From: a virus
Reading direction: 5' to 3' (one strand)
IMG/VR virus record: IMGVR_UViG_3300033148_006858
Coordinates: 1-46,982 of that record
DNA length: 46,982 nucleotides
This document shows positions 1 through 46,982 of this stretch, piece by piece. Below the pieces are notes generated by a model. That model made no database searches. It was not told the DNA's origin and saw only the letters and a program-made list of their open reading frames with translations. Made by a program: the position numbers and the translations under genes. Positions within the stretch are counted from its first letter, which is position 1, and every line of letters begins with the position of its first letter.

Positions 1-114
1 AACAGGTCATACTTCGACTCCCTGTTCGAATACCATCCCCGACGGTTAAGTTTCACCTTCCGCCTGCCGCGCTCCCTCCTGGAGATATAGACGAAAGAGT
101 ATCCCAGAATGGAA
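1..114. repeat. Left copy of 114-bp direct repeat at the window ends
   Basis: Bases 1-114 are identical to 46869-46982. The repeat lies inside the coding sequence of the large terminase gene, and joining the two ends restores one continuous reading frame. This indicates a circular (or circularly permuted) genome whose assembly overlaps itself, rather than physical terminal repeats, which would cut the gene. Confidence 0.9.
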
Positions 115-1607
115 ACTCTCTTATCGAAACTACCTCCAGGCCCATTCGCTTCCCATATCAAGAAAGGTCTGTGCGTGGCCCCGCCTACCCAATGACAGAT
201 CGCAACAACCTGATCCGCAAACTCTTCCGGCGGAACGTCGGGGCTTACAAACATTCCACATTTTTCCGAAGTATTAACGTCATATACGGCGGCCACAGAG
301 TTGGAGGCGCCCACCCCCAGGGAAATATCAGCGGCCACAATATAGTTATGCTCCTGTATTGGTCGTCCTTTTCGCAGAGGTCCCCACCACTTGAAGCGGT
401 TTCGCCCGGCATTCTGCCTAAATCTAATGCCGGATAATCTCCTATCTCGTAAAACATATTCGACCTCTCCTTCGTAGTCGGGTTCTCTGACAGTGGTCTG
501 ATTTATCAGAAGCAACAGGTCGGGGTTGAAGAACATCTCTCCGGCGCCTGCCGGATTCATATCGAGGTTCGACGCAATATCCCGCGGGTCCCGTCGCTTG
601 CATTCCTTGTCGTACCAAGGGCTTCTGAGCTTTCCTTCTCCGTCCGCCACGAAACTGATGTCTGTCGCATCTGGAGCAACCAGCAGCAGGTCCGTTTCGA
701 GATCGGAGTATTTCATCCGAGATTTCCATTTGATTTTCGGAAATCTCTTGCGGTAGTATTCCAGGTCAAGGATTTCTAATTCATTGAGTTCGGGACTCCT
801 GTAAAGACCATCGTTTTTAGCTGGGTTTTTGTACCAGGGCAGTTCTACTACTTCCAACTTACCGCTGTAAAGTAGTTTAGCAAAAGGATGGCCCCGACCG
901 TACCAGTGAGTGCTATTATAAATAGCGCAACCCGTAACGTCCGAGATAGTCTCCCTGATACTCTGCGCAACAGAATGTTCAACCCTGCCAAATTCATCCA
1001 ACATAACAGACAGGGCACGAAGACCAGCACCAAGGTTTGGATTAGTTGATTCACCGTCAATAGTGCTACCATTATTCGGATTCTCGTAATGAAGATGGGT
1101 TTTTAGTGCATTCTTGACTTTCAGCCAGTCCGGCAGGGTGTTGTTGAGATACAAAAACCTGTAGAACAGACAGTTGCGGTTGCCTGCTTTATCTACAAGC
1201 TCCTCTTTTCGAGAGGCGACCAAGAACAGGCTGTCCGGCACGAGCAGCCAGTAGAGAAAAAACATTGCGGCGACTATCCAGGATGCGCCTTCCTCGCGGG
1301 ACTTGTTTATCAGCAGGTCCTTCTGCTCGTCAATGGCCTCTTTTATCGCAAGAACAGCCTTGACTTGCTGGGGCCTGAGGATGAACGGAGCATTCCTCTT
1401 GCCTTGCTCGGCTCTTGGGCAGAAAATCCAGAAGAGACTGTCGAAGGCTATCGGGGGATATTCGACGCAGGCTTTCAAGAACTGCTTACGGCTGGCAGCA
1501 TCATTGCTAAGCTCCCGCATCAATTTCTTCCGAAACGACAGGTTCTTGCTGAGCGTCTTCGGAATCTTCTCCCAGAACTCTACTAACGACTGGTTTACTT
1601 GTTTCAT
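1..1607 (-). CDS. terL: Terminase large subunit, N-terminal 535 codons (continues at 46868-46526)
   Basis: DNA-packaging motor ATPase and nuclease, acting at the portal of the empty head. The start is ATG at 1607 behind GGAAAG, overlapping the end of the small-subunit gene by 101 bases. Reading the sequence gives a Walker A-like segment (NKSREEGASW, about residue 100), a Walker B segment (LSVMLDEFGR, about residue 200) and a coupling motif with NSTHWYGRGH. The nuclease part begins with AADISLG and continues with WEANGPGG. The frame runs off the left edge and resumes exactly in frame in the right-hand copy, giving about 649 residues in total, normal for the family. The Walker A is degenerate, as is common in TerL proteins. 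Confidence 0.92.
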   Translation of the reverse strand, partial: MKQVNQSLVEFWEKIPKTLSKNLSFRKKLMRELSNDAASRKQFLKACVEYPPIAFDSLFWIFCPRAEQGKRNAPFILRPQQVKAVLAIKEAIDEQKDLLINKSREEGASWIVAAMFFLYWLLVPDSLFLVASRKEELVDKAGNRNCLFYRFLYLNNTLPDWLKVKNALKTHLHYENPNNGSTIDGESTNPNLGAGLRALSVMLDEFGRVEHSVAQSIRETISDVTGCAIYNSTHWYGRGHPFAKLLYSGKLEVVELPWYKNPAKNDGLYRSPELNELEILDLEYYRKRFPKIKWKSRMKYSDLETDLLLVAPDATDISFVADGEGKLRSPWYDKECKRRDPRDIASNLDMNPAGAGEMFFNPDLLLLINQTTVREPDYEGEVEYVLRDRRLSGIRFRQNAGRNRFKWWGPLRKGRPIQEHNYIVAADISLGVGASNSVAAVYDVNTSEKCGMFVSPDVPPEEFADQVVAICHWVGGATHRPFLIWEANGPGGSFDKRVSILGYSFVYISRRERGRRKVKLNRRGWYSNRESKYDL

Positions 1608-2139
1608 CTAACAACTTTCCGGCAAGCTCTTCTATCTTTTTGCTTTCCAGCTTGCCGTCGATCTTCAGGGTTACCTTCTGGTTGAACAGGTCCACAGACC
1701 TGGTTTGTAGATTTCTGAAACCAGGTTCGAGGTAAGCCAGCAGTGTTGCGAGCATCTTGCTATCGGGCGGATGATGTCTCCTGTACTTGCTGACGGATTG
1801 CAAAACCAGTTTGGGCTTCCCGTCTTTGTCGATGCCCGTCGGAACCCACTTTTCGTTCGATTCCTCATAATCGTAGCCGCAGGCCGCAAGCATCGCCTTG
1901 GCGATGAGACGGGCCTTGGCGACCCGCTTGCCCTCTTCAACGGCCTTTTTCAGGTCTGGATACCTTCTTATCCAGTCCCCAATGGTCCCCTTATGCACGC
2001 CAAGGGCGAAGCCGATGTCAACATCGGGGCAACCGGCTTCCTTGAGACGCCTGATTATGTCAATGAACTTCGGATCGAACTTGGTCAAAAATTGGCCTGT
2101 TTTCGGGTCCTTATCGGTAGTTTTGCTTTTTCCCGCCAT
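1507..2139 (-). CDS. terS: Terminase small subunit
   Basis: DNA-recognition subunit of the packaging motor, 210 residues. The N-terminal 70 residues form a predicted helix-turn-helix (DVDIGFALGVHKGTIGDWIRRYP) typical of small terminases that bind the packaging site. The middle is a basic helical segment, and the acidic C-terminal tail probably contacts the large subunit. It sits immediately upstream of and overlaps terL by 101 bases, the classical order. No other protein family fits the position and fold better, although small terminases diverge quickly, so the call depends partly on context. Confidence 0.85.
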   Translation of the reverse strand: MAGKSKTTDKDPKTGQFLTKFDPKFIDIIRRLKEAGCPDVDIGFALGVHKGTIGDWIRRYPDLKKAVEEGKRVAKARLIAKAMLAACGYDYEESNEKWVPTGIDKDGKPKLVLQSVSKYRRHHPPDSKMLATLLAYLEPGFRNLQTRSVDLFNQKVTLKIDGKLESKKIEELAGKLLDETSKPVVSRVLGEDSEDAQQEPVVSEEIDAGA

Positions 2140-2219
2140 ATTTTCAAAAGAGGCATCGGGCGGGGGGCCAGACTCGCCGGTGGCTTTGCTCGACCCCCAT
2201 TCTGGCTACCCGATCGAGT

Positions 2220-2507
2220 TCAGGTTACAATCGCAGGCTTCAAATCAGGCCTGCAAAAACGACAAAAATTGGACCATTTTCCCTTCCGGCCCTGCTCGTG
2301 TACAATATCCCCGGCATAAATCCTCTGACCACAGGCAGGGCAATACAGGTGGTTCAGGCTTGTCCTGAACGTGTAGCCGAAAGCTGCTTCGAGGCCCCAC
2401 TCGATAGTGCAGACAGCGGCCCCTGCAAGAGCGGTACAGAGGGCTTCCAGCGGATATACGAGTTCATACGCCGGAGGGCCAACCTTATGATTTACCTTAA
2501 TGTACAT
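2220..2507 (-). CDS. Small protein with zinc-ribbon cysteines, unknown function
   Basis: 95 residues, not recognised as a named family. The C-terminal half has CPAC at residues 56-59 and CRFC at 82-85, a spacing expected for a zinc ribbon. The N-terminal half has a short hydrophobic alanine-rich stretch. The gene lies between the YwgA-like gene, which it overlaps by 16 bases, and the small terminase. Its first eight residues (MYIKVNHK) reappear almost unchanged in a short open frame just upstream of the neighbouring gene at 3049, suggesting that its original start region was duplicated. Confidence 0.65.
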   Translation of the reverse strand: MYIKVNHKVGPPAYELVYPLEALCTALAGAAVCTIEWGLEAAFGYTFRTSLNHLYCPACGQRIYAGDIVHEQGRKGKWSNFCRFCRPDLKPAIVT

Positions 2508-2513
2508 ATATCT
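2483..2513 (-). repeat. Imperfect direct repeat, copy A
   Basis: About 31 bases covering the start of the zinc-ribbon gene and the end of the YwgA-like gene. It matches 3061-3092 with roughly five differences, sharing the core TATATGTACATTA and GTAAATCA. The two copies flank the gene at 2492-3049. Confidence 0.7.
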
Positions 2514-3049
2514 ACTTTTGCCTTCTCATACCACTTGTCAATTGCCTTGACGGCGCAAGTCGCGGCTTCGGCAGAAACATATGGTTTAAGTTTTGTTAAT
2601 TCACAAGCACGTTCTTGAACGGAGCGTGCTTTATCCCCCGTGTGGGTTACATAAAGTGCCGCCGCCAAATGCTCAAGATCAATAACACTTTTATTTGTAA
2701 ATATATGCGCTAAGAAACCAATTTTGTGTTTTTGTCGTTTTAATGTTTTAGGAAACAGTTGTTTCAGTAAACCTGCATTTCTTCCTGGAACCAAAGATGG
2801 GCCATATCCAGACCCTTTAATCTCCAAACTTACAAATTCGTCCGCTCTCATAGCTGTTAACTCATCCTGAAGATCAAAAGAAAAAGGCCCTCGCTTATAA
2901 AAAATAAAATCAAATCCCAAATTTAGTTTCAACATCGCCTCAAAAAAATAAACGGCTTTCTGAATGTGTGTTTCTCCACACCAGCTCCCGCATTCTCCTA
3001 ACTTTTCAATGAGTAAAGTCAGTATTGCATCACGTTTTATTCGAGTCAT
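2492..3049 (-). CDS. YwgA/SocA-like protein, possible moron
   Basis: 185 residues. The pattern HIQKAVYFFEAML followed by FDFIFYKRGPFS resembles the YwgA and SocA/DUF4065 (Panacea) fold, which is found in antitoxins, phage proteins and archaeal proteins of unclear role. Similarity is judged by eye. The ATG at 3049 has AAAGGA nine bases upstream, and it is the first gene after the leftward promoter at 3093-3121. The sequence is more AT-rich than the terminase genes next to it and is flanked by near-identical repeats, which suggests later acquisition. Possible roles are antitoxin, exclusion factor or host-takeover protein. None is shown by the sequence. Confidence 0.6.
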   Translation of the reverse strand: MTRIKRDAILTLLIEKLGECGSWCGETHIQKAVYFFEAMLKLNLGFDFIFYKRGPFSFDLQDELTAMRADEFVSLEIKGSGYGPSLVPGRNAGLLKQLFPKTLKRQKHKIGFLAHIFTNKSVIDLEHLAAALYVTHTGDKARSVQERACELTKLKPYVSAEAATCAVKAIDKWYEKAKVDICTLR

Positions 3050-3060
3050 ATCACTGTTTT

Positions 3061-3092
3061 CCTTTGTGATTTACTCTAATGTACATATACCT
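3061..3092 (-). repeat. Imperfect direct repeat, copy B
   Basis: Second copy of the repeat at 2483-2513. Read on the minus strand it still encodes a short frame (MYIRVNHKGKQ, then stop) that copies the first eight residues of the zinc-ribbon protein with one change. It lies in the 5' leader of the YwgA-like gene. Confidence 0.65.
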
Positions 3093-3121
3093 ATTGTATC
3101 AGAAATTTCTGATCTTGTCAA
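3093..3121 (-). promoter_or_regulatory. Leftward (late) promoter
   Basis: On the minus strand there is a perfect -35 TTGACA (3121-3116), a 17-base spacer and TACAAT as -10 (3098-3093). It is preceded by a T-rich stretch (ATTTTTC). It drives the YwgA-like gene, the terminase genes and, across the circle junction, presumably the structural operon. Confidence 0.85.
3098..3113. promoter_or_regulatory. Palindromic operator inside the leftward promoter
   Basis: ATCAGAAATTTCTGAT is a perfect 16-base palindrome filling the spacer between -35 and -10. A dimeric repressor bound here would block RNA polymerase. The protein that binds it is not known from the sequence. Confidence 0.65.
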
Positions 3122-3274
3122 GAAAAATCTTGAAAAATTTTTCTGAACAGCATCCGAACGGGGGTTTCAACTCCCCAAAAAAGGGCGCCTAATCATCCGT
3201 TGGAACAGACTTGCCCAAAGGGGCGAGGGACCCCCCTCTTTTCCCCCCCTTATAAACCCCCCCTATACTCCCCC

Positions 3275-3323
3275 AGTAAGTACAGGGTAGTATTTTATAA
3301 AGGGATACTACCCTGTACTTACT
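3275..3323. repeat. Perfect 19-bp inverted repeat
   Basis: AGTAAGTACAGGGTAGTAT at 3275-3293 pairs with 3305-3323 around an 11-base loop. It is the strongest hairpin in the region and has no T-run, so it is not a simple terminator. Confidence 0.9.
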
Positions 3324-3383
3324 TACTATAGTGTATTACTGAGAGCTATACTTAAAATAAATTCTTAGGTTATATTAAAATCT

Positions 3384-3399
3384 TATGTAATATTACATA
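3384..3399. repeat. Perfect 16-base palindrome
   Basis: TATGTAATATTACATA is its own reverse complement. It sits in an AT-rich stretch with the related words TCTTATGTAATA (3381) and TCTTATGTGTAATA (3406). It is a possible protein-binding site or an unwinding element. Confidence 0.7.
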
Positions 3400-3430
3400 C
3401 TAAGGTCTTATGTGTAATACTATGTATCTC

Positions 3431-3470
3431 CCCGAACTTCTCCTCCCCTCGAAAGGGGGAGAAGTTCGGG
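3431..3470. repeat. Strong hairpin
   Basis: CCCGAACTTCTCC pairs with GGAGAAGTTCGGG (13 bp), and a further C-rich/G-rich inner stem continues after a bulge, closing on a short loop around 3450. There is no T-run after it on the plus strand. Confidence 0.85.
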
Positions 3471-3485
3471 AACAATTTCAATATG

Positions 3486-3581
3486 TTCACCTGAGGGTGA
3501 ATTCGTCTGCCTAAACGACAGGCAGACCCCTTGCCCAGGGCTTCCCGCCCTGTTCAAGGGTCCACCCGCCTTTGGCGGGTG
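3486..3581. repeat. Four consecutive hairpins
   Basis: Four consecutive stem-loops occupy this stretch. TTCACC/GGTGAA spans 3486-3501 (4-base loop) and GTCTGCCT/AGGCAGAC spans 3505-3527. The third, 3528-3560, is a 6+6 bp stem with a symmetric 2x2 internal loop, CCCTTG/CAAGGG outside and CAGGGC/GCCCTG inside. CACCCGCC/GGCGGGTG spans 3563-3581 (3-base loop). They follow each other with almost no spacer. Confidence 0.8.
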
Positions 3582-3597
3582 CAAGGAATCCTCGCAT

Positions 3598-3653
3598 CCC
3601 TGCTCGGAATTAGTCTATGTCGGCTCCTTTGAACGGAGCCGACCTTAGCAGGG
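3598..3653. repeat. Nested hairpin
   Basis: The inner stem GTCGGCTCC/GGAGCCGAC (3619-3643, 9 bp, 7-base loop) is enclosed by a second pair, CCCTGCT (3598-3604) with AGCAGGG (3647-3653). Confidence 0.8.
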
Positions 3654-3676
3654 GGCCCCTGAATTAGAGTCTGCCT

Positions 3677-3800
3677 GCCAGCCTCAAAAATGCGGCTGGC
3701 TGCAAAGGGCGGATTTGGGGGGGTCTAACCGCCTCACAGTTTTTTCCCACGAGGCTCTGAGAGCTACGTGGGAAATGTAGGGTCGAAGAACTCCCTTCGA
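3677..3800. repeat. Three further hairpins
   Basis: GCCAGCC/GGCTGGC spans 3677-3700. TTTCCCACG/CGTGGGAAA spans 3743-3775, with an inner GCTC/GAGC pair. TCGAAG/CTTCGA spans 3783-3800. They complete the array that began at 3275. Confidence 0.75.
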
Positions 3801-3885
3801 TGGGTACTATCATACCAATTGGCCTGAGATCGGGCCTGAAATTTCTGTAAAATGGCTTTTATGAACGTTTCTTTAGAAAACCTGG

Positions 3886-3986
3886 GTTTTTAGCCGAAAA
3901 ATGGGGGTGTATATTATTTTTCGGATGGGTCCTACTGTGCGAGCTGGCTTTTTTCTCGAAGTGGACGTTTTTTAGGCCGAAAAATG
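3886..3986. repeat. Spaced direct repeat with CCGAAAAATG
   Basis: GTTTTTAGCCGAAAAATG (3886-3903) and GTTTTTTAGGCCGAAAAATG (3967-3986) are near copies about 80 bases apart. An inverted CCGAAAAAT lies between them around 3916-3924. These may be iteron-like binding sites. Confidence 0.55.
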
Positions 3987-4159
3987 CGTATCGCGTGGCG
4001 AGCGGGGTTAAAACATACCTCGCGGCGAACTTCCTTTGCGGCGCCCGCCCCTACGGGGCGGGGGGGCAGCGGCCAGCCCCCCCCCTTAAGTGGCCGTAGG
4101 CCGCTGAAAGGAAAGGCCTGCCAGCCGATCCACTGCCGGCAATCATCACCTGCTGGCAG

Positions 4160-4620
4160 TGTAGGCCAGCGGCCGGCCGGAGTTTAGACCGGCCGGCCAG
4201 CAAGGCCGGGCAGGCCGGACAGGCCGGCCAGCGGGCAGGTCAACGGAGCGACCGGCCAGCAGGTGAACTGGTCAACGTGACCGGCCTTCAGAGGGCAGAC
4301 CGGTCAGCAAAATAGCTGGCCAGTGGGTTGACCTTCAGAAGGTAGGCCGGCCACGTGGCAAGGCCGGCCAGCCAGCGGCTGGCTGGCAGGCCAGTAGGCC
4401 AGCAGGCCGGGCAGATGAGCTGGCCGAGGTGTGATAGGCCGGACAGGTAAACCCTACTAAACCAGTAGGTTTAGTAGGCGAGCGGGCGGAGCTGAAGCGG
4501 GGCGGGGCGGGAGGCGCCCCCGCAAATATAGCTGTTCGACAGGCGCTCTGCAATTGCCTTACAAGTACCTGCTGCCGGCCAGCTCTGCCAGCGATCGGCT
4601 ATGAGCGGCCGGCCAAAAAA
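4160..4620. repeat. GGCCGGCCAGC-rich low-complexity block
   Basis: The words GGCCGGCC, GGCCGG and CCAGC recur every 10-40 bases. Included are a perfect 10-bp stem GGCCGGCCGG/CCGGCCGGCC (4171-4198, 8-base loop) and a perfect 11-bp stem CCTACTAAACC/GGTTTAGTAGG (4453-4478, 4-base loop). No protein-like frame is visible. The composition differs sharply from both neighbours. Confidence 0.7.
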
Positions 4621-4654
4621 CTTGAAAAACTTTTAGTTTTTTTTAGTTTTTTCC

Positions 4655-4682
4655 TTGACAGCCAGCGAATCGCTGTTATACT
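4655..4682 (+). promoter_or_regulatory. Rightward (early) promoter
   Basis: TTGACA (4655-4660), a 16-base spacer and TATACT (4677-4682), preceded by long A/T tracts that could act as an UP element. The spacer contains the inverted repeat AGCGA-A-TCGCT (4664-4674), a likely operator. It drives the small-gene operon starting at 4731. Confidence 0.85.
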
Positions 4683-4730
4683 GAAGGCAGACAATAGCCG
4701 ATAACATTAACACTAATGAAAGGACAAAAT

Positions 4731-4892
4731 ATGAGTATACAAGACTACTTATTGACGGAGAAAGAACTTGTTAAACGTTGGCAAACGGAAGTTTGCCCGG
4801 ACTGTAAAGAGTGCCCGGCAACAAAACTGGATGTTTTAGAATGCGGGCACTTTCAACAAAACGGATATGAACAGCCACTTTTAACTGATTAG
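4731..4892 (+). CDS. First early protein, 53 residues, Cys-rich, unknown
   Basis: Short gene with ATG at 4731, five bases behind a GAAAGGACAA box and about 50 bases after the promoter. The product has CPDC, a further CP six residues on and CGH around residues 22-40, a possible small zinc site. It is not recognised as a family. As the first gene of an early operon it could be a host-takeover protein, but nothing in the sequence proves it. Confidence 0.65.
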   Translation: MSIQDYLLTEKELVKRWQTEVCPDCKECPATKLDVLECGHFQQNGYEQPLLTD

Positions 4893-4907
4893 GGAAAGGG
4901 CAAGACT

Positions 4908-5138
4908 ATGTTGGAACAGACAAATCGTGGGCAAATATGTTTTGATCCGCTAAAGTACAGCAGTAGGACAGAAGCACTGAAGGCAAGACGCGAATATGCT
5001 AAAACACTAAAACAGCAAGGATACCGAACCTTGCTTTGGACCTTGCGAAACCAGCAGGTCGGCTACTCCGGATTAGGTACAGTTCGGGATTTAAGCACAC
5101 GCAACGTTTATATGCTCGATTACTACAAACCCTTTTGA
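4908..5138 (+). CDS. Hypothetical early protein, 76 residues
   Basis: Starts at ATG 4908, seven bases after GAAAGGGC. Basic N-terminal half with a predicted helix rich in Arg/Lys (residues 20-38), then a beta-type segment. No family recognised. It ends in TGA overlapping the next GAAAGGGC box, so it is translationally linked to the following gene. Confidence 0.7.
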   Translation: MLEQTNRGQICFDPLKYSSRTEALKARREYAKTLKQQGYRTLLWTLRNQQVGYSGLGTVRDLSTRNVYMLDYYKPF

Positions 5139-5150
5139 AAGGGCAAGACT

Positions 5151-5456
5151 ATGGAACTTAAACAGACACTACCGAAAGCCGTTTATGGTTACTGGGACGG
5201 CGGAGCAAAAAAAGTTTTTCGCTGGCGTATCAATAGCCAGCCACTAATCGACACAAAAGGATTTTATGTACGGATCGGTAGTTGGGAAGCAAACTACTGG
5301 TTCCACGTAGCCGTAGGCCGTAGTGTGAAAGATACATTAGCCAACGCAAAGCGTAGGTTGCGGGCAAGGGTACCCGAATCGTGTTTTAAGTATGTAGATA
5401 CTGAACCAACATACTTTGAACATAAGCTAATCGAGCATTTGCAAAAAAGCAAATAA
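5151..5456 (+). CDS. Hypothetical early protein, 101 residues
   Basis: Starts at ATG 5151 after its own GAAAGGGC box. The product is rich in aromatic residues (YGYWDGG, SWEANYWFH), suggesting a compact beta fold, with a basic helix (KRRLRARV) near residue 70. Function unknown. Confidence 0.7.
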   Translation: MELKQTLPKAVYGYWDGGAKKVFRWRINSQPLIDTKGFYVRIGSWEANYWFHVAVGRSVKDTLANAKRRLRARVPESCFKYVDTEPTYFEHKLIEHLQKSK

Positions 5457-5516
5457 CAGCGAACACCTGTTAACAGTTGTTAAATCTGGCAGCAAGTTTT
5501 TTGAAAGGGCAAGATT

Positions 5517-5903
5517 GTGAGCAAAACAAAAACACAAATGCGTAATGATGTAGAGATCGCCCAAGAGCGGGCGTGGGCAAATCTTGGCCGTTTTGTGGCT
5601 TGGGTGAGTAGCAATGGTATTTTTGGGGGGTGGGCAATTCTACCGGCCGATTGTGAAGCTATAGCAGATACTAAATATCTGATGTACCTATCAGATAAAC
5701 AAACCGATGTTTCAACACCCCCGGCCAAATTGTATACCTACAAAAGTAGGCCAACGCGTGTGATTCTAAACGCGTTGGATGCTGTTGTGGCCGTCGAAAT
5801 CGAGGAAGCCGATCGAGGTTGCGTTTGGTATGCTATAGGTGTTGCAGGCCAGCAAGTGGCTTTACGACAAATCCCGACCGCTGTTTTGGGTAGGATAAAA
5901 TAA
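5517..5903 (+). CDS. Hypothetical early protein, 128 residues, GTG start
   Basis: The start is GTG at 5517, fixed by the GAAAGGGCAAG box at 5503, six bases upstream. It is the only gene of the box series with a non-ATG start. The N-terminus is charged and helical, the middle has the hydrophobic segment NGIFGGWAIL, and the C-terminal part is beta-rich. No family recognised. Confidence 0.65.
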   Translation: MSKTKTQMRNDVEIAQERAWANLGRFVAWVSSNGIFGGWAILPADCEAIADTKYLMYLSDKQTDVSTPPAKLYTYKSRPTRVILNALDAVVAVEIEEADRGCVWYAIGVAGQQVALRQIPTAVLGRIK

Positions 5904-5938
5904 CTGGCCGAAAGGCCTTTTGTGAAAGGGCAAACATT

Positions 5939-6139
5939 ATGAGCAAAAGCCGTGAAAAGTGCGATATTTGCAGACTGCCTGCCTTAGTGCCACCTCTGAA
6001 GCACTGGCAGGGCTACGCAGTCTGTCCGGGCTGTTGGATGACTGTACAGCGGCGAACAGCAAAGCTGCACAAGCAAAGCGGGCAAAACTGGAGTAAAGTA
6101 TTTAGAACTGCCTTTGAGCAGATAAAAGCTGAAGGATAA
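5939..6139 (+). CDS. Small zinc-finger-like protein, 66 residues
   Basis: ATG at 5939 behind a GAAAGGGC box. CDIC at residues 8-11 and CPGC at about 29-32 form a four-cysteine pair typical of a treble-clef or zinc-ribbon knuckle. The C-terminal half is a basic helix. It could bind nucleic acid. No named family recognised. Confidence 0.7.
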   Translation: MSKSREKCDICRLPALVPPLKHWQGYAVCPGCWMTVQRRTAKLHKQSGQNWSKVFRTAFEQIKAEG

Positions 6140-6199
6140 GAGGGATCGCTTGCGGCCAACTCCAGCAACTGGCCACAAGTTTTTTGGAAAGGGCGAAAT

Positions 6200-6451
6200 A
6201 TGGACAGGGCAAAAACAAGAAGACTTATCGGATACTATCACAAATATGGATATGAGATTATGGACGTGGATAGCAGTTATGCTGTTTATCACGCGGGCAA
6301 CTCACCTTATGATAGTGCTCAAGTGGTGGACTTGTCCGATGCTGTGCCGATTACGGAACTAAAGCAATTTTGCAAAGATACCGGCAAGGAAATTGCCGAA
6401 GAACAGGGGGCGGAGTTTTTGGGCGTAGAGCAAATAAATCTCGATTACTGA
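6200..6451 (+). CDS. Hypothetical early protein, 83 residues
   Basis: ATG at 6200, five bases after the GAAAGGGC core, with a preceding G making GGAAAGGGC. Mixed alpha/beta composition with an acidic C-terminal half. It ends in TGA that forms part of the next box. No family recognised. Confidence 0.65.
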   Translation: MDRAKTRRLIGYYHKYGYEIMDVDSSYAVYHAGNSPYDSAQVVDLSDAVPITELKQFCKDTGKEIAEEQGAEFLGVEQINLDY

Positions 6452-6462
6452 AAGGGCAAGAT

Positions 6463-6573
6463 ATGGTTGATTATGAAAAGTCTGTTAAAAAGGCCGCTGT
6501 AGGCACTATCATTATTGTGGTAGTGGTGGCAGTGGTGGAGTTGGTAATGTTTTTGGTGACGTTGATAAAGTGA
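6463..6573 (+). CDS. Single-pass membrane peptide, 36 residues
   Basis: Very short gene whose ATG at 6463 is set by the box at 6450. After a charged dozen residues (MVDYEKSVKK) the rest is one strongly hydrophobic helix (VGTIIIVVVVAVVELVMFLV) ending in Lys. It is thus an inner-membrane miniprotein. The stop codon TGA is also the first part of the next box. Possible roles include a superinfection-exclusion or membrane-depolarising peptide. Nothing more can be said. Confidence 0.65.
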   Translation: MVDYEKSVKKAAVGTIIIVVVVAVVELVMFLVTLIK

Positions 6574-6584
6574 AAGGGCAAAAA

Positions 6585-6800
6585 ATGTACGACTTATATC
6601 ACGTGGTCCATATTTGTTGTTGTCCGAAATGCAAAGGCCGTTTGTGGTCGCATAGTCAGGGCGACTGGAACGAGCATTTGCGATTTGTCGAGCCGTCGTT
6701 TATTATAGATATTCCTGCTGAACGGTTAAGCAATGATTCGGCTAAAAGGGAAAAACAGATAAGGGCTATTGTAAGTAAACACACAAAAAAACAAAAATGA
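6585..6800 (+). CDS. Small Cys-rich early protein, 71 residues
   Basis: The correct start is ATG 6585 after the box; the upstream in-frame GTG at 6570 would place the box inside the coding region. CCCPKC at residues 11-16 suggests metal binding, but a second cysteine pair is missing. The tail is very lysine-rich. No family recognised. Confidence 0.65.
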   Translation: MYDLYHVVHICCCPKCKGRLWSHSQGDWNEHLRFVEPSFIIDIPAERLSNDSAKREKQIRAIVSKHTKKQK

Positions 6801-6811
6801 AAGGGCAAAAA

Positions 6812-7372
6812 ATGAGTGTTGTAGTGTACGGAAAAAAAGACAGTGATTTTGTAGCTTTACAATTCGCACTTGAAGCCAGACAGCGAAAAGAAAGTCCTTA
6901 TGGACGCAATGATTTGCACCTTGTGCTAATCACCGAACAGCGGCAAGTCGTGGCCACCGATGGCAAGCGGCTTCACGTGGTAGATAATCTCGATACCGAA
7001 TTGCCTGTGCCCGGATTGTACAATCCAACGGTGCACACGAGAACGCGAATCCTTTTAGAATCCGCAGACAAGGAAGCCGTCTTTCCGGAAAACTGGCGGG
7101 ACGTGATCCCCGAACATAAGCAGTTTTGGGGCGATGTTCGGGACGCAAACCATATTTTGGCCTTACTGGGCAGTAAGCAGATTGTTGTTGATCTGGAGTA
7201 TTTGCGGGCACTGAAGCCGTACCTTGAAAACTCCGGCGATTGTAAAGTTTATTTTGGGGAACCGACGCGGCCGATTGTGGTTGACTTTGAGCACGACGCA
7301 GGTTATCATATGCGGAGTGTGATAATGCCACGACTGGTTGACGAGTGGCCAGAAGAGCAAACAGTTTCTTAA
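6812..7372 (+). CDS. Beta-sliding-clamp-like protein, 186 residues
   Basis: The start is ATG 6812 after the box; the in-frame ATG at 6797 lies before it. QVVATDGKRLHVVD (around residue 46) matches the clamp signature LVATDGHRL, and the C-terminal HMRSVIMPRL resembles the conserved VIMPMRL end of bacterial DnaN. A normal clamp subunit has three domains and about 370 residues. This has half that, so it is either a two-domain clamp or a single-domain relative. It could be the processivity factor for the phage polymerase at 17513-19378 or a decoy that binds host clamp partners. The match was made by eye. Confidence 0.55.
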   Translation: MSVVVYGKKDSDFVALQFALEARQRKESPYGRNDLHLVLITEQRQVVATDGKRLHVVDNLDTELPVPGLYNPTVHTRTRILLESADKEAVFPENWRDVIPEHKQFWGDVRDANHILALLGSKQIVVDLEYLRALKPYLENSGDCKVYFGEPTRPIVVDFEHDAGYHMRSVIMPRLVDEWPEEQTVS

Positions 7373-7395
7373 CCGATTATTTGAAAGGGCAAGCA

Positions 7396-8034
7396 ATGGA
7401 AAAGACACAGAAAATTCGGAAAGTTAGTACGTGGGTTGACGAGGTCGGTACGGAATACGTAGTTGAGCCAGTGGCCGAAACTATCGAAAAGGTGGACATC
7501 GGCAACGGTGAAACTCTTGTCGGGTATTTGTCGCAGGATACAGATCCGATGAGTCCGTCGGACTGGTCGGACGAATCGGGCTTTCTCGTACACTACCACC
7601 GAGATTTTTTTCTCAAGTCCGAGTATTGCTCCGAAGAGGAATTGCGGGACTACCTGGCCGGCGAAGTTGAGAAAGACTCTTGGCGGTGGTACGTGATGCC
7701 GGTCAAATCGTATATCCATAGTGGAGTTCATCTTGCCATAGGAACGGGCGGGTTTTCATTCGATCCGGGCGGCTGGGATACCTGCCACTGCGGCTTTGTG
7801 CTGGTTGATAAAAAAACGGCCAAAGACGAGGCGGAAGCATTGCAAAGGGCTAAAGGCATTGTCGCCGAATGGAATTGCTACCTAAGCGGCGATGTTTGGA
7901 CGTTGGTAATCCAGCGAAACGACAATGGGCAATTTGTCGAGATGTTGGACTCTTGCGGCGGGTTTTATGGCTTCGAGTACGCAAAACAAGAGCTGGGCGA
8001 CCAGCTTAAGGCCTTTGAAGAAGACTACAAGTAG
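7396..8034 (+). CDS. Conserved phage protein of unknown function, 212 residues
   Basis: ATG at 7396 behind a GAAAGGGCAAG box. The central segment WYVMPVKSYIHSG, the Trp/Cys-rich WDTCHCGFV and the C-terminal DSCGGFYGFEYA belong to a protein type I have seen in many bacterial and archaeal viruses, always without known function. It is acidic overall and has no membrane segment. Expected cytoplasmic early protein. Confidence 0.75.
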   Translation: MEKTQKIRKVSTWVDEVGTEYVVEPVAETIEKVDIGNGETLVGYLSQDTDPMSPSDWSDESGFLVHYHRDFFLKSEYCSEEELRDYLAGEVEKDSWRWYVMPVKSYIHSGVHLAIGTGGFSFDPGGWDTCHCGFVLVDKKTAKDEAEALQRAKGIVAEWNCYLSGDVWTLVIQRNDNGQFVEMLDSCGGFYGFEYAKQELGDQLKAFEEDYK

Positions 8035-8111
8035 CACTTGCCCTGGCCTGCGGCCGGTCAGGGATGGCCGGCCGTGGGCTTTTATAGGGCGACAATTTGA
8101 AAGGGCAAAAA

Positions 8112-8405
8112 ATGGAAACAAAAAGACGGTGGAAATTATCCGAAGTAAAACTGTTAAACCCCAAATGGTTTTCAGTGGAAAACCAAGCGTTTTTTGACGA
8201 TATAGGCTATAAAGTAGCGTATGGCCAGAAAACAGGTCAAACGTACCTTGTGCAGCATACAAACGGATGGACTGATTTTTTGGATGGAGTAAAGAAGCCT
8301 CATTATCGGTTGCATACGATTCGGGATGATGGTGGCATCGGTGAATTGTTGGACGAAAAGTTTTCGACACGGGAAGCGGTCGAAGAGTGGCTTCAGGATA
8401 AATAA
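8112..8405 (+). CDS. Hypothetical early protein, 97 residues
   Basis: The start is ATG 8112, five bases after GAAAGGGC; an in-frame TTG at 8097 lies before the box and is not used. The segment before the gene (8040-8090) is GC-rich with GGCCGGCC words like those in the control region and can form a hairpin. Product mixed alpha/beta, no family recognised. Confidence 0.65.
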   Translation: METKRRWKLSEVKLLNPKWFSVENQAFFDDIGYKVAYGQKTGQTYLVQHTNGWTDFLDGVKKPHYRLHTIRDDGGIGELLDEKFSTREAVEEWLQDK

Positions 8406-8439
8406 CAAATGGCAACAGGTGGTTTTGAAAGGGCGAAAA

Positions 8440-8625
8440 ATGCGGCGGTTTGATGTGTGGGTCGTCGTCGAGGAATGGGACGGCGATGATAAAATTTCCG
8501 AGGTCGAAACGAGCTGCCTCGGCAGGTTAAAAGACGTTGACCAGGCTTTGACGTTGTTTTATGCGACCGAGGCTTTAGGGCTTGCGGTCAGGGATTATTT
8601 GCCTATTAAGGTAGAGGACGAATGA
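8440..8625 (+). CDS. Hypothetical early protein, 61 residues
   Basis: Last gene carrying the GAAAGGGC box (8427). The product starts with a beta-rich MRRFDVWVVVEEWDGDD and looks like a small acidic folded domain. Its end overlaps the methylase start by four bases (ATGA), indicating coupled translation. Confidence 0.65.
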   Translation: MRRFDVWVVVEEWDGDDKISEVETSCLGRLKDVDQALTLFYATEALGLAVRDYLPIKVEDE

Positions 8626-9146
8626 AGGGCTTTACGCACGAATCGACTTACAACGAGTCGAAGGAATGGTACACGCCCCGGCCTATCTTCGAGGCTTTAG
8701 GGTTGCAGTTTGACCTCGATCCTTGTAGTCCAGGTCGGGGCGTCGTGCCCTGGATACCCGCCAAAACCCATTTGACTGTCTGTAAAAACGGACTGGCTTC
8801 GCAGTGGATGGGTCGAGTATTTCTGAACCCGCCTTACGGAACGGATACGCCAAAATGGCTAAAGCGGCTGGTGGAGCACGGCAACGGCATTGCTCTGGTA
8901 TTTGCTCGGACAGACACTAAATGGTTTCACGACTACGTTTCAAAGGCCGATGCTATTTGCTTTATCCGGGGCCGCGTGGCCTTTGTGCCTGCCAAATACG
9001 CTTCAGAGTACAATAAGGGACTATACACACCGAAGGGCGGTTGCGGGGCGCCCTCAATGCTCGTGGCCTATGGGAAAGATAATGCCGAGACTCTTATAAA
9101 ATGTGGTTTAGGTTTAGTGGTGTTTTGTGGAGAACAGCAGAAATGA
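8622..9146 (+). CDS. dam: Phage DNA N6-adenine methyltransferase (Dam-like)
   Basis: 174 residues, the usual size of the phage Dam family (PF05869). Visible motifs are EWYTPRPIFEALG near the start, FDLDPCS, the catalytic NPPYG at about residues 68-72 and GGCGAPSMLV near the end. These fit AdoMet-dependent methylation of adenine in DNA, usually used to protect phage DNA from host nucleases. It overlaps the gene before by four bases and the gene after by four (ATGA). No restriction partner is present. Confidence 0.88.
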   Translation: MKGFTHESTYNESKEWYTPRPIFEALGLQFDLDPCSPGRGVVPWIPAKTHLTVCKNGLASQWMGRVFLNPPYGTDTPKWLKRLVEHGNGIALVFARTDTKWFHDYVSKADAICFIRGRVAFVPAKYASEYNKGLYTPKGGCGAPSMLVAYGKDNAETLIKCGLGLVVFCGEQQK

Positions 9147-9529
9147 GCATTAAACCTTGCAAAGAGCGGATAAAGCCAGCTTGCCGCCGGCGGCTGGCTC
9201 ATATCCGGCGGCTATATGTGGCCGAGGCTACTGGCGAAGAACTGCCCCTGGAATTTGTGGAAGATTACGGGCGAAGTCTGGCCGAGTATGGAGCCGGCAT
9301 TTGGTTGGTGGAAGCCGGAACCTGGCCAGATCAACGTGAAGACTATGTTCGGTATCAGTTGACGCACGGCGGGCCGTCTGAAGAATTCCGAGTCTATCGA
9401 AATAAAGATGTTGAATTCTGGCTGTCGGACTGGTATGATGCCGCCAAAGTGGACGTAGTCGGTGAGGATGCCGAGCTTGTCTTAAAGATTGTGGAAGACG
9501 CTTTTCCGAGTTTTTGCATAAAGACTTAG
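9143..9529 (+). CDS. Hypothetical protein, 128 residues
   Basis: The ATG at 9143 overlaps the methylase stop as ATGA, which is preferred over the in-frame ATG at 9101 inside the methylase gene. The N-terminal 35 residues are very basic (KERIKPACRRRL) and the rest is acidic with many tryptophans. Last gene of the early operon, before the terminator at 9572. No family recognised. Confidence 0.65.
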   Translation: MSIKPCKERIKPACRRRLAHIRRLYVAEATGEELPLEFVEDYGRSLAEYGAGIWLVEAGTWPDQREDYVRYQLTHGGPSEEFRVYRNKDVEFWLSDWYDAAKVDVVGEDAELVLKIVEDAFPSFCIKT

Positions 9530-9571
9530 GGTATGGTATGGATTATTGGCCCTTTCATCACCCCTCCTCCG

Positions 9572-9606
9572 AAAGGCCCCGACAGGCTTGTTGCCGGGGC
9601 CTTTTC
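9572..9606 (+). terminator. Rho-independent terminator of the early operon
   Basis: AAAGGCCCCG (9572-9581) pairs with CGGGGCCTTT (9595-9604), followed by TT and a C-rich stretch. The 10-bp GC-rich stem and short T-run lie 42 bases after the last early gene. Confidence 0.8.
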
Positions 9607-9663
9607 CTGGGCTTACGGGATTTTTTGGTGGTGGAAATTTTTTGAAAATTCTTTAGAAAAGAC

Positions 9664-9693
9664 TTGACAGCAATGTGAGAAGATTTGTAAAAT
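9664..9693 (+). promoter_or_regulatory. Promoter of the nuclease operon
   Basis: TTGACA (9664-9669), an 18-base spacer and TAAAAT (9688-9693), followed after 38 bases by the start at 9732 with the strong ribosome site AAAGGAG (9717-9723). It lies just after the terminator, so it starts a new transcription unit. Confidence 0.8.
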
Positions 9694-9731
9694 CAAATGT
9701 CAATAATGTTTTTTAGAAAGGAGAAACCGAG

Positions 9732-10025
9732 ATGACTGAGTATAAGCAGAGATATGTTGTCGTTACAACCGACAAGGACCGTCGGGGCGTTTTTCTCGGT
9801 ATCCTGGAGAAACAGGAGAAGGATGTAGTTGTCCTGCGGGATGCCCAGATGGCCGTGTATTATGCCCCAGAGACGCACGGAGTCCTCGGCTTGGCTTCGA
9901 TCGGGCCACAGAAGGGTTCGAGGATTTCGCCAATAGTACCCCGCCTTGAGGTGGATGGTGTTACGGCGGTGATGGATTGTACTGATGAGGCTGTTAAGAA
10001 ATGGAGGGAACAGCCGTGGGACTGA
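9732..10025 (+). CDS. DUF6948-like phage protein, 97 residues
   Basis: The pattern RGVFLGILE, then VVLRDAQMAVYY, then LASIG, then SRISP and a C-terminal CTDEAVKKW agrees with my memory of the DUF6948 family of small phage proteins. Function unknown. Strong ribosome site AAAGGAG nine bases before ATG 9732. It overlaps the next gene slightly. Confidence 0.6.
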   Translation: MTEYKQRYVVVTTDKDRRGVFLGILEKQEKDVVVLRDAQMAVYYAPETHGVLGLASIGPQKGSRISPIVPRLEVDGVTAVMDCTDEAVKKWREQPWD

Positions 10026-10612
10026 AAAAACATAAAGAATTAGAGATTTTCGGCCAAGATAGTGGCTATGGCTGTGGTGAAGCATATGGAAATGACAACG
10101 GCTTTGGAGAAGGACACTGTGGTGATGGTTATGGCAATAGCCGCAGAGACGGACACGGGCTTGGCTCAGGGTTTGAGGGTGGCGGCTATGGTACTCCAAA
10201 CCCAGGCGGCAGCGGTTTCAGCCACGAAGACAATCCAATGGACAAACCAAGACACGTTCGCAAGGGGCGTTGCTACACTGTTTTTCATATTCCTAAGGAA
10301 AGTGCGTGGCGAGCATATCACGTTTTGGAGAAGGCATCTCGGAACAGGTATCTTGTTTACCACAATTGCCCAAGAGGTCGGTTGGTTGACGCAGGTGAAG
10401 AGGTACACGAGAAGAGGGTAGAGTTGGGTCTCTATGGATTCAATGCATATCTCTCCCCGAAGGATGCTTATGCCCCTATTGTGGACGAACGTTCGGACTA
10501 TGCTCTTGCCAAGATACTCATATGGGGCGAGGTCCACGTAGGACGGGACAGCGTTGCCGCCGAGTGCTGGAAGATAGTCGGGGAAATGAAGGACATATGG
10601 GAAGAGTGGTAA
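10016..10612 (+). CDS. Glycine-rich protein with DUF7666-like C-terminus
   Basis: 198 residues from GTG 10016, which has GGAGG eight bases upstream (10003-10007). The in-frame ATG 10001 would place that ribosome site inside the gene. Residues 15-75 are a low-complexity linker of Gly, Tyr, His and Asp. The C-terminal 100 residues (YGFNAYLSPKDA and later IWGEVHVGRDSVAAE) resemble the small DUF7666 domain of phage and bacterial proteins, function unknown. The Gly-rich part could be flexible or phase-separating, which is speculation. Confidence 0.55.
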   Translation: MGLKKHKELEIFGQDSGYGCGEAYGNDNGFGEGHCGDGYGNSRRDGHGLGSGFEGGGYGTPNPGGSGFSHEDNPMDKPRHVRKGRCYTVFHIPKESAWRAYHVLEKASRNRYLVYHNCPRGRLVDAGEEVHEKRVELGLYGFNAYLSPKDAYAPIVDERSDYALAKILIWGEVHVGRDSVAAECWKIVGEMKDIWEEW

Positions 10613-10613
10613 A

Positions 10614-11489
10614 ATGAAAATTACCAACAAATATAATCTGCCTGAAGAATTAGTGTCTGCTATAAAAGCCGGCCAATACAGGCCGACGCCGGACAGGTTC
10701 AGCGTTACGCAGCTAATCGGCCCACCGTTGATCCGTACACTGCTACTTCGTCATTGGGACAATTTAGAGGCCGACGCCTCGGACTTTTTCTGGCGGATTT
10801 TCGGCGGGGGCGTGCACAAGATTCTTGAAAAATCCTCGGCCAATACACACGTCGAGTCTAAACTCGAATGGAGGTTCACTGACGGCGAAAACACTGAGTA
10901 CACTATCGTCGGTGTGCCGGACCTTGTGCGGGTCAGCGAACAGGGCCTCATCATCGAGGACTGGAAAGTAACCTCGGTATGGGCCGGTTTGTTGGGCCTC
11001 AAGCAAGAATGGGAACGCCAATTGAATGTTTATGCCTGGATGGCCCGCCGGCATTACAATAGGGATGTAAAGGCCCTTAAAATCAACCTGATTTTACGGG
11101 ATTGGGACAAAAGAAAAGCTGGTTACGCGAAGAAGAGTTCCGATTATCCTGCGATACCGTTTTTGCAATTAGAAGTTCCCTGCTGGACTGCCGAGGAACA
11201 GGCCGACTATATCAATATGCAATGGAAAGACCACAAACTGCATCCGACGCGGGAATGTACCGACGAAGAGAAGTGGCAACGAGAGACCGTTTATGCTGTT
11301 ATGAACAAACGGGGGACTCGTGCGGTCAACGGCGGTCTTTTCGAGACCAGGGAAGAGGCTGAAAAGCTGTTCGACAAGACCAAGCATAAGTGTATCGAGG
11401 AGCGGCCAGGTGAGAAAGTACGTTGTGAGTATTACTGTATGGTAAGCAAGGTGTGTCCGTACTTTAACAAAAACTTAGAGGATTTTTAG
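10614..11489 (+). CDS. Cas4/RecB-like PD-(D/E)XK nuclease
   Basis: 291 residues. The order of conserved elements is that of the RecB/Cas4 nuclease family: His68 in GGGVHKILE, Asp103 in GVPDLV, Asp116-x-Lys118 in IEDWK and the QLNVYAW motif (Gln136, Tyr140). Near the C-terminus four cysteines (in KHKCIEE and RCEYYCMVSKVCPYF) suggest an iron-sulfur cluster, as in Cas4 and AddB. Expected role: single-strand exonuclease in replication or recombination of phage DNA. There is no CRISPR locus here. Confidence 0.8.
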   Translation: MKITNKYNLPEELVSAIKAGQYRPTPDRFSVTQLIGPPLIRTLLLRHWDNLEADASDFFWRIFGGGVHKILEKSSANTHVESKLEWRFTDGENTEYTIVGVPDLVRVSEQGLIIEDWKVTSVWAGLLGLKQEWERQLNVYAWMARRHYNRDVKALKINLILRDWDKRKAGYAKKSSDYPAIPFLQLEVPCWTAEEQADYINMQWKDHKLHPTRECTDEEKWQRETVYAVMNKRGTRAVNGGLFETREEAEKLFDKTKHKCIEERPGEKVRCEYYCMVSKVCPYFNKNLEDF

Positions 11490-11493
11490 GCTG

Positions 11494-11742
11494 ATGTACA
11501 GAACTTATAGAACACAATCGACTGCGATTTGTCGTAGCAGCAAAAAGCAGGTCAAAACCAGGTTCGAGAACGAAATCGACCCACGCCGCAAAGCGGCACT
11601 GGAAAAGGAAACGGCCAGGATACAACACGAAGAGGCTGTTTTGCGGTCTATGGGCCTTGATCCGTCCGAATTGCCGGCGTTTCTGGCCAACCAATTATTG
11701 ATTAGTTGCGGAGTAAAGAAGAATGGTGCGCAAAAATCTTAG
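11494..11742 (+). CDS. Hypothetical helical protein, 82 residues
   Basis: ATG 11494 lies five bases after the nuclease stop. Residues 15-55 are predicted to form a long charged helix (KKQVKTRFENEIDPRRKAALEKE, given here as adjoining pieces KKQVKTRFENE and IDPRRKAALEKE). No family recognised. It ends just before a weak GCAAAAA/TTTTTGC hairpin (11730-11749) and the next promoter. Confidence 0.55.
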   Translation: MYRTYRTQSTAICRSSKKQVKTRFENEIDPRRKAALEKETARIQHEEAVLRSMGLDPSELPAFLANQLLISCGVKKNGAQKS

Positions 11743-11749
11743 TTTTTGC

Positions 11750-11777
11750 TTGACAAATCCTGCGCTTCTGCTATAAT
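11750..11777 (+). promoter_or_regulatory. Consensus promoter
   Basis: TTGACA (11750-11755), a 16-base spacer and a perfect TATAAT (11772-11777). It is the best -10 box in the window. Transcription should start near 11784, just before the structured RNA. Confidence 0.9.
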
Positions 11778-11783
11778 GGAATG

Positions 11784-11918
11784 TATAGTCGAGGTGGGGC
11801 GACAGTATGATTAACCGTAGTAGGCCGTGTGGCCTGCTACCAGGAGTGCGAATATGAAACCACAGCAAACCGTCCGTAAAGAGAGCTTGTTTTCCTTCAC
11901 ACGCCCCACCTCTTTTTG
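11784..11918 (+). ncRNA. Structured small RNA closed by terminator helix
   Basis: GAGGTGGGGCG (11791-11801) pairs perfectly with CGCCCCACCTC (11902-11912), which is followed by TTTTT, so the closing helix is also a terminator. Inside it, GTAGTAGGCC (11817-11826) pairs with GGCCTGCTAC (11831-11840) over the loop GTGT. The predicted transcript of about 130 bases matches no RNA family I recognise, and 6S RNA does not fit. A 29-codon frame with AGGAG before its ATG (11854-11943) runs through the terminator, so a leader peptide with attenuation is an alternative. Confidence 0.6.
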
Positions 11919-11957
11919 TAGAAGATTGGCCGAGCGGGCCTAATTGGGATTGATGCA

Positions 11958-12081
11958 GGCCGCCAGCGGCGTGTGGGAAACGCACGGGCAAGATGCCAGA
12001 CCGGGGACGCTCGGATGGGAGGTGTTATCCGGCATAAGCTGGAACGTAGGCATCAGCAGGTTCGAATCCTGCCTGGCGGCC
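11958..12081 (+). ncRNA. tRNA-like element with enlarged anticodon region
   Basis: GGCCGCCAG (11958-11966) pairs with CTGGCGGCC (12073-12081) as an acceptor-like stem of 9 bp. Directly before the 3' strand is a perfect T-arm, GCAGG-TTCGAAT-CCTGC (12056-12072), containing the B-box word GGTTCGAATCC. A D-arm-like hairpin GCGT/ACGC with GG in its loop follows the 5' strand (from about 11969). GATGCC (11992-11997) pairs with GGCATC (12049-12054) where an anticodon stem should be, but encloses 51 bases instead of 7. No CCA is encoded. It could be a tRNA with an insertion or a tRNA mimic. Confidence 0.45.
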
Positions 12082-12109
12082 TTGATTGGAAACGTGAAAG
12101 AAAGCAAAG

Positions 12110-12361
12110 ATGGCGAATGCACTTTATTTAGTTACGCCCCTGATCGAGGAACAAAAACGTGCAATCAACACACACTGTTTTGGCGATTGCGGAAAGATTC
12201 TAATGGAAGCGTGGGATTTAGGGCCGTGTGTAGGTTACGCGTGCGAACAAGATAATTGTCCCTACGCACACTCCCAAGCGGGTCCGTTTAGAATGAAATT
12301 GTCAGAAGGGATTGAAAAGACAATAGTGCTACGAAGGTTGAAGGAAGAAAAAACAGAATAG
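12110..12361 (+). CDS. Cys-rich small protein, 83 residues
   Basis: ATG 12110 after GAAAGAAAGCAAAG. Cysteines occur in CFGDCGK and CVGYACEQDNC, six in total, suggesting a metal-binding site. It is followed four bases later by another Cys-containing small protein. No family recognised. Confidence 0.6.
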   Translation: MANALYLVTPLIEEQKRAINTHCFGDCGKILMEAWDLGPCVGYACEQDNCPYAHSQAGPFRMKLSEGIEKTIVLRRLKEEKTE

Positions 12362-12365
12362 AAAA

Positions 12366-12587
12366 ATGTCTCATAAAACCGACATTCCTAAAAAGTATCG
12401 CGGAATATATGATAAGGCGATGGAAGGCAAAAGCCGCAGAGCAGCAATTAAAGCATTTTGTCTTGAATGTGTGCACTGGCAAAAAGAGGAAATACGATTA
12501 TGTACATCCCCGGATTGTCCCTTGTATCTGTATAGACCTTATAGAGATGATTTAGAAGATTCTTTAGGAGACCAGCAAAATGAGTGA
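12366..12587 (+). CDS. Conserved small Cys protein of phages and Planctomycetota type
   Basis: 73 residues with the pattern IPKKYRGIYDKAMEGKSR, then AIKAFCLECVHWQ, then RLCTSPDCPLYLYRPY. I recognise this as a recurring small protein of unknown function, common in planctomycete genomes and environmental phages. The four cysteines probably bind zinc. Its end overlaps the next gene by eight bases. Confidence 0.75.
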   Translation: MSHKTDIPKKYRGIYDKAMEGKSRRAAIKAFCLECVHWQKEEIRLCTSPDCPLYLYRPYRDDLEDSLGDQQNE

Positions 12588-13008
12588 AGAAAGAGATTTA
12601 CAGATCGCACGGATGAATGCCCTCAACCGTGCCGTTGACCTGCTTGTTGCCGGCAAGGGACCAGAAGACCTTGCTGTATGCAAAAGTATGGCCACTGACC
12701 TTGTTGATTGGATTACTTCCGGTGCTTTTGCTTCATCCTCGCCAACAGCGGTGGCCAGGAAAAGCAAAAGGACCTCACCCAAACAGTCCGACGATGGCGA
12801 AACCGAGGAACAGAAAAAGGTTCTGCAGGAAATAGTCCGTAGGTACAAGGAAATGTATGATATAGAAGATATTTCTCTAAAAGCCCTTAAACAAGAAATA
12901 ATCTCTCAATTCGGCAGATTGCCGAGCAAGATGTCCAGTGTTGATATTGTAGTAGAGAACATTCTTGCATCAGCCATTACAAAAGAGGAGCAAGAAGATG
13001 AGGCTTGA
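12580..13008 (+). CDS. Hypothetical protein, 142 residues
   Basis: ATG 12580 with AGGAG seven or more bases upstream (in TTAGGAGACCAGC). Two helical halves are joined by a Ser/Lys-rich linker (SSSPTAVARKSKRTS). It sits between two small proteins just before ssb in the replication module. No family recognised. Confidence 0.65.
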   Translation: MSEERDLQIARMNALNRAVDLLVAGKGPEDLAVCKSMATDLVDWITSGAFASSSPTAVARKSKRTSPKQSDDGETEEQKKVLQEIVRRYKEMYDIEDISLKALKQEIISQFGRLPSKMSSVDIVVENILASAITKEEQEDEA

Positions 13009-13228
13009 AATCTGGTCGGAAAAAGTAGAGAGACCAACGTATCTGAGATTGACAAAAACCGAAGAGGGCTATGTGGAATTGCAAGTCGTTGATGCGGACG
13101 GTTGTTTGCGTGGCGCTTCTGTGTTGTTAGCTATTACCCCAGACGGATGTTTGGAGCGATATAAAGGAGTATGGTCTAAGTTGGGGTTTAAGTTAGACGA
13201 ATGTGGGCGTTTATGGTTGAAGGAATAG
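12998..13228 (+). CDS. Hypothetical protein, 76 residues
   Basis: The start is ATG 12998 with GAGGAG (12986-12991) upstream. It overlaps the previous gene by 11 bases. Beta-rich composition (YVELQVVDADG). No family recognised. Position directly before ssb suggests a role near replication, but that is inference. Confidence 0.6.
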   Translation: MRLEIWSEKVERPTYLRLTKTEEGYVELQVVDADGCLRGASVLLAITPDGCLERYKGVWSKLGFKLDECGRLWLKE

Positions 13229-13249
13229 TTAAGAAAAAGGAGCCAAAAG

Positions 13250-13624
13250 ATGAATCATAATCAAGTTTATTTGGCCGGCCATATTGCCGGAGACATAAGG
13301 GTCCGTGAGGCTGCCGGTTCGAGTGTTGCGAATTGCATTCTTGCCGTTCAGCGTTTTCGGTCGGATCAGTCCGACTTTATTGCAATCGAGGCGTGGGGGC
13401 AAACCGCCAACAGGCTTGCTGACACTTGCCGGAAAGGTACGAACATATTTCTGGCCGGCACGCTTCGCCAAAACAGATGGACTGACAAAGATGGTAGAAC
13501 AAAGTCCGAGTTGAGGGTAAGAATGCAAGATTTCGTGGTCAAAGAAAAAGGCCGGACTCGCCGGCCCAGGAATGAAGAAGATGATTATAACCCACTTGAT
13601 GACATCGACATCACGAACTGGTAA
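13250..13624 (+). CDS. ssb: Single-stranded DNA-binding protein
   Basis: 124 residues with one OB fold: NHNQVYLAGHIAGDIRVRE at the start, then VANCILAVQRF, FIAIEAWGQTANRLAD and GTNIFLAGTLRQNRW. These match bacterial SSB in order and spacing. The C-terminal tail is acidic but ends in IDITNW instead of the canonical DDDIPF, so partner recognition may be specific to phage proteins. It lies directly upstream of the helicase. Confidence 0.92.
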   Translation: MNHNQVYLAGHIAGDIRVREAAGSSVANCILAVQRFRSDQSDFIAIEAWGQTANRLADTCRKGTNIFLAGTLRQNRWTDKDGRTKSELRVRMQDFVVKEKGRTRRPRNEEDDYNPLDDIDITNW

Positions 13625-13626
13625 GA

Positions 13627-14457
13627 ATGGAGAATTTGATAGATGCAAAGGCCCTGCTGTCGAAACTCGACAGACTTTGGGCCAGGGAGCAAGGCTTGCC
13701 GACCGGCCTGCCGGCCCTGGACAGGGCCATCAGCGGTTTGTGTCGTGGGGAGTTGATAATCGTCGCCGGCAGACCAGGGACGGGCAAGAGTTCCTTGTTG
13801 GGCAACATTGCCTTACAGACCAGCGAAAAAGTGCCAACGGTTATTTTCACAATGGAGATGAGCAGCAGGGTTTTTGTTGGTAGGATGTTTGCGAGTATGT
13901 TAGAGATTTCTACGAGAGAATTGTGCGAGTGTGCCGAGGACTCTAAGTTCGTTGAGGATGCAAAGAAGAAGTGGGGCAACAGGACAGTGCTCATCGACGA
14001 CAGTTCATTTCTGACGATACAAAGCCTACACGATAGGCTCGAAGCCTTGCGAGACTTGTACCCCATTGGCTGTGTCTGCGTGGATTACCTGCAGTTGATG
14101 GCCGCGATCAGGACAGAGAGCAGGCAGCAAGAGGTCGCCGACATATCCCGTGAACTCAAGGGCCTCGCTCGTGCTTACAACATCCCATTCGTTGTGGCCT
14201 CGCAGTTGAACAGGGCATCCAAGTATCGCAGCAGCGATAGACCTCGTCTTGACGATTTGCGGGAAAGCGGTGCAATAGAGCAGGATGCGGACAAAGTCCT
14301 GATGATTTACAGGCCGGAATATGCCGAACAGTCCCTGGACCAGCAAGAAGGCGTAGATGTCGAGATAATTATCGCCAAGAACAGGCACGGGCCTGCCGGC
14401 ACTATCGACGCCTTGTTTTTGGGCCGGTATCTGAAGTTTATCGAAAGGGAAGAATAA
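13627..14457 (+). CDS. DnaB-type replicative helicase, C-terminal domain only
   Basis: 276 residues covering just the RecA-like motor. Walker A GRPGTGKSS is at 48-56, TMEMSS at about 75-80, Walker B CVDYLQL at 151-157, SQLNR with the downstream DDLRESGAIEQDAD, and an arginine-finger region KNRHGPAG. The N-terminal domain of DnaB (about 150 residues), which binds primase, is missing. Unwinds the phage fork 5' to 3', probably with the primase whose gene abuts its stop codon. Confidence 0.88.
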   Translation: MENLIDAKALLSKLDRLWAREQGLPTGLPALDRAISGLCRGELIIVAGRPGTGKSSLLGNIALQTSEKVPTVIFTMEMSSRVFVGRMFASMLEISTRELCECAEDSKFVEDAKKKWGNRTVLIDDSSFLTIQSLHDRLEALRDLYPIGCVCVDYLQLMAAIRTESRQQEVADISRELKGLARAYNIPFVVASQLNRASKYRSSDRPRLDDLRESGAIEQDADKVLMIYRPEYAEQSLDQQEGVDVEIIIAKNRHGPAGTIDALFLGRYLKFIEREE

Positions 14458-15336
14458 ATGGCTTTGAACACGCTTGTCAGGGTATCTGGAGATTACCCTT
14501 GTCCGGTATGTGGTAAACCGGACTGGTGTTTGCGGGACCTGTCCGGCCACAAGGCTTTTTGTATGCGAATAGAACAAGGTGCACAACGACGAATTCCTTT
14601 CCGAGACGGAAATGTTTGCTATTTGCACGAAATTCCCAAGTCTGTTAAGATTAAAAGGATACCGCAAAGAATGGTTTTGAAGGAAAAAGTGTACCCGATC
14701 AACTGGATTGCTACGCAGCGACTTTATCAAAGCAATGCGGTGAAGCCGTCTTTAGGTGAATTCGTTTTCGGTAAGGGTTGGGATGGGGAAGCAATAACAT
14801 ACCCGATGTACGATGCTAACCAGGAAATCATCGGCATACAACGCAGATTTCCCGATGGCAAAAAAATGATTGTTCGAGGCAGTAGAACTGGCCTGTTTTT
14901 GCCGATCTCCGGAGCCTTCGATCGCGTTACTTACAGAAGCGTGATTTACCTCTCGCAAAGCCCCTATCTGTTGATTTGTGAGGGGGTTTCCGATGCCATT
15001 GCCGCATACGAACATTTGGGTTTTGCTTCCATTGGGCGATACAACTGTTCTGGTGGTATCAACGAACTTGCAAGTATGGATGTTATTAGGGCCGTTTATC
15101 CGGTCATTATTGCAGATAATGACAACCCAGGTATTTTAGGGGCCGAGCGATTGCAGAAAAAATTACTGGAATTGGGCAGAAGCAGCTTGCTTGTTATTCC
15201 GCCGGATGGTATAAACGATCTTGCCGAGTGGGTCAAGGCCGGCCTAAGCAGGACAGCCCTGCTGGGTGTTTTAGATAAGGCCAAGGTATGGACAAATACT
15301 GGAAAAAGCGAGAACGTAAAATCGCAAGTCTTTTAG
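14458..15336 (+). CDS. TOPRIM DNA primase with zinc-binding domain
   Basis: 292 residues. An N-terminal zinc site, CPVC (15-18), Cys24 and Cys35, recognises template. The TOPRIM catalytic core has Glu175 and Asp179 in LICEGVSDA and IADND at 218-222. It synthesises RNA primers and should act with the DnaB-type helicase encoded immediately before it (stop TAA directly followed by this ATG). It is shorter than host DnaG (about 580 residues), as expected for phage primases lacking a helicase-binding domain. Confidence 0.85.
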   Translation: MALNTLVRVSGDYPCPVCGKPDWCLRDLSGHKAFCMRIEQGAQRRIPFRDGNVCYLHEIPKSVKIKRIPQRMVLKEKVYPINWIATQRLYQSNAVKPSLGEFVFGKGWDGEAITYPMYDANQEIIGIQRRFPDGKKMIVRGSRTGLFLPISGAFDRVTYRSVIYLSQSPYLLICEGVSDAIAAYEHLGFASIGRYNCSGGINELASMDVIRAVYPVIIADNDNPGILGAERLQKKLLELGRSSLLVIPPDGINDLAEWVKAGLSRTALLGVLDKAKVWTNTGKSENVKSQVF

Positions 15337-15608
15337 GGACTCGCAGAACGCCGTTGAGTGGTTCGAGCAGCCAGCACACGTCTTCGGATACGCTTCACGA
15401 GCGGCTTTATGTCGAAATCAAGTGTCGCAAAAAGCTGCCCAAGTGGTTCAAGGATTTGCTCGATGATACGATGATAAAGGCAACTAAGGAAGCGAAGGTT
15501 CCATTGGTAGTATTGCACCAGAAGAATAGCAAGGATGACTACTGCGTGTGCTGGCTGTCTGATTTTGTAGCATTGGTAAATAGTTTGAAGGAGACGAAAA
15601 ATGTTTAG
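15288..15608 (+). CDS. Holliday-junction-resolvase-like PD-(D/E)XK nuclease
   Basis: 106 residues, overlapping the primase end by 49 bases. It starts with a basic helix containing Glu (KYWKKRERKIASLLG), then RRTPLSGSSS, then Asp in SSDT and the core YVEIKCRKK (Glu-x-Lys). This is the order seen in Hjc-like phage resolvases. Expected role: cutting branched DNA during replication or before packaging. A general VRR-NUC type nuclease is the alternative. Confidence 0.7.
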   Translation: MDKYWKKRERKIASLLGTRRTPLSGSSSQHTSSDTLHERLYVEIKCRKKLPKWFKDLLDDTMIKATKEAKVPLVVLHQKNSKDDYCVCWLSDFVALVNSLKETKNV

Positions 15609-16086
15609 ATTATTGAGAAAACTTTGGAGTGATGTTGAAATAGGCTGGAAGGCGTGGTTGATTATATTTATCGGCCTCGCTATTGCACTGAACATTATAA
15701 GTTGGGGCGGATGCCAGTCGGTACAGACACCCGAAGGCAAGAAATACTACCGCATCAGTCCAGTTGTTCACGAGCAAGTCGAGGAAACCCTTGAGGCCGG
15801 AGCCACACTTAGCGGAGCTTTGGCTCCGATTGTTCCTTATGCAGGCCCCATCGCCGGCCTGCTGGCCGGTGCTCTGGCCGTTTGGCGGAAGGACAAGAAG
15901 AAGATTACTGCTGTTGAGAACACGACCCAGAAGATGCGTGCCGGTGCAAAGGTTCTTTCTGATTTCATCGACTATATCAAGATCAATGAGCCGGAAACCT
16001 GGGATGTTATCAGGGAATATCTCGATGTCAAACTATCCAAGGATGATGATGCGAGGTCTGCTGTCAATGAAATCCGTGGCAAGTAA
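15601..16086 (+). CDS. Membrane protein, possible lysis protein
   Basis: 161 residues. A hydrophobic segment lies at 18-35 (AWLIIFIGLAIALNIIS) directly before WGGCQSV, where the Cys is in a lipobox-like setting. A second hydrophobic segment lies at about 70-95 (SGALAPIVPYAGPIAGLLAG). The rest is charged and helical. A holin, a spanin-type lipoprotein or a structural membrane protein are all possible. It overlaps the resolvase by eight bases and has GGAG before its ATG. Confidence 0.55.
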   Translation: MFRLLRKLWSDVEIGWKAWLIIFIGLAIALNIISWGGCQSVQTPEGKKYYRISPVVHEQVEETLEAGATLSGALAPIVPYAGPIAGLLAGALAVWRKDKKKITAVENTTQKMRAGAKVLSDFIDYIKINEPETWDVIREYLDVKLSKDDDARSAVNEIRGK

Positions 16087-16087
16087 A

Positions 16088-16423
16088 ATGGACAAAGGGA
16101 GCCGAGAAAGCGACAAGAAGTTGCGTGTGGACCTGGTTCCGCCTTGTGTGATAGAAGGTCTCGCCGAGGTGCTTACGTTCGGAGCGAAGAAGTATGGAGA
16201 CCACAACTGGAAAAAGGGGCTGTACCTGGAAAAGGAAGTGGTCGGCCCCTTGCTCCGACATTTATTGGCCTGGCGGCAGGGCCAGGAATTAGACCCCGAA
16301 AGCGGGATGCACACGTTGAAACACGTACTTTGCAATGCGGCCTTTTTGGTGTACTTTGCCAATAGAAAGGAACAGTACTATGGGAGATTCGATGACAGAG
16401 ACATCAGACACAGATCAGAATGA
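16088..16423 (+). CDS. dATP/dGTP diphosphohydrolase, MazG-like (DUF5664)
   Basis: 111 residues from ATG 16088. LTFGAKKYGDHNW, then LLRHLLAWRQG, LDPESGMHTLKH and AAFLVYF are the signatures of the all-alpha phage dATP/dGTP pyrophosphohydrolases. Substrate: purine dNTPs, releasing pyrophosphate. In some phages such enzymes belong to the 2-aminoadenine pathway, but the PurZ synthase is absent here, so simple nucleotide-pool control is more likely. Part of the replication operon. Confidence 0.8.
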   Translation: MDKGSRESDKKLRVDLVPPCVIEGLAEVLTFGAKKYGDHNWKKGLYLEKEVVGPLLRHLLAWRQGQELDPESGMHTLKHVLCNAAFLVYFANRKEQYYGRFDDRDIRHRSE

Positions 16424-16808
16424 GCCAAGATTTTACCTTTCTCATCCCATCCGAGGGGCAAAGGGTGATAAGGCCACCGAAGAGGATATGCAAAAAAATC
16501 GCATTGCTGCATCTATCTTTGCCACTAAACTTGAATGGGAATGCGGTCTTAACATTTATTGTCCGGCTGAGCACGATGAGGTGATTAGCATTTTATATCG
16601 AAAGGGGTTAATTGGCGAGGAAGACATTTTAGAGGCAGACTGTGCCATCATCGACAAATGTTGCGGCCTTATCGCCTTCGGAACCGACATCAGCGAAGGA
16701 ATGGCCCACGAGATAGAATATGCCCTGAAACAAGGCAAACCGGTGTTTATTGCTATCAGGGATTTTGAGGAATTCTGGGGGTTGAATGCTAAAAAAAGAA
16801 ATACTTGA
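16380..16808 (+). CDS. Nucleoside 2-deoxyribosyltransferase-like (DUF4406) protein
   Basis: 142 residues from ATG 16380, which has AAAGGA upstream. FYLSHPIRG near the start, then NIYCPAEHDEV, and later ADCAIIDKC with DISEGMAHEIEYAL fit the deoxyribosyltransferase-like fold, with Glu in the last motif as the likely nucleophile. Probable role in nucleotide salvage or hydrolysis beside the diphosphohydrolase, whose gene it overlaps by 44 bases. Confidence 0.7.
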   Translation: MGDSMTETSDTDQNEPRFYLSHPIRGAKGDKATEEDMQKNRIAASIFATKLEWECGLNIYCPAEHDEVISILYRKGLIGEEDILEADCAIIDKCCGLIAFGTDISEGMAHEIEYALKQGKPVFIAIRDFEEFWGLNAKKRNT

Positions 16809-17511
16809 AAAATACGGGGAACTTTTCCGGCGGCTTGGTGTAAATGTTCGTACCACGACCAAGGAAGACCTTGAAAGAATTGTCCGTTTCCGTTGTAAAC
16901 ACAGACATTCTGCATTTTCGCATCCTCGCTGTGCCAGGGAAGCCCTCGGCATTACAGAGACGGTAGGGGCGCTGGACATCGAGACCTCGAACATACACGC
17001 CGACTTTGGTATAATCCTGAGTTGGGCCATCAAAACTGTAGGGGAAAAGGAAATCTTCTTCGATGTACTAAAAGAGGCCGACTTGCGGGAAGGGACCTAC
17101 GACAAGAGAATTGTAGCAACTTGTATCGAGCAAATGAAAAAATACAACCGCCTCTGCGGGCAGTATAGTACTTACTTTGACCTACCCTGGCTGCGTACTC
17201 GTGCCGAATACTGGGGCCTTGAATTCCCAGGTTACGGAGAGATTTACCATACCGACGTTTGGCGGATCGCCAAGAAGAAGTTGAAACTTCACAGCAACCG
17301 GCAAGGTTCTATTTCCGAAACGATACTACACAAGAATATCAAAAGTAGGATACACCCAAAACTTTGGGTCGAAGTACAATTCGGAACAGTCAAGCAACGT
17401 AAGGCTGCCCTCGATTATATCCTGGAGCACAATAGAAAGGATGTTTTGCAGTTGGAGCAGAATTATCTGCGGCTCAGGAAGTACGTCAAAGAGGGCAAGA
17501 CCAGTATATGA
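16786..17511 (+). CDS. 3'-5' exonuclease, DEDD/RNase H-like
   Basis: 241 residues. Motif I ALDIETSN, a motif II-like YSTYFDLPWLRTR and motif III YILEHNRKDVLQLE agree with the YprB-type ribonuclease-H-like exonucleases. The first 60 residues form a separate basic region. It sits directly before the polymerase, which has its own proofreading domain, so this is an additional exonuclease. Confidence 0.72.
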   Translation: MLKKEILEKYGELFRRLGVNVRTTTKEDLERIVRFRCKHRHSAFSHPRCAREALGITETVGALDIETSNIHADFGIILSWAIKTVGEKEIFFDVLKEADLREGTYDKRIVATCIEQMKKYNRLCGQYSTYFDLPWLRTRAEYWGLEFPGYGEIYHTDVWRIAKKKLKLHSNRQGSISETILHKNIKSRIHPKLWVEVQFGTVKQRKAALDYILEHNRKDVLQLEQNYLRLRKYVKEGKTSI

Positions 17512-17512
17512 T

Positions 17513-19378
17513 ATGAGACTTTATGCTTCTACGCCGGAGCAATTATGCCGATGGCTGGACGAGGCCCCTGGGGTTATTGCCCTCGATACGGAAACGACCG
17601 GCCTGTCCTATGTCAAATTGGAGCCGGTTGGTTTCAGCCTTGCATATGAAGGCCAGAGTTGTTATGCGAACCTATGGGAAAATGAGCAGGCTCCATCGCT
17701 TGTCAAATTGCTTATGAATTTCCTGTCCAAAAAGGCACAATTGTTGATACTGCATCACGCCCCCTTTGACCTGAAGGTGCTTTATAAAATGGGGCTGCGT
17801 GCCGAACCCCCCGTCTTCTGTACAAGGATGGCCGCTTTTTTGCTCGATGAAAACCGCCCATCGTACAGACTCAAGAACCTCGCCGATCCCCTGCTTGGCG
17901 AAAAAAACCTGCCGAATTTTCAGCATATCAGTGAAAAATACGGTTACCTCGATCGCGAGTTTTGGGAATATGGTATTCGAGATGCGGAATTGACCTGGAG
18001 ATTATACCGCAAACTTCTGCCGAAACTCCGTAAGCAATCCCTCTACAACAATCTTTTCAGACGGATAGAAATGCCCTTCCAGTATGTTCTTCGGGACCTT
18101 GCCATAAAGGGGGTTCAGGTTGATGCGGAAACACTCTCCAAGATGCGTTTTCAAACCAAGGCAAGGCTCCTGAAGATGGAGAAAAGTCTATATGAAACCG
18201 CAAGACTGCCTGTAGCGGCCAAACTTAAGGCGAGGGGTATCAAAGTACCCATCGAGTCAGATTCGGCCGCCCTTACAGAGGCTTTAGAGCTTGTTTCTAC
18301 GGTCAATTTCAACAGCAGTAAACAGCTTGCTTCGTTCCTGCGGAATGACCTGGGTCTGGAGTTGAAGTTAAAGACGGAAAAGGGTCAGCCGAGTACATCG
18401 AAGCACGCACTCAACTTGTTAGATCACCCGTTTGTTGATAAGCTCAAGGAATACGGTAAGATTGTCAAACTATACACCACTTTTCTGGTTCCCACCGAAA
18501 AGTTCCTCGATTCAGATGGTAGGGTTAGGGCGGAGTATGTGCCCACTGGAACGGTTACCGGCAGGCTTAGTTGCCGCTCACCAAACCTTCAGCAGTTGCC
18601 GGCAGATGGAGAATATCGGAACATCTTTGTCGCCCCGCCTGGCAAGTTGCTTGTTGTCGGAGATTTCTCCGGCCAGGAGATGCGGGTCCTCGCCGAGGTC
18701 TCCAGGTGCAAGGAATTGATAAATGCTTTTCGGAACAAATATGACCTGCATCTATACACGGCCAACAAGATTTTCAACCTCAACCTCGACAAAGAAGCCT
18801 TAGTCGAGGGCACAAAAGCCCACGAGAAAGCAAAGGAAACCTTTTCGCGTCAGCGTTTCCTTGCCAAGAATGGTGCGAATTTTCCGATTATCTACGGCTC
18901 GACACCGGCGGGGATCGCCAAGAACCTGCAAATTCCTCTGGAGCAGGCCCGGCGTTTGGTCGATGGTTTTTTCTCCATTTTTCCTGGCGCCAAAACCTCG
19001 ATGGCGGAAGTAAGGAATACCCTGGAAGATCGGTTGATGGTAACGAACAAGTCAGGCCGCAAACGTAGGTTCGACCAACCTATCACCAGAAGGGCCTTCA
19101 GGCAGGCATATAATTTCCTGGTTCAAGGCTTAGCGGCGGATATAACCAAGGTTGCCGCAACAAAAGTAAGGCGGCTATGTCGGATGTTTAACGAGGAATG
19201 GGACGCTGATGCGTCGATTGTGATGTTGGTTCACGACGAGATTGTCGTTGAGGTTAAGGACGAATTTGCCGAAAGGTTTGCCAAATTAATGAAGAGTACT
19301 ATGCAGAATGCATATAGAATAGTAGTACCGCTGCCGGTCGAAGTTGGGTTGGCAAGGCGGTATGGACAAGCCAAGTAA
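17513..19378 (+). CDS. Family A DNA polymerase with 3'-5' exonuclease domain
   Basis: 621 residues from ATG 17513. The exonuclease motifs are DTETTGL (Asp25, Glu27), HHAPFDLKVL and YGIRDAELTWRLY. The polymerase motifs are A GDFSGQEMRVLAEVS, B RQRFLAKNGANFPIIYG and C LVHDEIVVEV. There is no 5'-3' exonuclease domain. Motif B differs from E. coli Pol I: the conserved Phe is five instead of four residues after the Lys. A degenerate box-like word GAGGGCAAGA (17491-17500) lies upstream. Last gene of the rightward operon, probably the replicative enzyme. Confidence 0.9.
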   Translation: MRLYASTPEQLCRWLDEAPGVIALDTETTGLSYVKLEPVGFSLAYEGQSCYANLWENEQAPSLVKLLMNFLSKKAQLLILHHAPFDLKVLYKMGLRAEPPVFCTRMAAFLLDENRPSYRLKNLADPLLGEKNLPNFQHISEKYGYLDREFWEYGIRDAELTWRLYRKLLPKLRKQSLYNNLFRRIEMPFQYVLRDLAIKGVQVDAETLSKMRFQTKARLLKMEKSLYETARLPVAAKLKARGIKVPIESDSAALTEALELVSTVNFNSSKQLASFLRNDLGLELKLKTEKGQPSTSKHALNLLDHPFVDKLKEYGKIVKLYTTFLVPTEKFLDSDGRVRAEYVPTGTVTGRLSCRSPNLQQLPADGEYRNIFVAPPGKLLVVGDFSGQEMRVLAEVSRCKELINAFRNKYDLHLYTANKIFNLNLDKEALVEGTKAHEKAKETFSRQRFLAKNGANFPIIYGSTPAGIAKNLQIPLEQARRLVDGFFSIFPGAKTSMAEVRNTLEDRLMVTNKSGRKRRFDQPITRRAFRQAYNFLVQGLAADITKVAATKVRRLCRMFNEEWDADASIVMLVHDEIVVEVKDEFAERFAKLMKSTMQNAYRIVVPLPVEVGLARRYGQAK

Positions 19379-19430
19379 AGGAGCCACTTCTTTTTCTACG
19401 CTTACCTCCTCCACGTTCGTTATCGGCTCA

Positions 19431-19467
19431 GGCCGGAGGTTTTGCTCCTTTCCCTCCGGCCATTTTT
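19431..19467. terminator. Terminator between converging operons
   Basis: GGCCGGAGG (19431-19439) pairs with CCTCCGGCC (19453-19461) over a 13-base loop, followed by ATTTTTATT. It ends the rightward replication operon and may also work in the other direction for the leftward operon. Confidence 0.85.
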
Positions 19468-19690
19468 ATTCAAAGAACCTGGAAACCATCCCCAAAATTA
19501 TCGCCCCGCCCATTATTACAAGAAACCAGTTCCAGATTTTGATATACTTCTCGTGCCGGTTCAGACGTGATTGGATGGATTCACCTCCATTATCGACGAA
19601 AAGCCGATCTCGCAGTTCCCGTATTTCGGTTAAGATTTCTTCGAAGCGGTCTCGGCAGAAGGCTTTGTAGATTTTTTCGTGGTCGTCCAT
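19466..19690 (-). CDS. Holin-like coiled-coil membrane protein (XhlA type)
   Basis: 74 residues. The first 50 are a charged coiled coil (FEEILTEIRELRDRLF) and residues 51-71 a single membrane helix (IWNWFLVIMGGAIILGMV). This layout matches XhlA-like hemolysin/holin accessory proteins. It is the last gene of the leftward operon and overlaps the preceding gene by 61 bases. Probable role in host lysis. Confidence 0.65.
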   Translation of the reverse strand: MDDHEKIYKAFCRDRFEEILTEIRELRDRLFVDNGGESIQSRLNRHEKYIKIWNWFLVIMGGAIILGMVSRFFE

Positions 19691-22600
19691 AGTTCAATTT
19701 TTCGAAGGTCCTCAACTTTTGCTTTAGAAATAATATCCTGGCGCACAGCTTGTTTGGCCTGATAGATTACTGTCTCCAAAATCGTCTGTCGATCTATCGG
19801 CGATAGATTTGTCCACCCTCGTTTGCGGATGATTTCCGGCAGAACCTTTTGAAGAAGTTTTCTGGTTTTGGTCTTATACTCAGCATATCTGGCATCATTA
19901 AGTGTCCAGTTGCCAGCCACCTGGCGGGACAAGCCGCCAACCGTTACAGCGAGTTTTTCCATCTCATCCTGTACATCCATCGGTAAAGTTTTGACGATTT
20001 CAATGCCGGCTGCGCGCTGTTCTTTTTTAGCCCGCGCAATCATCTCAAAACTCTCCCTGGTCGCTGTTGCTTCTCGTTCGAGTTGGCCGATAATGGGAAA
20101 TTCCAACCGAAGCATTTTCTGTACATCTGGGCCGAGGGCATTCCAGTCCGTTCCTAAAACTTCCCTGGCGATACGATCCTTGGTTATCGCAGTCTTGGCC
20201 GCAGGGTAGAGGGGATAGCTCTGTACTCCGACGCCGTGAAATGCCAGAGGCATTGCAAAAAGGCCGGTCGTATAACCCTGGTATCGCATTGCGTCGATTA
20301 CGTCCTGGACGAAGAACGGCATCAGCCTCTGGTAAAACTGATTGGCAATACTCTTGGTCTCCATACTCATTGCCTCGCCGTAAAAAGTCTCCCCGGCCAT
20401 AACGTCGGCGAGTAAGCCTGTTATCGGCGCGAGTTTCGACTGGAGAAACCTTCGTATTGTAAGACCCCTGCGTCGGGGAACGATTCTACCAGCCCTTGTT
20501 TTGGCTTGGCCTAACATAAACTGAACAAGGTATCTCAACATCGGCTGATAGCCAGCCCAAAAGTCGATGCGGGTGTTCCCTATCCTGACCTTCATAAAAT
20601 CAGCAGAACGCGGGTCTTTTTCTACACGTGCCTTCGGGTAGGCTAAACCCAACAGGCCGATAAGACTAAGAGTTCCACCAACATAGGAAACCAAGTGATG
20701 TGCTATTATCTTCCGTGCAGGAGCACTGAGACGGCCAGGGCTGAGAGCGGCGTGTATTATCTGAGCGCGGGAAGTAAGAAAACGAGGCGAGAAAAATAGT
20801 ATGCTCATTGTCGTGGCGTGTTTACTCAGCCAACGAACGTCCCCTTCACCAGTCAGGATATTGGCGACGTGTGCAAGGTCCCGCCTCATTCGAGATGTGA
20901 TTTTCAGTCCGCGTCTCTGCCAGCGCTCCAGCCACATATCGTAAAACATAGATCGCAGGTAATTGCCTTCCATTACAAAGGCACGTTCGGATTGTTTGAC
21001 TCCAGGCAATTGGCTTGCGTATGCCGACGGGTACATTTCGGCGCGTTCGGCCTGTGTAGCAAACTCGGCGGTTTCACGGTACACCAGGCCATCAGCTCTC
21101 GACTGCTCATAAGTTTCACGGGTCCGCAGAAAGGTGTCCATCTGGTCAACGGCCTGCTGACTGGCAAGAAATTTGTAGGATTTGGCAAGACCTTTGAAGG
21201 CCAGTTTCGGTTCTGTGAAAAAGAGTAGAGCAGCTTGTCGGAAGCTCAGGGACAAGTCGAAGGAGGCTTGTAATGATTTTGGTGTACCAATCAGGTTGAT
21301 GAACCAACTGCCAAACTTCTGACGTTTAGTCTGAAATTTGGCCAAGGCCCTGGCGGTCTCGACGCCGAAGAACCTTTCAAATAATCGCAGATCGGACGGC
21401 TTAGGGGTCTTGCCGTCCTGATAAAGTTTTTCGATTGCCTGCCATAATCGTATCGACTCGAATTCATCGAATTTAGGAAAGACCCGTATTTGCTCAGCGA
21501 GGTTTTCGAGTTCTTCCATCGTGAATCCACGAGTCGAAAGGGGTTCGATATGATGCTTGGCATACTCCCCCTTAAGTGCTCGCAAGGCCCGGAAGAAGGC
21601 AACTCGTCCCTTGTTTTCAGTCAGTTGCGTACCCATCTCGCCGAAGCGGTTGGCCTTTTCCTTTTTGCGTTCGGCAGTCTGGTCTTCAAGAGACTTTGCC
21701 GCCTCGTCGATGATATGAATAAACTTATCCTTAACCGGATCGCCCGTTGTTTCAGGGATAGGCTTTTCTGTATCTTCGATAAGGGCTTGCTTGCGCTCAA
21801 GGCCCTGAACATTCAGCCGATAGTCCAGGGCGAACTCGATACCAGCCTTAGGCACAGGCAACAATGCCATCGCCTGAAGAGAACCCTTAAAAGTATTCCA
21901 GAGCCGCTTCGTTCTGTCATAAAAATACCCCTTATCGACCTGGACACCTTTCTTGCTCAGATAGCCTGCGATGTCCTCCGCGCCTACCTGAACAACCTCC
22001 TGGGCCACCTCTTCGAGCGCCTCTGCCGTAAGGGTCTTGCCGTATTTCTTTGCAGCATTCGCCAAAGCACGGGCAAGGGTCTTGTGCGCTACTTTCGAAA
22101 GCCCTTTACGCACGGCTGGCGTTACACCTTTCAGTTGTAAGAACTCGATGGCAGCATAGGGAACCGCCGCCGCCGCCGAAATGGTCTTGGAAATGCGCGG
22201 ATCATAGCCGCGCTTCATCATCTCAGCCAGCATCGCGCCGGCCCCTTGTCTGTACCAGAAAAAGCCTGCGCCCAACTTATACCCGAATCCGGCCCCATAT
22301 ATTGCAGCGGCGGGAACTGTTATTATTTCCTCAGGTGTAGCAGCCTGCGGCCCTGCCTGGCCGAGAACACTTGCAGTAACCGCACCGGCTGCCGCGTGGC
22401 TCAAAACGAATGGCACAGATTTCTTGGTAGCCTCTATCCAGGATGGGATTATTCGGGCAGCACCATAGGCCATCCTTGCAACGAAATTCCCGTCGATGGG
22501 ATCGACTCGCTCACGTCGCTCCAGGTCTCTTTTGATACGCAGGATTTCTTGCGGGTCTCCTTCACCGAGAAACATCGCCTCGAAAAGGGCTACATCGGCA

Positions 22601-22740
22601 AGCACACCGGCCTCGCCGCGCCGGTAGCTTTCGCTCAACTTCTCGAAGAAGGTTCGCTCGGCCTCAGGAACCCCATCGAGAATTCTGCCGGCCTCGTGTA
22701 GTTTGCGTTCGGCCTCTAAGGTTTTAGCGATTTTGCCCAT
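19630..22740 (-). CDS. Large internal virion (DNA-ejection) protein
   Basis: 1036 residues, mostly helical. Long charged helices alternate with hydrophobic Gly/Ala-rich segments at about 108-165 and 680-700, as expected for a protein that leaves the capsid and forms a channel across the envelope during infection. Size and place (after fibre and before lysis genes) correspond to the T7 gp16 position in podoviruses. I see no lytic transglycosylase motif. The function is inferred from context and composition. Confidence 0.65.
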   Translation of the reverse strand: MGKIAKTLEAERKLHEAGRILDGVPEAERTFFEKLSESYRRGEAGVLADVALFEAMFLGEGDPQEILRIKRDLERRERVDPIDGNFVARMAYGAARIIPSWIEATKKSVPFVLSHAAAGAVTASVLGQAGPQAATPEEIITVPAAAIYGAGFGYKLGAGFFWYRQGAGAMLAEMMKRGYDPRISKTISAAAAVPYAAIEFLQLKGVTPAVRKGLSKVAHKTLARALANAAKKYGKTLTAEALEEVAQEVVQVGAEDIAGYLSKKGVQVDKGYFYDRTKRLWNTFKGSLQAMALLPVPKAGIEFALDYRLNVQGLERKQALIEDTEKPIPETTGDPVKDKFIHIIDEAAKSLEDQTAERKKEKANRFGEMGTQLTENKGRVAFFRALRALKGEYAKHHIEPLSTRGFTMEELENLAEQIRVFPKFDEFESIRLWQAIEKLYQDGKTPKPSDLRLFERFFGVETARALAKFQTKRQKFGSWFINLIGTPKSLQASFDLSLSFRQAALLFFTEPKLAFKGLAKSYKFLASQQAVDQMDTFLRTRETYEQSRADGLVYRETAEFATQAERAEMYPSAYASQLPGVKQSERAFVMEGNYLRSMFYDMWLERWQRRGLKITSRMRRDLAHVANILTGEGDVRWLSKHATTMSILFFSPRFLTSRAQIIHAALSPGRLSAPARKIIAHHLVSYVGGTLSLIGLLGLAYPKARVEKDPRSADFMKVRIGNTRIDFWAGYQPMLRYLVQFMLGQAKTRAGRIVPRRRGLTIRRFLQSKLAPITGLLADVMAGETFYGEAMSMETKSIANQFYQRLMPFFVQDVIDAMRYQGYTTGLFAMPLAFHGVGVQSYPLYPAAKTAITKDRIAREVLGTDWNALGPDVQKMLRLEFPIIGQLEREATATRESFEMIARAKKEQRAAGIEIVKTLPMDVQDEMEKLAVTVGGLSRQVAGNWTLNDARYAEYKTKTRKLLQKVLPEIIRKRGWTNLSPIDRQTILETVIYQAKQAVRQDIISKAKVEDLRKIELWTTTKKSTKPSAETASKKS

Positions 22741-23920
22741 AAGTCTGCTCTAAGATAGCGACGATTTCATCGGCGCTTCTACGCCCTTCTTGTATAGCTA
22801 TGTAAACTTCAGCCTTGTCTTGTTCGTCGAGCTTGGACCAGTAAGGTTCGAGTTGAGGATAATTAGTCAAAAGCAGGTTATAAAGCTCTTGATGCCTTTT
22901 TCTGAGCAATTCCCCTGGAGCCTTTGGTTTGGGGACTATATCACCTCTTTTAACGAAGCCCCACACATCAGGCGGCTCAGGCGCACCCTTCAGAGTTACA
23001 GGTTTCGGTTTAGGGATTACATCACCTCTCTCGATGAAACCCCAGGCTTCGGGCGGTTTATACTGTCTATTAAATTCCTTCAACCATCCAGTGATACCGC
23101 TTCCAGGGTGAGGGGGCAGAGTAGTCGCCGGAATTTGGCCTTGCTCCGGTGAAATGCCCGTTACCTGGGGCTGGGTCTCAGGAGGTGTTTCAGCCTGCGT
23201 CTTCTTGCCGGAAAGGATGTCAGCCATCTTCTGCTGTAGCTGTGCCTGCAACGGGTCTGGTATGGCGACGCCAAGCCTTCTGGCAACATTAGCAATCAAG
23301 GTCGGGTCTGCGCCGGAGTCAGTCAGCCGTTGAATATAATCGAGCTTTTCCTGTGTATCTTCGAGGATTTCTTGCGGATCAGGTTTTATGGCAGGGGTTC
23401 TTCTGCCCAAGATGTTCATTTTCAATTGATAGATTTGATCGGGTGTGGCCTTATCTTCGGCCTCATCAACCAAGGACAGTTGACGCTCGATGTCCTGATA
23501 CTTCGCAAAAAGCTCCTGCCTGGCCTGTTCGGTCTGGGCGGCCAAATCGGCCTGCTTCTGTCTGAACCTTTCCAGGGTCACATCTCGCAATCTGTTGTAG
23601 AAGTCCTTGCGGTCAGGGTCTTCTTTGGCCGCATTGACAAGCTCAAGGTCCTCCAAAGCATAGTTGCTGCGCAGTTTTTCATATTGGCTCTCGAACTTCT
23701 GTTCAAGGAGCTTGAAGTCTCTTCTGCGCTGCCATTGGAATTCATCTTCGGGCTGTATGGTAGGCTGCTGCATCAAACTGGCAGCCGGCGCAAACAATGT
23801 TCGTCCAGTTGCAAGGTCCCGAACATAACCCGATATAGAAGGGTCCTCGGCTATTTGCTTGAGTAACTGTCCCGCCTGGACATCTCCAGGACGGGCTGTT
23901 ATTGTAGGGTATCTTACCAT
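22724..23920 (-). CDS. Internal virion protein with coiled coils and a tandem repeat
   Basis: 398 residues. Residues 60-165 are a charged coiled coil. A Pro/Gln/Thr-rich linker follows, then two near-identical units at about 291-312 and 317-338 (AWGFIERGDVIPKPKP and VWGFVKRGDIVPKPKA). The C-terminal 50 residues look globular. It overlaps the big ejection protein by 17 bases, suggesting the two work together. Family not recognised. Confidence 0.6.
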   Translation of the reverse strand: MVRYPTITARPGDVQAGQLLKQIAEDPSISGYVRDLATGRTLFAPAASLMQQPTIQPEDEFQWQRRRDFKLLEQKFESQYEKLRSNYALEDLELVNAAKEDPDRKDFYNRLRDVTLERFRQKQADLAAQTEQARQELFAKYQDIERQLSLVDEAEDKATPDQIYQLKMNILGRRTPAIKPDPQEILEDTQEKLDYIQRLTDSGADPTLIANVARRLGVAIPDPLQAQLQQKMADILSGKKTQAETPPETQPQVTGISPEQGQIPATTLPPHPGSGITGWLKEFNRQYKPPEAWGFIERGDVIPKPKPVTLKGAPEPPDVWGFVKRGDIVPKPKAPGELLRKRHQELYNLLLTNYPQLEPYWSKLDEQDKAEVYIAIQEGRRSADEIVAILEQTYGQNR

Positions 23921-23938
23921 TTTTATATGCTCTATCTT

Positions 23939-25963
23939 TTATGTCAATGCAATGGTTCCAGATTTTATTGTGCCATCGCTATACTTGACCTTAAACGTAA
24001 GAGTATTGTTGGTCTCATCAACCCAAATGTTTACCTGGCCATTACCAAGGTCTGCATCAGCTATTGCACCGCTACTACAACCGAGTATTGTAGTTCCGCT
24101 ACTGTGTAGGTCGGCCTTAGGGCCAGTTATACCAATACCAACTTTGCCGCCGTTAAGATAACTATCACCGGATGCGCTTAATTTTAATCTGGTAGAACTT
24201 CCACCATCTCTTAAAAGCAGATAACCTTGGTATCCCTCGACGCCAATCTCACAGCCACCGTGTGGGTCTCCAGCGCCGGTTACTATCTGCTTGTGTGTAG
24301 CTATGCCGGTTGTGCGTACCTCTATTTCAGCCTGGTTGGTAAACCGGTTGGCATCATTGCCGACGTGAATTCCGCCATAACCGCCGGAAGTAAGAATAAC
24401 CACACGGGCGGCAGTAGCCGCTAATGTTCCTATATCGAGGCTGCTTGCCAAGGTCAAATCATTGGCCGAAATACTGGCAGAGCCGAGAGCAACGTCTCCG
24501 GTAGATGCAAGGGCCACGGCGCCGGCCCAGTTGGTAAGCTCGGAATGCTCGGCAGAGGTCAGGTGATAATACTCGCCTGCAGTACCACCCTGTAGGCTTG
24601 CCAGATCGTTATGGTCAAGCGTGGTTTCCGGCACAAATACTGTAACAAAGGCGCTCTCGATTATGGAAAATGCGTCTGTATTTTTTTGAATGACGATTTT
24701 AGCGGCCAGGATTGCGAACGCATCCAGGTAGTCGGGTATCGAGGCAGGCGGTTGAGCAAGCACAGCCTCGTTGTACTTGTAATCGCCTTGTCCGTAGAGG
24801 ATACTCAACTTGCCCTCGAAGCTAATATACACCCAATGCACGCCATACCTGTTCGGAGTTAACTCGGCTAATGTGCCAGAGCCATTATCATAATATACAT
24901 TGTCTATTTGGCCCGTAGCGGTTGCGTCGTTCCAACCACCTGCACCGTCCCTGTAATAATAGTGCTCGAAATTCTCGGTAGAACTATCGAATACAGGAGT
25001 ATCTATTCGAGTATCGCCGAGATAGAAAATGCCCGCTGTCGAGGTTACATATCGTGTCGCCTTTTCACCGATCGCCCCGCCGGATATATGTTCTATTCCT
25101 CGAAGAAACTTCTGAGTACAAAGCCGAATTTGAGCGTCCGGTAGCCTATTTCCGGCCTGAAGAACCTTTACATCTGTTCCCTCGCGATAAACAAGTCCAA
25201 CGACAAATTCGGTATGAAAGTTTATAACACTAAAGTCGTCAGTACTTGTTACAAGCGGACTTCCTGAATTATACTGGATAAGGACATAATTTACCGAATT
25301 ATCGACAAGAGGTACGGCTGTATTGGCGGCCCAATTGAAAGTTACAAGCTCGCCGGTCGAATTATCAGTCTTTTTGATATAGCCAGTCCCTGAGGCTACG
25401 GACACTGTTCCATCACCATTATCTGAAACCGTCCCGCCGCTGGTCTGGCCTACAGAGACTGTAGTAGAGAGGAAATCGTGAATAGAAGGATACGCCGGTA
25501 TACCAAGTTGCATATCCGACAAAATCAAGTCGGCGAAGGTCGGGGTTGCTGTAGTAGTTACGGCCTGGTGCGTATTCGTCAGGGCATTGTGGTCTATGTC
25601 GGAATTATTGAGTGTAAAGGTACGGGTAGCAGTAATATCCCCGCCCTGACCGGTAAGCAGGCCGGCGCCGAGAATGCTTACGGAAGTATGGTCAATATGC
25701 TCATTGGCGACAAAACCGCTGAATGAGTCGTGATCAAGATTGTACACATCCGACGGAGCCGTCAGTGAGAGGTCAGCCGCCCAGACCGTACTGGAGGCAG
25801 CAATCCCGCCAGAAGCATCCGCCGAGGAAAAGGATACAGCGCCAGTAACGGAAATAGCAGACCAAGTAGGCGTGGCATTAGCATCCAGCTTCTTGTTCAG
25901 CCGTTGAATGGCCTGGCGAATGCCTACAGGATCAACATCACTTGGAAGTTTGGACAATGCCAT
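23939..25963 (-). CDS. Tail fibre / receptor-binding protein
   Basis: 674 residues. It has the phage-fibre pattern of DH-containing repeats (LDHDSF, NEHIDHTSV, DIDHNALTNTHQ, TLDHNDLASLQGG) and Gly/Ser/Thr-rich beta strands. The C-terminal part, GGKVGIGITGPKADLHSSGTT, resembles fibre regions preceding a tip or chaperone domain. It should bind the host surface. Its ATG shares one base with the stop codon of the gene before (TAATG). Confidence 0.8.
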   Translation of the reverse strand: MALSKLPSDVDPVGIRQAIQRLNKKLDANATPTWSAISVTGAVSFSSADASGGIAASSTVWAADLSLTAPSDVYNLDHDSFSGFVANEHIDHTSVSILGAGLLTGQGGDITATRTFTLNNSDIDHNALTNTHQAVTTTATPTFADLILSDMQLGIPAYPSIHDFLSTTVSVGQTSGGTVSDNGDGTVSVASGTGYIKKTDNSTGELVTFNWAANTAVPLVDNSVNYVLIQYNSGSPLVTSTDDFSVINFHTEFVVGLVYREGTDVKVLQAGNRLPDAQIRLCTQKFLRGIEHISGGAIGEKATRYVTSTAGIFYLGDTRIDTPVFDSSTENFEHYYYRDGAGGWNDATATGQIDNVYYDNGSGTLAELTPNRYGVHWVYISFEGKLSILYGQGDYKYNEAVLAQPPASIPDYLDAFAILAAKIVIQKNTDAFSIIESAFVTVFVPETTLDHNDLASLQGGTAGEYYHLTSAEHSELTNWAGAVALASTGDVALGSASISANDLTLASSLDIGTLAATAARVVILTSGGYGGIHVGNDANRFTNQAEIEVRTTGIATHKQIVTGAGDPHGGCEIGVEGYQGYLLLRDGGSSTRLKLSASGDSYLNGGKVGIGITGPKADLHSSGTTILGCSSGAIADADLGNGQVNIWVDETNNTLTFKVKYSDGTIKSGTIALT

Positions 25964-26868
25964 TATACATACATTCCTGTATATGGAGTCCCATAGTAAG
26001 TCTGCCTGGGCGAAGTAGCTGGCCCTTGATAGCGTTGTTTCTTCGGCTCTACTGAAGTCGGACCAGGAGTAGCAAGCCAGTCCTCGGCCATTCGTTTCTG
26101 AATGTCTCCAGCTTTTGCACCGGCTTCAGCGGCCAATTTCAGGTATTTTCTATACAAATCCCATCCACGAGAACCAGCGGGAACTTCAGGAATTTGGCCT
26201 TTAGCCATTGATTCAGCCACCCTTCTGGCTTGTTCAAGGTAGTACTGCCCCATATCACGATACCGAGAACCGCCACCAGTACGACCAGTAGAGGGCGCAG
26301 CAGTCTCATAACCACTGCCTGTAGTTCCACCGGCTGCTGTTCCGCCACCCCCATAACCGCCCCCAGCGCCACTACCGGCGGCTGGGGGCTGATTAAAATT
26401 TCCGTAGCCTTCCATAAAACCGGTGCTTTGCGGCGGATACCTTCGCAAGTATCCGTACATCGCAGCATCAGACTGGAGACCAGCCCCAACCAACGAGGCA
26501 ATTGCCCCGAAGTTCGGCATTAGCGGATACCTCTGCGTGGCCGCGCCGAGGCCGCCTAAGGCGGCGGCAAGTCCTTGCGTTCGTGCTAATTGTATCTGAG
26601 GACCTATAGAGGCTGCCATCGCAGGCTTGAGGGTGCTGACATTCCGCATCCTGAACAATCCCGCCTGCTGGGGGTTCAGGTATCGAGCGAAGCCCCTGTA
26701 AGCCTCTTGCCTGGCTGCTTGTTCAAAGGCGCCTCCAGGTTGGTATATGTTCACTATTTCTCGATAAGGCGTGATACCTCCAGCGTACCTGGCCTGCTCC
26801 TGGGCCTGAGCGCCAGTTATCGAGGCCATCATTTGGTTCAATATATCTCGATACATTTCGTATGCCAT
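25963..26868 (-). CDS. Small internal virion protein, Gly/Ala-rich
   Basis: 301 residues. An N-terminal helical part (YRDILNQMMASITGAQAQEQ) and a central Gly/Thr/Ser-rich stretch (residues 165-205). The C-terminal part is again helical. Composition and position between nozzle and fibre genes fit a podovirus ejection or inner-core protein. No specific family recognised. Confidence 0.5.
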   Translation of the reverse strand: MAYEMYRDILNQMMASITGAQAQEQARYAGGITPYREIVNIYQPGGAFEQAARQEAYRGFARYLNPQQAGLFRMRNVSTLKPAMAASIGPQIQLARTQGLAAALGGLGAATQRYPLMPNFGAIASLVGAGLQSDAAMYGYLRRYPPQSTGFMEGYGNFNQPPAAGSGAGGGYGGGGTAAGGTTGSGYETAAPSTGRTGGGSRYRDMGQYYLEQARRVAESMAKGQIPEVPAGSRGWDLYRKYLKLAAEAGAKAGDIQKRMAEDWLATPGPTSVEPKKQRYQGPATSPRQTYYGTPYTGMYV

Positions 26869-29078
26869 TATTCCGTCTCCCCTCGTGTCGGCTTAACCTG
26901 ACCAACGAATTTTTCTATTGACCAGGTTTGGCTTGACGCTATGGTACTACACTTGATTGCACAAAAATTTCCTCTTACCTTTGTCCTCAATTTCGTCTTT
27001 CGTCCTGTTCCTGTTACAGCAACAGACAAGAATGCTGTTGCCCCGTCCTTAATATCCTCAATAACAGTCTCGGCGTCATCGCCTACAAAGTATTCCAAGG
27101 CGACTCCGTCGGCGTCGCCGTGTGCTCCGCCGGACGCTCCGCCAGCCACAACTATTGTCGATGAAATTAACTTGCCTTCGTTGTCTGGATCTTCGTTCAA
27201 CGCATAAGGACCAAACACGCAATAAGCGCTAATTGCTGCATCTGTATCACCGTTATCATCAACTTTGGCATTATCATCAAAATATCTAATATAGCCGTCT
27301 TTACAACCCAATAACAAATGTCTGTAATCATCATCGTCAGCATTATAGAAGCACATAGACTCAACAGCAGCATTTGTCGGGTAACTTTCAGGAAACAGTC
27401 CCTTGGTCCTTAGGTCCAGCCAGTAATTAGAGTTTGCCCCTGACGTAATACGTGTAATCGAAATCAGAATGCCGTGCCTGCGGCGGTCATATCCCATCGT
27501 TACCCGATGGGTCGATGGATCAATTTTCTCATCGCCAATTATGTCTGGCACGATCTGTGCGGTCAAGTTCACTACTTGGCCGATAGTGCCGCCCTGTGTA
27601 GGTAAGAGGTAAATACCTCCGCTTCCCCAAAAGTAGAGATTATCCTCCGCATCCCAACACCAGGACTTCGGACCAAACATTCCGGTAGTCAGCGTTATCG
27701 GGTCAAGTGAACCGCCTTCGGCTGGGTCCCCCCGCAACACCCACAAACTGTTTGTACACCCGAAAATGAGATAATCATCTTTGCGCGGAATGAGTGCTAT
27801 GATAGGTTCCCCGACTTTGCCTACATCTGCATTATTGCCAGCAATCGGCGCCTGGGCATCATTAGCAACATAATTCCAATCCCAGGGATTTCCTTGCCTG
27901 CTCATCTCCCATTGATGCGAGTCATAAGCCTTGCCTGCCAAAACTATCCGCCCCCTGTATAGACAGCCTATTGTTGGCTGCTCAGGCAGCGTGCCGTAGG
28001 CTGAGTCTCCTCCCCAAACGGTCCAGTCATACCAGAGAGGAACAGAACTTTGTGCAAGAGCCGAGACTGCCGTAAAAGAGATGGCATTGCCATCATCATC
28101 GGTTCCCGTAACTGTTTCACCATCAGAGAAATCAACCGTAGTTATGACTTTACCATAAATAAAAGCGCTGTTGTTCGGAGTATCGTCTGTAATGTAGTCC
28201 ACCAACATCTGGGCCGATGAAGTCCCGCCAGTCAGGATAGTGTTAAAGTCCGGCGGATGGCTTCCAATATCGGAAGCAGCAAGCCTGGAATTACCGGTAT
28301 CTATTACTTTCATATTAAGGCCATTAACCACGAAGACCTTTTCGTATGCTGGAACCAAATCAAGGGAAACTGAAACATCTATATCATCTCTTGCCGCTGT
28401 AATTTCCGCAAGACTACCGGCCCCCATTTCAAAATAAACTCTGTCTCCCCCCACAGCGACAAGTTTGTTAGTTCTGACCTTACCACCAGGATATGCTCCG
28501 GTTCCAGTAGCCGGAGGAATACCGGCGATTCCATAAGCACGATAACTCAGCATTCCGTAGGCATTAGTAGCTGATTGCCACTGAGGAGTCGTTGCGGCTG
28601 CATCTGAGGTATAAAAATAGTGTGCTGTTGTGTTAATGGGATTATACGCATTAGCATAACCCAACATCAAACCATAGCTGGTATTTGAAGGCTCGCCTAT
28701 AATCAAACCATACAAAACCCCAGAATTCAAAACTGCTGGGCTGGAGAACACTGCGCCTGTCCAGGCAGGTACAGTCGTTATTCCATCCGCACTGAAGGAA
28801 ACAGAGGCTACCGCGCCCCCAGGTACATCGGTGCAGTTTAGCGTAGGGACCCATTGTGTCCAACTGACAAACCAGTCCGATACAAGAGGTGTAACTACAT
28901 AAACATCGACAGAACGTCCGGCAATAGGACCAGTGCCCGATTCGGCCCAGCCCATAAAAAATTCGACGCTGGTCAGGGCAAAGGTTTTGCGGGGGTAAAT
29001 ACCCTGGCAGACATATTCCGAACTCTCGGCTTGAGAGCCAAGATTGCTCGATATGTACGATTCATAAAGGGAAGCCAT
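26868..29078 (-). CDS. Tail nozzle protein with N-terminal jelly-roll domain
   Basis: 736 residues. Residues about 190-736 show features of podovirus nozzle/stabilisation proteins: RIVLAGKAYDSHQWEMSRQG, then WDWNYV, then DDYLIFGCTNSLWVLRGDP, and beta-propeller-like repeats. The first 185 residues are a different beta-sandwich domain that resembles the product of the gene at 29311-29886. The normal nozzle N-terminus lies on a separate small gene just upstream (29080-29310), separated by a stop codon and one base. Confidence 0.75.
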   Translation of the reverse strand: MASLYESYISSNLGSQAESSEYVCQGIYPRKTFALTSVEFFMGWAESGTGPIAGRSVDVYVVTPLVSDWFVSWTQWVPTLNCTDVPGGAVASVSFSADGITTVPAWTGAVFSSPAVLNSGVLYGLIIGEPSNTSYGLMLGYANAYNPINTTAHYFYTSDAAATTPQWQSATNAYGMLSYRAYGIAGIPPATGTGAYPGGKVRTNKLVAVGGDRVYFEMGAGSLAEITAARDDIDVSVSLDLVPAYEKVFVVNGLNMKVIDTGNSRLAASDIGSHPPDFNTILTGGTSSAQMLVDYITDDTPNNSAFIYGKVITTVDFSDGETVTGTDDDGNAISFTAVSALAQSSVPLWYDWTVWGGDSAYGTLPEQPTIGCLYRGRIVLAGKAYDSHQWEMSRQGNPWDWNYVANDAQAPIAGNNADVGKVGEPIIALIPRKDDYLIFGCTNSLWVLRGDPAEGGSLDPITLTTGMFGPKSWCWDAEDNLYFWGSGGIYLLPTQGGTIGQVVNLTAQIVPDIIGDEKIDPSTHRVTMGYDRRRHGILISITRITSGANSNYWLDLRTKGLFPESYPTNAAVESMCFYNADDDDYRHLLLGCKDGYIRYFDDNAKVDDNGDTDAAISAYCVFGPYALNEDPDNEGKLISSTIVVAGGASGGAHGDADGVALEYFVGDDAETVIEDIKDGATAFLSVAVTGTGRKTKLRTKVRGNFCAIKCSTIASSQTWSIEKFVGQVKPTRGETE

Positions 29079-29079
29079 C

Positions 29080-29310
29080 TTAACTTAACACCGCAATTTG
29101 TTCTATGGCAACTACAGGAACAGCCATTCCCGACACCTGTTCACTAAACATCTTTTCGAGCCCCGGCCTTTGTCCACCACGTCGGCGGTTTTCAAGAACA
29201 TCGTAAGGCCGAACATTGTTCAAATAATCGGAGGTCATCTTAGGTTGTTTGTCAAACGCCTCCCCCTTGTTCAGACCAAGAACAGGAAATTGAAATTCTA
29301 TATTTGCCAT
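29080..29310 (-). CDS. Detached N-terminal segment of the nozzle protein
   Basis: 76 residues, FPVLGLNKGEAFDKQP followed by NVRPYDVLENRRRGGQRPGL. In my memory of podovirus nozzle proteins this is how the full-length protein begins (GLN, then NVRPYD, then RRGGQRPG). Here it ends with a stop codon, and the main nozzle gene begins one base later. It is thus probably one half of a split protein that still assembles with the other half. Confidence 0.6.
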   Translation of the reverse strand: MANIEFQFPVLGLNKGEAFDKQPKMTSDYLNNVRPYDVLENRRRGGQRPGLEKMFSEQVSGMAVPVVAIEQIAVLS

Positions 29311-29886
29311 TTACCAGCCCCAATTTCTTGCAAATGTCATTATTCTATTACCACTCTTTTTGCTTTGTGAAACCTCCTTACCATATATCCTAAAAATCAA
29401 ATCATCTCCTGCAAGGGCCGTCCAAGTAGTATTTGCTGTTCCTGGGGGCAATGGCGTACTGGTGTCCCTGAAATTTATACCACCGGAATAAATACCAGTG
29501 GTATCATATCCAATCTTAAAAGGCGCTACTCCTGTTATGGCAGTAACATAACACACAAAAGCATAATGTTCGCCTGCTGTAAGTTCTACACTCTTCCCGG
29601 AAAAATCAAAACCTATCCATTGAAGAGTGGTTCCAAGGCCAGTAGTAGACCTGCTAACAACGGCCAGAGCACTTGATACCGGCATCTCCGTTGCGCCAGC
29701 AACAGAAAATACTGCAAGTACCATAGGCGGCGCAGGCGCCGATAAAAAATAACCATAAATATCGACGCTCGTCAAAGTTTTCTTTGTGCCGGAAGGAACC
29801 TCAAAAACTTGCCCGTAGGTATCATCTTCATAAGCCGACCAAGCGCCCGTATAATTAGCCGACAGGTTCGCTGCTATGAGGGACAT
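29311..29886 (-). CDS. Virion beta-sandwich protein, paralogue of nozzle N-domain
   Basis: 191 residues with TLTSVDIYGYFLS, ELTAGEHYAFVCYV and a C-terminal DLIFRIYGK, the pattern of a jelly-roll carbohydrate-binding-like domain. The order of elements matches residues 1-185 of the nozzle protein (ALTSVEFFMGW, LNSGVLYGLIIGE, LSYRAYGI). Good ribosome site GGAGGG. Possibly a decoration or host-glycan-binding protein on the tail. Confidence 0.6.
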   Translation of the reverse strand: MSLIAANLSANYTGAWSAYEDDTYGQVFEVPSGTKKTLTSVDIYGYFLSAPAPPMVLAVFSVAGATEMPVSSALAVVSRSTTGLGTTLQWIGFDFSGKSVELTAGEHYAFVCYVTAITGVAPFKIGYDTTGIYSGGINFRDTSTPLPPGTANTTWTALAGDDLIFRIYGKEVSQSKKSGNRIMTFARNWGW

Positions 29887-29887
29887 T

Positions 29888-30184
29888 TTAATCCCTCCAT
29901 ATTACAAAAACCGTGTTTGCAGCAGTTGCATATAGGCTTATCACGCTGAGGTTGGCAACAGGCAGGGGAACGTAAGTCTCGTCCAACCTGGCGCAGGTAG
30001 CCGTTGCGTCTGTCCCATCCAACTCGATATACGTGGTCGCCAGCGATCCTGCTTTGATAAGGCAAGACCTGCACTGTTGTGATGAAATAAATGCAGCAGT
30101 TGTTCCCACCGCAACTGCGAGCACACCTCCTCCGGCGGAGGTTCGGTTGAGATCAGCGTTCCTCCGTATCAATTCATCAGCCAT
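29888..30184 (-). CDS. Small virion protein, 98 residues
   Basis: Beta-rich, Ala/Thr-rich (VLAVAVGTTAAFISS and later YIELDGTDATATCARLDE). Preceded by a perfect ribosome site AAAGGAGGTTGAA, showing that late genes use the canonical signal. It lies between the adaptor and nozzle genes, so it is probably a minor structural or decoration protein. No family recognised. Confidence 0.55.
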   Translation of the reverse strand: MADELIRRNADLNRTSAGGGVLAVAVGTTAAFISSQQCRSCLIKAGSLATTYIELDGTDATATCARLDETYVPLPVANLSVISLYATAANTVFVIWRD

Positions 30185-30195
30185 TTCAACCTCCT

Positions 30196-30483
30196 TTAGC
30201 TAATAAGCGGCGTCCACGACGGGGCCGCTGCGGTTCCAGCGTTGAATACCACATACGTCGAAGTAGTGCCCGCCGCATTAAGGTTTATTACAATGGCTCC
30301 AGGCGCGAATGCTGTAATGAAACCATTTGTAACCGCTGTCAGAATGCTCTCCGGCGCCGTCATCACTGACAAACCGAGTGCGTGGCCCTTACCCTCTATC
30401 TCGAAGAGGGGCCAAACCTCAGTCGAAGTCAATGCCTTCGCAACGTTCTGAGCCATCTCCCACAAAATGTTTCCACGACTCAT
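30196..30483 (-). CDS. Small virion protein, 95 residues
   Basis: Helical N-terminus, then beta-rich C-terminus (AIVINLNAAGTTSTYVVFNAG). Similar in style to the following gene and located in the head-tail junction cluster. Function unknown. Confidence 0.55.
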   Translation of the reverse strand: MSRGNILWEMAQNVAKALTSTEVWPLFEIEGKGHALGLSVMTAPESILTAVTNGFITAFAPGAIVINLNAAGTTSTYVVFNAGTAAAPSWTPLIS

Positions 30484-30495
30484 TAGACTCTCCTT

Positions 30496-31233
30496 TTAAG
30501 TATTGTAAACTACATTCTTTATTCTGTATGAGCCTCGTGCAATCTCCCAGGCACTAAAGCTCAAACCGTCCGGATTGTAACCGAGATGTTTCACGTTACG
30601 CTTCGCATCTCTGCGGATCGCATCCGCCAAAATTATCCTTGCCTTGTTTTCTTGCACCTCCAATAATTCATCTTTTCTCGATTCGGCCTCGGCCAGACAA
30701 AGGGCCTTCAAAGCCTCGACACAGTCGGGCGTCCCTACAGGAATATCGTTGTCATCCGACAGTTTTGTCGGAAACATCTTATACAGGTAACTGAGCGTAT
30801 ATGCCGCATCCGGCGTCGGGTAGAAAACTATTTCCCATTGCTGACCCGTCTCCGGCGTATAGTTTCCGGCCCGTATTGCAAAATACTCAGGATAGCTGCT
30901 ATAGTCCGAATACGAACGCATCTCGATAATGTCATCGAGCATCCTTTCATCGACGGGAGGATAACCGTCGTCTGCGGCAAATTGAAATAACCCGATTATC
31001 TCTCCGAAGTCTTCCGGCAATTCGTAAACATACGTCCCGCTGACAGTAGTCAGCGTATCGGATTGTTTCAAAAAAGACCAATCATAAGCCGAAAGAAATC
31101 GCCTGTATGCTGAATGCACGATGTCTTTGGCCTCGGTCAGGTTCGCCCCGGAAGGTCCGGAACTACCATAGGTTCCAAGAAACTTCGCCACTTCGTTGTA
31201 CAGGTCGCCAAATGTCAACCGTAATGTCGCCAT
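30496..31233 (-). CDS. Head-to-tail adaptor (tail tubular protein A-like)
   Basis: 245 residues. TFGDLYNEVAKFLG, then EAKDIVHSAYRRFLSAYDWSFL, then GTYVYELPEDFGEIIGL and WEIVFYPTPD match the podovirus adaptor family that joins portal and nozzle. ATG 31233 follows GGAAA. A hairpin (31251-31283) and the end of the sugar operon lie directly upstream. Confidence 0.8.
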   Translation of the reverse strand: MATLRLTFGDLYNEVAKFLGTYGSSGPSGANLTEAKDIVHSAYRRFLSAYDWSFLKQSDTLTTVSGTYVYELPEDFGEIIGLFQFAADDGYPPVDERMLDDIIEMRSYSDYSSYPEYFAIRAGNYTPETGQQWEIVFYPTPDAAYTLSYLYKMFPTKLSDDNDIPVGTPDCVEALKALCLAEAESRKDELLEVQENKARIILADAIRRDAKRNVKHLGYNPDGLSFSAWEIARGSYRIKNVVYNT

Positions 31234-31250
31234 TGCATTTTCCTTTGAAA

Positions 31251-31283
31251 GCTCTGGAGGCCCCCTCCGAGTACCTCCAGAGC
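31251..31283. terminator. Hairpin between sugar operon and adaptor gene
   Basis: GCTCTGGAGG (31251-31260) pairs with CCTCCAGAGC (31274-31283) over 13 bases. On the minus strand it is followed by TTTC, a weak T-run, then the ribosome site of the adaptor gene. It may be a partial terminator or RNA-processing site at the border of the inserted operon. Confidence 0.5.
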
Positions 31284-31313
31284 CAGAAAGGAAACAGGAT
31301 GAAGGAATCCCCG

Positions 31314-31490
31314 CTATCGCGGCTCAGCCGCAACTCCTTCGCCCGTTTCTATAATAACCAACCGCCGGTCAGGGGTGATTGCTATTCTACCGGCATACTC
31401 TCTTTCACCGCCCTCGTACTCATACCAAATTTCACTCCACGAAAGCGATGATTTCCTCCGCGATTCTCTTTGCCGTGTCCGGCTTTTCAT
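31314..31490 (-). CDS. Small protein overlapping the neuC end, 58 residues
   Basis: ATG at 31490, in a different frame from neuC and overlapping its last 59 bases. The first 17 residues are very basic (MKSRTRQRESRRKSS). The rest, WYEYEGGEREYAGRIAITP and LVIIETGEG, looks like a genuine small beta domain. The ribosome site is weak. Last gene of the sugar operon if real. No family recognised. Confidence 0.4.
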   Translation of the reverse strand: MKSRTRQRESRRKSSLSWSEIWYEYEGGEREYAGRIAITPDRRLVIIETGEGVAAEPR

Positions 31491-32415
31491 AAGGATTTTT
31501 CACCTTGCTCCAGTCGATTTTGTCGATTTGCTTGATTGCTTCTTTGATGTCCTCGACTGTACCTTCACAGTCGATTACACTCTTGGCACGCATCCTACCA
31601 TCCTGCCTAGAGCCAACATTGATAGTTGCAGTACGTAACGAGGGGGCCTCGATAATGCCGGAGGAACTGTTGCCGATAATGTACGGAGCACGCTGAACCA
31701 TCCGCACAAAAAGGCTTCTTCCTATATTAGAGAAAACTCTCGTCTTTTTCTCTTTATCCCTCGTCTTGGCTTTTTCCATCATCTCAGCGATGAATCCAGA
31801 GCCGGCATCATTGTTTGGCAAAAACAGCACCCGCCGCTCGCCTTCTGTCGCTTTCAGGATTGCTTCAAGGTCTTTGTGCAATTGACACAGGTCGGCCTTA
31901 TACGGATGAAATACTACTACGACATCCCCTTTCGTAGTAGGTTCCGATAAATTCGGAAACAAGCAACCCAATGAACCATATTCCTCAACATCGAACCTGA
32001 GCGTAGGCTCGGCAAGCGCCCTGATACACTTGCGATAGCCTTGGTCAAGGGAGCCATAAGTCTGGTCGCTTCCTTCTATATGCGCAACAGGTATGCCAAG
32101 ATTATAACAAGCAAGAGCGCTACTAAGTATTTCAAAACGATCTCCCAGAACCACCGCACACTTATACACGGCACGCTTGTACACTAAACCACGCAAGACC
32201 TGAGGCAACTTCAGCATCACCAGGCCCATCGCAGTACAAGTTCCGTCGAAAGTATCCGAGTTCGGCAATGCCTCTACACGAATGTCGGGTCTTTCAAGGG
32301 CATCTCCAACATCTATTATATCGACCTCGATCCCCTTTATCAATTCATCATATAAAAGCGCCAATAAACCCCAGTCGCTTCGGCCGCCTGTTATCATTGC
32401 TACCTTCTTTGCCAT
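31432..32415 (-). CDS. neuC: UDP-N-acetylglucosamine 2-epimerase, NeuC-like
   Basis: 327 residues from ATG 32415, which has AGGGG and ACAGG upstream. MITGGRSDWGLL at the start, VLGDRFEIL, HIEGSDQTYGSLDQGYR and GNSSSGIIEAP are the landmarks of hydrolysing UDP-GlcNAc 2-epimerases, which release ManNAc (or a related sugar) for sialic acid synthesis. Cytoplasmic. Works before NeuB, encoded just upstream. Slightly shorter than the usual 370 residues. An in-frame extension upstream to 32553 reads as low-quality sequence and lacks a ribosome site. Confidence 0.85.
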   Translation of the reverse strand: MAKKVAMITGGRSDWGLLALLYDELIKGIEVDIIDVGDALERPDIRVEALPNSDTFDGTCTAMGLVMLKLPQVLRGLVYKRAVYKCAVVLGDRFEILSSALACYNLGIPVAHIEGSDQTYGSLDQGYRKCIRALAEPTLRFDVEEYGSLGCLFPNLSEPTTKGDVVVVFHPYKADLCQLHKDLEAILKATEGERRVLFLPNNDAGSGFIAEMMEKAKTRDKEKKTRVFSNIGRSLFVRMVQRAPYIIGNSSSGIIEAPSLRTATINVGSRQDGRMRAKSVIDCEGTVEDIKEAIKQIDKIDWSKVKNPYEKPDTAKRIAEEIIAFVE

Positions 32416-32569
32416 TATCCTGTTCCCCTGTAACCGAAACCTGTTCTTCGTCCTGCTGATACAGATCATACACCGACCGGTACATTTCGGTCTGCCATTG
32501 TCCGAAGTCTGTTTCAAGATTCGGCTTATTCGTTTCAAATGTGGCTTTCTCAAAGGTTTCTGTGCTCAT
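32348..32569 (-). CDS. Small acidic protein between neuB and neuC, 73 residues
   Basis: ATG 32569 overlaps the neuB end by 13 bases. It starts MSTETFEKATFETNKPN and continues through YDLYQQDEEQV to a basic end, overlapping the neuC start by 68 bases in another frame. It could be an accessory subunit or chance frame. It does not resemble the SAF domain missing from the NeuB protein. Confidence 0.4.
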   Translation of the reverse strand: MSTETFEKATFETNKPNLETDFGQWQTEMYRSVYDLYQQDEEQVSVTGEQDNGKEGSNDNRRPKRLGFIGAFI

Positions 32570-32582
32570 ATTCAACACTACC

Positions 32583-33416
32583 TTAACCTGTAAGTTTCCT
32601 CCAGATAAGAGATTTCTCGGCCTTTTCGATGGTTTTACAGCCGTCTCCGAGGGCTGCTTCAGTGTCTCGTATCCGTCGGCACATATCCATAAATTCGAGA
32701 GGCTCCAAAGCCACTCTTGCGTCTGGGCCACCGTTCATTTTACTCAGCGTCAAATGCTTCTCGATGACTTGAGCACCAAGAGCAACAGCAGCCACCGGAA
32801 CTGTCCAGCCCAACGTATGGTCGGATATTCCAACCCTTCCAACCAGCCGCAGTTTATTCATTGCCCGCAAATTCACCTGGTCGAACGGACAAGGGTATGC
32901 CGAAGTACATTGGAGTAGCGTCAGCTTCTGCGGGTCCATTTTTTCCGTCAGTAAAGAAACTGCCTTCTTTACCTCGTCAAGAGTATGCAAACCAGTAGAG
33001 ATGATTGCAGATTCGAAATACTTTTGTACTGCCTCAAGTATCTCAATATGGGACAACTCAACCGAGGGAATCTTTACTGATTTAGCTCCGATATATGCAA
33101 GCTCTTTTGCACTCTCTATATCAAAAACAGAGCACAAAAAATCTATTCCCGCTTTCTTGCAATATAAAAACACCTCGTGTATTTTATCAATATCCAGGCG
33201 ATATTTTTCCAGAATTTTTCCAACCGAGTTGCTTCCATTCTTGCGTCCATTCACAGCCAAACGGCCGGCATATTCTTCCGAGTAGAGTTGGAATTTCGCA
33301 CAGTCCGCACCGGCAGCTTTGGCGTTGTCGATTAACAGCTTCGCCAAGGTCAGTGAACCGCAGTGCTCCAGGCCGCATTCAGCGATAATATAGGTTTTTG
33401 TATCCGATAAGTTCAC
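32583..33416 (-). CDS. neuB: N-acetylneuraminate synthase-like protein, NeuB barrel without SAF domain
   Basis: 277 residues from GTG 33416. YIIAECGLEHCGSLTLAK, then AGADCAKFQLY, KIPSVELSHIEIL, STGLHTLDEV, LLQCTSAYPCP, ISDHTLG and EKHLTL follow the order of the NeuB TIM barrel, which condenses an acetamido sugar with phosphoenolpyruvate. The enzyme normally has a C-terminal SAF (antifreeze-like) domain of about 60-70 residues that helps bind the sugar. Here the protein ends after the barrel. The start overlaps the GNAT gene by 38 bases. Confidence 0.85.
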   Translation of the reverse strand: MNLSDTKTYIIAECGLEHCGSLTLAKLLIDNAKAAGADCAKFQLYSEEYAGRLAVNGRKNGSNSVGKILEKYRLDIDKIHEVFLYCKKAGIDFLCSVFDIESAKELAYIGAKSVKIPSVELSHIEILEAVQKYFESAIISTGLHTLDEVKKAVSLLTEKMDPQKLTLLQCTSAYPCPFDQVNLRAMNKLRLVGRVGISDHTLGWTVPVAAVALGAQVIEKHLTLSKMNGGPDARVALEPLEFMDMCRRIRDTEAALGDGCKTIEKAEKSLIWRKLTG

Positions 33417-33861
33417 CGTTCTCGCGTCTGCCAATAAAAACAAATCCCAGTTTCTCGTAAAGACTGTGCGCCGCCTCGTTCTCTTCGTCAACGTGAAGCC
33501 GTATCCGCTCAACTCCCCTGGCCCAAGCCGCCTGAAGAAGAAAGGTACAAAAAGCGTGGCCATAGCCCGCCATCTGCCATTCGCAGTCGATGGCTACCCC
33601 CAGAGTAATGTCTTCCCACTTCTCGTCCCAACCACGGAGTAAGCCGTAGCCGATTACATCAGAATTATGTAAAAGCAAGTAATGCAGGTCGAGACCTTCA
33701 TAATTCGCAATCTTATATGCCGTCTCACTATTGAAAGGATGAGGATGGAAAAACCTATTACTGGCTATTCGATAAAAAAACTTCTCAAGAGCCTTTTCGT
33801 TTTCCGGTCCTGCCTTTACAATTTGTAAAACTGCATCGTTGACAAATTCGGGGCAAGTCAT
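33379..33861 (-). CDS. GNAT N-acetyltransferase
   Basis: 160 residues. ITLGVAIDCEWQMAGYGHAF is the acetyl-CoA binding region and RIRLHVDEENEAAHSLYEKL with GFVFIGRREN the usual C-terminal signature. Within a nonulosonate operon it most likely acetylates an amino sugar intermediate, like PseH or NeuD do in other pathways. It overlaps the radical SAM gene upstream by 77 bases and neuB downstream by 38. Confidence 0.82.
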   Translation of the reverse strand: MTCPEFVNDAVLQIVKAGPENEKALEKFFYRIASNRFFHPHPFNSETAYKIANYEGLDLHYLLLHNSDVIGYGLLRGWDEKWEDITLGVAIDCEWQMAGYGHAFCTFLLQAAWARGVERIRLHVDEENEAAHSLYEKLGFVFIGRRENGELIGYKNLYYR

Positions 33862-34705
33862 CTTTGTTTCCTTCGGCCAAGGTCTTCCGCAAATACTGCA
33901 GGGCAGGGCTGAAAAGCCAGATATTTGAAAGAGTGCTTTCCCAAATATTGCCTACAAGCAACTCATTGTCATAATCAGAACAGCAGGCCGTTACAGTCCC
34001 ATCCCAATTCACCGAGAGTTTATCAAACATCTCAGGACAAGTCGGGAGGATGTTGGTGTCTCTGGTCAGGTCTCTCGTCCGTCCAATCTCAACCTTATCA
34101 CAAAATCCTTTTACGCGCTCGATAAACTCCTGCCGTTGCTCTGCGGAGACATCCTCAGTAACCGTAGTTCCGATCTGAATAAAGGGCCTTGTGCCGTTGC
34201 CACGTCTTCTGTATAGTGTCTTTACAATACCCAGCAACTCTTCAAAAAAATCAACCTTTCTCCACTGAAAATACTGCCGCTTATTCACCCCTTGAAAAGA
34301 GAACTTTATGCTGTCGATATACCGTAAAATATCGGCAACGGCCTCATCATCAACATAAAGACCGTTCGTATTGATATGCACAAGAAGGCCCAGTTTTTTA
34401 GCAGCCCTGGCAAAATGGAAGCATTGCGGATGAATAAGTGGTTCACCCCACCGAATGAACCTAAGCGGCGTCTTGTGCTCGTTCGCCTCAGCAAGGATGC
34501 GTGAATACGTTTCACCGGACATAAAGCCTCGTACCCGTTTCATCGTATTCTGACCAACTGGACACATCCTGCACCTGAAATTGCAGCAATTCGTCAACTC
34601 AATGTCGAGAAGCCTCGGAAACTCCGGCAGGTTCGCAATCTTATCCTTTGGAGTCCCTGAATTGCAAGCCTTATAAATCGGAACAAAGGGGTTTACAGCC
34701 GCCAT
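33785..34705 (-). CDS. Radical SAM protein with SPASM-like C-terminus
   Basis: 306 residues. The iron-sulfur/AdoMet motif C41-x3-C45-x2-C48 (NCCNFRCRMCPVGQ), IRWGEPLIHP and HINTNGLYV identify the radical SAM core. The C-terminal cysteines (CPEMFDKL, TACCSDYD, ICQRCSFTNC) fit a SPASM-type auxiliary cluster. Such enzymes often modify peptides or sugars. Its substrate here is unknown. The gene overlaps neuA by 13 bases. Confidence 0.82.
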   Translation of the reverse strand: MAAVNPFVPIYKACNSGTPKDKIANLPEFPRLLDIELTNCCNFRCRMCPVGQNTMKRVRGFMSGETYSRILAEANEHKTPLRFIRWGEPLIHPQCFHFARAAKKLGLLVHINTNGLYVDDEAVADILRYIDSIKFSFQGVNKRQYFQWRKVDFFEELLGIVKTLYRRRGNGTRPFIQIGTTVTEDVSAEQRQEFIERVKGFCDKVEIGRTRDLTRDTNILPTCPEMFDKLSVNWDGTVTACCSDYDNELLVGNIWESTLSNIWLFSPALQYLRKTLAEGNKDDLPRICQRCSFTNCKGRTGKRKGS

Positions 34706-35406
34706 CTTTTCAGTGCCTTGAACCTTGCCTCGGCGATTTCCCAGTCATATTTCGTGTCGATGTCTATATCATCGTAAGTATCGCAAATGAAGGCATAAAT
34801 CTTTGTTTTCCAATAATCCTTGCGCTTAGCCCATACTTCCCACTTACCGAGATAGATATAACCATTCACCCTGTAAGCGGCCGGCAAATCCTGTCTGTTC
34901 TTATTCTTGAACTTTTCAGGATACCAACCTGTAACACAGAGGTCTGGCGGAATCGGTTTTACCACAATAGTCGGGTCTCTGAATTCGTGCATCCCGATAA
35001 CGAAATCAGCATTCTTGTCTAAAATAAACTGTGCCGCACACTTGATCTGCAGGGGTCTCAACCCAGGCGAAGTGGCCTGTATCAACTGAACATAGTCGTA
35101 CTTGCAATCGAGACGATGCAGACAATCAACCATCGCATCTGCAACAAGAGCCTTATCATCTGCTAATTCAGCAGGTCGCTGCTGAGGCTCAGCACCATAT
35201 TTTTCAGCCAAAGCCAGGATTTCCGAAGAATCGCTATTCACGATTATCCTGTCGAAAACACCGGATTTCTGGGCGGTTTTGATACTCCAATAAATCAAGG
35301 GTTTGCCGCAGAACTTCTTGAGATTCTTGTCCTTTATACCCTTGCTGCCGCCTCTCGCCGGAATTACTGCGAGGAATCTTTTTCCGCCGAACATTCTTCG
35401 AGCCAT
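34693..35406 (-). CDS. neuA: CMP-nonulosonate (acylneuraminate) cytidylyltransferase
   Basis: 237 residues. AVIPARGGSKGIKDKNLK at 13-30 is the nucleotide-binding signature of CMP-sialic acid synthetases, followed by IIVNSDSSEILALA, QLIQATSPGLRP and a C-terminal DIDIDTKYDWEIAE. It activates the nine-carbon sugar as CMP-sugar for transfer. The gene overlaps the glycosyltransferase gene upstream by 43 bases. Confidence 0.88.
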   Translation of the reverse strand: MARRMFGGKRFLAVIPARGGSKGIKDKNLKKFCGKPLIYWSIKTAQKSGVFDRIIVNSDSSEILALAEKYGAEPQQRPAELADDKALVADAMVDCLHRLDCKYDYVQLIQATSPGLRPLQIKCAAQFILDKNADFVIGMHEFRDPTIVVKPIPPDLCVTGWYPEKFKNKNRQDLPAAYRVNGYIYLGKWEVWAKRKDYWKTKIYAFICDTYDDIDIDTKYDWEIAEARFKALKRWRL

Positions 35407-36158
35407 CCATCTAAGCCGGTATAGTGTAAACCTTCCCTCGGTTCAACTCTGGCGTGAATGTAATCACTGTCATAACCAAAACGAACCCCTGCCCTTGCCA
35501 TTCTCTTAGGCAAGTCGATGTCATTATTCGCGTCCCAGGCCCTTCTCCAGGAATGTTTGCTGCACTTAAAACACTTCAAGTATCCCCGATACAGCCAGGA
35601 CTGTACGGCCCCAACCGGCTTTCCATAAAAAGAATAGCCCAAAGGAATACCCCCGCAAATCTGTATATCACCAGAAATAAACTCAGCGCCCGTATGTTCG
35701 ACAATTTGCAACATCCTTTCAAGATGCTTTGGGTCCCACACATCGTCATCATCAATACGGGCTATCCAGTCCCCTACTGCCATAGACAGGCCGTGATTTA
35801 TTGCTCTTACCGGCCCGACGAGCCAATGATATTTCGGCTCGTCGGGATAGTGTAGTTTCTTCTCTATAGGAAACACGTAAATCCGCGAGTCCATCCACTT
35901 TGTCTTGAATTCCACATCAAGGCCGTCAGTAATCACAAGCAATTCCCAGTTCTGGTAAGTCTGGTCTATCACTGATTTTATGGCCTTCGAAGCATCCCTG
36001 CCAATGGTCGGCATAATGATACTGACCAAAGGTTGGTTCTTATGAACCCAACCCCCTCGGCGGGCTAAGTATAGGCGCACCTTGTCCGCTACGCCGTACC
36101 AGCACCATAGTACCGCAACTATTAACTTGTCAAGGAGCTTTTGAGGGCGCGTTCTCAT
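35364..36158 (-). CDS. Family 2 glycosyltransferase
   Basis: 264 residues. VSIIMPTIGRDASKAIKSV is the nucleotide-sugar binding start of GT-A enzymes, and IARIDDDDVW is the metal-binding Asp motif. The N-terminal 40 residues contain a hydrophobic stretch (LIVAVLWCWYG) that may anchor it at the membrane. Probable transfer of a sugar to protein, lipid or glycan. The acceptor is unknown. Confidence 0.82.
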   Translation of the reverse strand: MRTRPQKLLDKLIVAVLWCWYGVADKVRLYLARRGGWVHKNQPLVSIIMPTIGRDASKAIKSVIDQTYQNWELLVITDGLDVEFKTKWMDSRIYVFPIEKKLHYPDEPKYHWLVGPVRAINHGLSMAVGDWIARIDDDDVWDPKHLERMLQIVEHTGAEFISGDIQICGGIPLGYSFYGKPVGAVQSWLYRGYLKCFKCSKHSWRRAWDANNDIDLPKRMARAGVRFGYDSDYIHARVEPREGLHYTGLDGWLEECSAEKDSSQ

Positions 36159-37143
36159 TTCCTGTTCCCTTCTGCATCTTCACCACTTCGCTTGGCCGTA
36201 GCTCAGTCCCGTCCGGCTCGTGCTTCTTAGACTCGATGGGCCTATAAATCCAGGGTGTCCAATCGGGGAAATCCTTAAAGCCGCCACGCTTAAGATATTC
36301 TTCTTCGGGTGTAAAGCTGTGTCCCTTGTAATAATCCCGCAGAGCCTGTATATCTACACACTTGCACCGGCCCTGAGCACATTTCGGAGAATCCAGCTTA
36401 GAAAGCAACTGAAGCATCCCTTGCGAAACGTCATCATACGCCTGATAACTGTTAGCCCTCACGGGGAAAGGCAAGCAAGCCGAACACCTGCGGCACAACT
36501 CTTCCCGTTGATACGCAAAAGCGTCTTCATCACGTTTCCACCATTCCCATTCTACAGGCAGACCTTTCGGTCCTTTCAACAGCATTGCCCTCGCTGCCGC
36601 AACCTCACAGAAATACGCCCCCATTGGTGTTACGCTCGCGGACCATCGCAAATTCACCCAACAATTGTCGATGATCTTATTCATCAATTGCCGGTCTTTT
36701 TCCTTTCTGTCCGGCCCCATATGAAAATTGCCGTTAAAAACTTCCTCGATGGCCACCTGTAAAGGCTGATGCCAACAGTGCATTGGATCGCTATGGTCAT
36801 TAAAAGCGATAAGTTCCTTGTAGAAAGTCTCGTTAATAAGTTTCTCATATTTCTTCCAATTCGCACCGCTTGTCCACAATTCTCTGCGGGCCTTCACCGG
36901 AACATACTTTTGCAACAATTTGCATATCTTCTCGAAATCGGGGTGCAATGTCGGCTCCCCGCCCATTATGCCAATATGTCCTGGGTAGCCCTGGAGCGAG
37001 TCTAAAGCCTTCTCAACTTCGGAGACCGTCATAAAAAATGGCTTGGTATGATGGCCTACAAACCTGGAACAATGGCAACACTCGAAGGGGCACGCATTCG
37101 TTAACTCGATTTGAATCAATTTGTGGTATCGTGGTAAAAGCAT
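36130..37143 (-). CDS. Second radical SAM protein
   Basis: 337 residues. C18-x3-C22-x2-C25 (ACPFECCHC), MGGEPTLHPDF and ELWTSGANW form the radical SAM core. The second half has many cysteines (FCEVA, LCRRCSACLP, CAQGRCKC), suggesting extra iron-sulfur clusters. It is not closely similar to the other radical SAM protein at 33785-34705. It overlaps the glycosyltransferase by 29 bases. Substrate unknown. Confidence 0.8.
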   Translation of the reverse strand: MLLPRYHKLIQIELTNACPFECCHCSRFVGHHTKPFFMTVSEVEKALDSLQGYPGHIGIMGGEPTLHPDFEKICKLLQKYVPVKARRELWTSGANWKKYEKLINETFYKELIAFNDHSDPMHCWHQPLQVAIEEVFNGNFHMGPDRKEKDRQLMNKIIDNCWVNLRWSASVTPMGAYFCEVAAARAMLLKGPKGLPVEWEWWKRDEDAFAYQREELCRRCSACLPFPVRANSYQAYDDVSQGMLQLLSKLDSPKCAQGRCKCVDIQALRDYYKGHSFTPEEEYLKRGGFKDFPDWTPWIYRPIESKKHEPDGTELRPSEVVKMQKGTGNENAPSKAP

Positions 37144-37154
37144 TTCCTGTCTCC

Positions 37155-38312
37155 TTATCTTGCACGGCTTGGCCGTACTGGACTAAACCTGTTCGGATTC
37201 AACAATTCCAACTTTGTCCCTCTCCGTCTCTTCATCTGCACCCATTCTTTCAAATACCAGATATGCATATAATTTTCCATAAAGGTCCTGTTCCCAAACT
37301 TATTTATCGTCCTGGTAAACTCCTCTTCCGTCATATCGAAGTACCCCAGGTATTCTTTCAAATAGGTGTTCGGGAATTCTCCGTCATAATTTTCTACCAA
37401 TTCAAGGGCCTCATCTCTATCAAGCAAACCTTCTCGTATCTGAATACAAGCATCCGACGTGCAGCGCCCAAAACCATACTTGACAAACATTAAATAGGCG
37501 TGCAAATCCTGGAGCTTGTCAGATAGTTGGCAGGTGTTCGTGTAAGTACCTATCGAGCGCTCCTCGGCAATTCGCATTCCTCTCTTAATAGCAAACTCAG
37601 CGTGCTTGGTCGGCGACCAGTCCTCAAACCTCGACCACTGCGTAAAAAACACATCATCCAGGTTTTCGGGAACTTTCCAGCAGGGATCGTTCAGCCAATA
37701 GAAATTCATCAGATATTCTTTATCCGCCGGCTTCTTCCACCTGTCTTTTTCCCTGTTACTGCCGCCGTATTCCATCTCACCGTCTTCGCCATACACGACA
37801 AACGGGATGCCAAGGTCTATAGCAGTGTTAATTATGACCAGCGAAATCGCAGTCTCCCACGGATGTTTCGGCCTGCCCTGCTCGATAAAAAACTTCTTAG
37901 CGAGCTTCCAGTATTTCTCCACCGGTAACTCGATTTCCATTTTCTGAAAACCCCTCGATAGGTTTTCTCTATTCCACGCCCCGATAGTCATCTCAAGGTG
38001 TGGTATTACAGATACCAATAAAGGGGTCATTCCAAACCTGTCGCGTACCGTATGGGCCACATAAACCGAGTCCTTACCACCAGACCAAGGTATAATGACA
38101 TCAGGGTCTTTTCCGTTTCCTCTGAACTTATCACAGAGCTTCCCGAAATATCTCTGACGCTCGTCCCAGTCGATTCGGGTCTTTTTATTTATCGCGTGCT
38201 CGCAAGCGTTGCAAGTCAACAGGCCATCTATTTCCCTGAAAGTGATCCTCGGCCTCGTCGAGGGTGCAAGACATCGCTCACACCAGAAAATGTTTTCTCT
38301 TATTTCTACCAT
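37155..38312 (-). CDS. N-acetyl sugar amidotransferase (PseA/WbpG type)
   Basis: 385 residues from ATG 38312, preferred over ATG 38336 because AAAGGA lies just upstream. Cys11/14 and Cys34/37 form a zinc site, and WSGGKDSVY (76-84) is the ATP PP-loop. The family aminates N-acetyl groups to acetamidino groups on nonulosonates and other surface sugars, using ammonia from a glutaminase partner that I do not see here. It extends the sugar pathway beyond plain sialic acid. Confidence 0.82.
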   Translation of the reverse strand: MVEIRENIFWCERCLAPSTRPRITFREIDGLLTCNACEHAINKKTRIDWDERQRYFGKLCDKFRGNGKDPDVIIPWSGGKDSVYVAHTVRDRFGMTPLLVSVIPHLEMTIGAWNRENLSRGFQKMEIELPVEKYWKLAKKFFIEQGRPKHPWETAISLVIINTAIDLGIPFVVYGEDGEMEYGGSNREKDRWKKPADKEYLMNFYWLNDPCWKVPENLDDVFFTQWSRFEDWSPTKHAEFAIKRGMRIAEERSIGTYTNTCQLSDKLQDLHAYLMFVKYGFGRCTSDACIQIREGLLDRDEALELVENYDGEFPNTYLKEYLGYFDMTEEEFTRTINKFGNRTFMENYMHIWYLKEWVQMKRRRGTKLELLNPNRFSPVRPSRAR

Positions 38313-38349
38313 TTCCGTTTCCTTTCTGCCAGCCACAGCAGCCGCTCAC

Positions 38350-39678
38350 TTAGCTTGCCTTTATTACTACTTTATCCTGTTCCAGTCGTCTTGCAAGCGA
38401 AATCCCACACCACGGACATTTTATCATATCTCGCCCAAACTCTGTAACACACTGCCCCCCGCAACACTCGCATTTCCAAGTCATAACGTGCTTATAAACG
38501 CCTGGAGCATCAAACTCCTTTTTCGCCGGCGGCCACAACGCTGGAATGTTTTTTTCTATATCATCCGTAACCGGCAATCTTTCGATCGCAGCAGCAGCAC
38601 GTTTGCAGGCTTTACCATCAATAGTTCCGTAAAATTCCTTCTCAAGTTTCTTCAGGTTCTTAATATTCGCGTTCGACTTGGACTTGAAAATCTTACCGAC
38701 CGTTCCGTCGGGATTCTTGATTATCTGTTCGGTGAATCGAATCTTCGAGATAGCCTTCAGAAGAGCATCAACATCCTCAAAGTCAGGAGAAACGTGGGGA
38801 TACTCATACCCAGGAACCTGATTCACATTTCCAAAAAAGCTCAGCGCCGGAATGTTGTACAAATGCGCCTCGATTCCCATCGTCGAACCGGCGTGTATTA
38901 GAAGGTCTGTATTAGCAAGCGCCACCTCTGTCGGACAAGGCACTACAACCTTGATCCTACCGCCCAACGTATTCTGGTAAGCAATCGGTAACTCGCCTGT
39001 CTTCGGCCTGACAAACAGATCGAAAACATCCCCAAACTCCTGATACACCCGCCGCATCATATGCAGCCAGACTTCTCTTCCGTAGGAGTGTCTCTGCCAG
39101 GCGTCCCTGTGAATCGGACTACCAAAAGGCGCTTCAGGAACATTGTATTCCGGCGATCTGTCTGCGTGCCCCCAACCAGGGGCAAAAAGCAAATGAGGTT
39201 TTTGCTGACGAAGCACCTGGGGCTTGGGTGCTCTCAAGTACACATCAAAAGGCATCGCCCCAACAGCGACTACTTTCTCCGCAGGTAAGTAGCCGTGCTT
39301 AATAAGCAGGTCCCTGAAATCCTCGGACCAAACTATTTCAAGATCAACATCATAGGGCCAAGCCCCGATGACGGTAGCCTGTTCGGCACGGCCCATCTTG
39401 TCCCACGCATCCCAGGCTGCTCCACCTTCGGTGCGCCGGACAACTACACGAATGCCCCACTCCATACATTGGCGAGCCAATTCCACCGTGTACTCGCACC
39501 TGGCCTCTGGTATAACCAGAATATGGGGCTTGAAATGAAGAATATGCTCACGATTCTTCGGCAGAAAATTTGTTACCCAAACTTCATAGCCAAGTTCTCT
39601 AAGCTCATCCGCTAAGATGTTATCAACGGTTGCATCCCTCTGCGGCAGGTTGGTCATTATAGAGACTCTTGGTATCAT
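38350..39678 (-). CDS. GT-B-like surface-carbohydrate protein with C-terminal zinc ribbon
   Basis: 442 residues. A Rossmann-type start (RVSIMTNLPQRDATVDNIL), a central LLFAPGWGH and ALANTDLLIHAGSTMGIEAH fit GT-B fold surface-carbohydrate biosynthesis proteins and CMP-sugar transferases. The last 50 residues contain CECCGGQC and CPWCG, a zinc ribbon not usual in such enzymes. It could transfer the CMP-activated sugar made by the other enzymes. Start overlaps the regulator gene by 56 bases. Confidence 0.65.
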   Translation of the reverse strand: MIPRVSIMTNLPQRDATVDNILADELRELGYEVWVTNFLPKNREHILHFKPHILVIPEARCEYTVELARQCMEWGIRVVVRRTEGGAAWDAWDKMGRAEQATVIGAWPYDVDLEIVWSEDFRDLLIKHGYLPAEKVVAVGAMPFDVYLRAPKPQVLRQQKPHLLFAPGWGHADRSPEYNVPEAPFGSPIHRDAWQRHSYGREVWLHMMRRVYQEFGDVFDLFVRPKTGELPIAYQNTLGGRIKVVVPCPTEVALANTDLLIHAGSTMGIEAHLYNIPALSFFGNVNQVPGYEYPHVSPDFEDVDALLKAISKIRFTEQIIKNPDGTVGKIFKSKSNANIKNLKKLEKEFYGTIDGKACKRAAAAIERLPVTDDIEKNIPALWPPAKKEFDAPGVYKHVMTWKCECCGGQCVTEFGRDMIKCPWCGISLARRLEQDKVVIKAS

Positions 39679-39937
39679 CCTGTTTCTCCTTCTGATAAAT
39701 ATCGGACCCGTTGCACCAAAGCATTACTTCGTTTACCGAAACCGGCTCGGCAAAGAAAAATTTGACTGGCCTCATATAAATTTCCGCCAGTTTACTGAGG
39801 TGTGAAAACTTCAGGGCGCCTTTACCTTTCTCAACTTTCCGAAGCAGTGCTACATCTATCTTGCCTTCCTTGGCAGCTTGCTCCAACGTTAAGCCGATAG
39901 TTTCGCGTGCAAATTTCAGCCTCTTACCAATTACCAT
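39623..39937 (-). CDS. XRE-family transcription regulator
   Basis: 104 residues. Residues 1-65 are a helix-turn-helix (RLKFARETIGLTLEQAA and LRKVEKGKG), and YMRPVKFFFAEP resembles the segment that follows in ImmA/IrrE-partner regulators. First gene of the sugar operon, whose promoter ends six bases before its ATG, so it is probably translated from a leaderless message and controls its own operon. Confidence 0.82.
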   Translation of the reverse strand: MVIGKRLKFARETIGLTLEQAAKEGKIDVALLRKVEKGKGALKFSHLSKLAEIYMRPVKFFFAEPVSVNEVMLWCNGSDIYQKEKQDDTKSLYNDQPAAEGCNR

Positions 39938-39943
39938 ACACTC

Positions 39944-39972
39944 ATTTTATTTCCAAGTTCCGTCTCTGTCAA
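39944..39972 (-). promoter_or_regulatory. Promoter of the sugar operon
   Basis: Minus strand TTGACA (39972-39967), 17-base spacer, TAAAAT (39949-39944). The ATG of the regulator follows six bases after the -10 box. The -35 is preceded by ATTTTTC, identical over 13 bases (ATTTTTCTTGACA) to the leftward promoter at 3.1 kb. Confidence 0.88.
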
Positions 39973-40011
39973 GAAAAATTTGTGGGGTGAGCCTCCCTGC
40001 TCAAGCCCCAC
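39973..40011 (-). terminator. Terminator after the head-protein gene
   Basis: On the minus strand GTGGGG (from 40011) and GAGC pair with GCTC and CCCCAC (to 39982), followed by AAATTTTTC. It ends the head-gene transcription just before the sugar-operon promoter; the T-run overlaps the promoter's upstream T-tract. Confidence 0.78.
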
Positions 40012-40022
40012 TCCGAGCAAAA

Positions 40023-40937
40023 TTAGGTTACCTTGACATTCGCACCTTGCACAACCCACTTGACGCCGTTCCACTCGATGTCAAGAAATTCATCCTTAGC
40101 ATCAAGAGAAGCCGCAGTAGCCGCAGTCAGCGGAGCAGCAGACAGATAATCTGCCGAAAGGTTCGGCGTAGCGCCAGTAAACGAAATCTTGACAGTATTC
40201 GTCGGATTTGCGCTTACCCTGAATACCACCCTCTGCCCACTGAAACGGCCATCCTGGACAGCAATGCTGGCTACACCGGCGGCAGCGGCCAACGAGGTAA
40301 TTACCACCTCACCGTGATTTATCACGGTTACTCCGGTCAATGCTGTAGTCATAGCAATAACCTGAACACCGCCGGAAGGTGGTCCCTCGCAAAGCTCGGC
40401 CTGTACAAGGGCACTGCCTGAGGTCTCAGCCTCAAGGGCTATTGCGGCTCCAGCGCCAAGCTGCCCGCCTGTGCGGAACTGCCCGTTAATACGTGGGGCC
40501 GTGCTTCCAGCCACACCAACACTGTTGGTACAAATACCAAAGTTCAGCAACTCATAGCTGTTCTTGGTTGTAGTAGTACCATCTCTTGGGTCGATAGTAA
40601 CGGCACAATACACCTTGCAGACCGAACCAGGAGTATGAATAGAAATCCAGTTCGGGCCGACTACACCATCAGACGCAGCATCAACAACACCCGCAAAGTG
40701 CAGGTTGTTGTCATACGACGGCGCCTCTACCATCAGTCTTCTGGCATCACACCAATCGGTAATGGCCGTACCTATTGCCCTGCCATAAGGCGCAGTAGTA
40801 AAGGCTTCATTTTCGGCGGTTACGCCGACAGCATCCCAATTGTAGCAAACCGCGTAACCTTCGTTGGCGGTTCCACTACGCAGAAAAACCCTCTTGGTCC
40901 GCTGTATAACGCCACCACCAGACACTTTGTTACTCAT
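40023..40937 (-). CDS. Head decoration or minor capsid protein
   Basis: 304 residues, Ala/Gly/Thr-rich and beta-rich, with a C-terminal KDEFLDIEWNGVKWVVQG typical of capsid-associated proteins of tailed phages. It follows the major capsid gene and is followed by a terminator, so it is the last head gene of its unit. Exact role not shown by the sequence. Confidence 0.65.
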   Translation of the reverse strand: MSNKVSGGGVIQRTKRVFLRSGTANEGYAVCYNWDAVGVTAENEAFTTAPYGRAIGTAITDWCDARRLMVEAPSYDNNLHFAGVVDAASDGVVGPNWISIHTPGSVCKVYCAVTIDPRDGTTTTKNSYELLNFGICTNSVGVAGSTAPRINGQFRTGGQLGAGAAIALEAETSGSALVQAELCEGPPSGGVQVIAMTTALTGVTVINHGEVVITSLAAAAGVASIAVQDGRFSGQRVVFRVSANPTNTVKISFTGATPNLSADYLSAAPLTAATAASLDAKDEFLDIEWNGVKWVVQGANVKVT

Positions 40938-40988
40938 TTTATTCCTCCCCCGAACGGCACGTTACGTTATACCGCCCCGCTCGTTTGT

Positions 40989-41017
40989 GTAGGTCTCGGT
41001 TGTCCAACCACACCTAC
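40989..41017. repeat. Hairpin between capsid and head-protein genes
   Basis: GTAGGT (40989-40994) with ACCTAC (41012-41017), and an inner GGTT/AACC pair. It has no T-run, so it is more likely an mRNA-stabilising or processing structure than a terminator. Confidence 0.55.
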
Positions 41018-41034
41018 GGGTTACTTAGAATCTA

Positions 41035-42150
41035 TTAGTTACCATCCTCCCAATCACTTATCAGCCAGCCGCCAGCCCGCCTGTTGTCGCAAATATAGGC
41101 GTAAGTTAGGTCAACATAAACGGTAAAGACGTTATGCTGGCCCACCTTGGTCAAAGGCTTATTAACACGGAAATTCTCGTTTTCAAGAATCACCGCTCTG
41201 AAGTGATTGTGATTCACCCCGAAAATCGGGTTACCACCATAAACATACTTCTTCACATCATCCAGAATATCCACGTAAATAATCGGGATATTCTTGAATG
41301 TTACCGCCCCTGAATACTTACCCAGGTCGGAACCGACCCTATCATCCGATTTCAGGGCATACTCCTCCAGGGCATCCAGAACCTCGTCGTTCGTGTAAAT
41401 CCTGAAGTTACTGAAATCGCTGTTCGGGTCGATCGCCTGCCTGGCGATTATCGGGGTCTGGAAATGGGTCTTCCTGAACGCCCGACGCATCTTCTTGAGA
41501 AGTGCATCGTTAAGCTGGTCATCGTGATCCGCGTACCAGTTGGCCCAGCGCTGGTTGGTTGTACTCGTACAAGGAATACCGCCTACATCAGCATAGGCGC
41601 TTTCGGCGCTGTTAACCGTAGAATAATCTCCAACGTAGCCAACAAAATCTCCGGACGCGCTATCGGCATCCGCCTGAACAATCCAGGCAGGAAGGCCGTG
41701 TGGCGACTTGGTGTCCGTCGAACTGGCCGGAGTCTTCCACGCAGCCTCTTCAAGAAGGTCTGCGAATTCTCTGTAGGCATTCAGCCGGCGCTGTTTCAGC
41801 AAATTATAGACCCGGCGCTTGTTGCCCAGGTTCATCGCAAGCTCCTTGAGAGAATACGAAAAACTCGTCTGGGCGTGCGTCCAGTTGACCGTGATTTCCT
41901 TGTCCACATTGGCAACGTTCGGCGTATCGGTATCATACATCTCGACGTGCTGAGCATTGCCGGTGTCCTTGAGACTGATATACGCCTTTACCACATCACC
42001 GCCATCGAGAACTCTTTTGTCCGGCCCGAACCAACGATTAACCACCTCATAAGTCGGGTGTTTCAGGGTCATTTCCAGGTCATCTTTATCGAAGGCCTGT
42101 AGGGTCGCATACCCCAAGTCTATGGCCTGTTCTATCGAGATGCCTGCCAT
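41035..42150 (-). CDS. Major capsid protein
   Basis: 371 residues, right size for an HK97-fold capsid protein. It directly follows the scaffold gene. Helical N-terminal segment with MTLKHPTYEVVNRWFG, a long helix region (LKELAMNLGNKRRVYNLLKQ) and a beta-rich C-terminal half (PIFGVNHNHFRAVILENENF). Family assigned by position, size and general pattern. Confidence 0.82.
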   Translation of the reverse strand: MAGISIEQAIDLGYATLQAFDKDDLEMTLKHPTYEVVNRWFGPDKRVLDGGDVVKAYISLKDTGNAQHVEMYDTDTPNVANVDKEITVNWTHAQTSFSYSLKELAMNLGNKRRVYNLLKQRRLNAYREFADLLEEAAWKTPASSTDTKSPHGLPAWIVQADADSASGDFVGYVGDYSTVNSAESAYADVGGIPCTSTTNQRWANWYADHDDQLNDALLKKMRRAFRKTHFQTPIIARQAIDPNSDFSNFRIYTNDEVLDALEEYALKSDDRVGSDLGKYSGAVTFKNIPIIYVDILDDVKKYVYGGNPIFGVNHNHFRAVILENENFRVNKPLTKVGQHNVFTVYVDLTYAYICDNRRAGGWLISDWEDGN

Positions 42151-42179
42151 CTTACTTCTCCCTCTTCACAAAAACTACA

Positions 42180-43148
42180 TTAACCTGTCCATTTAATACC
42201 AAGTTTCTGACCAACCTCATCCATTACACTGAGAACACGCTCCTCCTCCGAAGCGTACTGCTTGGTCGCTTTAGGACGCCTCGGCCTGGCAGTAAAACGC
42301 TTCTTATTCGCGTTGAGTTTTTTGATAACATCAGACTCAACATTCTTCGGAGCATAAATCCCTTTGAAGGCTTTAACCGCCTTTATGAGATTGTCCTCGA
42401 TGGTTCCCCCGCTGATCCTCTGGAACATCACAGCAGTATTGTAAATCTCCTGCCGTGTCTTGTCCTGCTGGGGCGTCAACGAACTGCTCTTGCCAATCTG
42501 AGGCACATCATCAATGGCATCAAACAAGCCGTCGATGTATGTCTCAAACTGTTGCTGCTGTGCCGCCTCGAAAGTCTTAGTCTTCTCATCAACGGAAGAA
42601 ACCTGTTCATTCACCTTGTTCAGTTGGTCAATCAACTTATTGTGGGATTTCACCAAGGACTTTATGACCTGCTGTGCACCTTCATCGAAGTCCTCAAGAT
42701 TTCCCACCTCAAGATATTCCAATTTCTCCTTTTTTTGCTCCTGCGGACTGGCCTTCTCCGCCTCTGTCTTGACAGAAGGCGGAACTTGCTTGGCCTTCAC
42801 AGCGGTAATGTAATTCTTATGTGCTTCCGCAAGAGCCTCAAGAGTCTTCGGACTATCTTCGGCCAAACGGACGATTTCCTGGTCTGTAAAACCATACGCC
42901 CGTGCAGCCTCAACAAGATCATCTGGAATTTCCTCGTACTCGTCCTCATCGCCCGCAGGCTCAGACGCTTCTTCCGATTCAGTCTCCAGAACTTCAGTAT
43001 CTTCTTCTTTCGCTTCCTCTGCCCTCGTCAATTCATCATATTCGGGATTATTTTCAGGGTCATCCCGTGAATCGTCCGGCAGAGCCGGCACTTTTCCAAA
43101 AATTTCATCATACTTCTCGGAAAGCGCCTGCATTTTTTCGTTATCCAT
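42180..43148 (-). CDS. Head scaffolding protein
   Basis: 322 residues. The N-terminal 100 are extremely acidic (for example EEAKEEDTEVLETESEEASE), a central coiled coil covers about 150-225, and the C-terminus is basic (NANKKRFTARPRRPKATKQ). This acidic-helical-basic layout is typical of scaffolding proteins whose basic end binds the capsid protein. Located between portal cluster and capsid gene. Confidence 0.82.
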   Translation of the reverse strand: MDNEKMQALSEKYDEIFGKVPALPDDSRDDPENNPEYDELTRAEEAKEEDTEVLETESEEASEPAGDEDEYEEIPDDLVEAARAYGFTDQEIVRLAEDSPKTLEALAEAHKNYITAVKAKQVPPSVKTEAEKASPQEQKKEKLEYLEVGNLEDFDEGAQQVIKSLVKSHNKLIDQLNKVNEQVSSVDEKTKTFEAAQQQQFETYIDGLFDAIDDVPQIGKSSSLTPQQDKTRQEIYNTAVMFQRISGGTIEDNLIKAVKAFKGIYAPKNVESDVIKKLNANKKRFTARPRRPKATKQYASEEERVLSVMDEVGQKLGIKWTG

Positions 43149-43542
43149 ATCGTTTCCTTTCTTCTCTGGCCTTCACGTATGGCTGCCTTCTCCAACTGCC
43201 TGAACAGCCATCAAATTCGGCATAACCACGCCTTTTCATTTCTTTCAACTTGTGCTGCCTATTACGAATCAACAATGCGCCGGTTTTGGGGTGATATACC
43301 GAGTCAGGAAACATCTTCATCGCCTGAGGTATCTGCTCAGGATTCACTCCCATCGCCTCAGACCACCGGGGTCTGTCAACCATCAATTCGTTAAACTTAC
43401 CCGCCGAGGCGAATTCCGTTTGTTCATCCCTCTTGCCCTTGCCACCACAATCCGGACACTTCTGCGGCTTATTGCGTTCACAAATCGGAACGATCGCATC
43501 AAAAACCGAACCACATTTGCAGCGATAGGTATAAGTAGGCAT
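43141..43542 (-). CDS. FmdB-type zinc-ribbon protein
   Basis: 133 residues from ATG 43542, which has TAGGAG upstream. MPTYTYRCKCG and KCPDCGGKGKRD form the zinc ribbon of FmdB-like proteins. The remainder is basic (KMFPDSVYHPKTGALLI, later KEMKRRGYAEFDG). Small FmdB-like proteins occur often in phage head clusters with unknown role. Overlaps the scaffold gene by eight bases. Confidence 0.75.
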   Translation of the reverse strand: MPTYTYRCKCGSVFDAIVPICERNKPQKCPDCGGKGKRDEQTEFASAGKFNELMVDRPRWSEAMGVNPEQIPQAMKMFPDSVYHPKTGALLIRNRQHKLKEMKRRGYAEFDGCSGSWRRQPYVKAREERKRYG

Positions 43543-43925
43543 CAAGTAACTCCTACCACCCAGCACTCTATATCAGCAATACTGCCCACAGCCTGCGCCC
43601 ACGGCCTTGCAGAATTGGCCGTAGAATACGTGCAAAAAACGAACTGCCCCTCCGGAATATAGTTTGAAACTGTCAGTGCCGGAGAGGCAGAATGAACTGG
43701 ATTAAACCACACACTGTTCGACACCGCTTTGACATAAACGGCCAAAAGCTCGCCAGACACAAGGGACACCACATCCACCGGAGTAACAGCAGTCGTTATC
43801 ACTTGATAAAGCGGCCCGCTCGCCTGGGTCGGAACATCCGACAATACGGCCCGCGCAGAGACCCTTTTATCGTTCCCCAGGCCGGAAACTTCACCGGTAA
43901 ACTTGACCACTGCTGAGGCCGTCAT
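43542..43925 (-). CDS. Hypothetical head-cluster protein, 127 residues
   Basis: Beta-rich, Ala/Val/Ser-rich, no charged coiled coil, no membrane helix. Stop and next start share a base (TGATG). Probably a small virion protein by position. No family recognised. Confidence 0.6.
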   Translation of the reverse strand: MTASAVVKFTGEVSGLGNDKRVSARAVLSDVPTQASGPLYQVITTAVTPVDVVSLVSGELLAVYVKAVSNSVWFNPVHSASPALTVSNYIPEGQFVFCTYSTANSARPWAQAVGSIADIECWVVGVT

Positions 43926-44224
43926 TTTTTACCTTTCCCAAAAATTTTATCAAAAATAACTTTAATCGACTTCTGTCTGTTGACAGGGCGCTTAAGTTTA
44001 TACATCCTCAATACACAGCCCAGAGGTATCGCTGTAACACTACCCTCTTTATCCGTATTGAGCGAATCCGAAAGACGCACCGCTCGATTATCTTTATCCA
44101 AAAAATAGCCGATATTCACACAAATAGTCAAAGGATACTTCTCGGCCTTTGGCAGGGGAACCCATCGAGCATCATAGGTCGTATCCGCCCAAATAATCTC
44201 GACAATATCGCCCTTCTTCATCAA
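43922..44224 (-). CDS. Hypothetical head-cluster protein, 100 residues
   Basis: KKGDIVEIIWADTTYDARWVP resembles an SH3-like beta-barrel start. The C-terminus is strongly basic (VIFDKIFGKGKK). Starts with two ATGs (44224, 44221), overlapping the previous gene. Function unknown. Confidence 0.6.
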   Translation of the reverse strand: MMKKGDIVEIIWADTTYDARWVPLPKAEKYPLTICVNIGYFLDKDNRAVRLSDSLNTDKEGSVTAIPLGCVLRMYKLKRPVNRQKSIKVIFDKIFGKGKK

Positions 44225-44409
44225 GCGCTTTTTCTTTTCCTTTTTCTCAACTTTTTCAAGGTTTTCGCCAAAGCTATCTGTCTCTTAGTCCTGGTGTTCT
44301 TGCCCTTGTACTTTCGGATAAACTCCGAAACACTCATACCGGCAGCTTTGGCTTTTTTCGTCAACGCACCTGGACGCTTTATCGCGCCGGCAATCCAATA
44401 CCTCGCCAT
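44221..44409 (-). CDS. Small basic conserved phage protein, 62 residues
   Basis: WIAGAIKRPGALTKKAKAAG followed by RQIALAKTLKKLRKRKRK. The GAIKRPGALTKKAK start is a pattern I have seen in small phage head-cluster proteins of unknown role. Very high net positive charge suggests DNA contact in the head. Confidence 0.7.
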   Translation of the reverse strand: MARYWIAGAIKRPGALTKKAKAAGMSVSEFIRKYKGKNTRTKRQIALAKTLKKLRKRKRKSA

Positions 44410-44454
44410 TACCCCCTTCTCCTTTTTTTCGGCCGCTTTTTCTTCCGCAATAGC

Positions 44455-44733
44455 TTACCCGTCCGGTAACTCTGTTTCGTTGACTCCTGACATATCGCTA
44501 TCGCTTTGCCTTCCGAGTAACCCTTCGTCATCAGGTGTTCTACGCACCGATGGACTCTCGTTCCTACTGGACTCATTTTTCAGTCCCGCCACAACCAATT
44601 CCCAGGCATCCCTACACTTCTGCTTGTCCTCCTCGCTGACCGCGTTATAGTGCTTGTAAATCTCCCTGAGACCTAAGCGCTTAGGATACCTCTCAACATA
44701 CTTGACAAAATCCTTCAAGCTCGGACGTTTCAT
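44455..44733 (-). CDS. Hypothetical protein after portal gene, 92 residues
   Basis: Basic helical N-terminus (LKDFVKYVERYPKRLGL) and a disordered Ser/Asp/Glu-rich C-terminal half. Good position in the portal-scaffold cluster. No family recognised. Confidence 0.6.
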   Translation of the reverse strand: MKRPSLKDFVKYVERYPKRLGLREIYKHYNAVSEEDKQKCRDAWELVVAGLKNESSRNESPSVRRTPDDEGLLGRQSDSDMSGVNETELPDG

Positions 44734-44750
44734 TTTCCTGTTTCCTCATT

Positions 44751-46538
44751 TCACATACCACGAACCGTTTGGCCCTGCTGAGCCTCAGAGTACAACGAAG
44801 CCTGCTGTCGAAGCGTGTTGTTCATATTCGAAGCCTCGCTCGACTGCGTGCCGGAAATTCCCGATTGCTTAGGACTCACTGTTCCCTGCACCGGAGAATA
44901 CGGATTCAAACCCACCTGATTCGGAATAATAGCCTTGTACCAGTCATCAAGGTTCGTAATGTTCAGGTATCTGGCAAAGTCCTTCGCAAGTTCCGGCACG
45001 TTCAGGATACGGCCCTGTGCTGCAGCAATCTGGGCTGTCGGCAGAATATACTGAGAGACGAATTGCATCAATCTCTGGTAACGCATCTCAGGATTCATTC
45101 TCATCATCGAGTACGGCTCGATGTCGAAGGAATAATCGAAAAAGTCGCCCTCTTTAGCGGCTTCACTGTACTCGACGTGCAAATCCTGACCGGCCACCCT
45201 CTTGATCAGTGGAATGACAATAAGTGGGTCCGTCCAAAGGAACCAGGCCAATTTACGGACTATGCTCTTGGTAACCTCATACATCTGATGCACCATATCA
45301 TCCAATTCCCTGGCGGCATTGGCCTGCATCATCTGTTCTTGACCCAGGGTAGGAGCGTCAACACGCCTACCACCAGTAACGTCAAGATTAGGGCCGGTCT
45401 GGGACCACTGGTACAAAAGAAATTGCAAAAATGGAAAAGACTTTTCATTGAATCCCCCGAATGTGATTTCCTTCACCCCGTCAGTGTTTTCAAGTCCAAC
45501 AAGCTCGCCGTGCGAAGCGCCTTTCAGTCTCGTTGCATCCTCGGCAGCGGATAGTTCATAAACACCTATGCTTTTTTCTCGCTCGACCTGGTCCCGCATC
45601 TTGTTCACGATGACGTTTACCGTCTTGTTTATGTCGAGCCAGGTATAAATTGGAGGAATCGGTATTACAGAACTCGGAAAATACCTGAATGCAAGAATAT
45701 CGAAAGGTCCGCCTTCAGGTCCGTCCCATTCAACCTCTCGGATAATCTTATCCCCCTGCCCTTCCCTCGGCAAGGTTATGACAATCCCTTCGTCCGGCAA
45801 CCAAATATCGCAGAGTTCGACCATCGGAGTCAGATCACGGTACGGGTATTCGCCGGCTTCCCGCTTGGCGATGGCCTCTGGCCTGGTCTCGTCTTTGCCG
45901 TAGAGGGAAACTTCCGTCGAGAGCTTATCATAATTCTTATACAGGCCGGATTCTTTGACATATCTCTCAGGCAGACGATACCAATGGCCTTCCAATTTCA
46001 TTTCCTGCCTGTTACGTGCGGCAACATCGCCGATGTAATCATCAAAGTCGATTCTGTCGCAGTATGGTTGTCCCACATCGTGCAGGTATCCGCCGATTTC
46101 GACCTTGTGCGAATGACTTACACCGGTCTTGGTAATTCCCATTCCAAAAAGAGCATCAAAGACAAGGGGGCGCAACGTATATTGCTCAAATTTTATCTCA
46201 TCGAACAGATGGGCAAGAGCAAGTTCCAGAGTATTGGCAAAGGCCCTCATATACGGATTGTTCGTACCGGCCCTCGGTTGAATCATCACCTTCGGGTTTT
46301 TGGAAACAAGCAAAGGGACGATAATCTGCACACCCCTGTCTATCAAGTTCAACGGAATCGAGCTACGCCGTCCTTCGCTAGAAAACCAGCCATTGGCGTA
46401 ATGTGCAAGCATCTGCTTGCGCCGTTGACGCATTCCCTTGGTGTACTTCTCCCAGGCCAAGACGGCCCTCTGGACCCTCACCGGAAACAACTCGGTACGG
46501 ACAAACGGGACCTTCTTTTTCTCTGCTATATCAGCCAC
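44751..46538 (-). CDS. Portal protein
   Basis: 595 residues, typical of podovirus portals. Landmarks are RRKQMLAHYANGWF, NLIDRGVQIIVPLLVSKNP, ITKTGVSHSHKVE, YFPSSVIPIPPIYTWLDINK, the stem-helix region LGQEQMMQANAARELDDMVH and a Gln/Ser-rich C-terminal tail. It forms the ring through which DNA passes and on which the terminase docks. It overlaps terL by 13 bases. Confidence 0.85.
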   Translation of the reverse strand: MADIAEKKKVPFVRTELFPVRVQRAVLAWEKYTKGMRQRRKQMLAHYANGWFSSEGRRSSIPLNLIDRGVQIIVPLLVSKNPKVMIQPRAGTNNPYMRAFANTLELALAHLFDEIKFEQYTLRPLVFDALFGMGITKTGVSHSHKVEIGGYLHDVGQPYCDRIDFDDYIGDVAARNRQEMKLEGHWYRLPERYVKESGLYKNYDKLSTEVSLYGKDETRPEAIAKREAGEYPYRDLTPMVELCDIWLPDEGIVITLPREGQGDKIIREVEWDGPEGGPFDILAFRYFPSSVIPIPPIYTWLDINKTVNVIVNKMRDQVEREKSIGVYELSAAEDATRLKGASHGELVGLENTDGVKEITFGGFNEKSFPFLQFLLYQWSQTGPNLDVTGGRRVDAPTLGQEQMMQANAARELDDMVHQMYEVTKSIVRKLAWFLWTDPLIVIPLIKRVAGQDLHVEYSEAAKEGDFFDYSFDIEPYSMMRMNPEMRYQRLMQFVSQYILPTAQIAAAQGRILNVPELAKDFARYLNITNLDDWYKAIIPNQVGLNPYSPVQGTVSPKQSGISGTQSSEASNMNNTLRQQASLYSEAQQGQTVRGM

Positions 46539-46982
46539 GGGCTATTCCTCTCCTCGGCAGCCTTGTCTCTGTCATATTGCAGCCTTCGCCACGCCATAGA
46601 ACCCTCGAATACTTTGGCCTTCTCCGTTACAGCGGCCCTGCGTTGATGGTTCAAGGCCAGAACGAACAGGCCGTCGGGTATTATCCTATCGCCGTGAGCA
46701 CTCCTTGCGCCGGAAGTCTCGTCGGCAGAAGTTGAAAGTCCGATGTCCCCGTTCTCGAAGAAGATATAATCCTCTAACTCGCGTACAGTCTCGGCATCGT
46801 GAATAATCAACTTCTTTCCTGGAGCGTCCTTTCGCAAACCCTGCGAAAGAGCAATCCTCAACTCCAACAACAGGTCATACTTCGACTCCCTGTTCGAATA
46901 CCATCCCCGACGGTTAAGTTTCACCTTCCGCCTGCCGCGCTCCCTCCTGGAGATATAGACGAAAGAGTATCCCAGAATGGAA
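46526..46982 (-). CDS. terL: Terminase large subunit, C-terminal part (joins 1-1607)
   Basis: The frame enters at the right edge with the same sequence as bases 114-1 and runs to the stop at 46526. It carries the end of the nuclease domain (GWYSNRESKYDLLLELRIAL and later DGLFVLALNHQRRA). Together with 1-1607 it gives a complete protein of about 649 residues. Confidence 0.9.
   Translation of the reverse strand, partial: SILGYSFVYISRRERGRRKVKLNRRGWYSNRESKYDLLLELRIALSQGLRKDAPGKKLIIHDAETVRELEDYIFFENGDIGLSTSADETSGARSAHGDRIIPDGLFVLALNHQRRAAVTEKAKVFEGSMAWRRLQYDRDKAAEERNSPWLI
46869..46982. repeat. Right copy of the 114-bp end repeat
   Basis: Identical to bases 1-114; see that entry. The unique genome length is therefore 46868 bases. 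Confidence 0.9.

Follow-up and report, generated by a model that had tools for sequence, protein, structure and literature searches.

The DNA analysed here, which we call the window, is a 46.9-kb metagenome phage genome (46,982 nucleotides) that looks closed. A sugar cassette occupies ~31.4-39.9 kb on the minus strand, bounded by a gene that follows the capsid gene and by a head-tail gene (Table 1). A small HTH gene stands ahead of the cassette, which reads GT-B (BFO_1060-like), WbuX, rSAM-1, GT2, NeuA, rSAM/SPASM (rSAM-2), GNAT, NeuB and NeuC. All of the genes named in the initial annotation are present, and profile searches (Pfam, NCBIfam/TIGR) agree with their assignment; the NeuA-, NeuB- and NeuC-like proteins match the expected families. 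The cassette had been described as self-contained. This is only partly right: profile searches of the window cassette revealed neither a 4,6-dehydratase (LegB/PseB) nor an aminotransferase (LegC/PseC), and it contains no HisH/HisF-type ammonia-supplying partners of WbuX and no flippase, polymerase, ligase, oligosaccharyltransferase or membrane protein. Hydropathy gives no clear membrane span for the cassette proteins, all of which look soluble. Elsewhere, the window phage has a Dam methyltransferase gene and no detectable tRNA. A search of the genome gave no integrase match, which makes late expression in a lytic cycle likely.

Table 1. Features of the cassette and its borders, in minus-strand order, with the main basis for each assignment.
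Feature	Position	Strand	Basis
Left flank, post-capsid gene	40023..40937	-	kept in every relative read across the site
Terminator-like hairpin after post-capsid gene	39982..40011	-	-18.4 kcal/mol, z -2.0
Sigma-70-like promoter, TTGACA-17-TAAAAT	39944..39972	-	11/12 match; directly before HTH gene
HTH_3 regulator	39623..39937	-	HTH_3 4.4e-7
GT-B-fold glycosyltransferase-like protein, C-terminal zinc ribbon	38350..39678	-	BFO_1060/surf_polysacc-like
WbuX-type N-acetyl sugar amidotransferase, SGGKDS loop, zinc-type cysteines	37155..38312	-	TIGR03573; PDB 8wex 9.7e-39
rSAM-1, radical SAM enzyme, CPFECCHC	36130..37143	-	Pfam Radical_SAM 1.4e-9
GT2 glycosyltransferase, no clear membrane span	35364..36158	-	Pfam Glycos_transf_2 1e-17
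NeuA/PseF-like CMP-sugar cytidylyltransferase	34693..35406	-	CTP_transf_3 1.3e-26
rSAM-2, radical SAM/SPASM, CNFRCRMC, BtrN-like	33785..34705	-	Radical_SAM 1.1e-14, SPASM 4.5e-12
GNAT acetyltransferase	33379..33861	-	Acetyltransf_1 1.2e-13; 43% identity in G005
NeuB-type synthase, TIM barrel only, no SAF	32583..33416	-	Pfam NeuB (PF03102), full length, 2.5e-68
Small ORF, 73 aa, between neuB and neuC	32348..32569	-	ORF list; start read from sequence
NeuC-like hydrolysing sugar 2-epimerase, shortened	31432..32415	-	Pfam Epimerase_2 4.5e-36; PDB 5xvs 5e-25
Hairpin closing cassette, before tail gene	31250..31284	-	z -4.25; 0/200 shuffles
Right flank, head-tail/tail gene	30496..31233	-	PHROG tail 2.9e-5; conserved

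Relatives of the phage were found by capsid alignment. The TerL relatives L004-L009 were too distant, except L008 as a cassette-free site; as single queries, WbuX found no viral relatives and the tail gene gave nothing in the first scan. An uncultured relative of 47.6 kb, G005, carries all nine genes in unchanged order at the same site. Its proteins are 41-68% identical to those of the window, a divergence similar to that of the capsid, terminase and tail genes, and proteins 99.7-100% identical to those of G005 occur in contigs from other metagenomes (L082, L083), which argues against an assembly artefact. G001 and G006 have the set in rearranged form at the same site; both are without NeuC and would need a host precursor. 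GT-B followed by WbuX is also found in L010 and G009. The sequences of two relatives end inside the cassette, and two distant relatives have the site but no cassette. One of the head genes of L003, a closer relative, resembles PseB. The left-flank gene is 36-54% identical in cassette-bearing relatives and 31% in L008, and the right-flank gene 45-47% in G001, G005 and G006 and 33% in L008. Where measurable, dN/dS is 0.07-0.14, similar to structural genes and indicative of purifying selection. The idea of an inserted operon has to be revised: what lies between the head and tail genes is an old island of variable content at a fixed site, diverging about as the structural genes do.

The initial annotation placed the cassette behind its own promoter and regulator and after a terminator. 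An HTH gene and a good promoter-like site do lie ahead of it, but promoter-like sites in the region are at chance level (12 found, 12.7 expected) and the HTH gene is not at the cassette site in the gene lists of the relatives read. A terminator-like hairpin stands at the same place in four lineages (the window, G001, G006 and G009). In G001 and G006 the stem runs almost directly into six T, but the T-run is weaker in the window and G009.

Outside these relatives, an unrelated phage, G007, encodes LegB, LegC, NeuC, NeuB, NeuA, WbuX, WbuZ (HisF-like) and the same two radical SAM types, which is a fuller legionaminic-type pathway. We found no cassette of this kind among 50,697 deposited phage genomes, and neither WbuX nor the capsid gave a match there; matches to NeuB, NeuA and the radical SAM proteins were weak, stray or bacterial. 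A Moritella 'phage' record (H3) with NeuA and NeuB turned out to be a bacterial contig misfiled among phages. Bacterial relatives of WbuX are located in surface polysaccharide clusters, and a scan of 84,980 genomes gave, within its sensitivity, none exceeding ~40% identity. Our literature search on phage nonulosonate genes found no relevant paper.

NeuB probably starts at the GTG at 33416 (277 aa) rather than at 33563. Its profile match ends at 271/329, and the SAF (antifreeze-like) domain is absent from the whole record; this C-terminal domain is missing from NeuB in all five NeuB-bearing phages. In Neisseria NeuB, an arginine of the SAF domain binds substrate. Residues E13, K41, K115, N182, H200, E219, H221 and D232 are invariant across the five phages, in segments that align to solved NeuB/SiaC chains, and we take them to be the active-site positions. 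The best PDB match is 6ncs, a Leptospira 'sialic acid synthetase' with a chain of 290 residues. NeuC is missing a stretch of ~40 residues, and in the alignment its HGGE motif is replaced by GSD and RH by RK or RA, with GDR and SLD retained. The best solved relative of NeuA is NeuA 9ftb (4.2e-31). All three enzymes score below equivalog cut-offs: NeuB with 256/400 bits for NnaB and 180/340 bits for PseI, NeuC with 202 bits against 236 for TIGR03568, and NeuA with 166 bits against 206 for PseF. We see good support for nonulosonate-type synthesis: the nearest solved relatives of all three are the right enzymes, and related phages as well as an unrelated one carry the set. Considering the SAF-less NeuB, the atypical NeuC and the two radical SAM enzymes, the product could be something other than a true sialic acid.

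WbuX, whose start is probably at 38312, passes the TIGR03573 cut-off (258 against 203.2 bits), as do proteins in six further phage records. rSAM-1 has the CX3CX2C motif, gives no SPASM match and is 38% identical in the unrelated phage. rSAM-2 has both CX3CX2C and SPASM and is kept in five phages; its best PDB profile match is BtrN (8.9e-22), with a fold like SuiB, BtrN, DesII and BlsE. To our knowledge, the modification implied by two radical SAM enzymes has not been described for known nonulosonates. Bacterial orthologues of rSAM-2 (41-44%) occur as isolated genes in a small number of genomes from the same phylum as L013 (Proteobacteria, from the record title) and, being without nonulosonate neighbours, give no hint of function; five bacterial/archaeal genomes searched contained no relatives at E<=1e-40. 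In the rSAM-2 tree, the phage and bacterial orthologues cluster (100/99). The tree does not place G007, so shared descent of the phage lineages does not follow from it. GT2 is 52% identical in G005 and 37% in G007. The sugar genes of the cassette always begin with that for the GT-B protein, which is kept in six phages at 31-49% identity. It matches NF046086 (1.1e-19) and TIGR04396 (1.9e-14) in NCBIfam, both under the cut-off; for the BFO_1060 family it reaches 70.8/200 bits, with up to 89 in G001. AlphaFold predicts a GT-B fold (pLDDT 83.5), and Foldseek matches the model to UDP-GlcNAc 2-epimerase, TarL/TagF and KpsC.

On balance, we favour the cytoplasmic synthesis of a modified CMP-nonulosonate by the phage cassette and its attachment, most likely, to virion proteins. 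The gene content, order, conservation and families are observed directly, whereas the reactions, the sugar and its acceptor are what we infer. NeuC would convert a host nucleotide sugar to a 2-epimerised N-acetyl sugar, which NeuB would condense with phosphoenolpyruvate to a nine-carbon acid for CMP activation by NeuA. WbuX would probably convert an acetamido to an acetamidino substituent, the GNAT would acylate the sugar, and the two radical SAM enzymes may alter it further, for example through an oxidation like that of BtrN. The soluble GT-B protein could then, with GT2, carry out a cytoplasmic transfer, most likely onto virion proteins, an acceptor we regard as plausible. The phage family that maintains the cassette at this fixed position, within its late structural operon, is undescribed, and we expect the cassette to act late in infection. 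In favour of this reading we count the family matches and nearest solved relatives, the order and site shared with relatives, the purifying selection, the G007 set, the PseB-like gene of L003, and a cassette with no clear membrane span, flippase or oligosaccharyltransferase. We count against it the scores of NeuA, NeuB and NeuC below equivalog cut-offs, the SAF-less NeuB, the changed motif and missing stretch of NeuC, the lack of NeuC in G001 and G006, and a WbuX without HisH/HisF. More tentatively, the cassette could be an ancient, dedicated virion-glycosylation system with its own acetamidino- and radical SAM-modified CMP-nonulosonate, built on a SAF-less NeuB, a divergent NeuC and a soluble transferase, with a second unrelated lineage possessing the same two radical SAM enzymes; we hold this to be possible.

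The same kind of sugar might instead be placed on host surface glycans, where it would block superinfection or keep progeny off debris and the infected cell. The surface polysaccharide clusters around bacterial WbuX relatives point in this direction, as do the relationship of the GT-B protein to surface-carbohydrate transferases, its TarL/TagF- and KpsC-like fold, and a gene content that differs among relatives, a pattern that would fit an adjustment to changing host surfaces. Nevertheless, we think this rather unlikely: the cassette has no flippase, polymerase, ligase or membrane protein, its position is among the late structural genes and not the early ones, and the lack of an integrase leaves no lasting lysogen in need of protection. 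The gene data also leave room for mimicry of host glycans. Attachment to phage DNA, as hypermodification against restriction, is very improbable even though phage glycosyltransferases can modify DNA (PMC12619734) and a Dam methyltransferase is encoded in the same phage, since the enzymes belong to the late genes and depend on CMP-sugars. We rejected it because the whole record contains no thymidylate synthase/hydroxymethylase-type gene.

The missing SAF domain, the altered NeuC motif, the sub-threshold scores and the presence of two radical SAM enzymes in two unrelated phage lineages could also mean that the NeuB barrel and NeuC now serve to make a different 3-deoxy-ulosonate or a modified cytidylylated sugar, and that the radical SAM enzymes play the central part. 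We consider such a non-classical product improbable, as the NeuB barrel retains its conserved residues, the solved Leptospira 6ncs is likewise short, and G007 otherwise encodes a legionaminic-type pathway. Bacterial cargo often includes sugar genes, and the atypical NeuC might suggest that a piece of host DNA was picked up by chance, or that the assembly is chimeric, with no role for the genes in the phage. This we find scarcely credible in view of the low dN/dS, the same order and site in G005, itself recovered from other metagenomes, and the lack of a close bacterial WbuX in the genomes scanned; an assembly artefact is rejected by synteny conserved in separately assembled genomes.

If the cassette works as proposed, phages would make sialic-acid-like sugars besides degrading or binding them, a new route by which viruses could alter particle or cell surfaces and a source of new rare-sugar enzymes (SAF-less synthases and sugar-acting radical SAM proteins). 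The nine-gene cassette makes the role of such sugars for a phage directly testable.

Among known systems, the mycobacteriophages Che8 and Rita encode their own glycosyltransferases, which are believed to coat proteins of the capsid or tail (Freeman et al. 2023, via PMC11256854 and PMC12619734), but the texts consulted mention neither nonulosonate synthesis nor radical SAM genes. The large phages LR756508.1 and cyanophage AG-345-L05 (genomes of 149-484 kb) have NeuB-like genes with the same type of barrel, but these are ~30% identical, lie dispersed between unrelated sugar genes and have no WbuX/rSAM cassette nearby. Clusters in Syntrophus (L012), Proteobacteria (L013) and Methanoregula (L016) resemble the phage in uniting NeuB, NeuC, NeuA-type and WbuX genes, but they also contain HisH/HisF-like genes, dehydrogenases or aminotransferases, and their WbuX is only 34-40% identical. 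Tannerella forsythia, an organism with characterised nonulosonate transferases, has a locus for protein O-glycosylation with pseudaminic or legionaminic acid that includes GtfS, and its native sugar, Pse5Am7Gra, bears an amidino group (PMC6120980, PMC6388019). This locus differs from the phage cassette in being chromosomal, in serving an S-layer glycan and in having many transferases and PseB/C/G/H genes. The phage GT-B protein matches, below the cut-off, a family called after a Tannerella-style locus tag (BFO_1060), and both loci place CMP-nonulosonate genes beside a ~440-aa transferase.

All of the genes named in the initial annotation (NeuC-, NeuB- and NeuA-like genes, a GNAT, the N-acetyl sugar amidotransferase WbuX, a GT2, the glycosyltransferase-like GT-B and two radical SAM genes, rSAM-1 and rSAM-2) were confirmed by profile searches, and most cassette genes touch or overlap, as had been described. 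The set is not a one-off insertion but a conserved island, found at the same site in relatives. A capsid-protein profile retrieved four relatives of the window, and cassette and tail profiles retrieved further ones. One relative, G005 (47.6 kb, with ends that are also repeated), carries at the post-capsid/tail site the same nine-gene set in unchanged order, plus a few small extra genes. Its cassette proteins are 41% (NeuC) to 68% (NeuA) identical to those of the window; among the structural genes, the capsid reaches 64%, the terminase 54% and the tail gene 47%. Every fully read cassette in this phage family has a core of GT-B, WbuX, NeuA, rSAM-2 and NeuB; those of L010 and G009 are broken off by contig ends. 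In two distant relatives, L008 and L085, the flanking genes are separated by just one small gene. In G001, the overlap of the NeuB frame with the tail gene means that the cassette abuts the latter without a spacer. The small gene following rSAM-2 in L011 and L053 gave no Pfam hit and is possibly a partner of the radical SAM enzyme.

Coordinates and gene orders of features in the window and in other phage records
Record	Coordinates	Feature
Window	about 31.4-39.9 kb	Cassette, in order of transcription: HTH, GT-B-like, WbuX, rSAM-1, GT2, NeuA-like, rSAM/SPASM (rSAM-2), GNAT, NeuB, 73-aa ORF, NeuC-like
Window	39937-39950	Only 6 bases between end of promoter -10 box and HTH start codon
Window	3050-4728	Some 1.7 kb in which no gene is convincing, separating two divergent gene blocks; numerous GGCCGGCC-type repeats; promoter-like TTGACA...TATACT at its end
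Window	6450-8442	Repeated leader GAAAGGGCAAnnAATG 5' of several early genes
G001 (L011)		Cassette, same site: GT-B, WbuX, hexapeptide acetyltransferase, second GT-B, NeuA, rSAM-2, 147-aa gene, NeuD, NeuB
L011	17738-18181	147-aa cysteine-containing gene, directly between rSAM-2 and NeuD
L011	19632-19738	NeuB frame overlapping start of tail gene
G006		Cassette: GT-B, WbuX, NeuA, rSAM-2, similarly placed 163-aa gene, NeuD, NeuB
L053	13913-14404	163-aa cysteine-containing gene, directly between rSAM-2 and NeuD
L010		Cassette begins GT-B, WbuX
G009		Cassette: methyltransferase, then GT-B, WbuX
L002	2828-3493	Trypsin-like (HtrA-type) protease after portal gene of this relative; none seen in window
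L003	4078-4842	As for L002
L003	4845-5684	PseB-like UDP-GlcNAc 4,6-dehydratase, flanked by portal and scaffold genes
L022	1065-11872	Set longer than the window's: nucleotidyltransferase, NeuA, rSAM-2, WbuX, HisF/WbuZ, LegB-like, LegC-like, NeuC, NeuB, NeuD, GT2
L058 (G007)	14496-15389	rSAM-1 relative (38%) adjoining capsid gene

Base composition is unchanged at the cassette borders. The hairpin 3' of the cassette far exceeds chance expectation (z -4.25). The proposed terminator before it is weak by itself (z about -2), but gains from terminator-like hairpins at the equivalent place in G001, G006 and G009, and the flanking hairpins are credible. The claim of an own promoter and regulator falls short, because promoter-like sites occur at chance frequency overall, good as this match is, and because the HTH gene was not seen at this site in the relatives read. 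The spacing of the promoter -10 box suggests that the HTH transcript may be leaderless, as for some phage repressors.

The nearest solved relatives of NeuB (6ncs, 8h2c and SiaC), NeuA (9ftb), NeuC (GDP/UDP-diacetylbacillosamine 2-epimerase) and WbuX (8wex) are the right enzymes; NeuB, NeuA and NeuC score under the equivalog cut-offs. The SAF domain is absent from the NeuB end in all five phages and from the window record, which does not disqualify NeuB, since the solved protein 6ncs, from Leptospira, is a comparably short chain of 290 residues. The GGE of hydrolysing epimerases is replaced by GSD in the NeuC proteins of the window and G005, which also miss a stretch of about 40 residues. Neither a 4,6-dehydratase nor an aminotransferase is in the window set, so on paper it would suffice for an amidino-modified neuraminic-type sugar or would act on a precursor supplied by the host, which G001 and G006, having no NeuC, would need. 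In sequence, rSAM-2 comes closest to BtrN, an enzyme that dehydrogenates an aminocyclitol; in fold, to SuiB, BtrN, DesII and BlsE. A redox change on the sugar is therefore our best guess. The predicted GT-B structure (pLDDT 83.5, good confidence) resembles 2-epimerases and CDP/CMP-sugar polymer transferases, and its sequence gives a below-cut-off match to a family named BFO_1060. Tannerella nonulosonate transferases, of which BFO_1060 may be one, have been characterised (PMC6120980, PMC6388019). The initial observation holds, and more strongly than first put forward; its interpretation has partial support, with nonulosonate-type synthesis very probable.

The cassette is under selection: between G005 and G009, GT-B has a dN/dS of 0.14, the methyltransferase one of 0.11 and part of rSAM-1 one of 0.07, compared with 0.07 for the capsid and 0.09 for the terminase (for WbuX, saturation precludes a ratio; pN 0.13, pS 0.81). 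L083 and L082, contigs from other metagenomes whose proteins are 99.7-100% identical to those of G005 over the covered parts, speak against an assembly artefact. The proteins of the cassette are apparently soluble, and the set has neither an export nor a ligase gene, so transfer would most likely occur in the cytoplasm. The position within the structural block points to virion proteins as acceptor, and we consider virion coating an even bet; modification of the host surface instead is a serious rival.

The window looks like a closed phage genome, its ends sharing a 114-base exact repeat. The minus strand of this single virus record of 46,982 bases holds terminase, capsid and tail-type genes, and the plus strand helicase and DNA polymerase A; profile searches of the window gave no integrase match, and no tRNA was found in it. 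Its capsid protein has no match in 50,697 deposited phages, among which the family is therefore undescribed. The early-gene leader has six copies against 0.07 expected by chance, and its GAAAGGGGAATAATG form also precedes genes in records L050 and L051. The gene-poor stretch, with no Rfam match, may serve in replication or control.

When 84,980 bacterial and archaeal genomes were scanned with a single-protein pattern, no WbuX relative retrieved exceeded about 40% identity; some of them lie in legionaminic-type clusters. rSAM-2 orthologues (41-44%) occur by themselves in a few genomes from one sampled bacterial phylum and group with the phage genes in a tree compatible with either direction of transfer. 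In the unrelated lineage L022/L023 (G007/G008), whose portal and capsid type differ from the window's, rSAM-2 is 40% identical to that of the window, and the set reads as a near-complete legionaminic-type pathway with WbuX and HisF. With the PseB-like gene among the head genes of L003, a close relative, also counted, nonulosonate genes thus turn up repeatedly in phages, accompanied by the two radical SAM types of the window.
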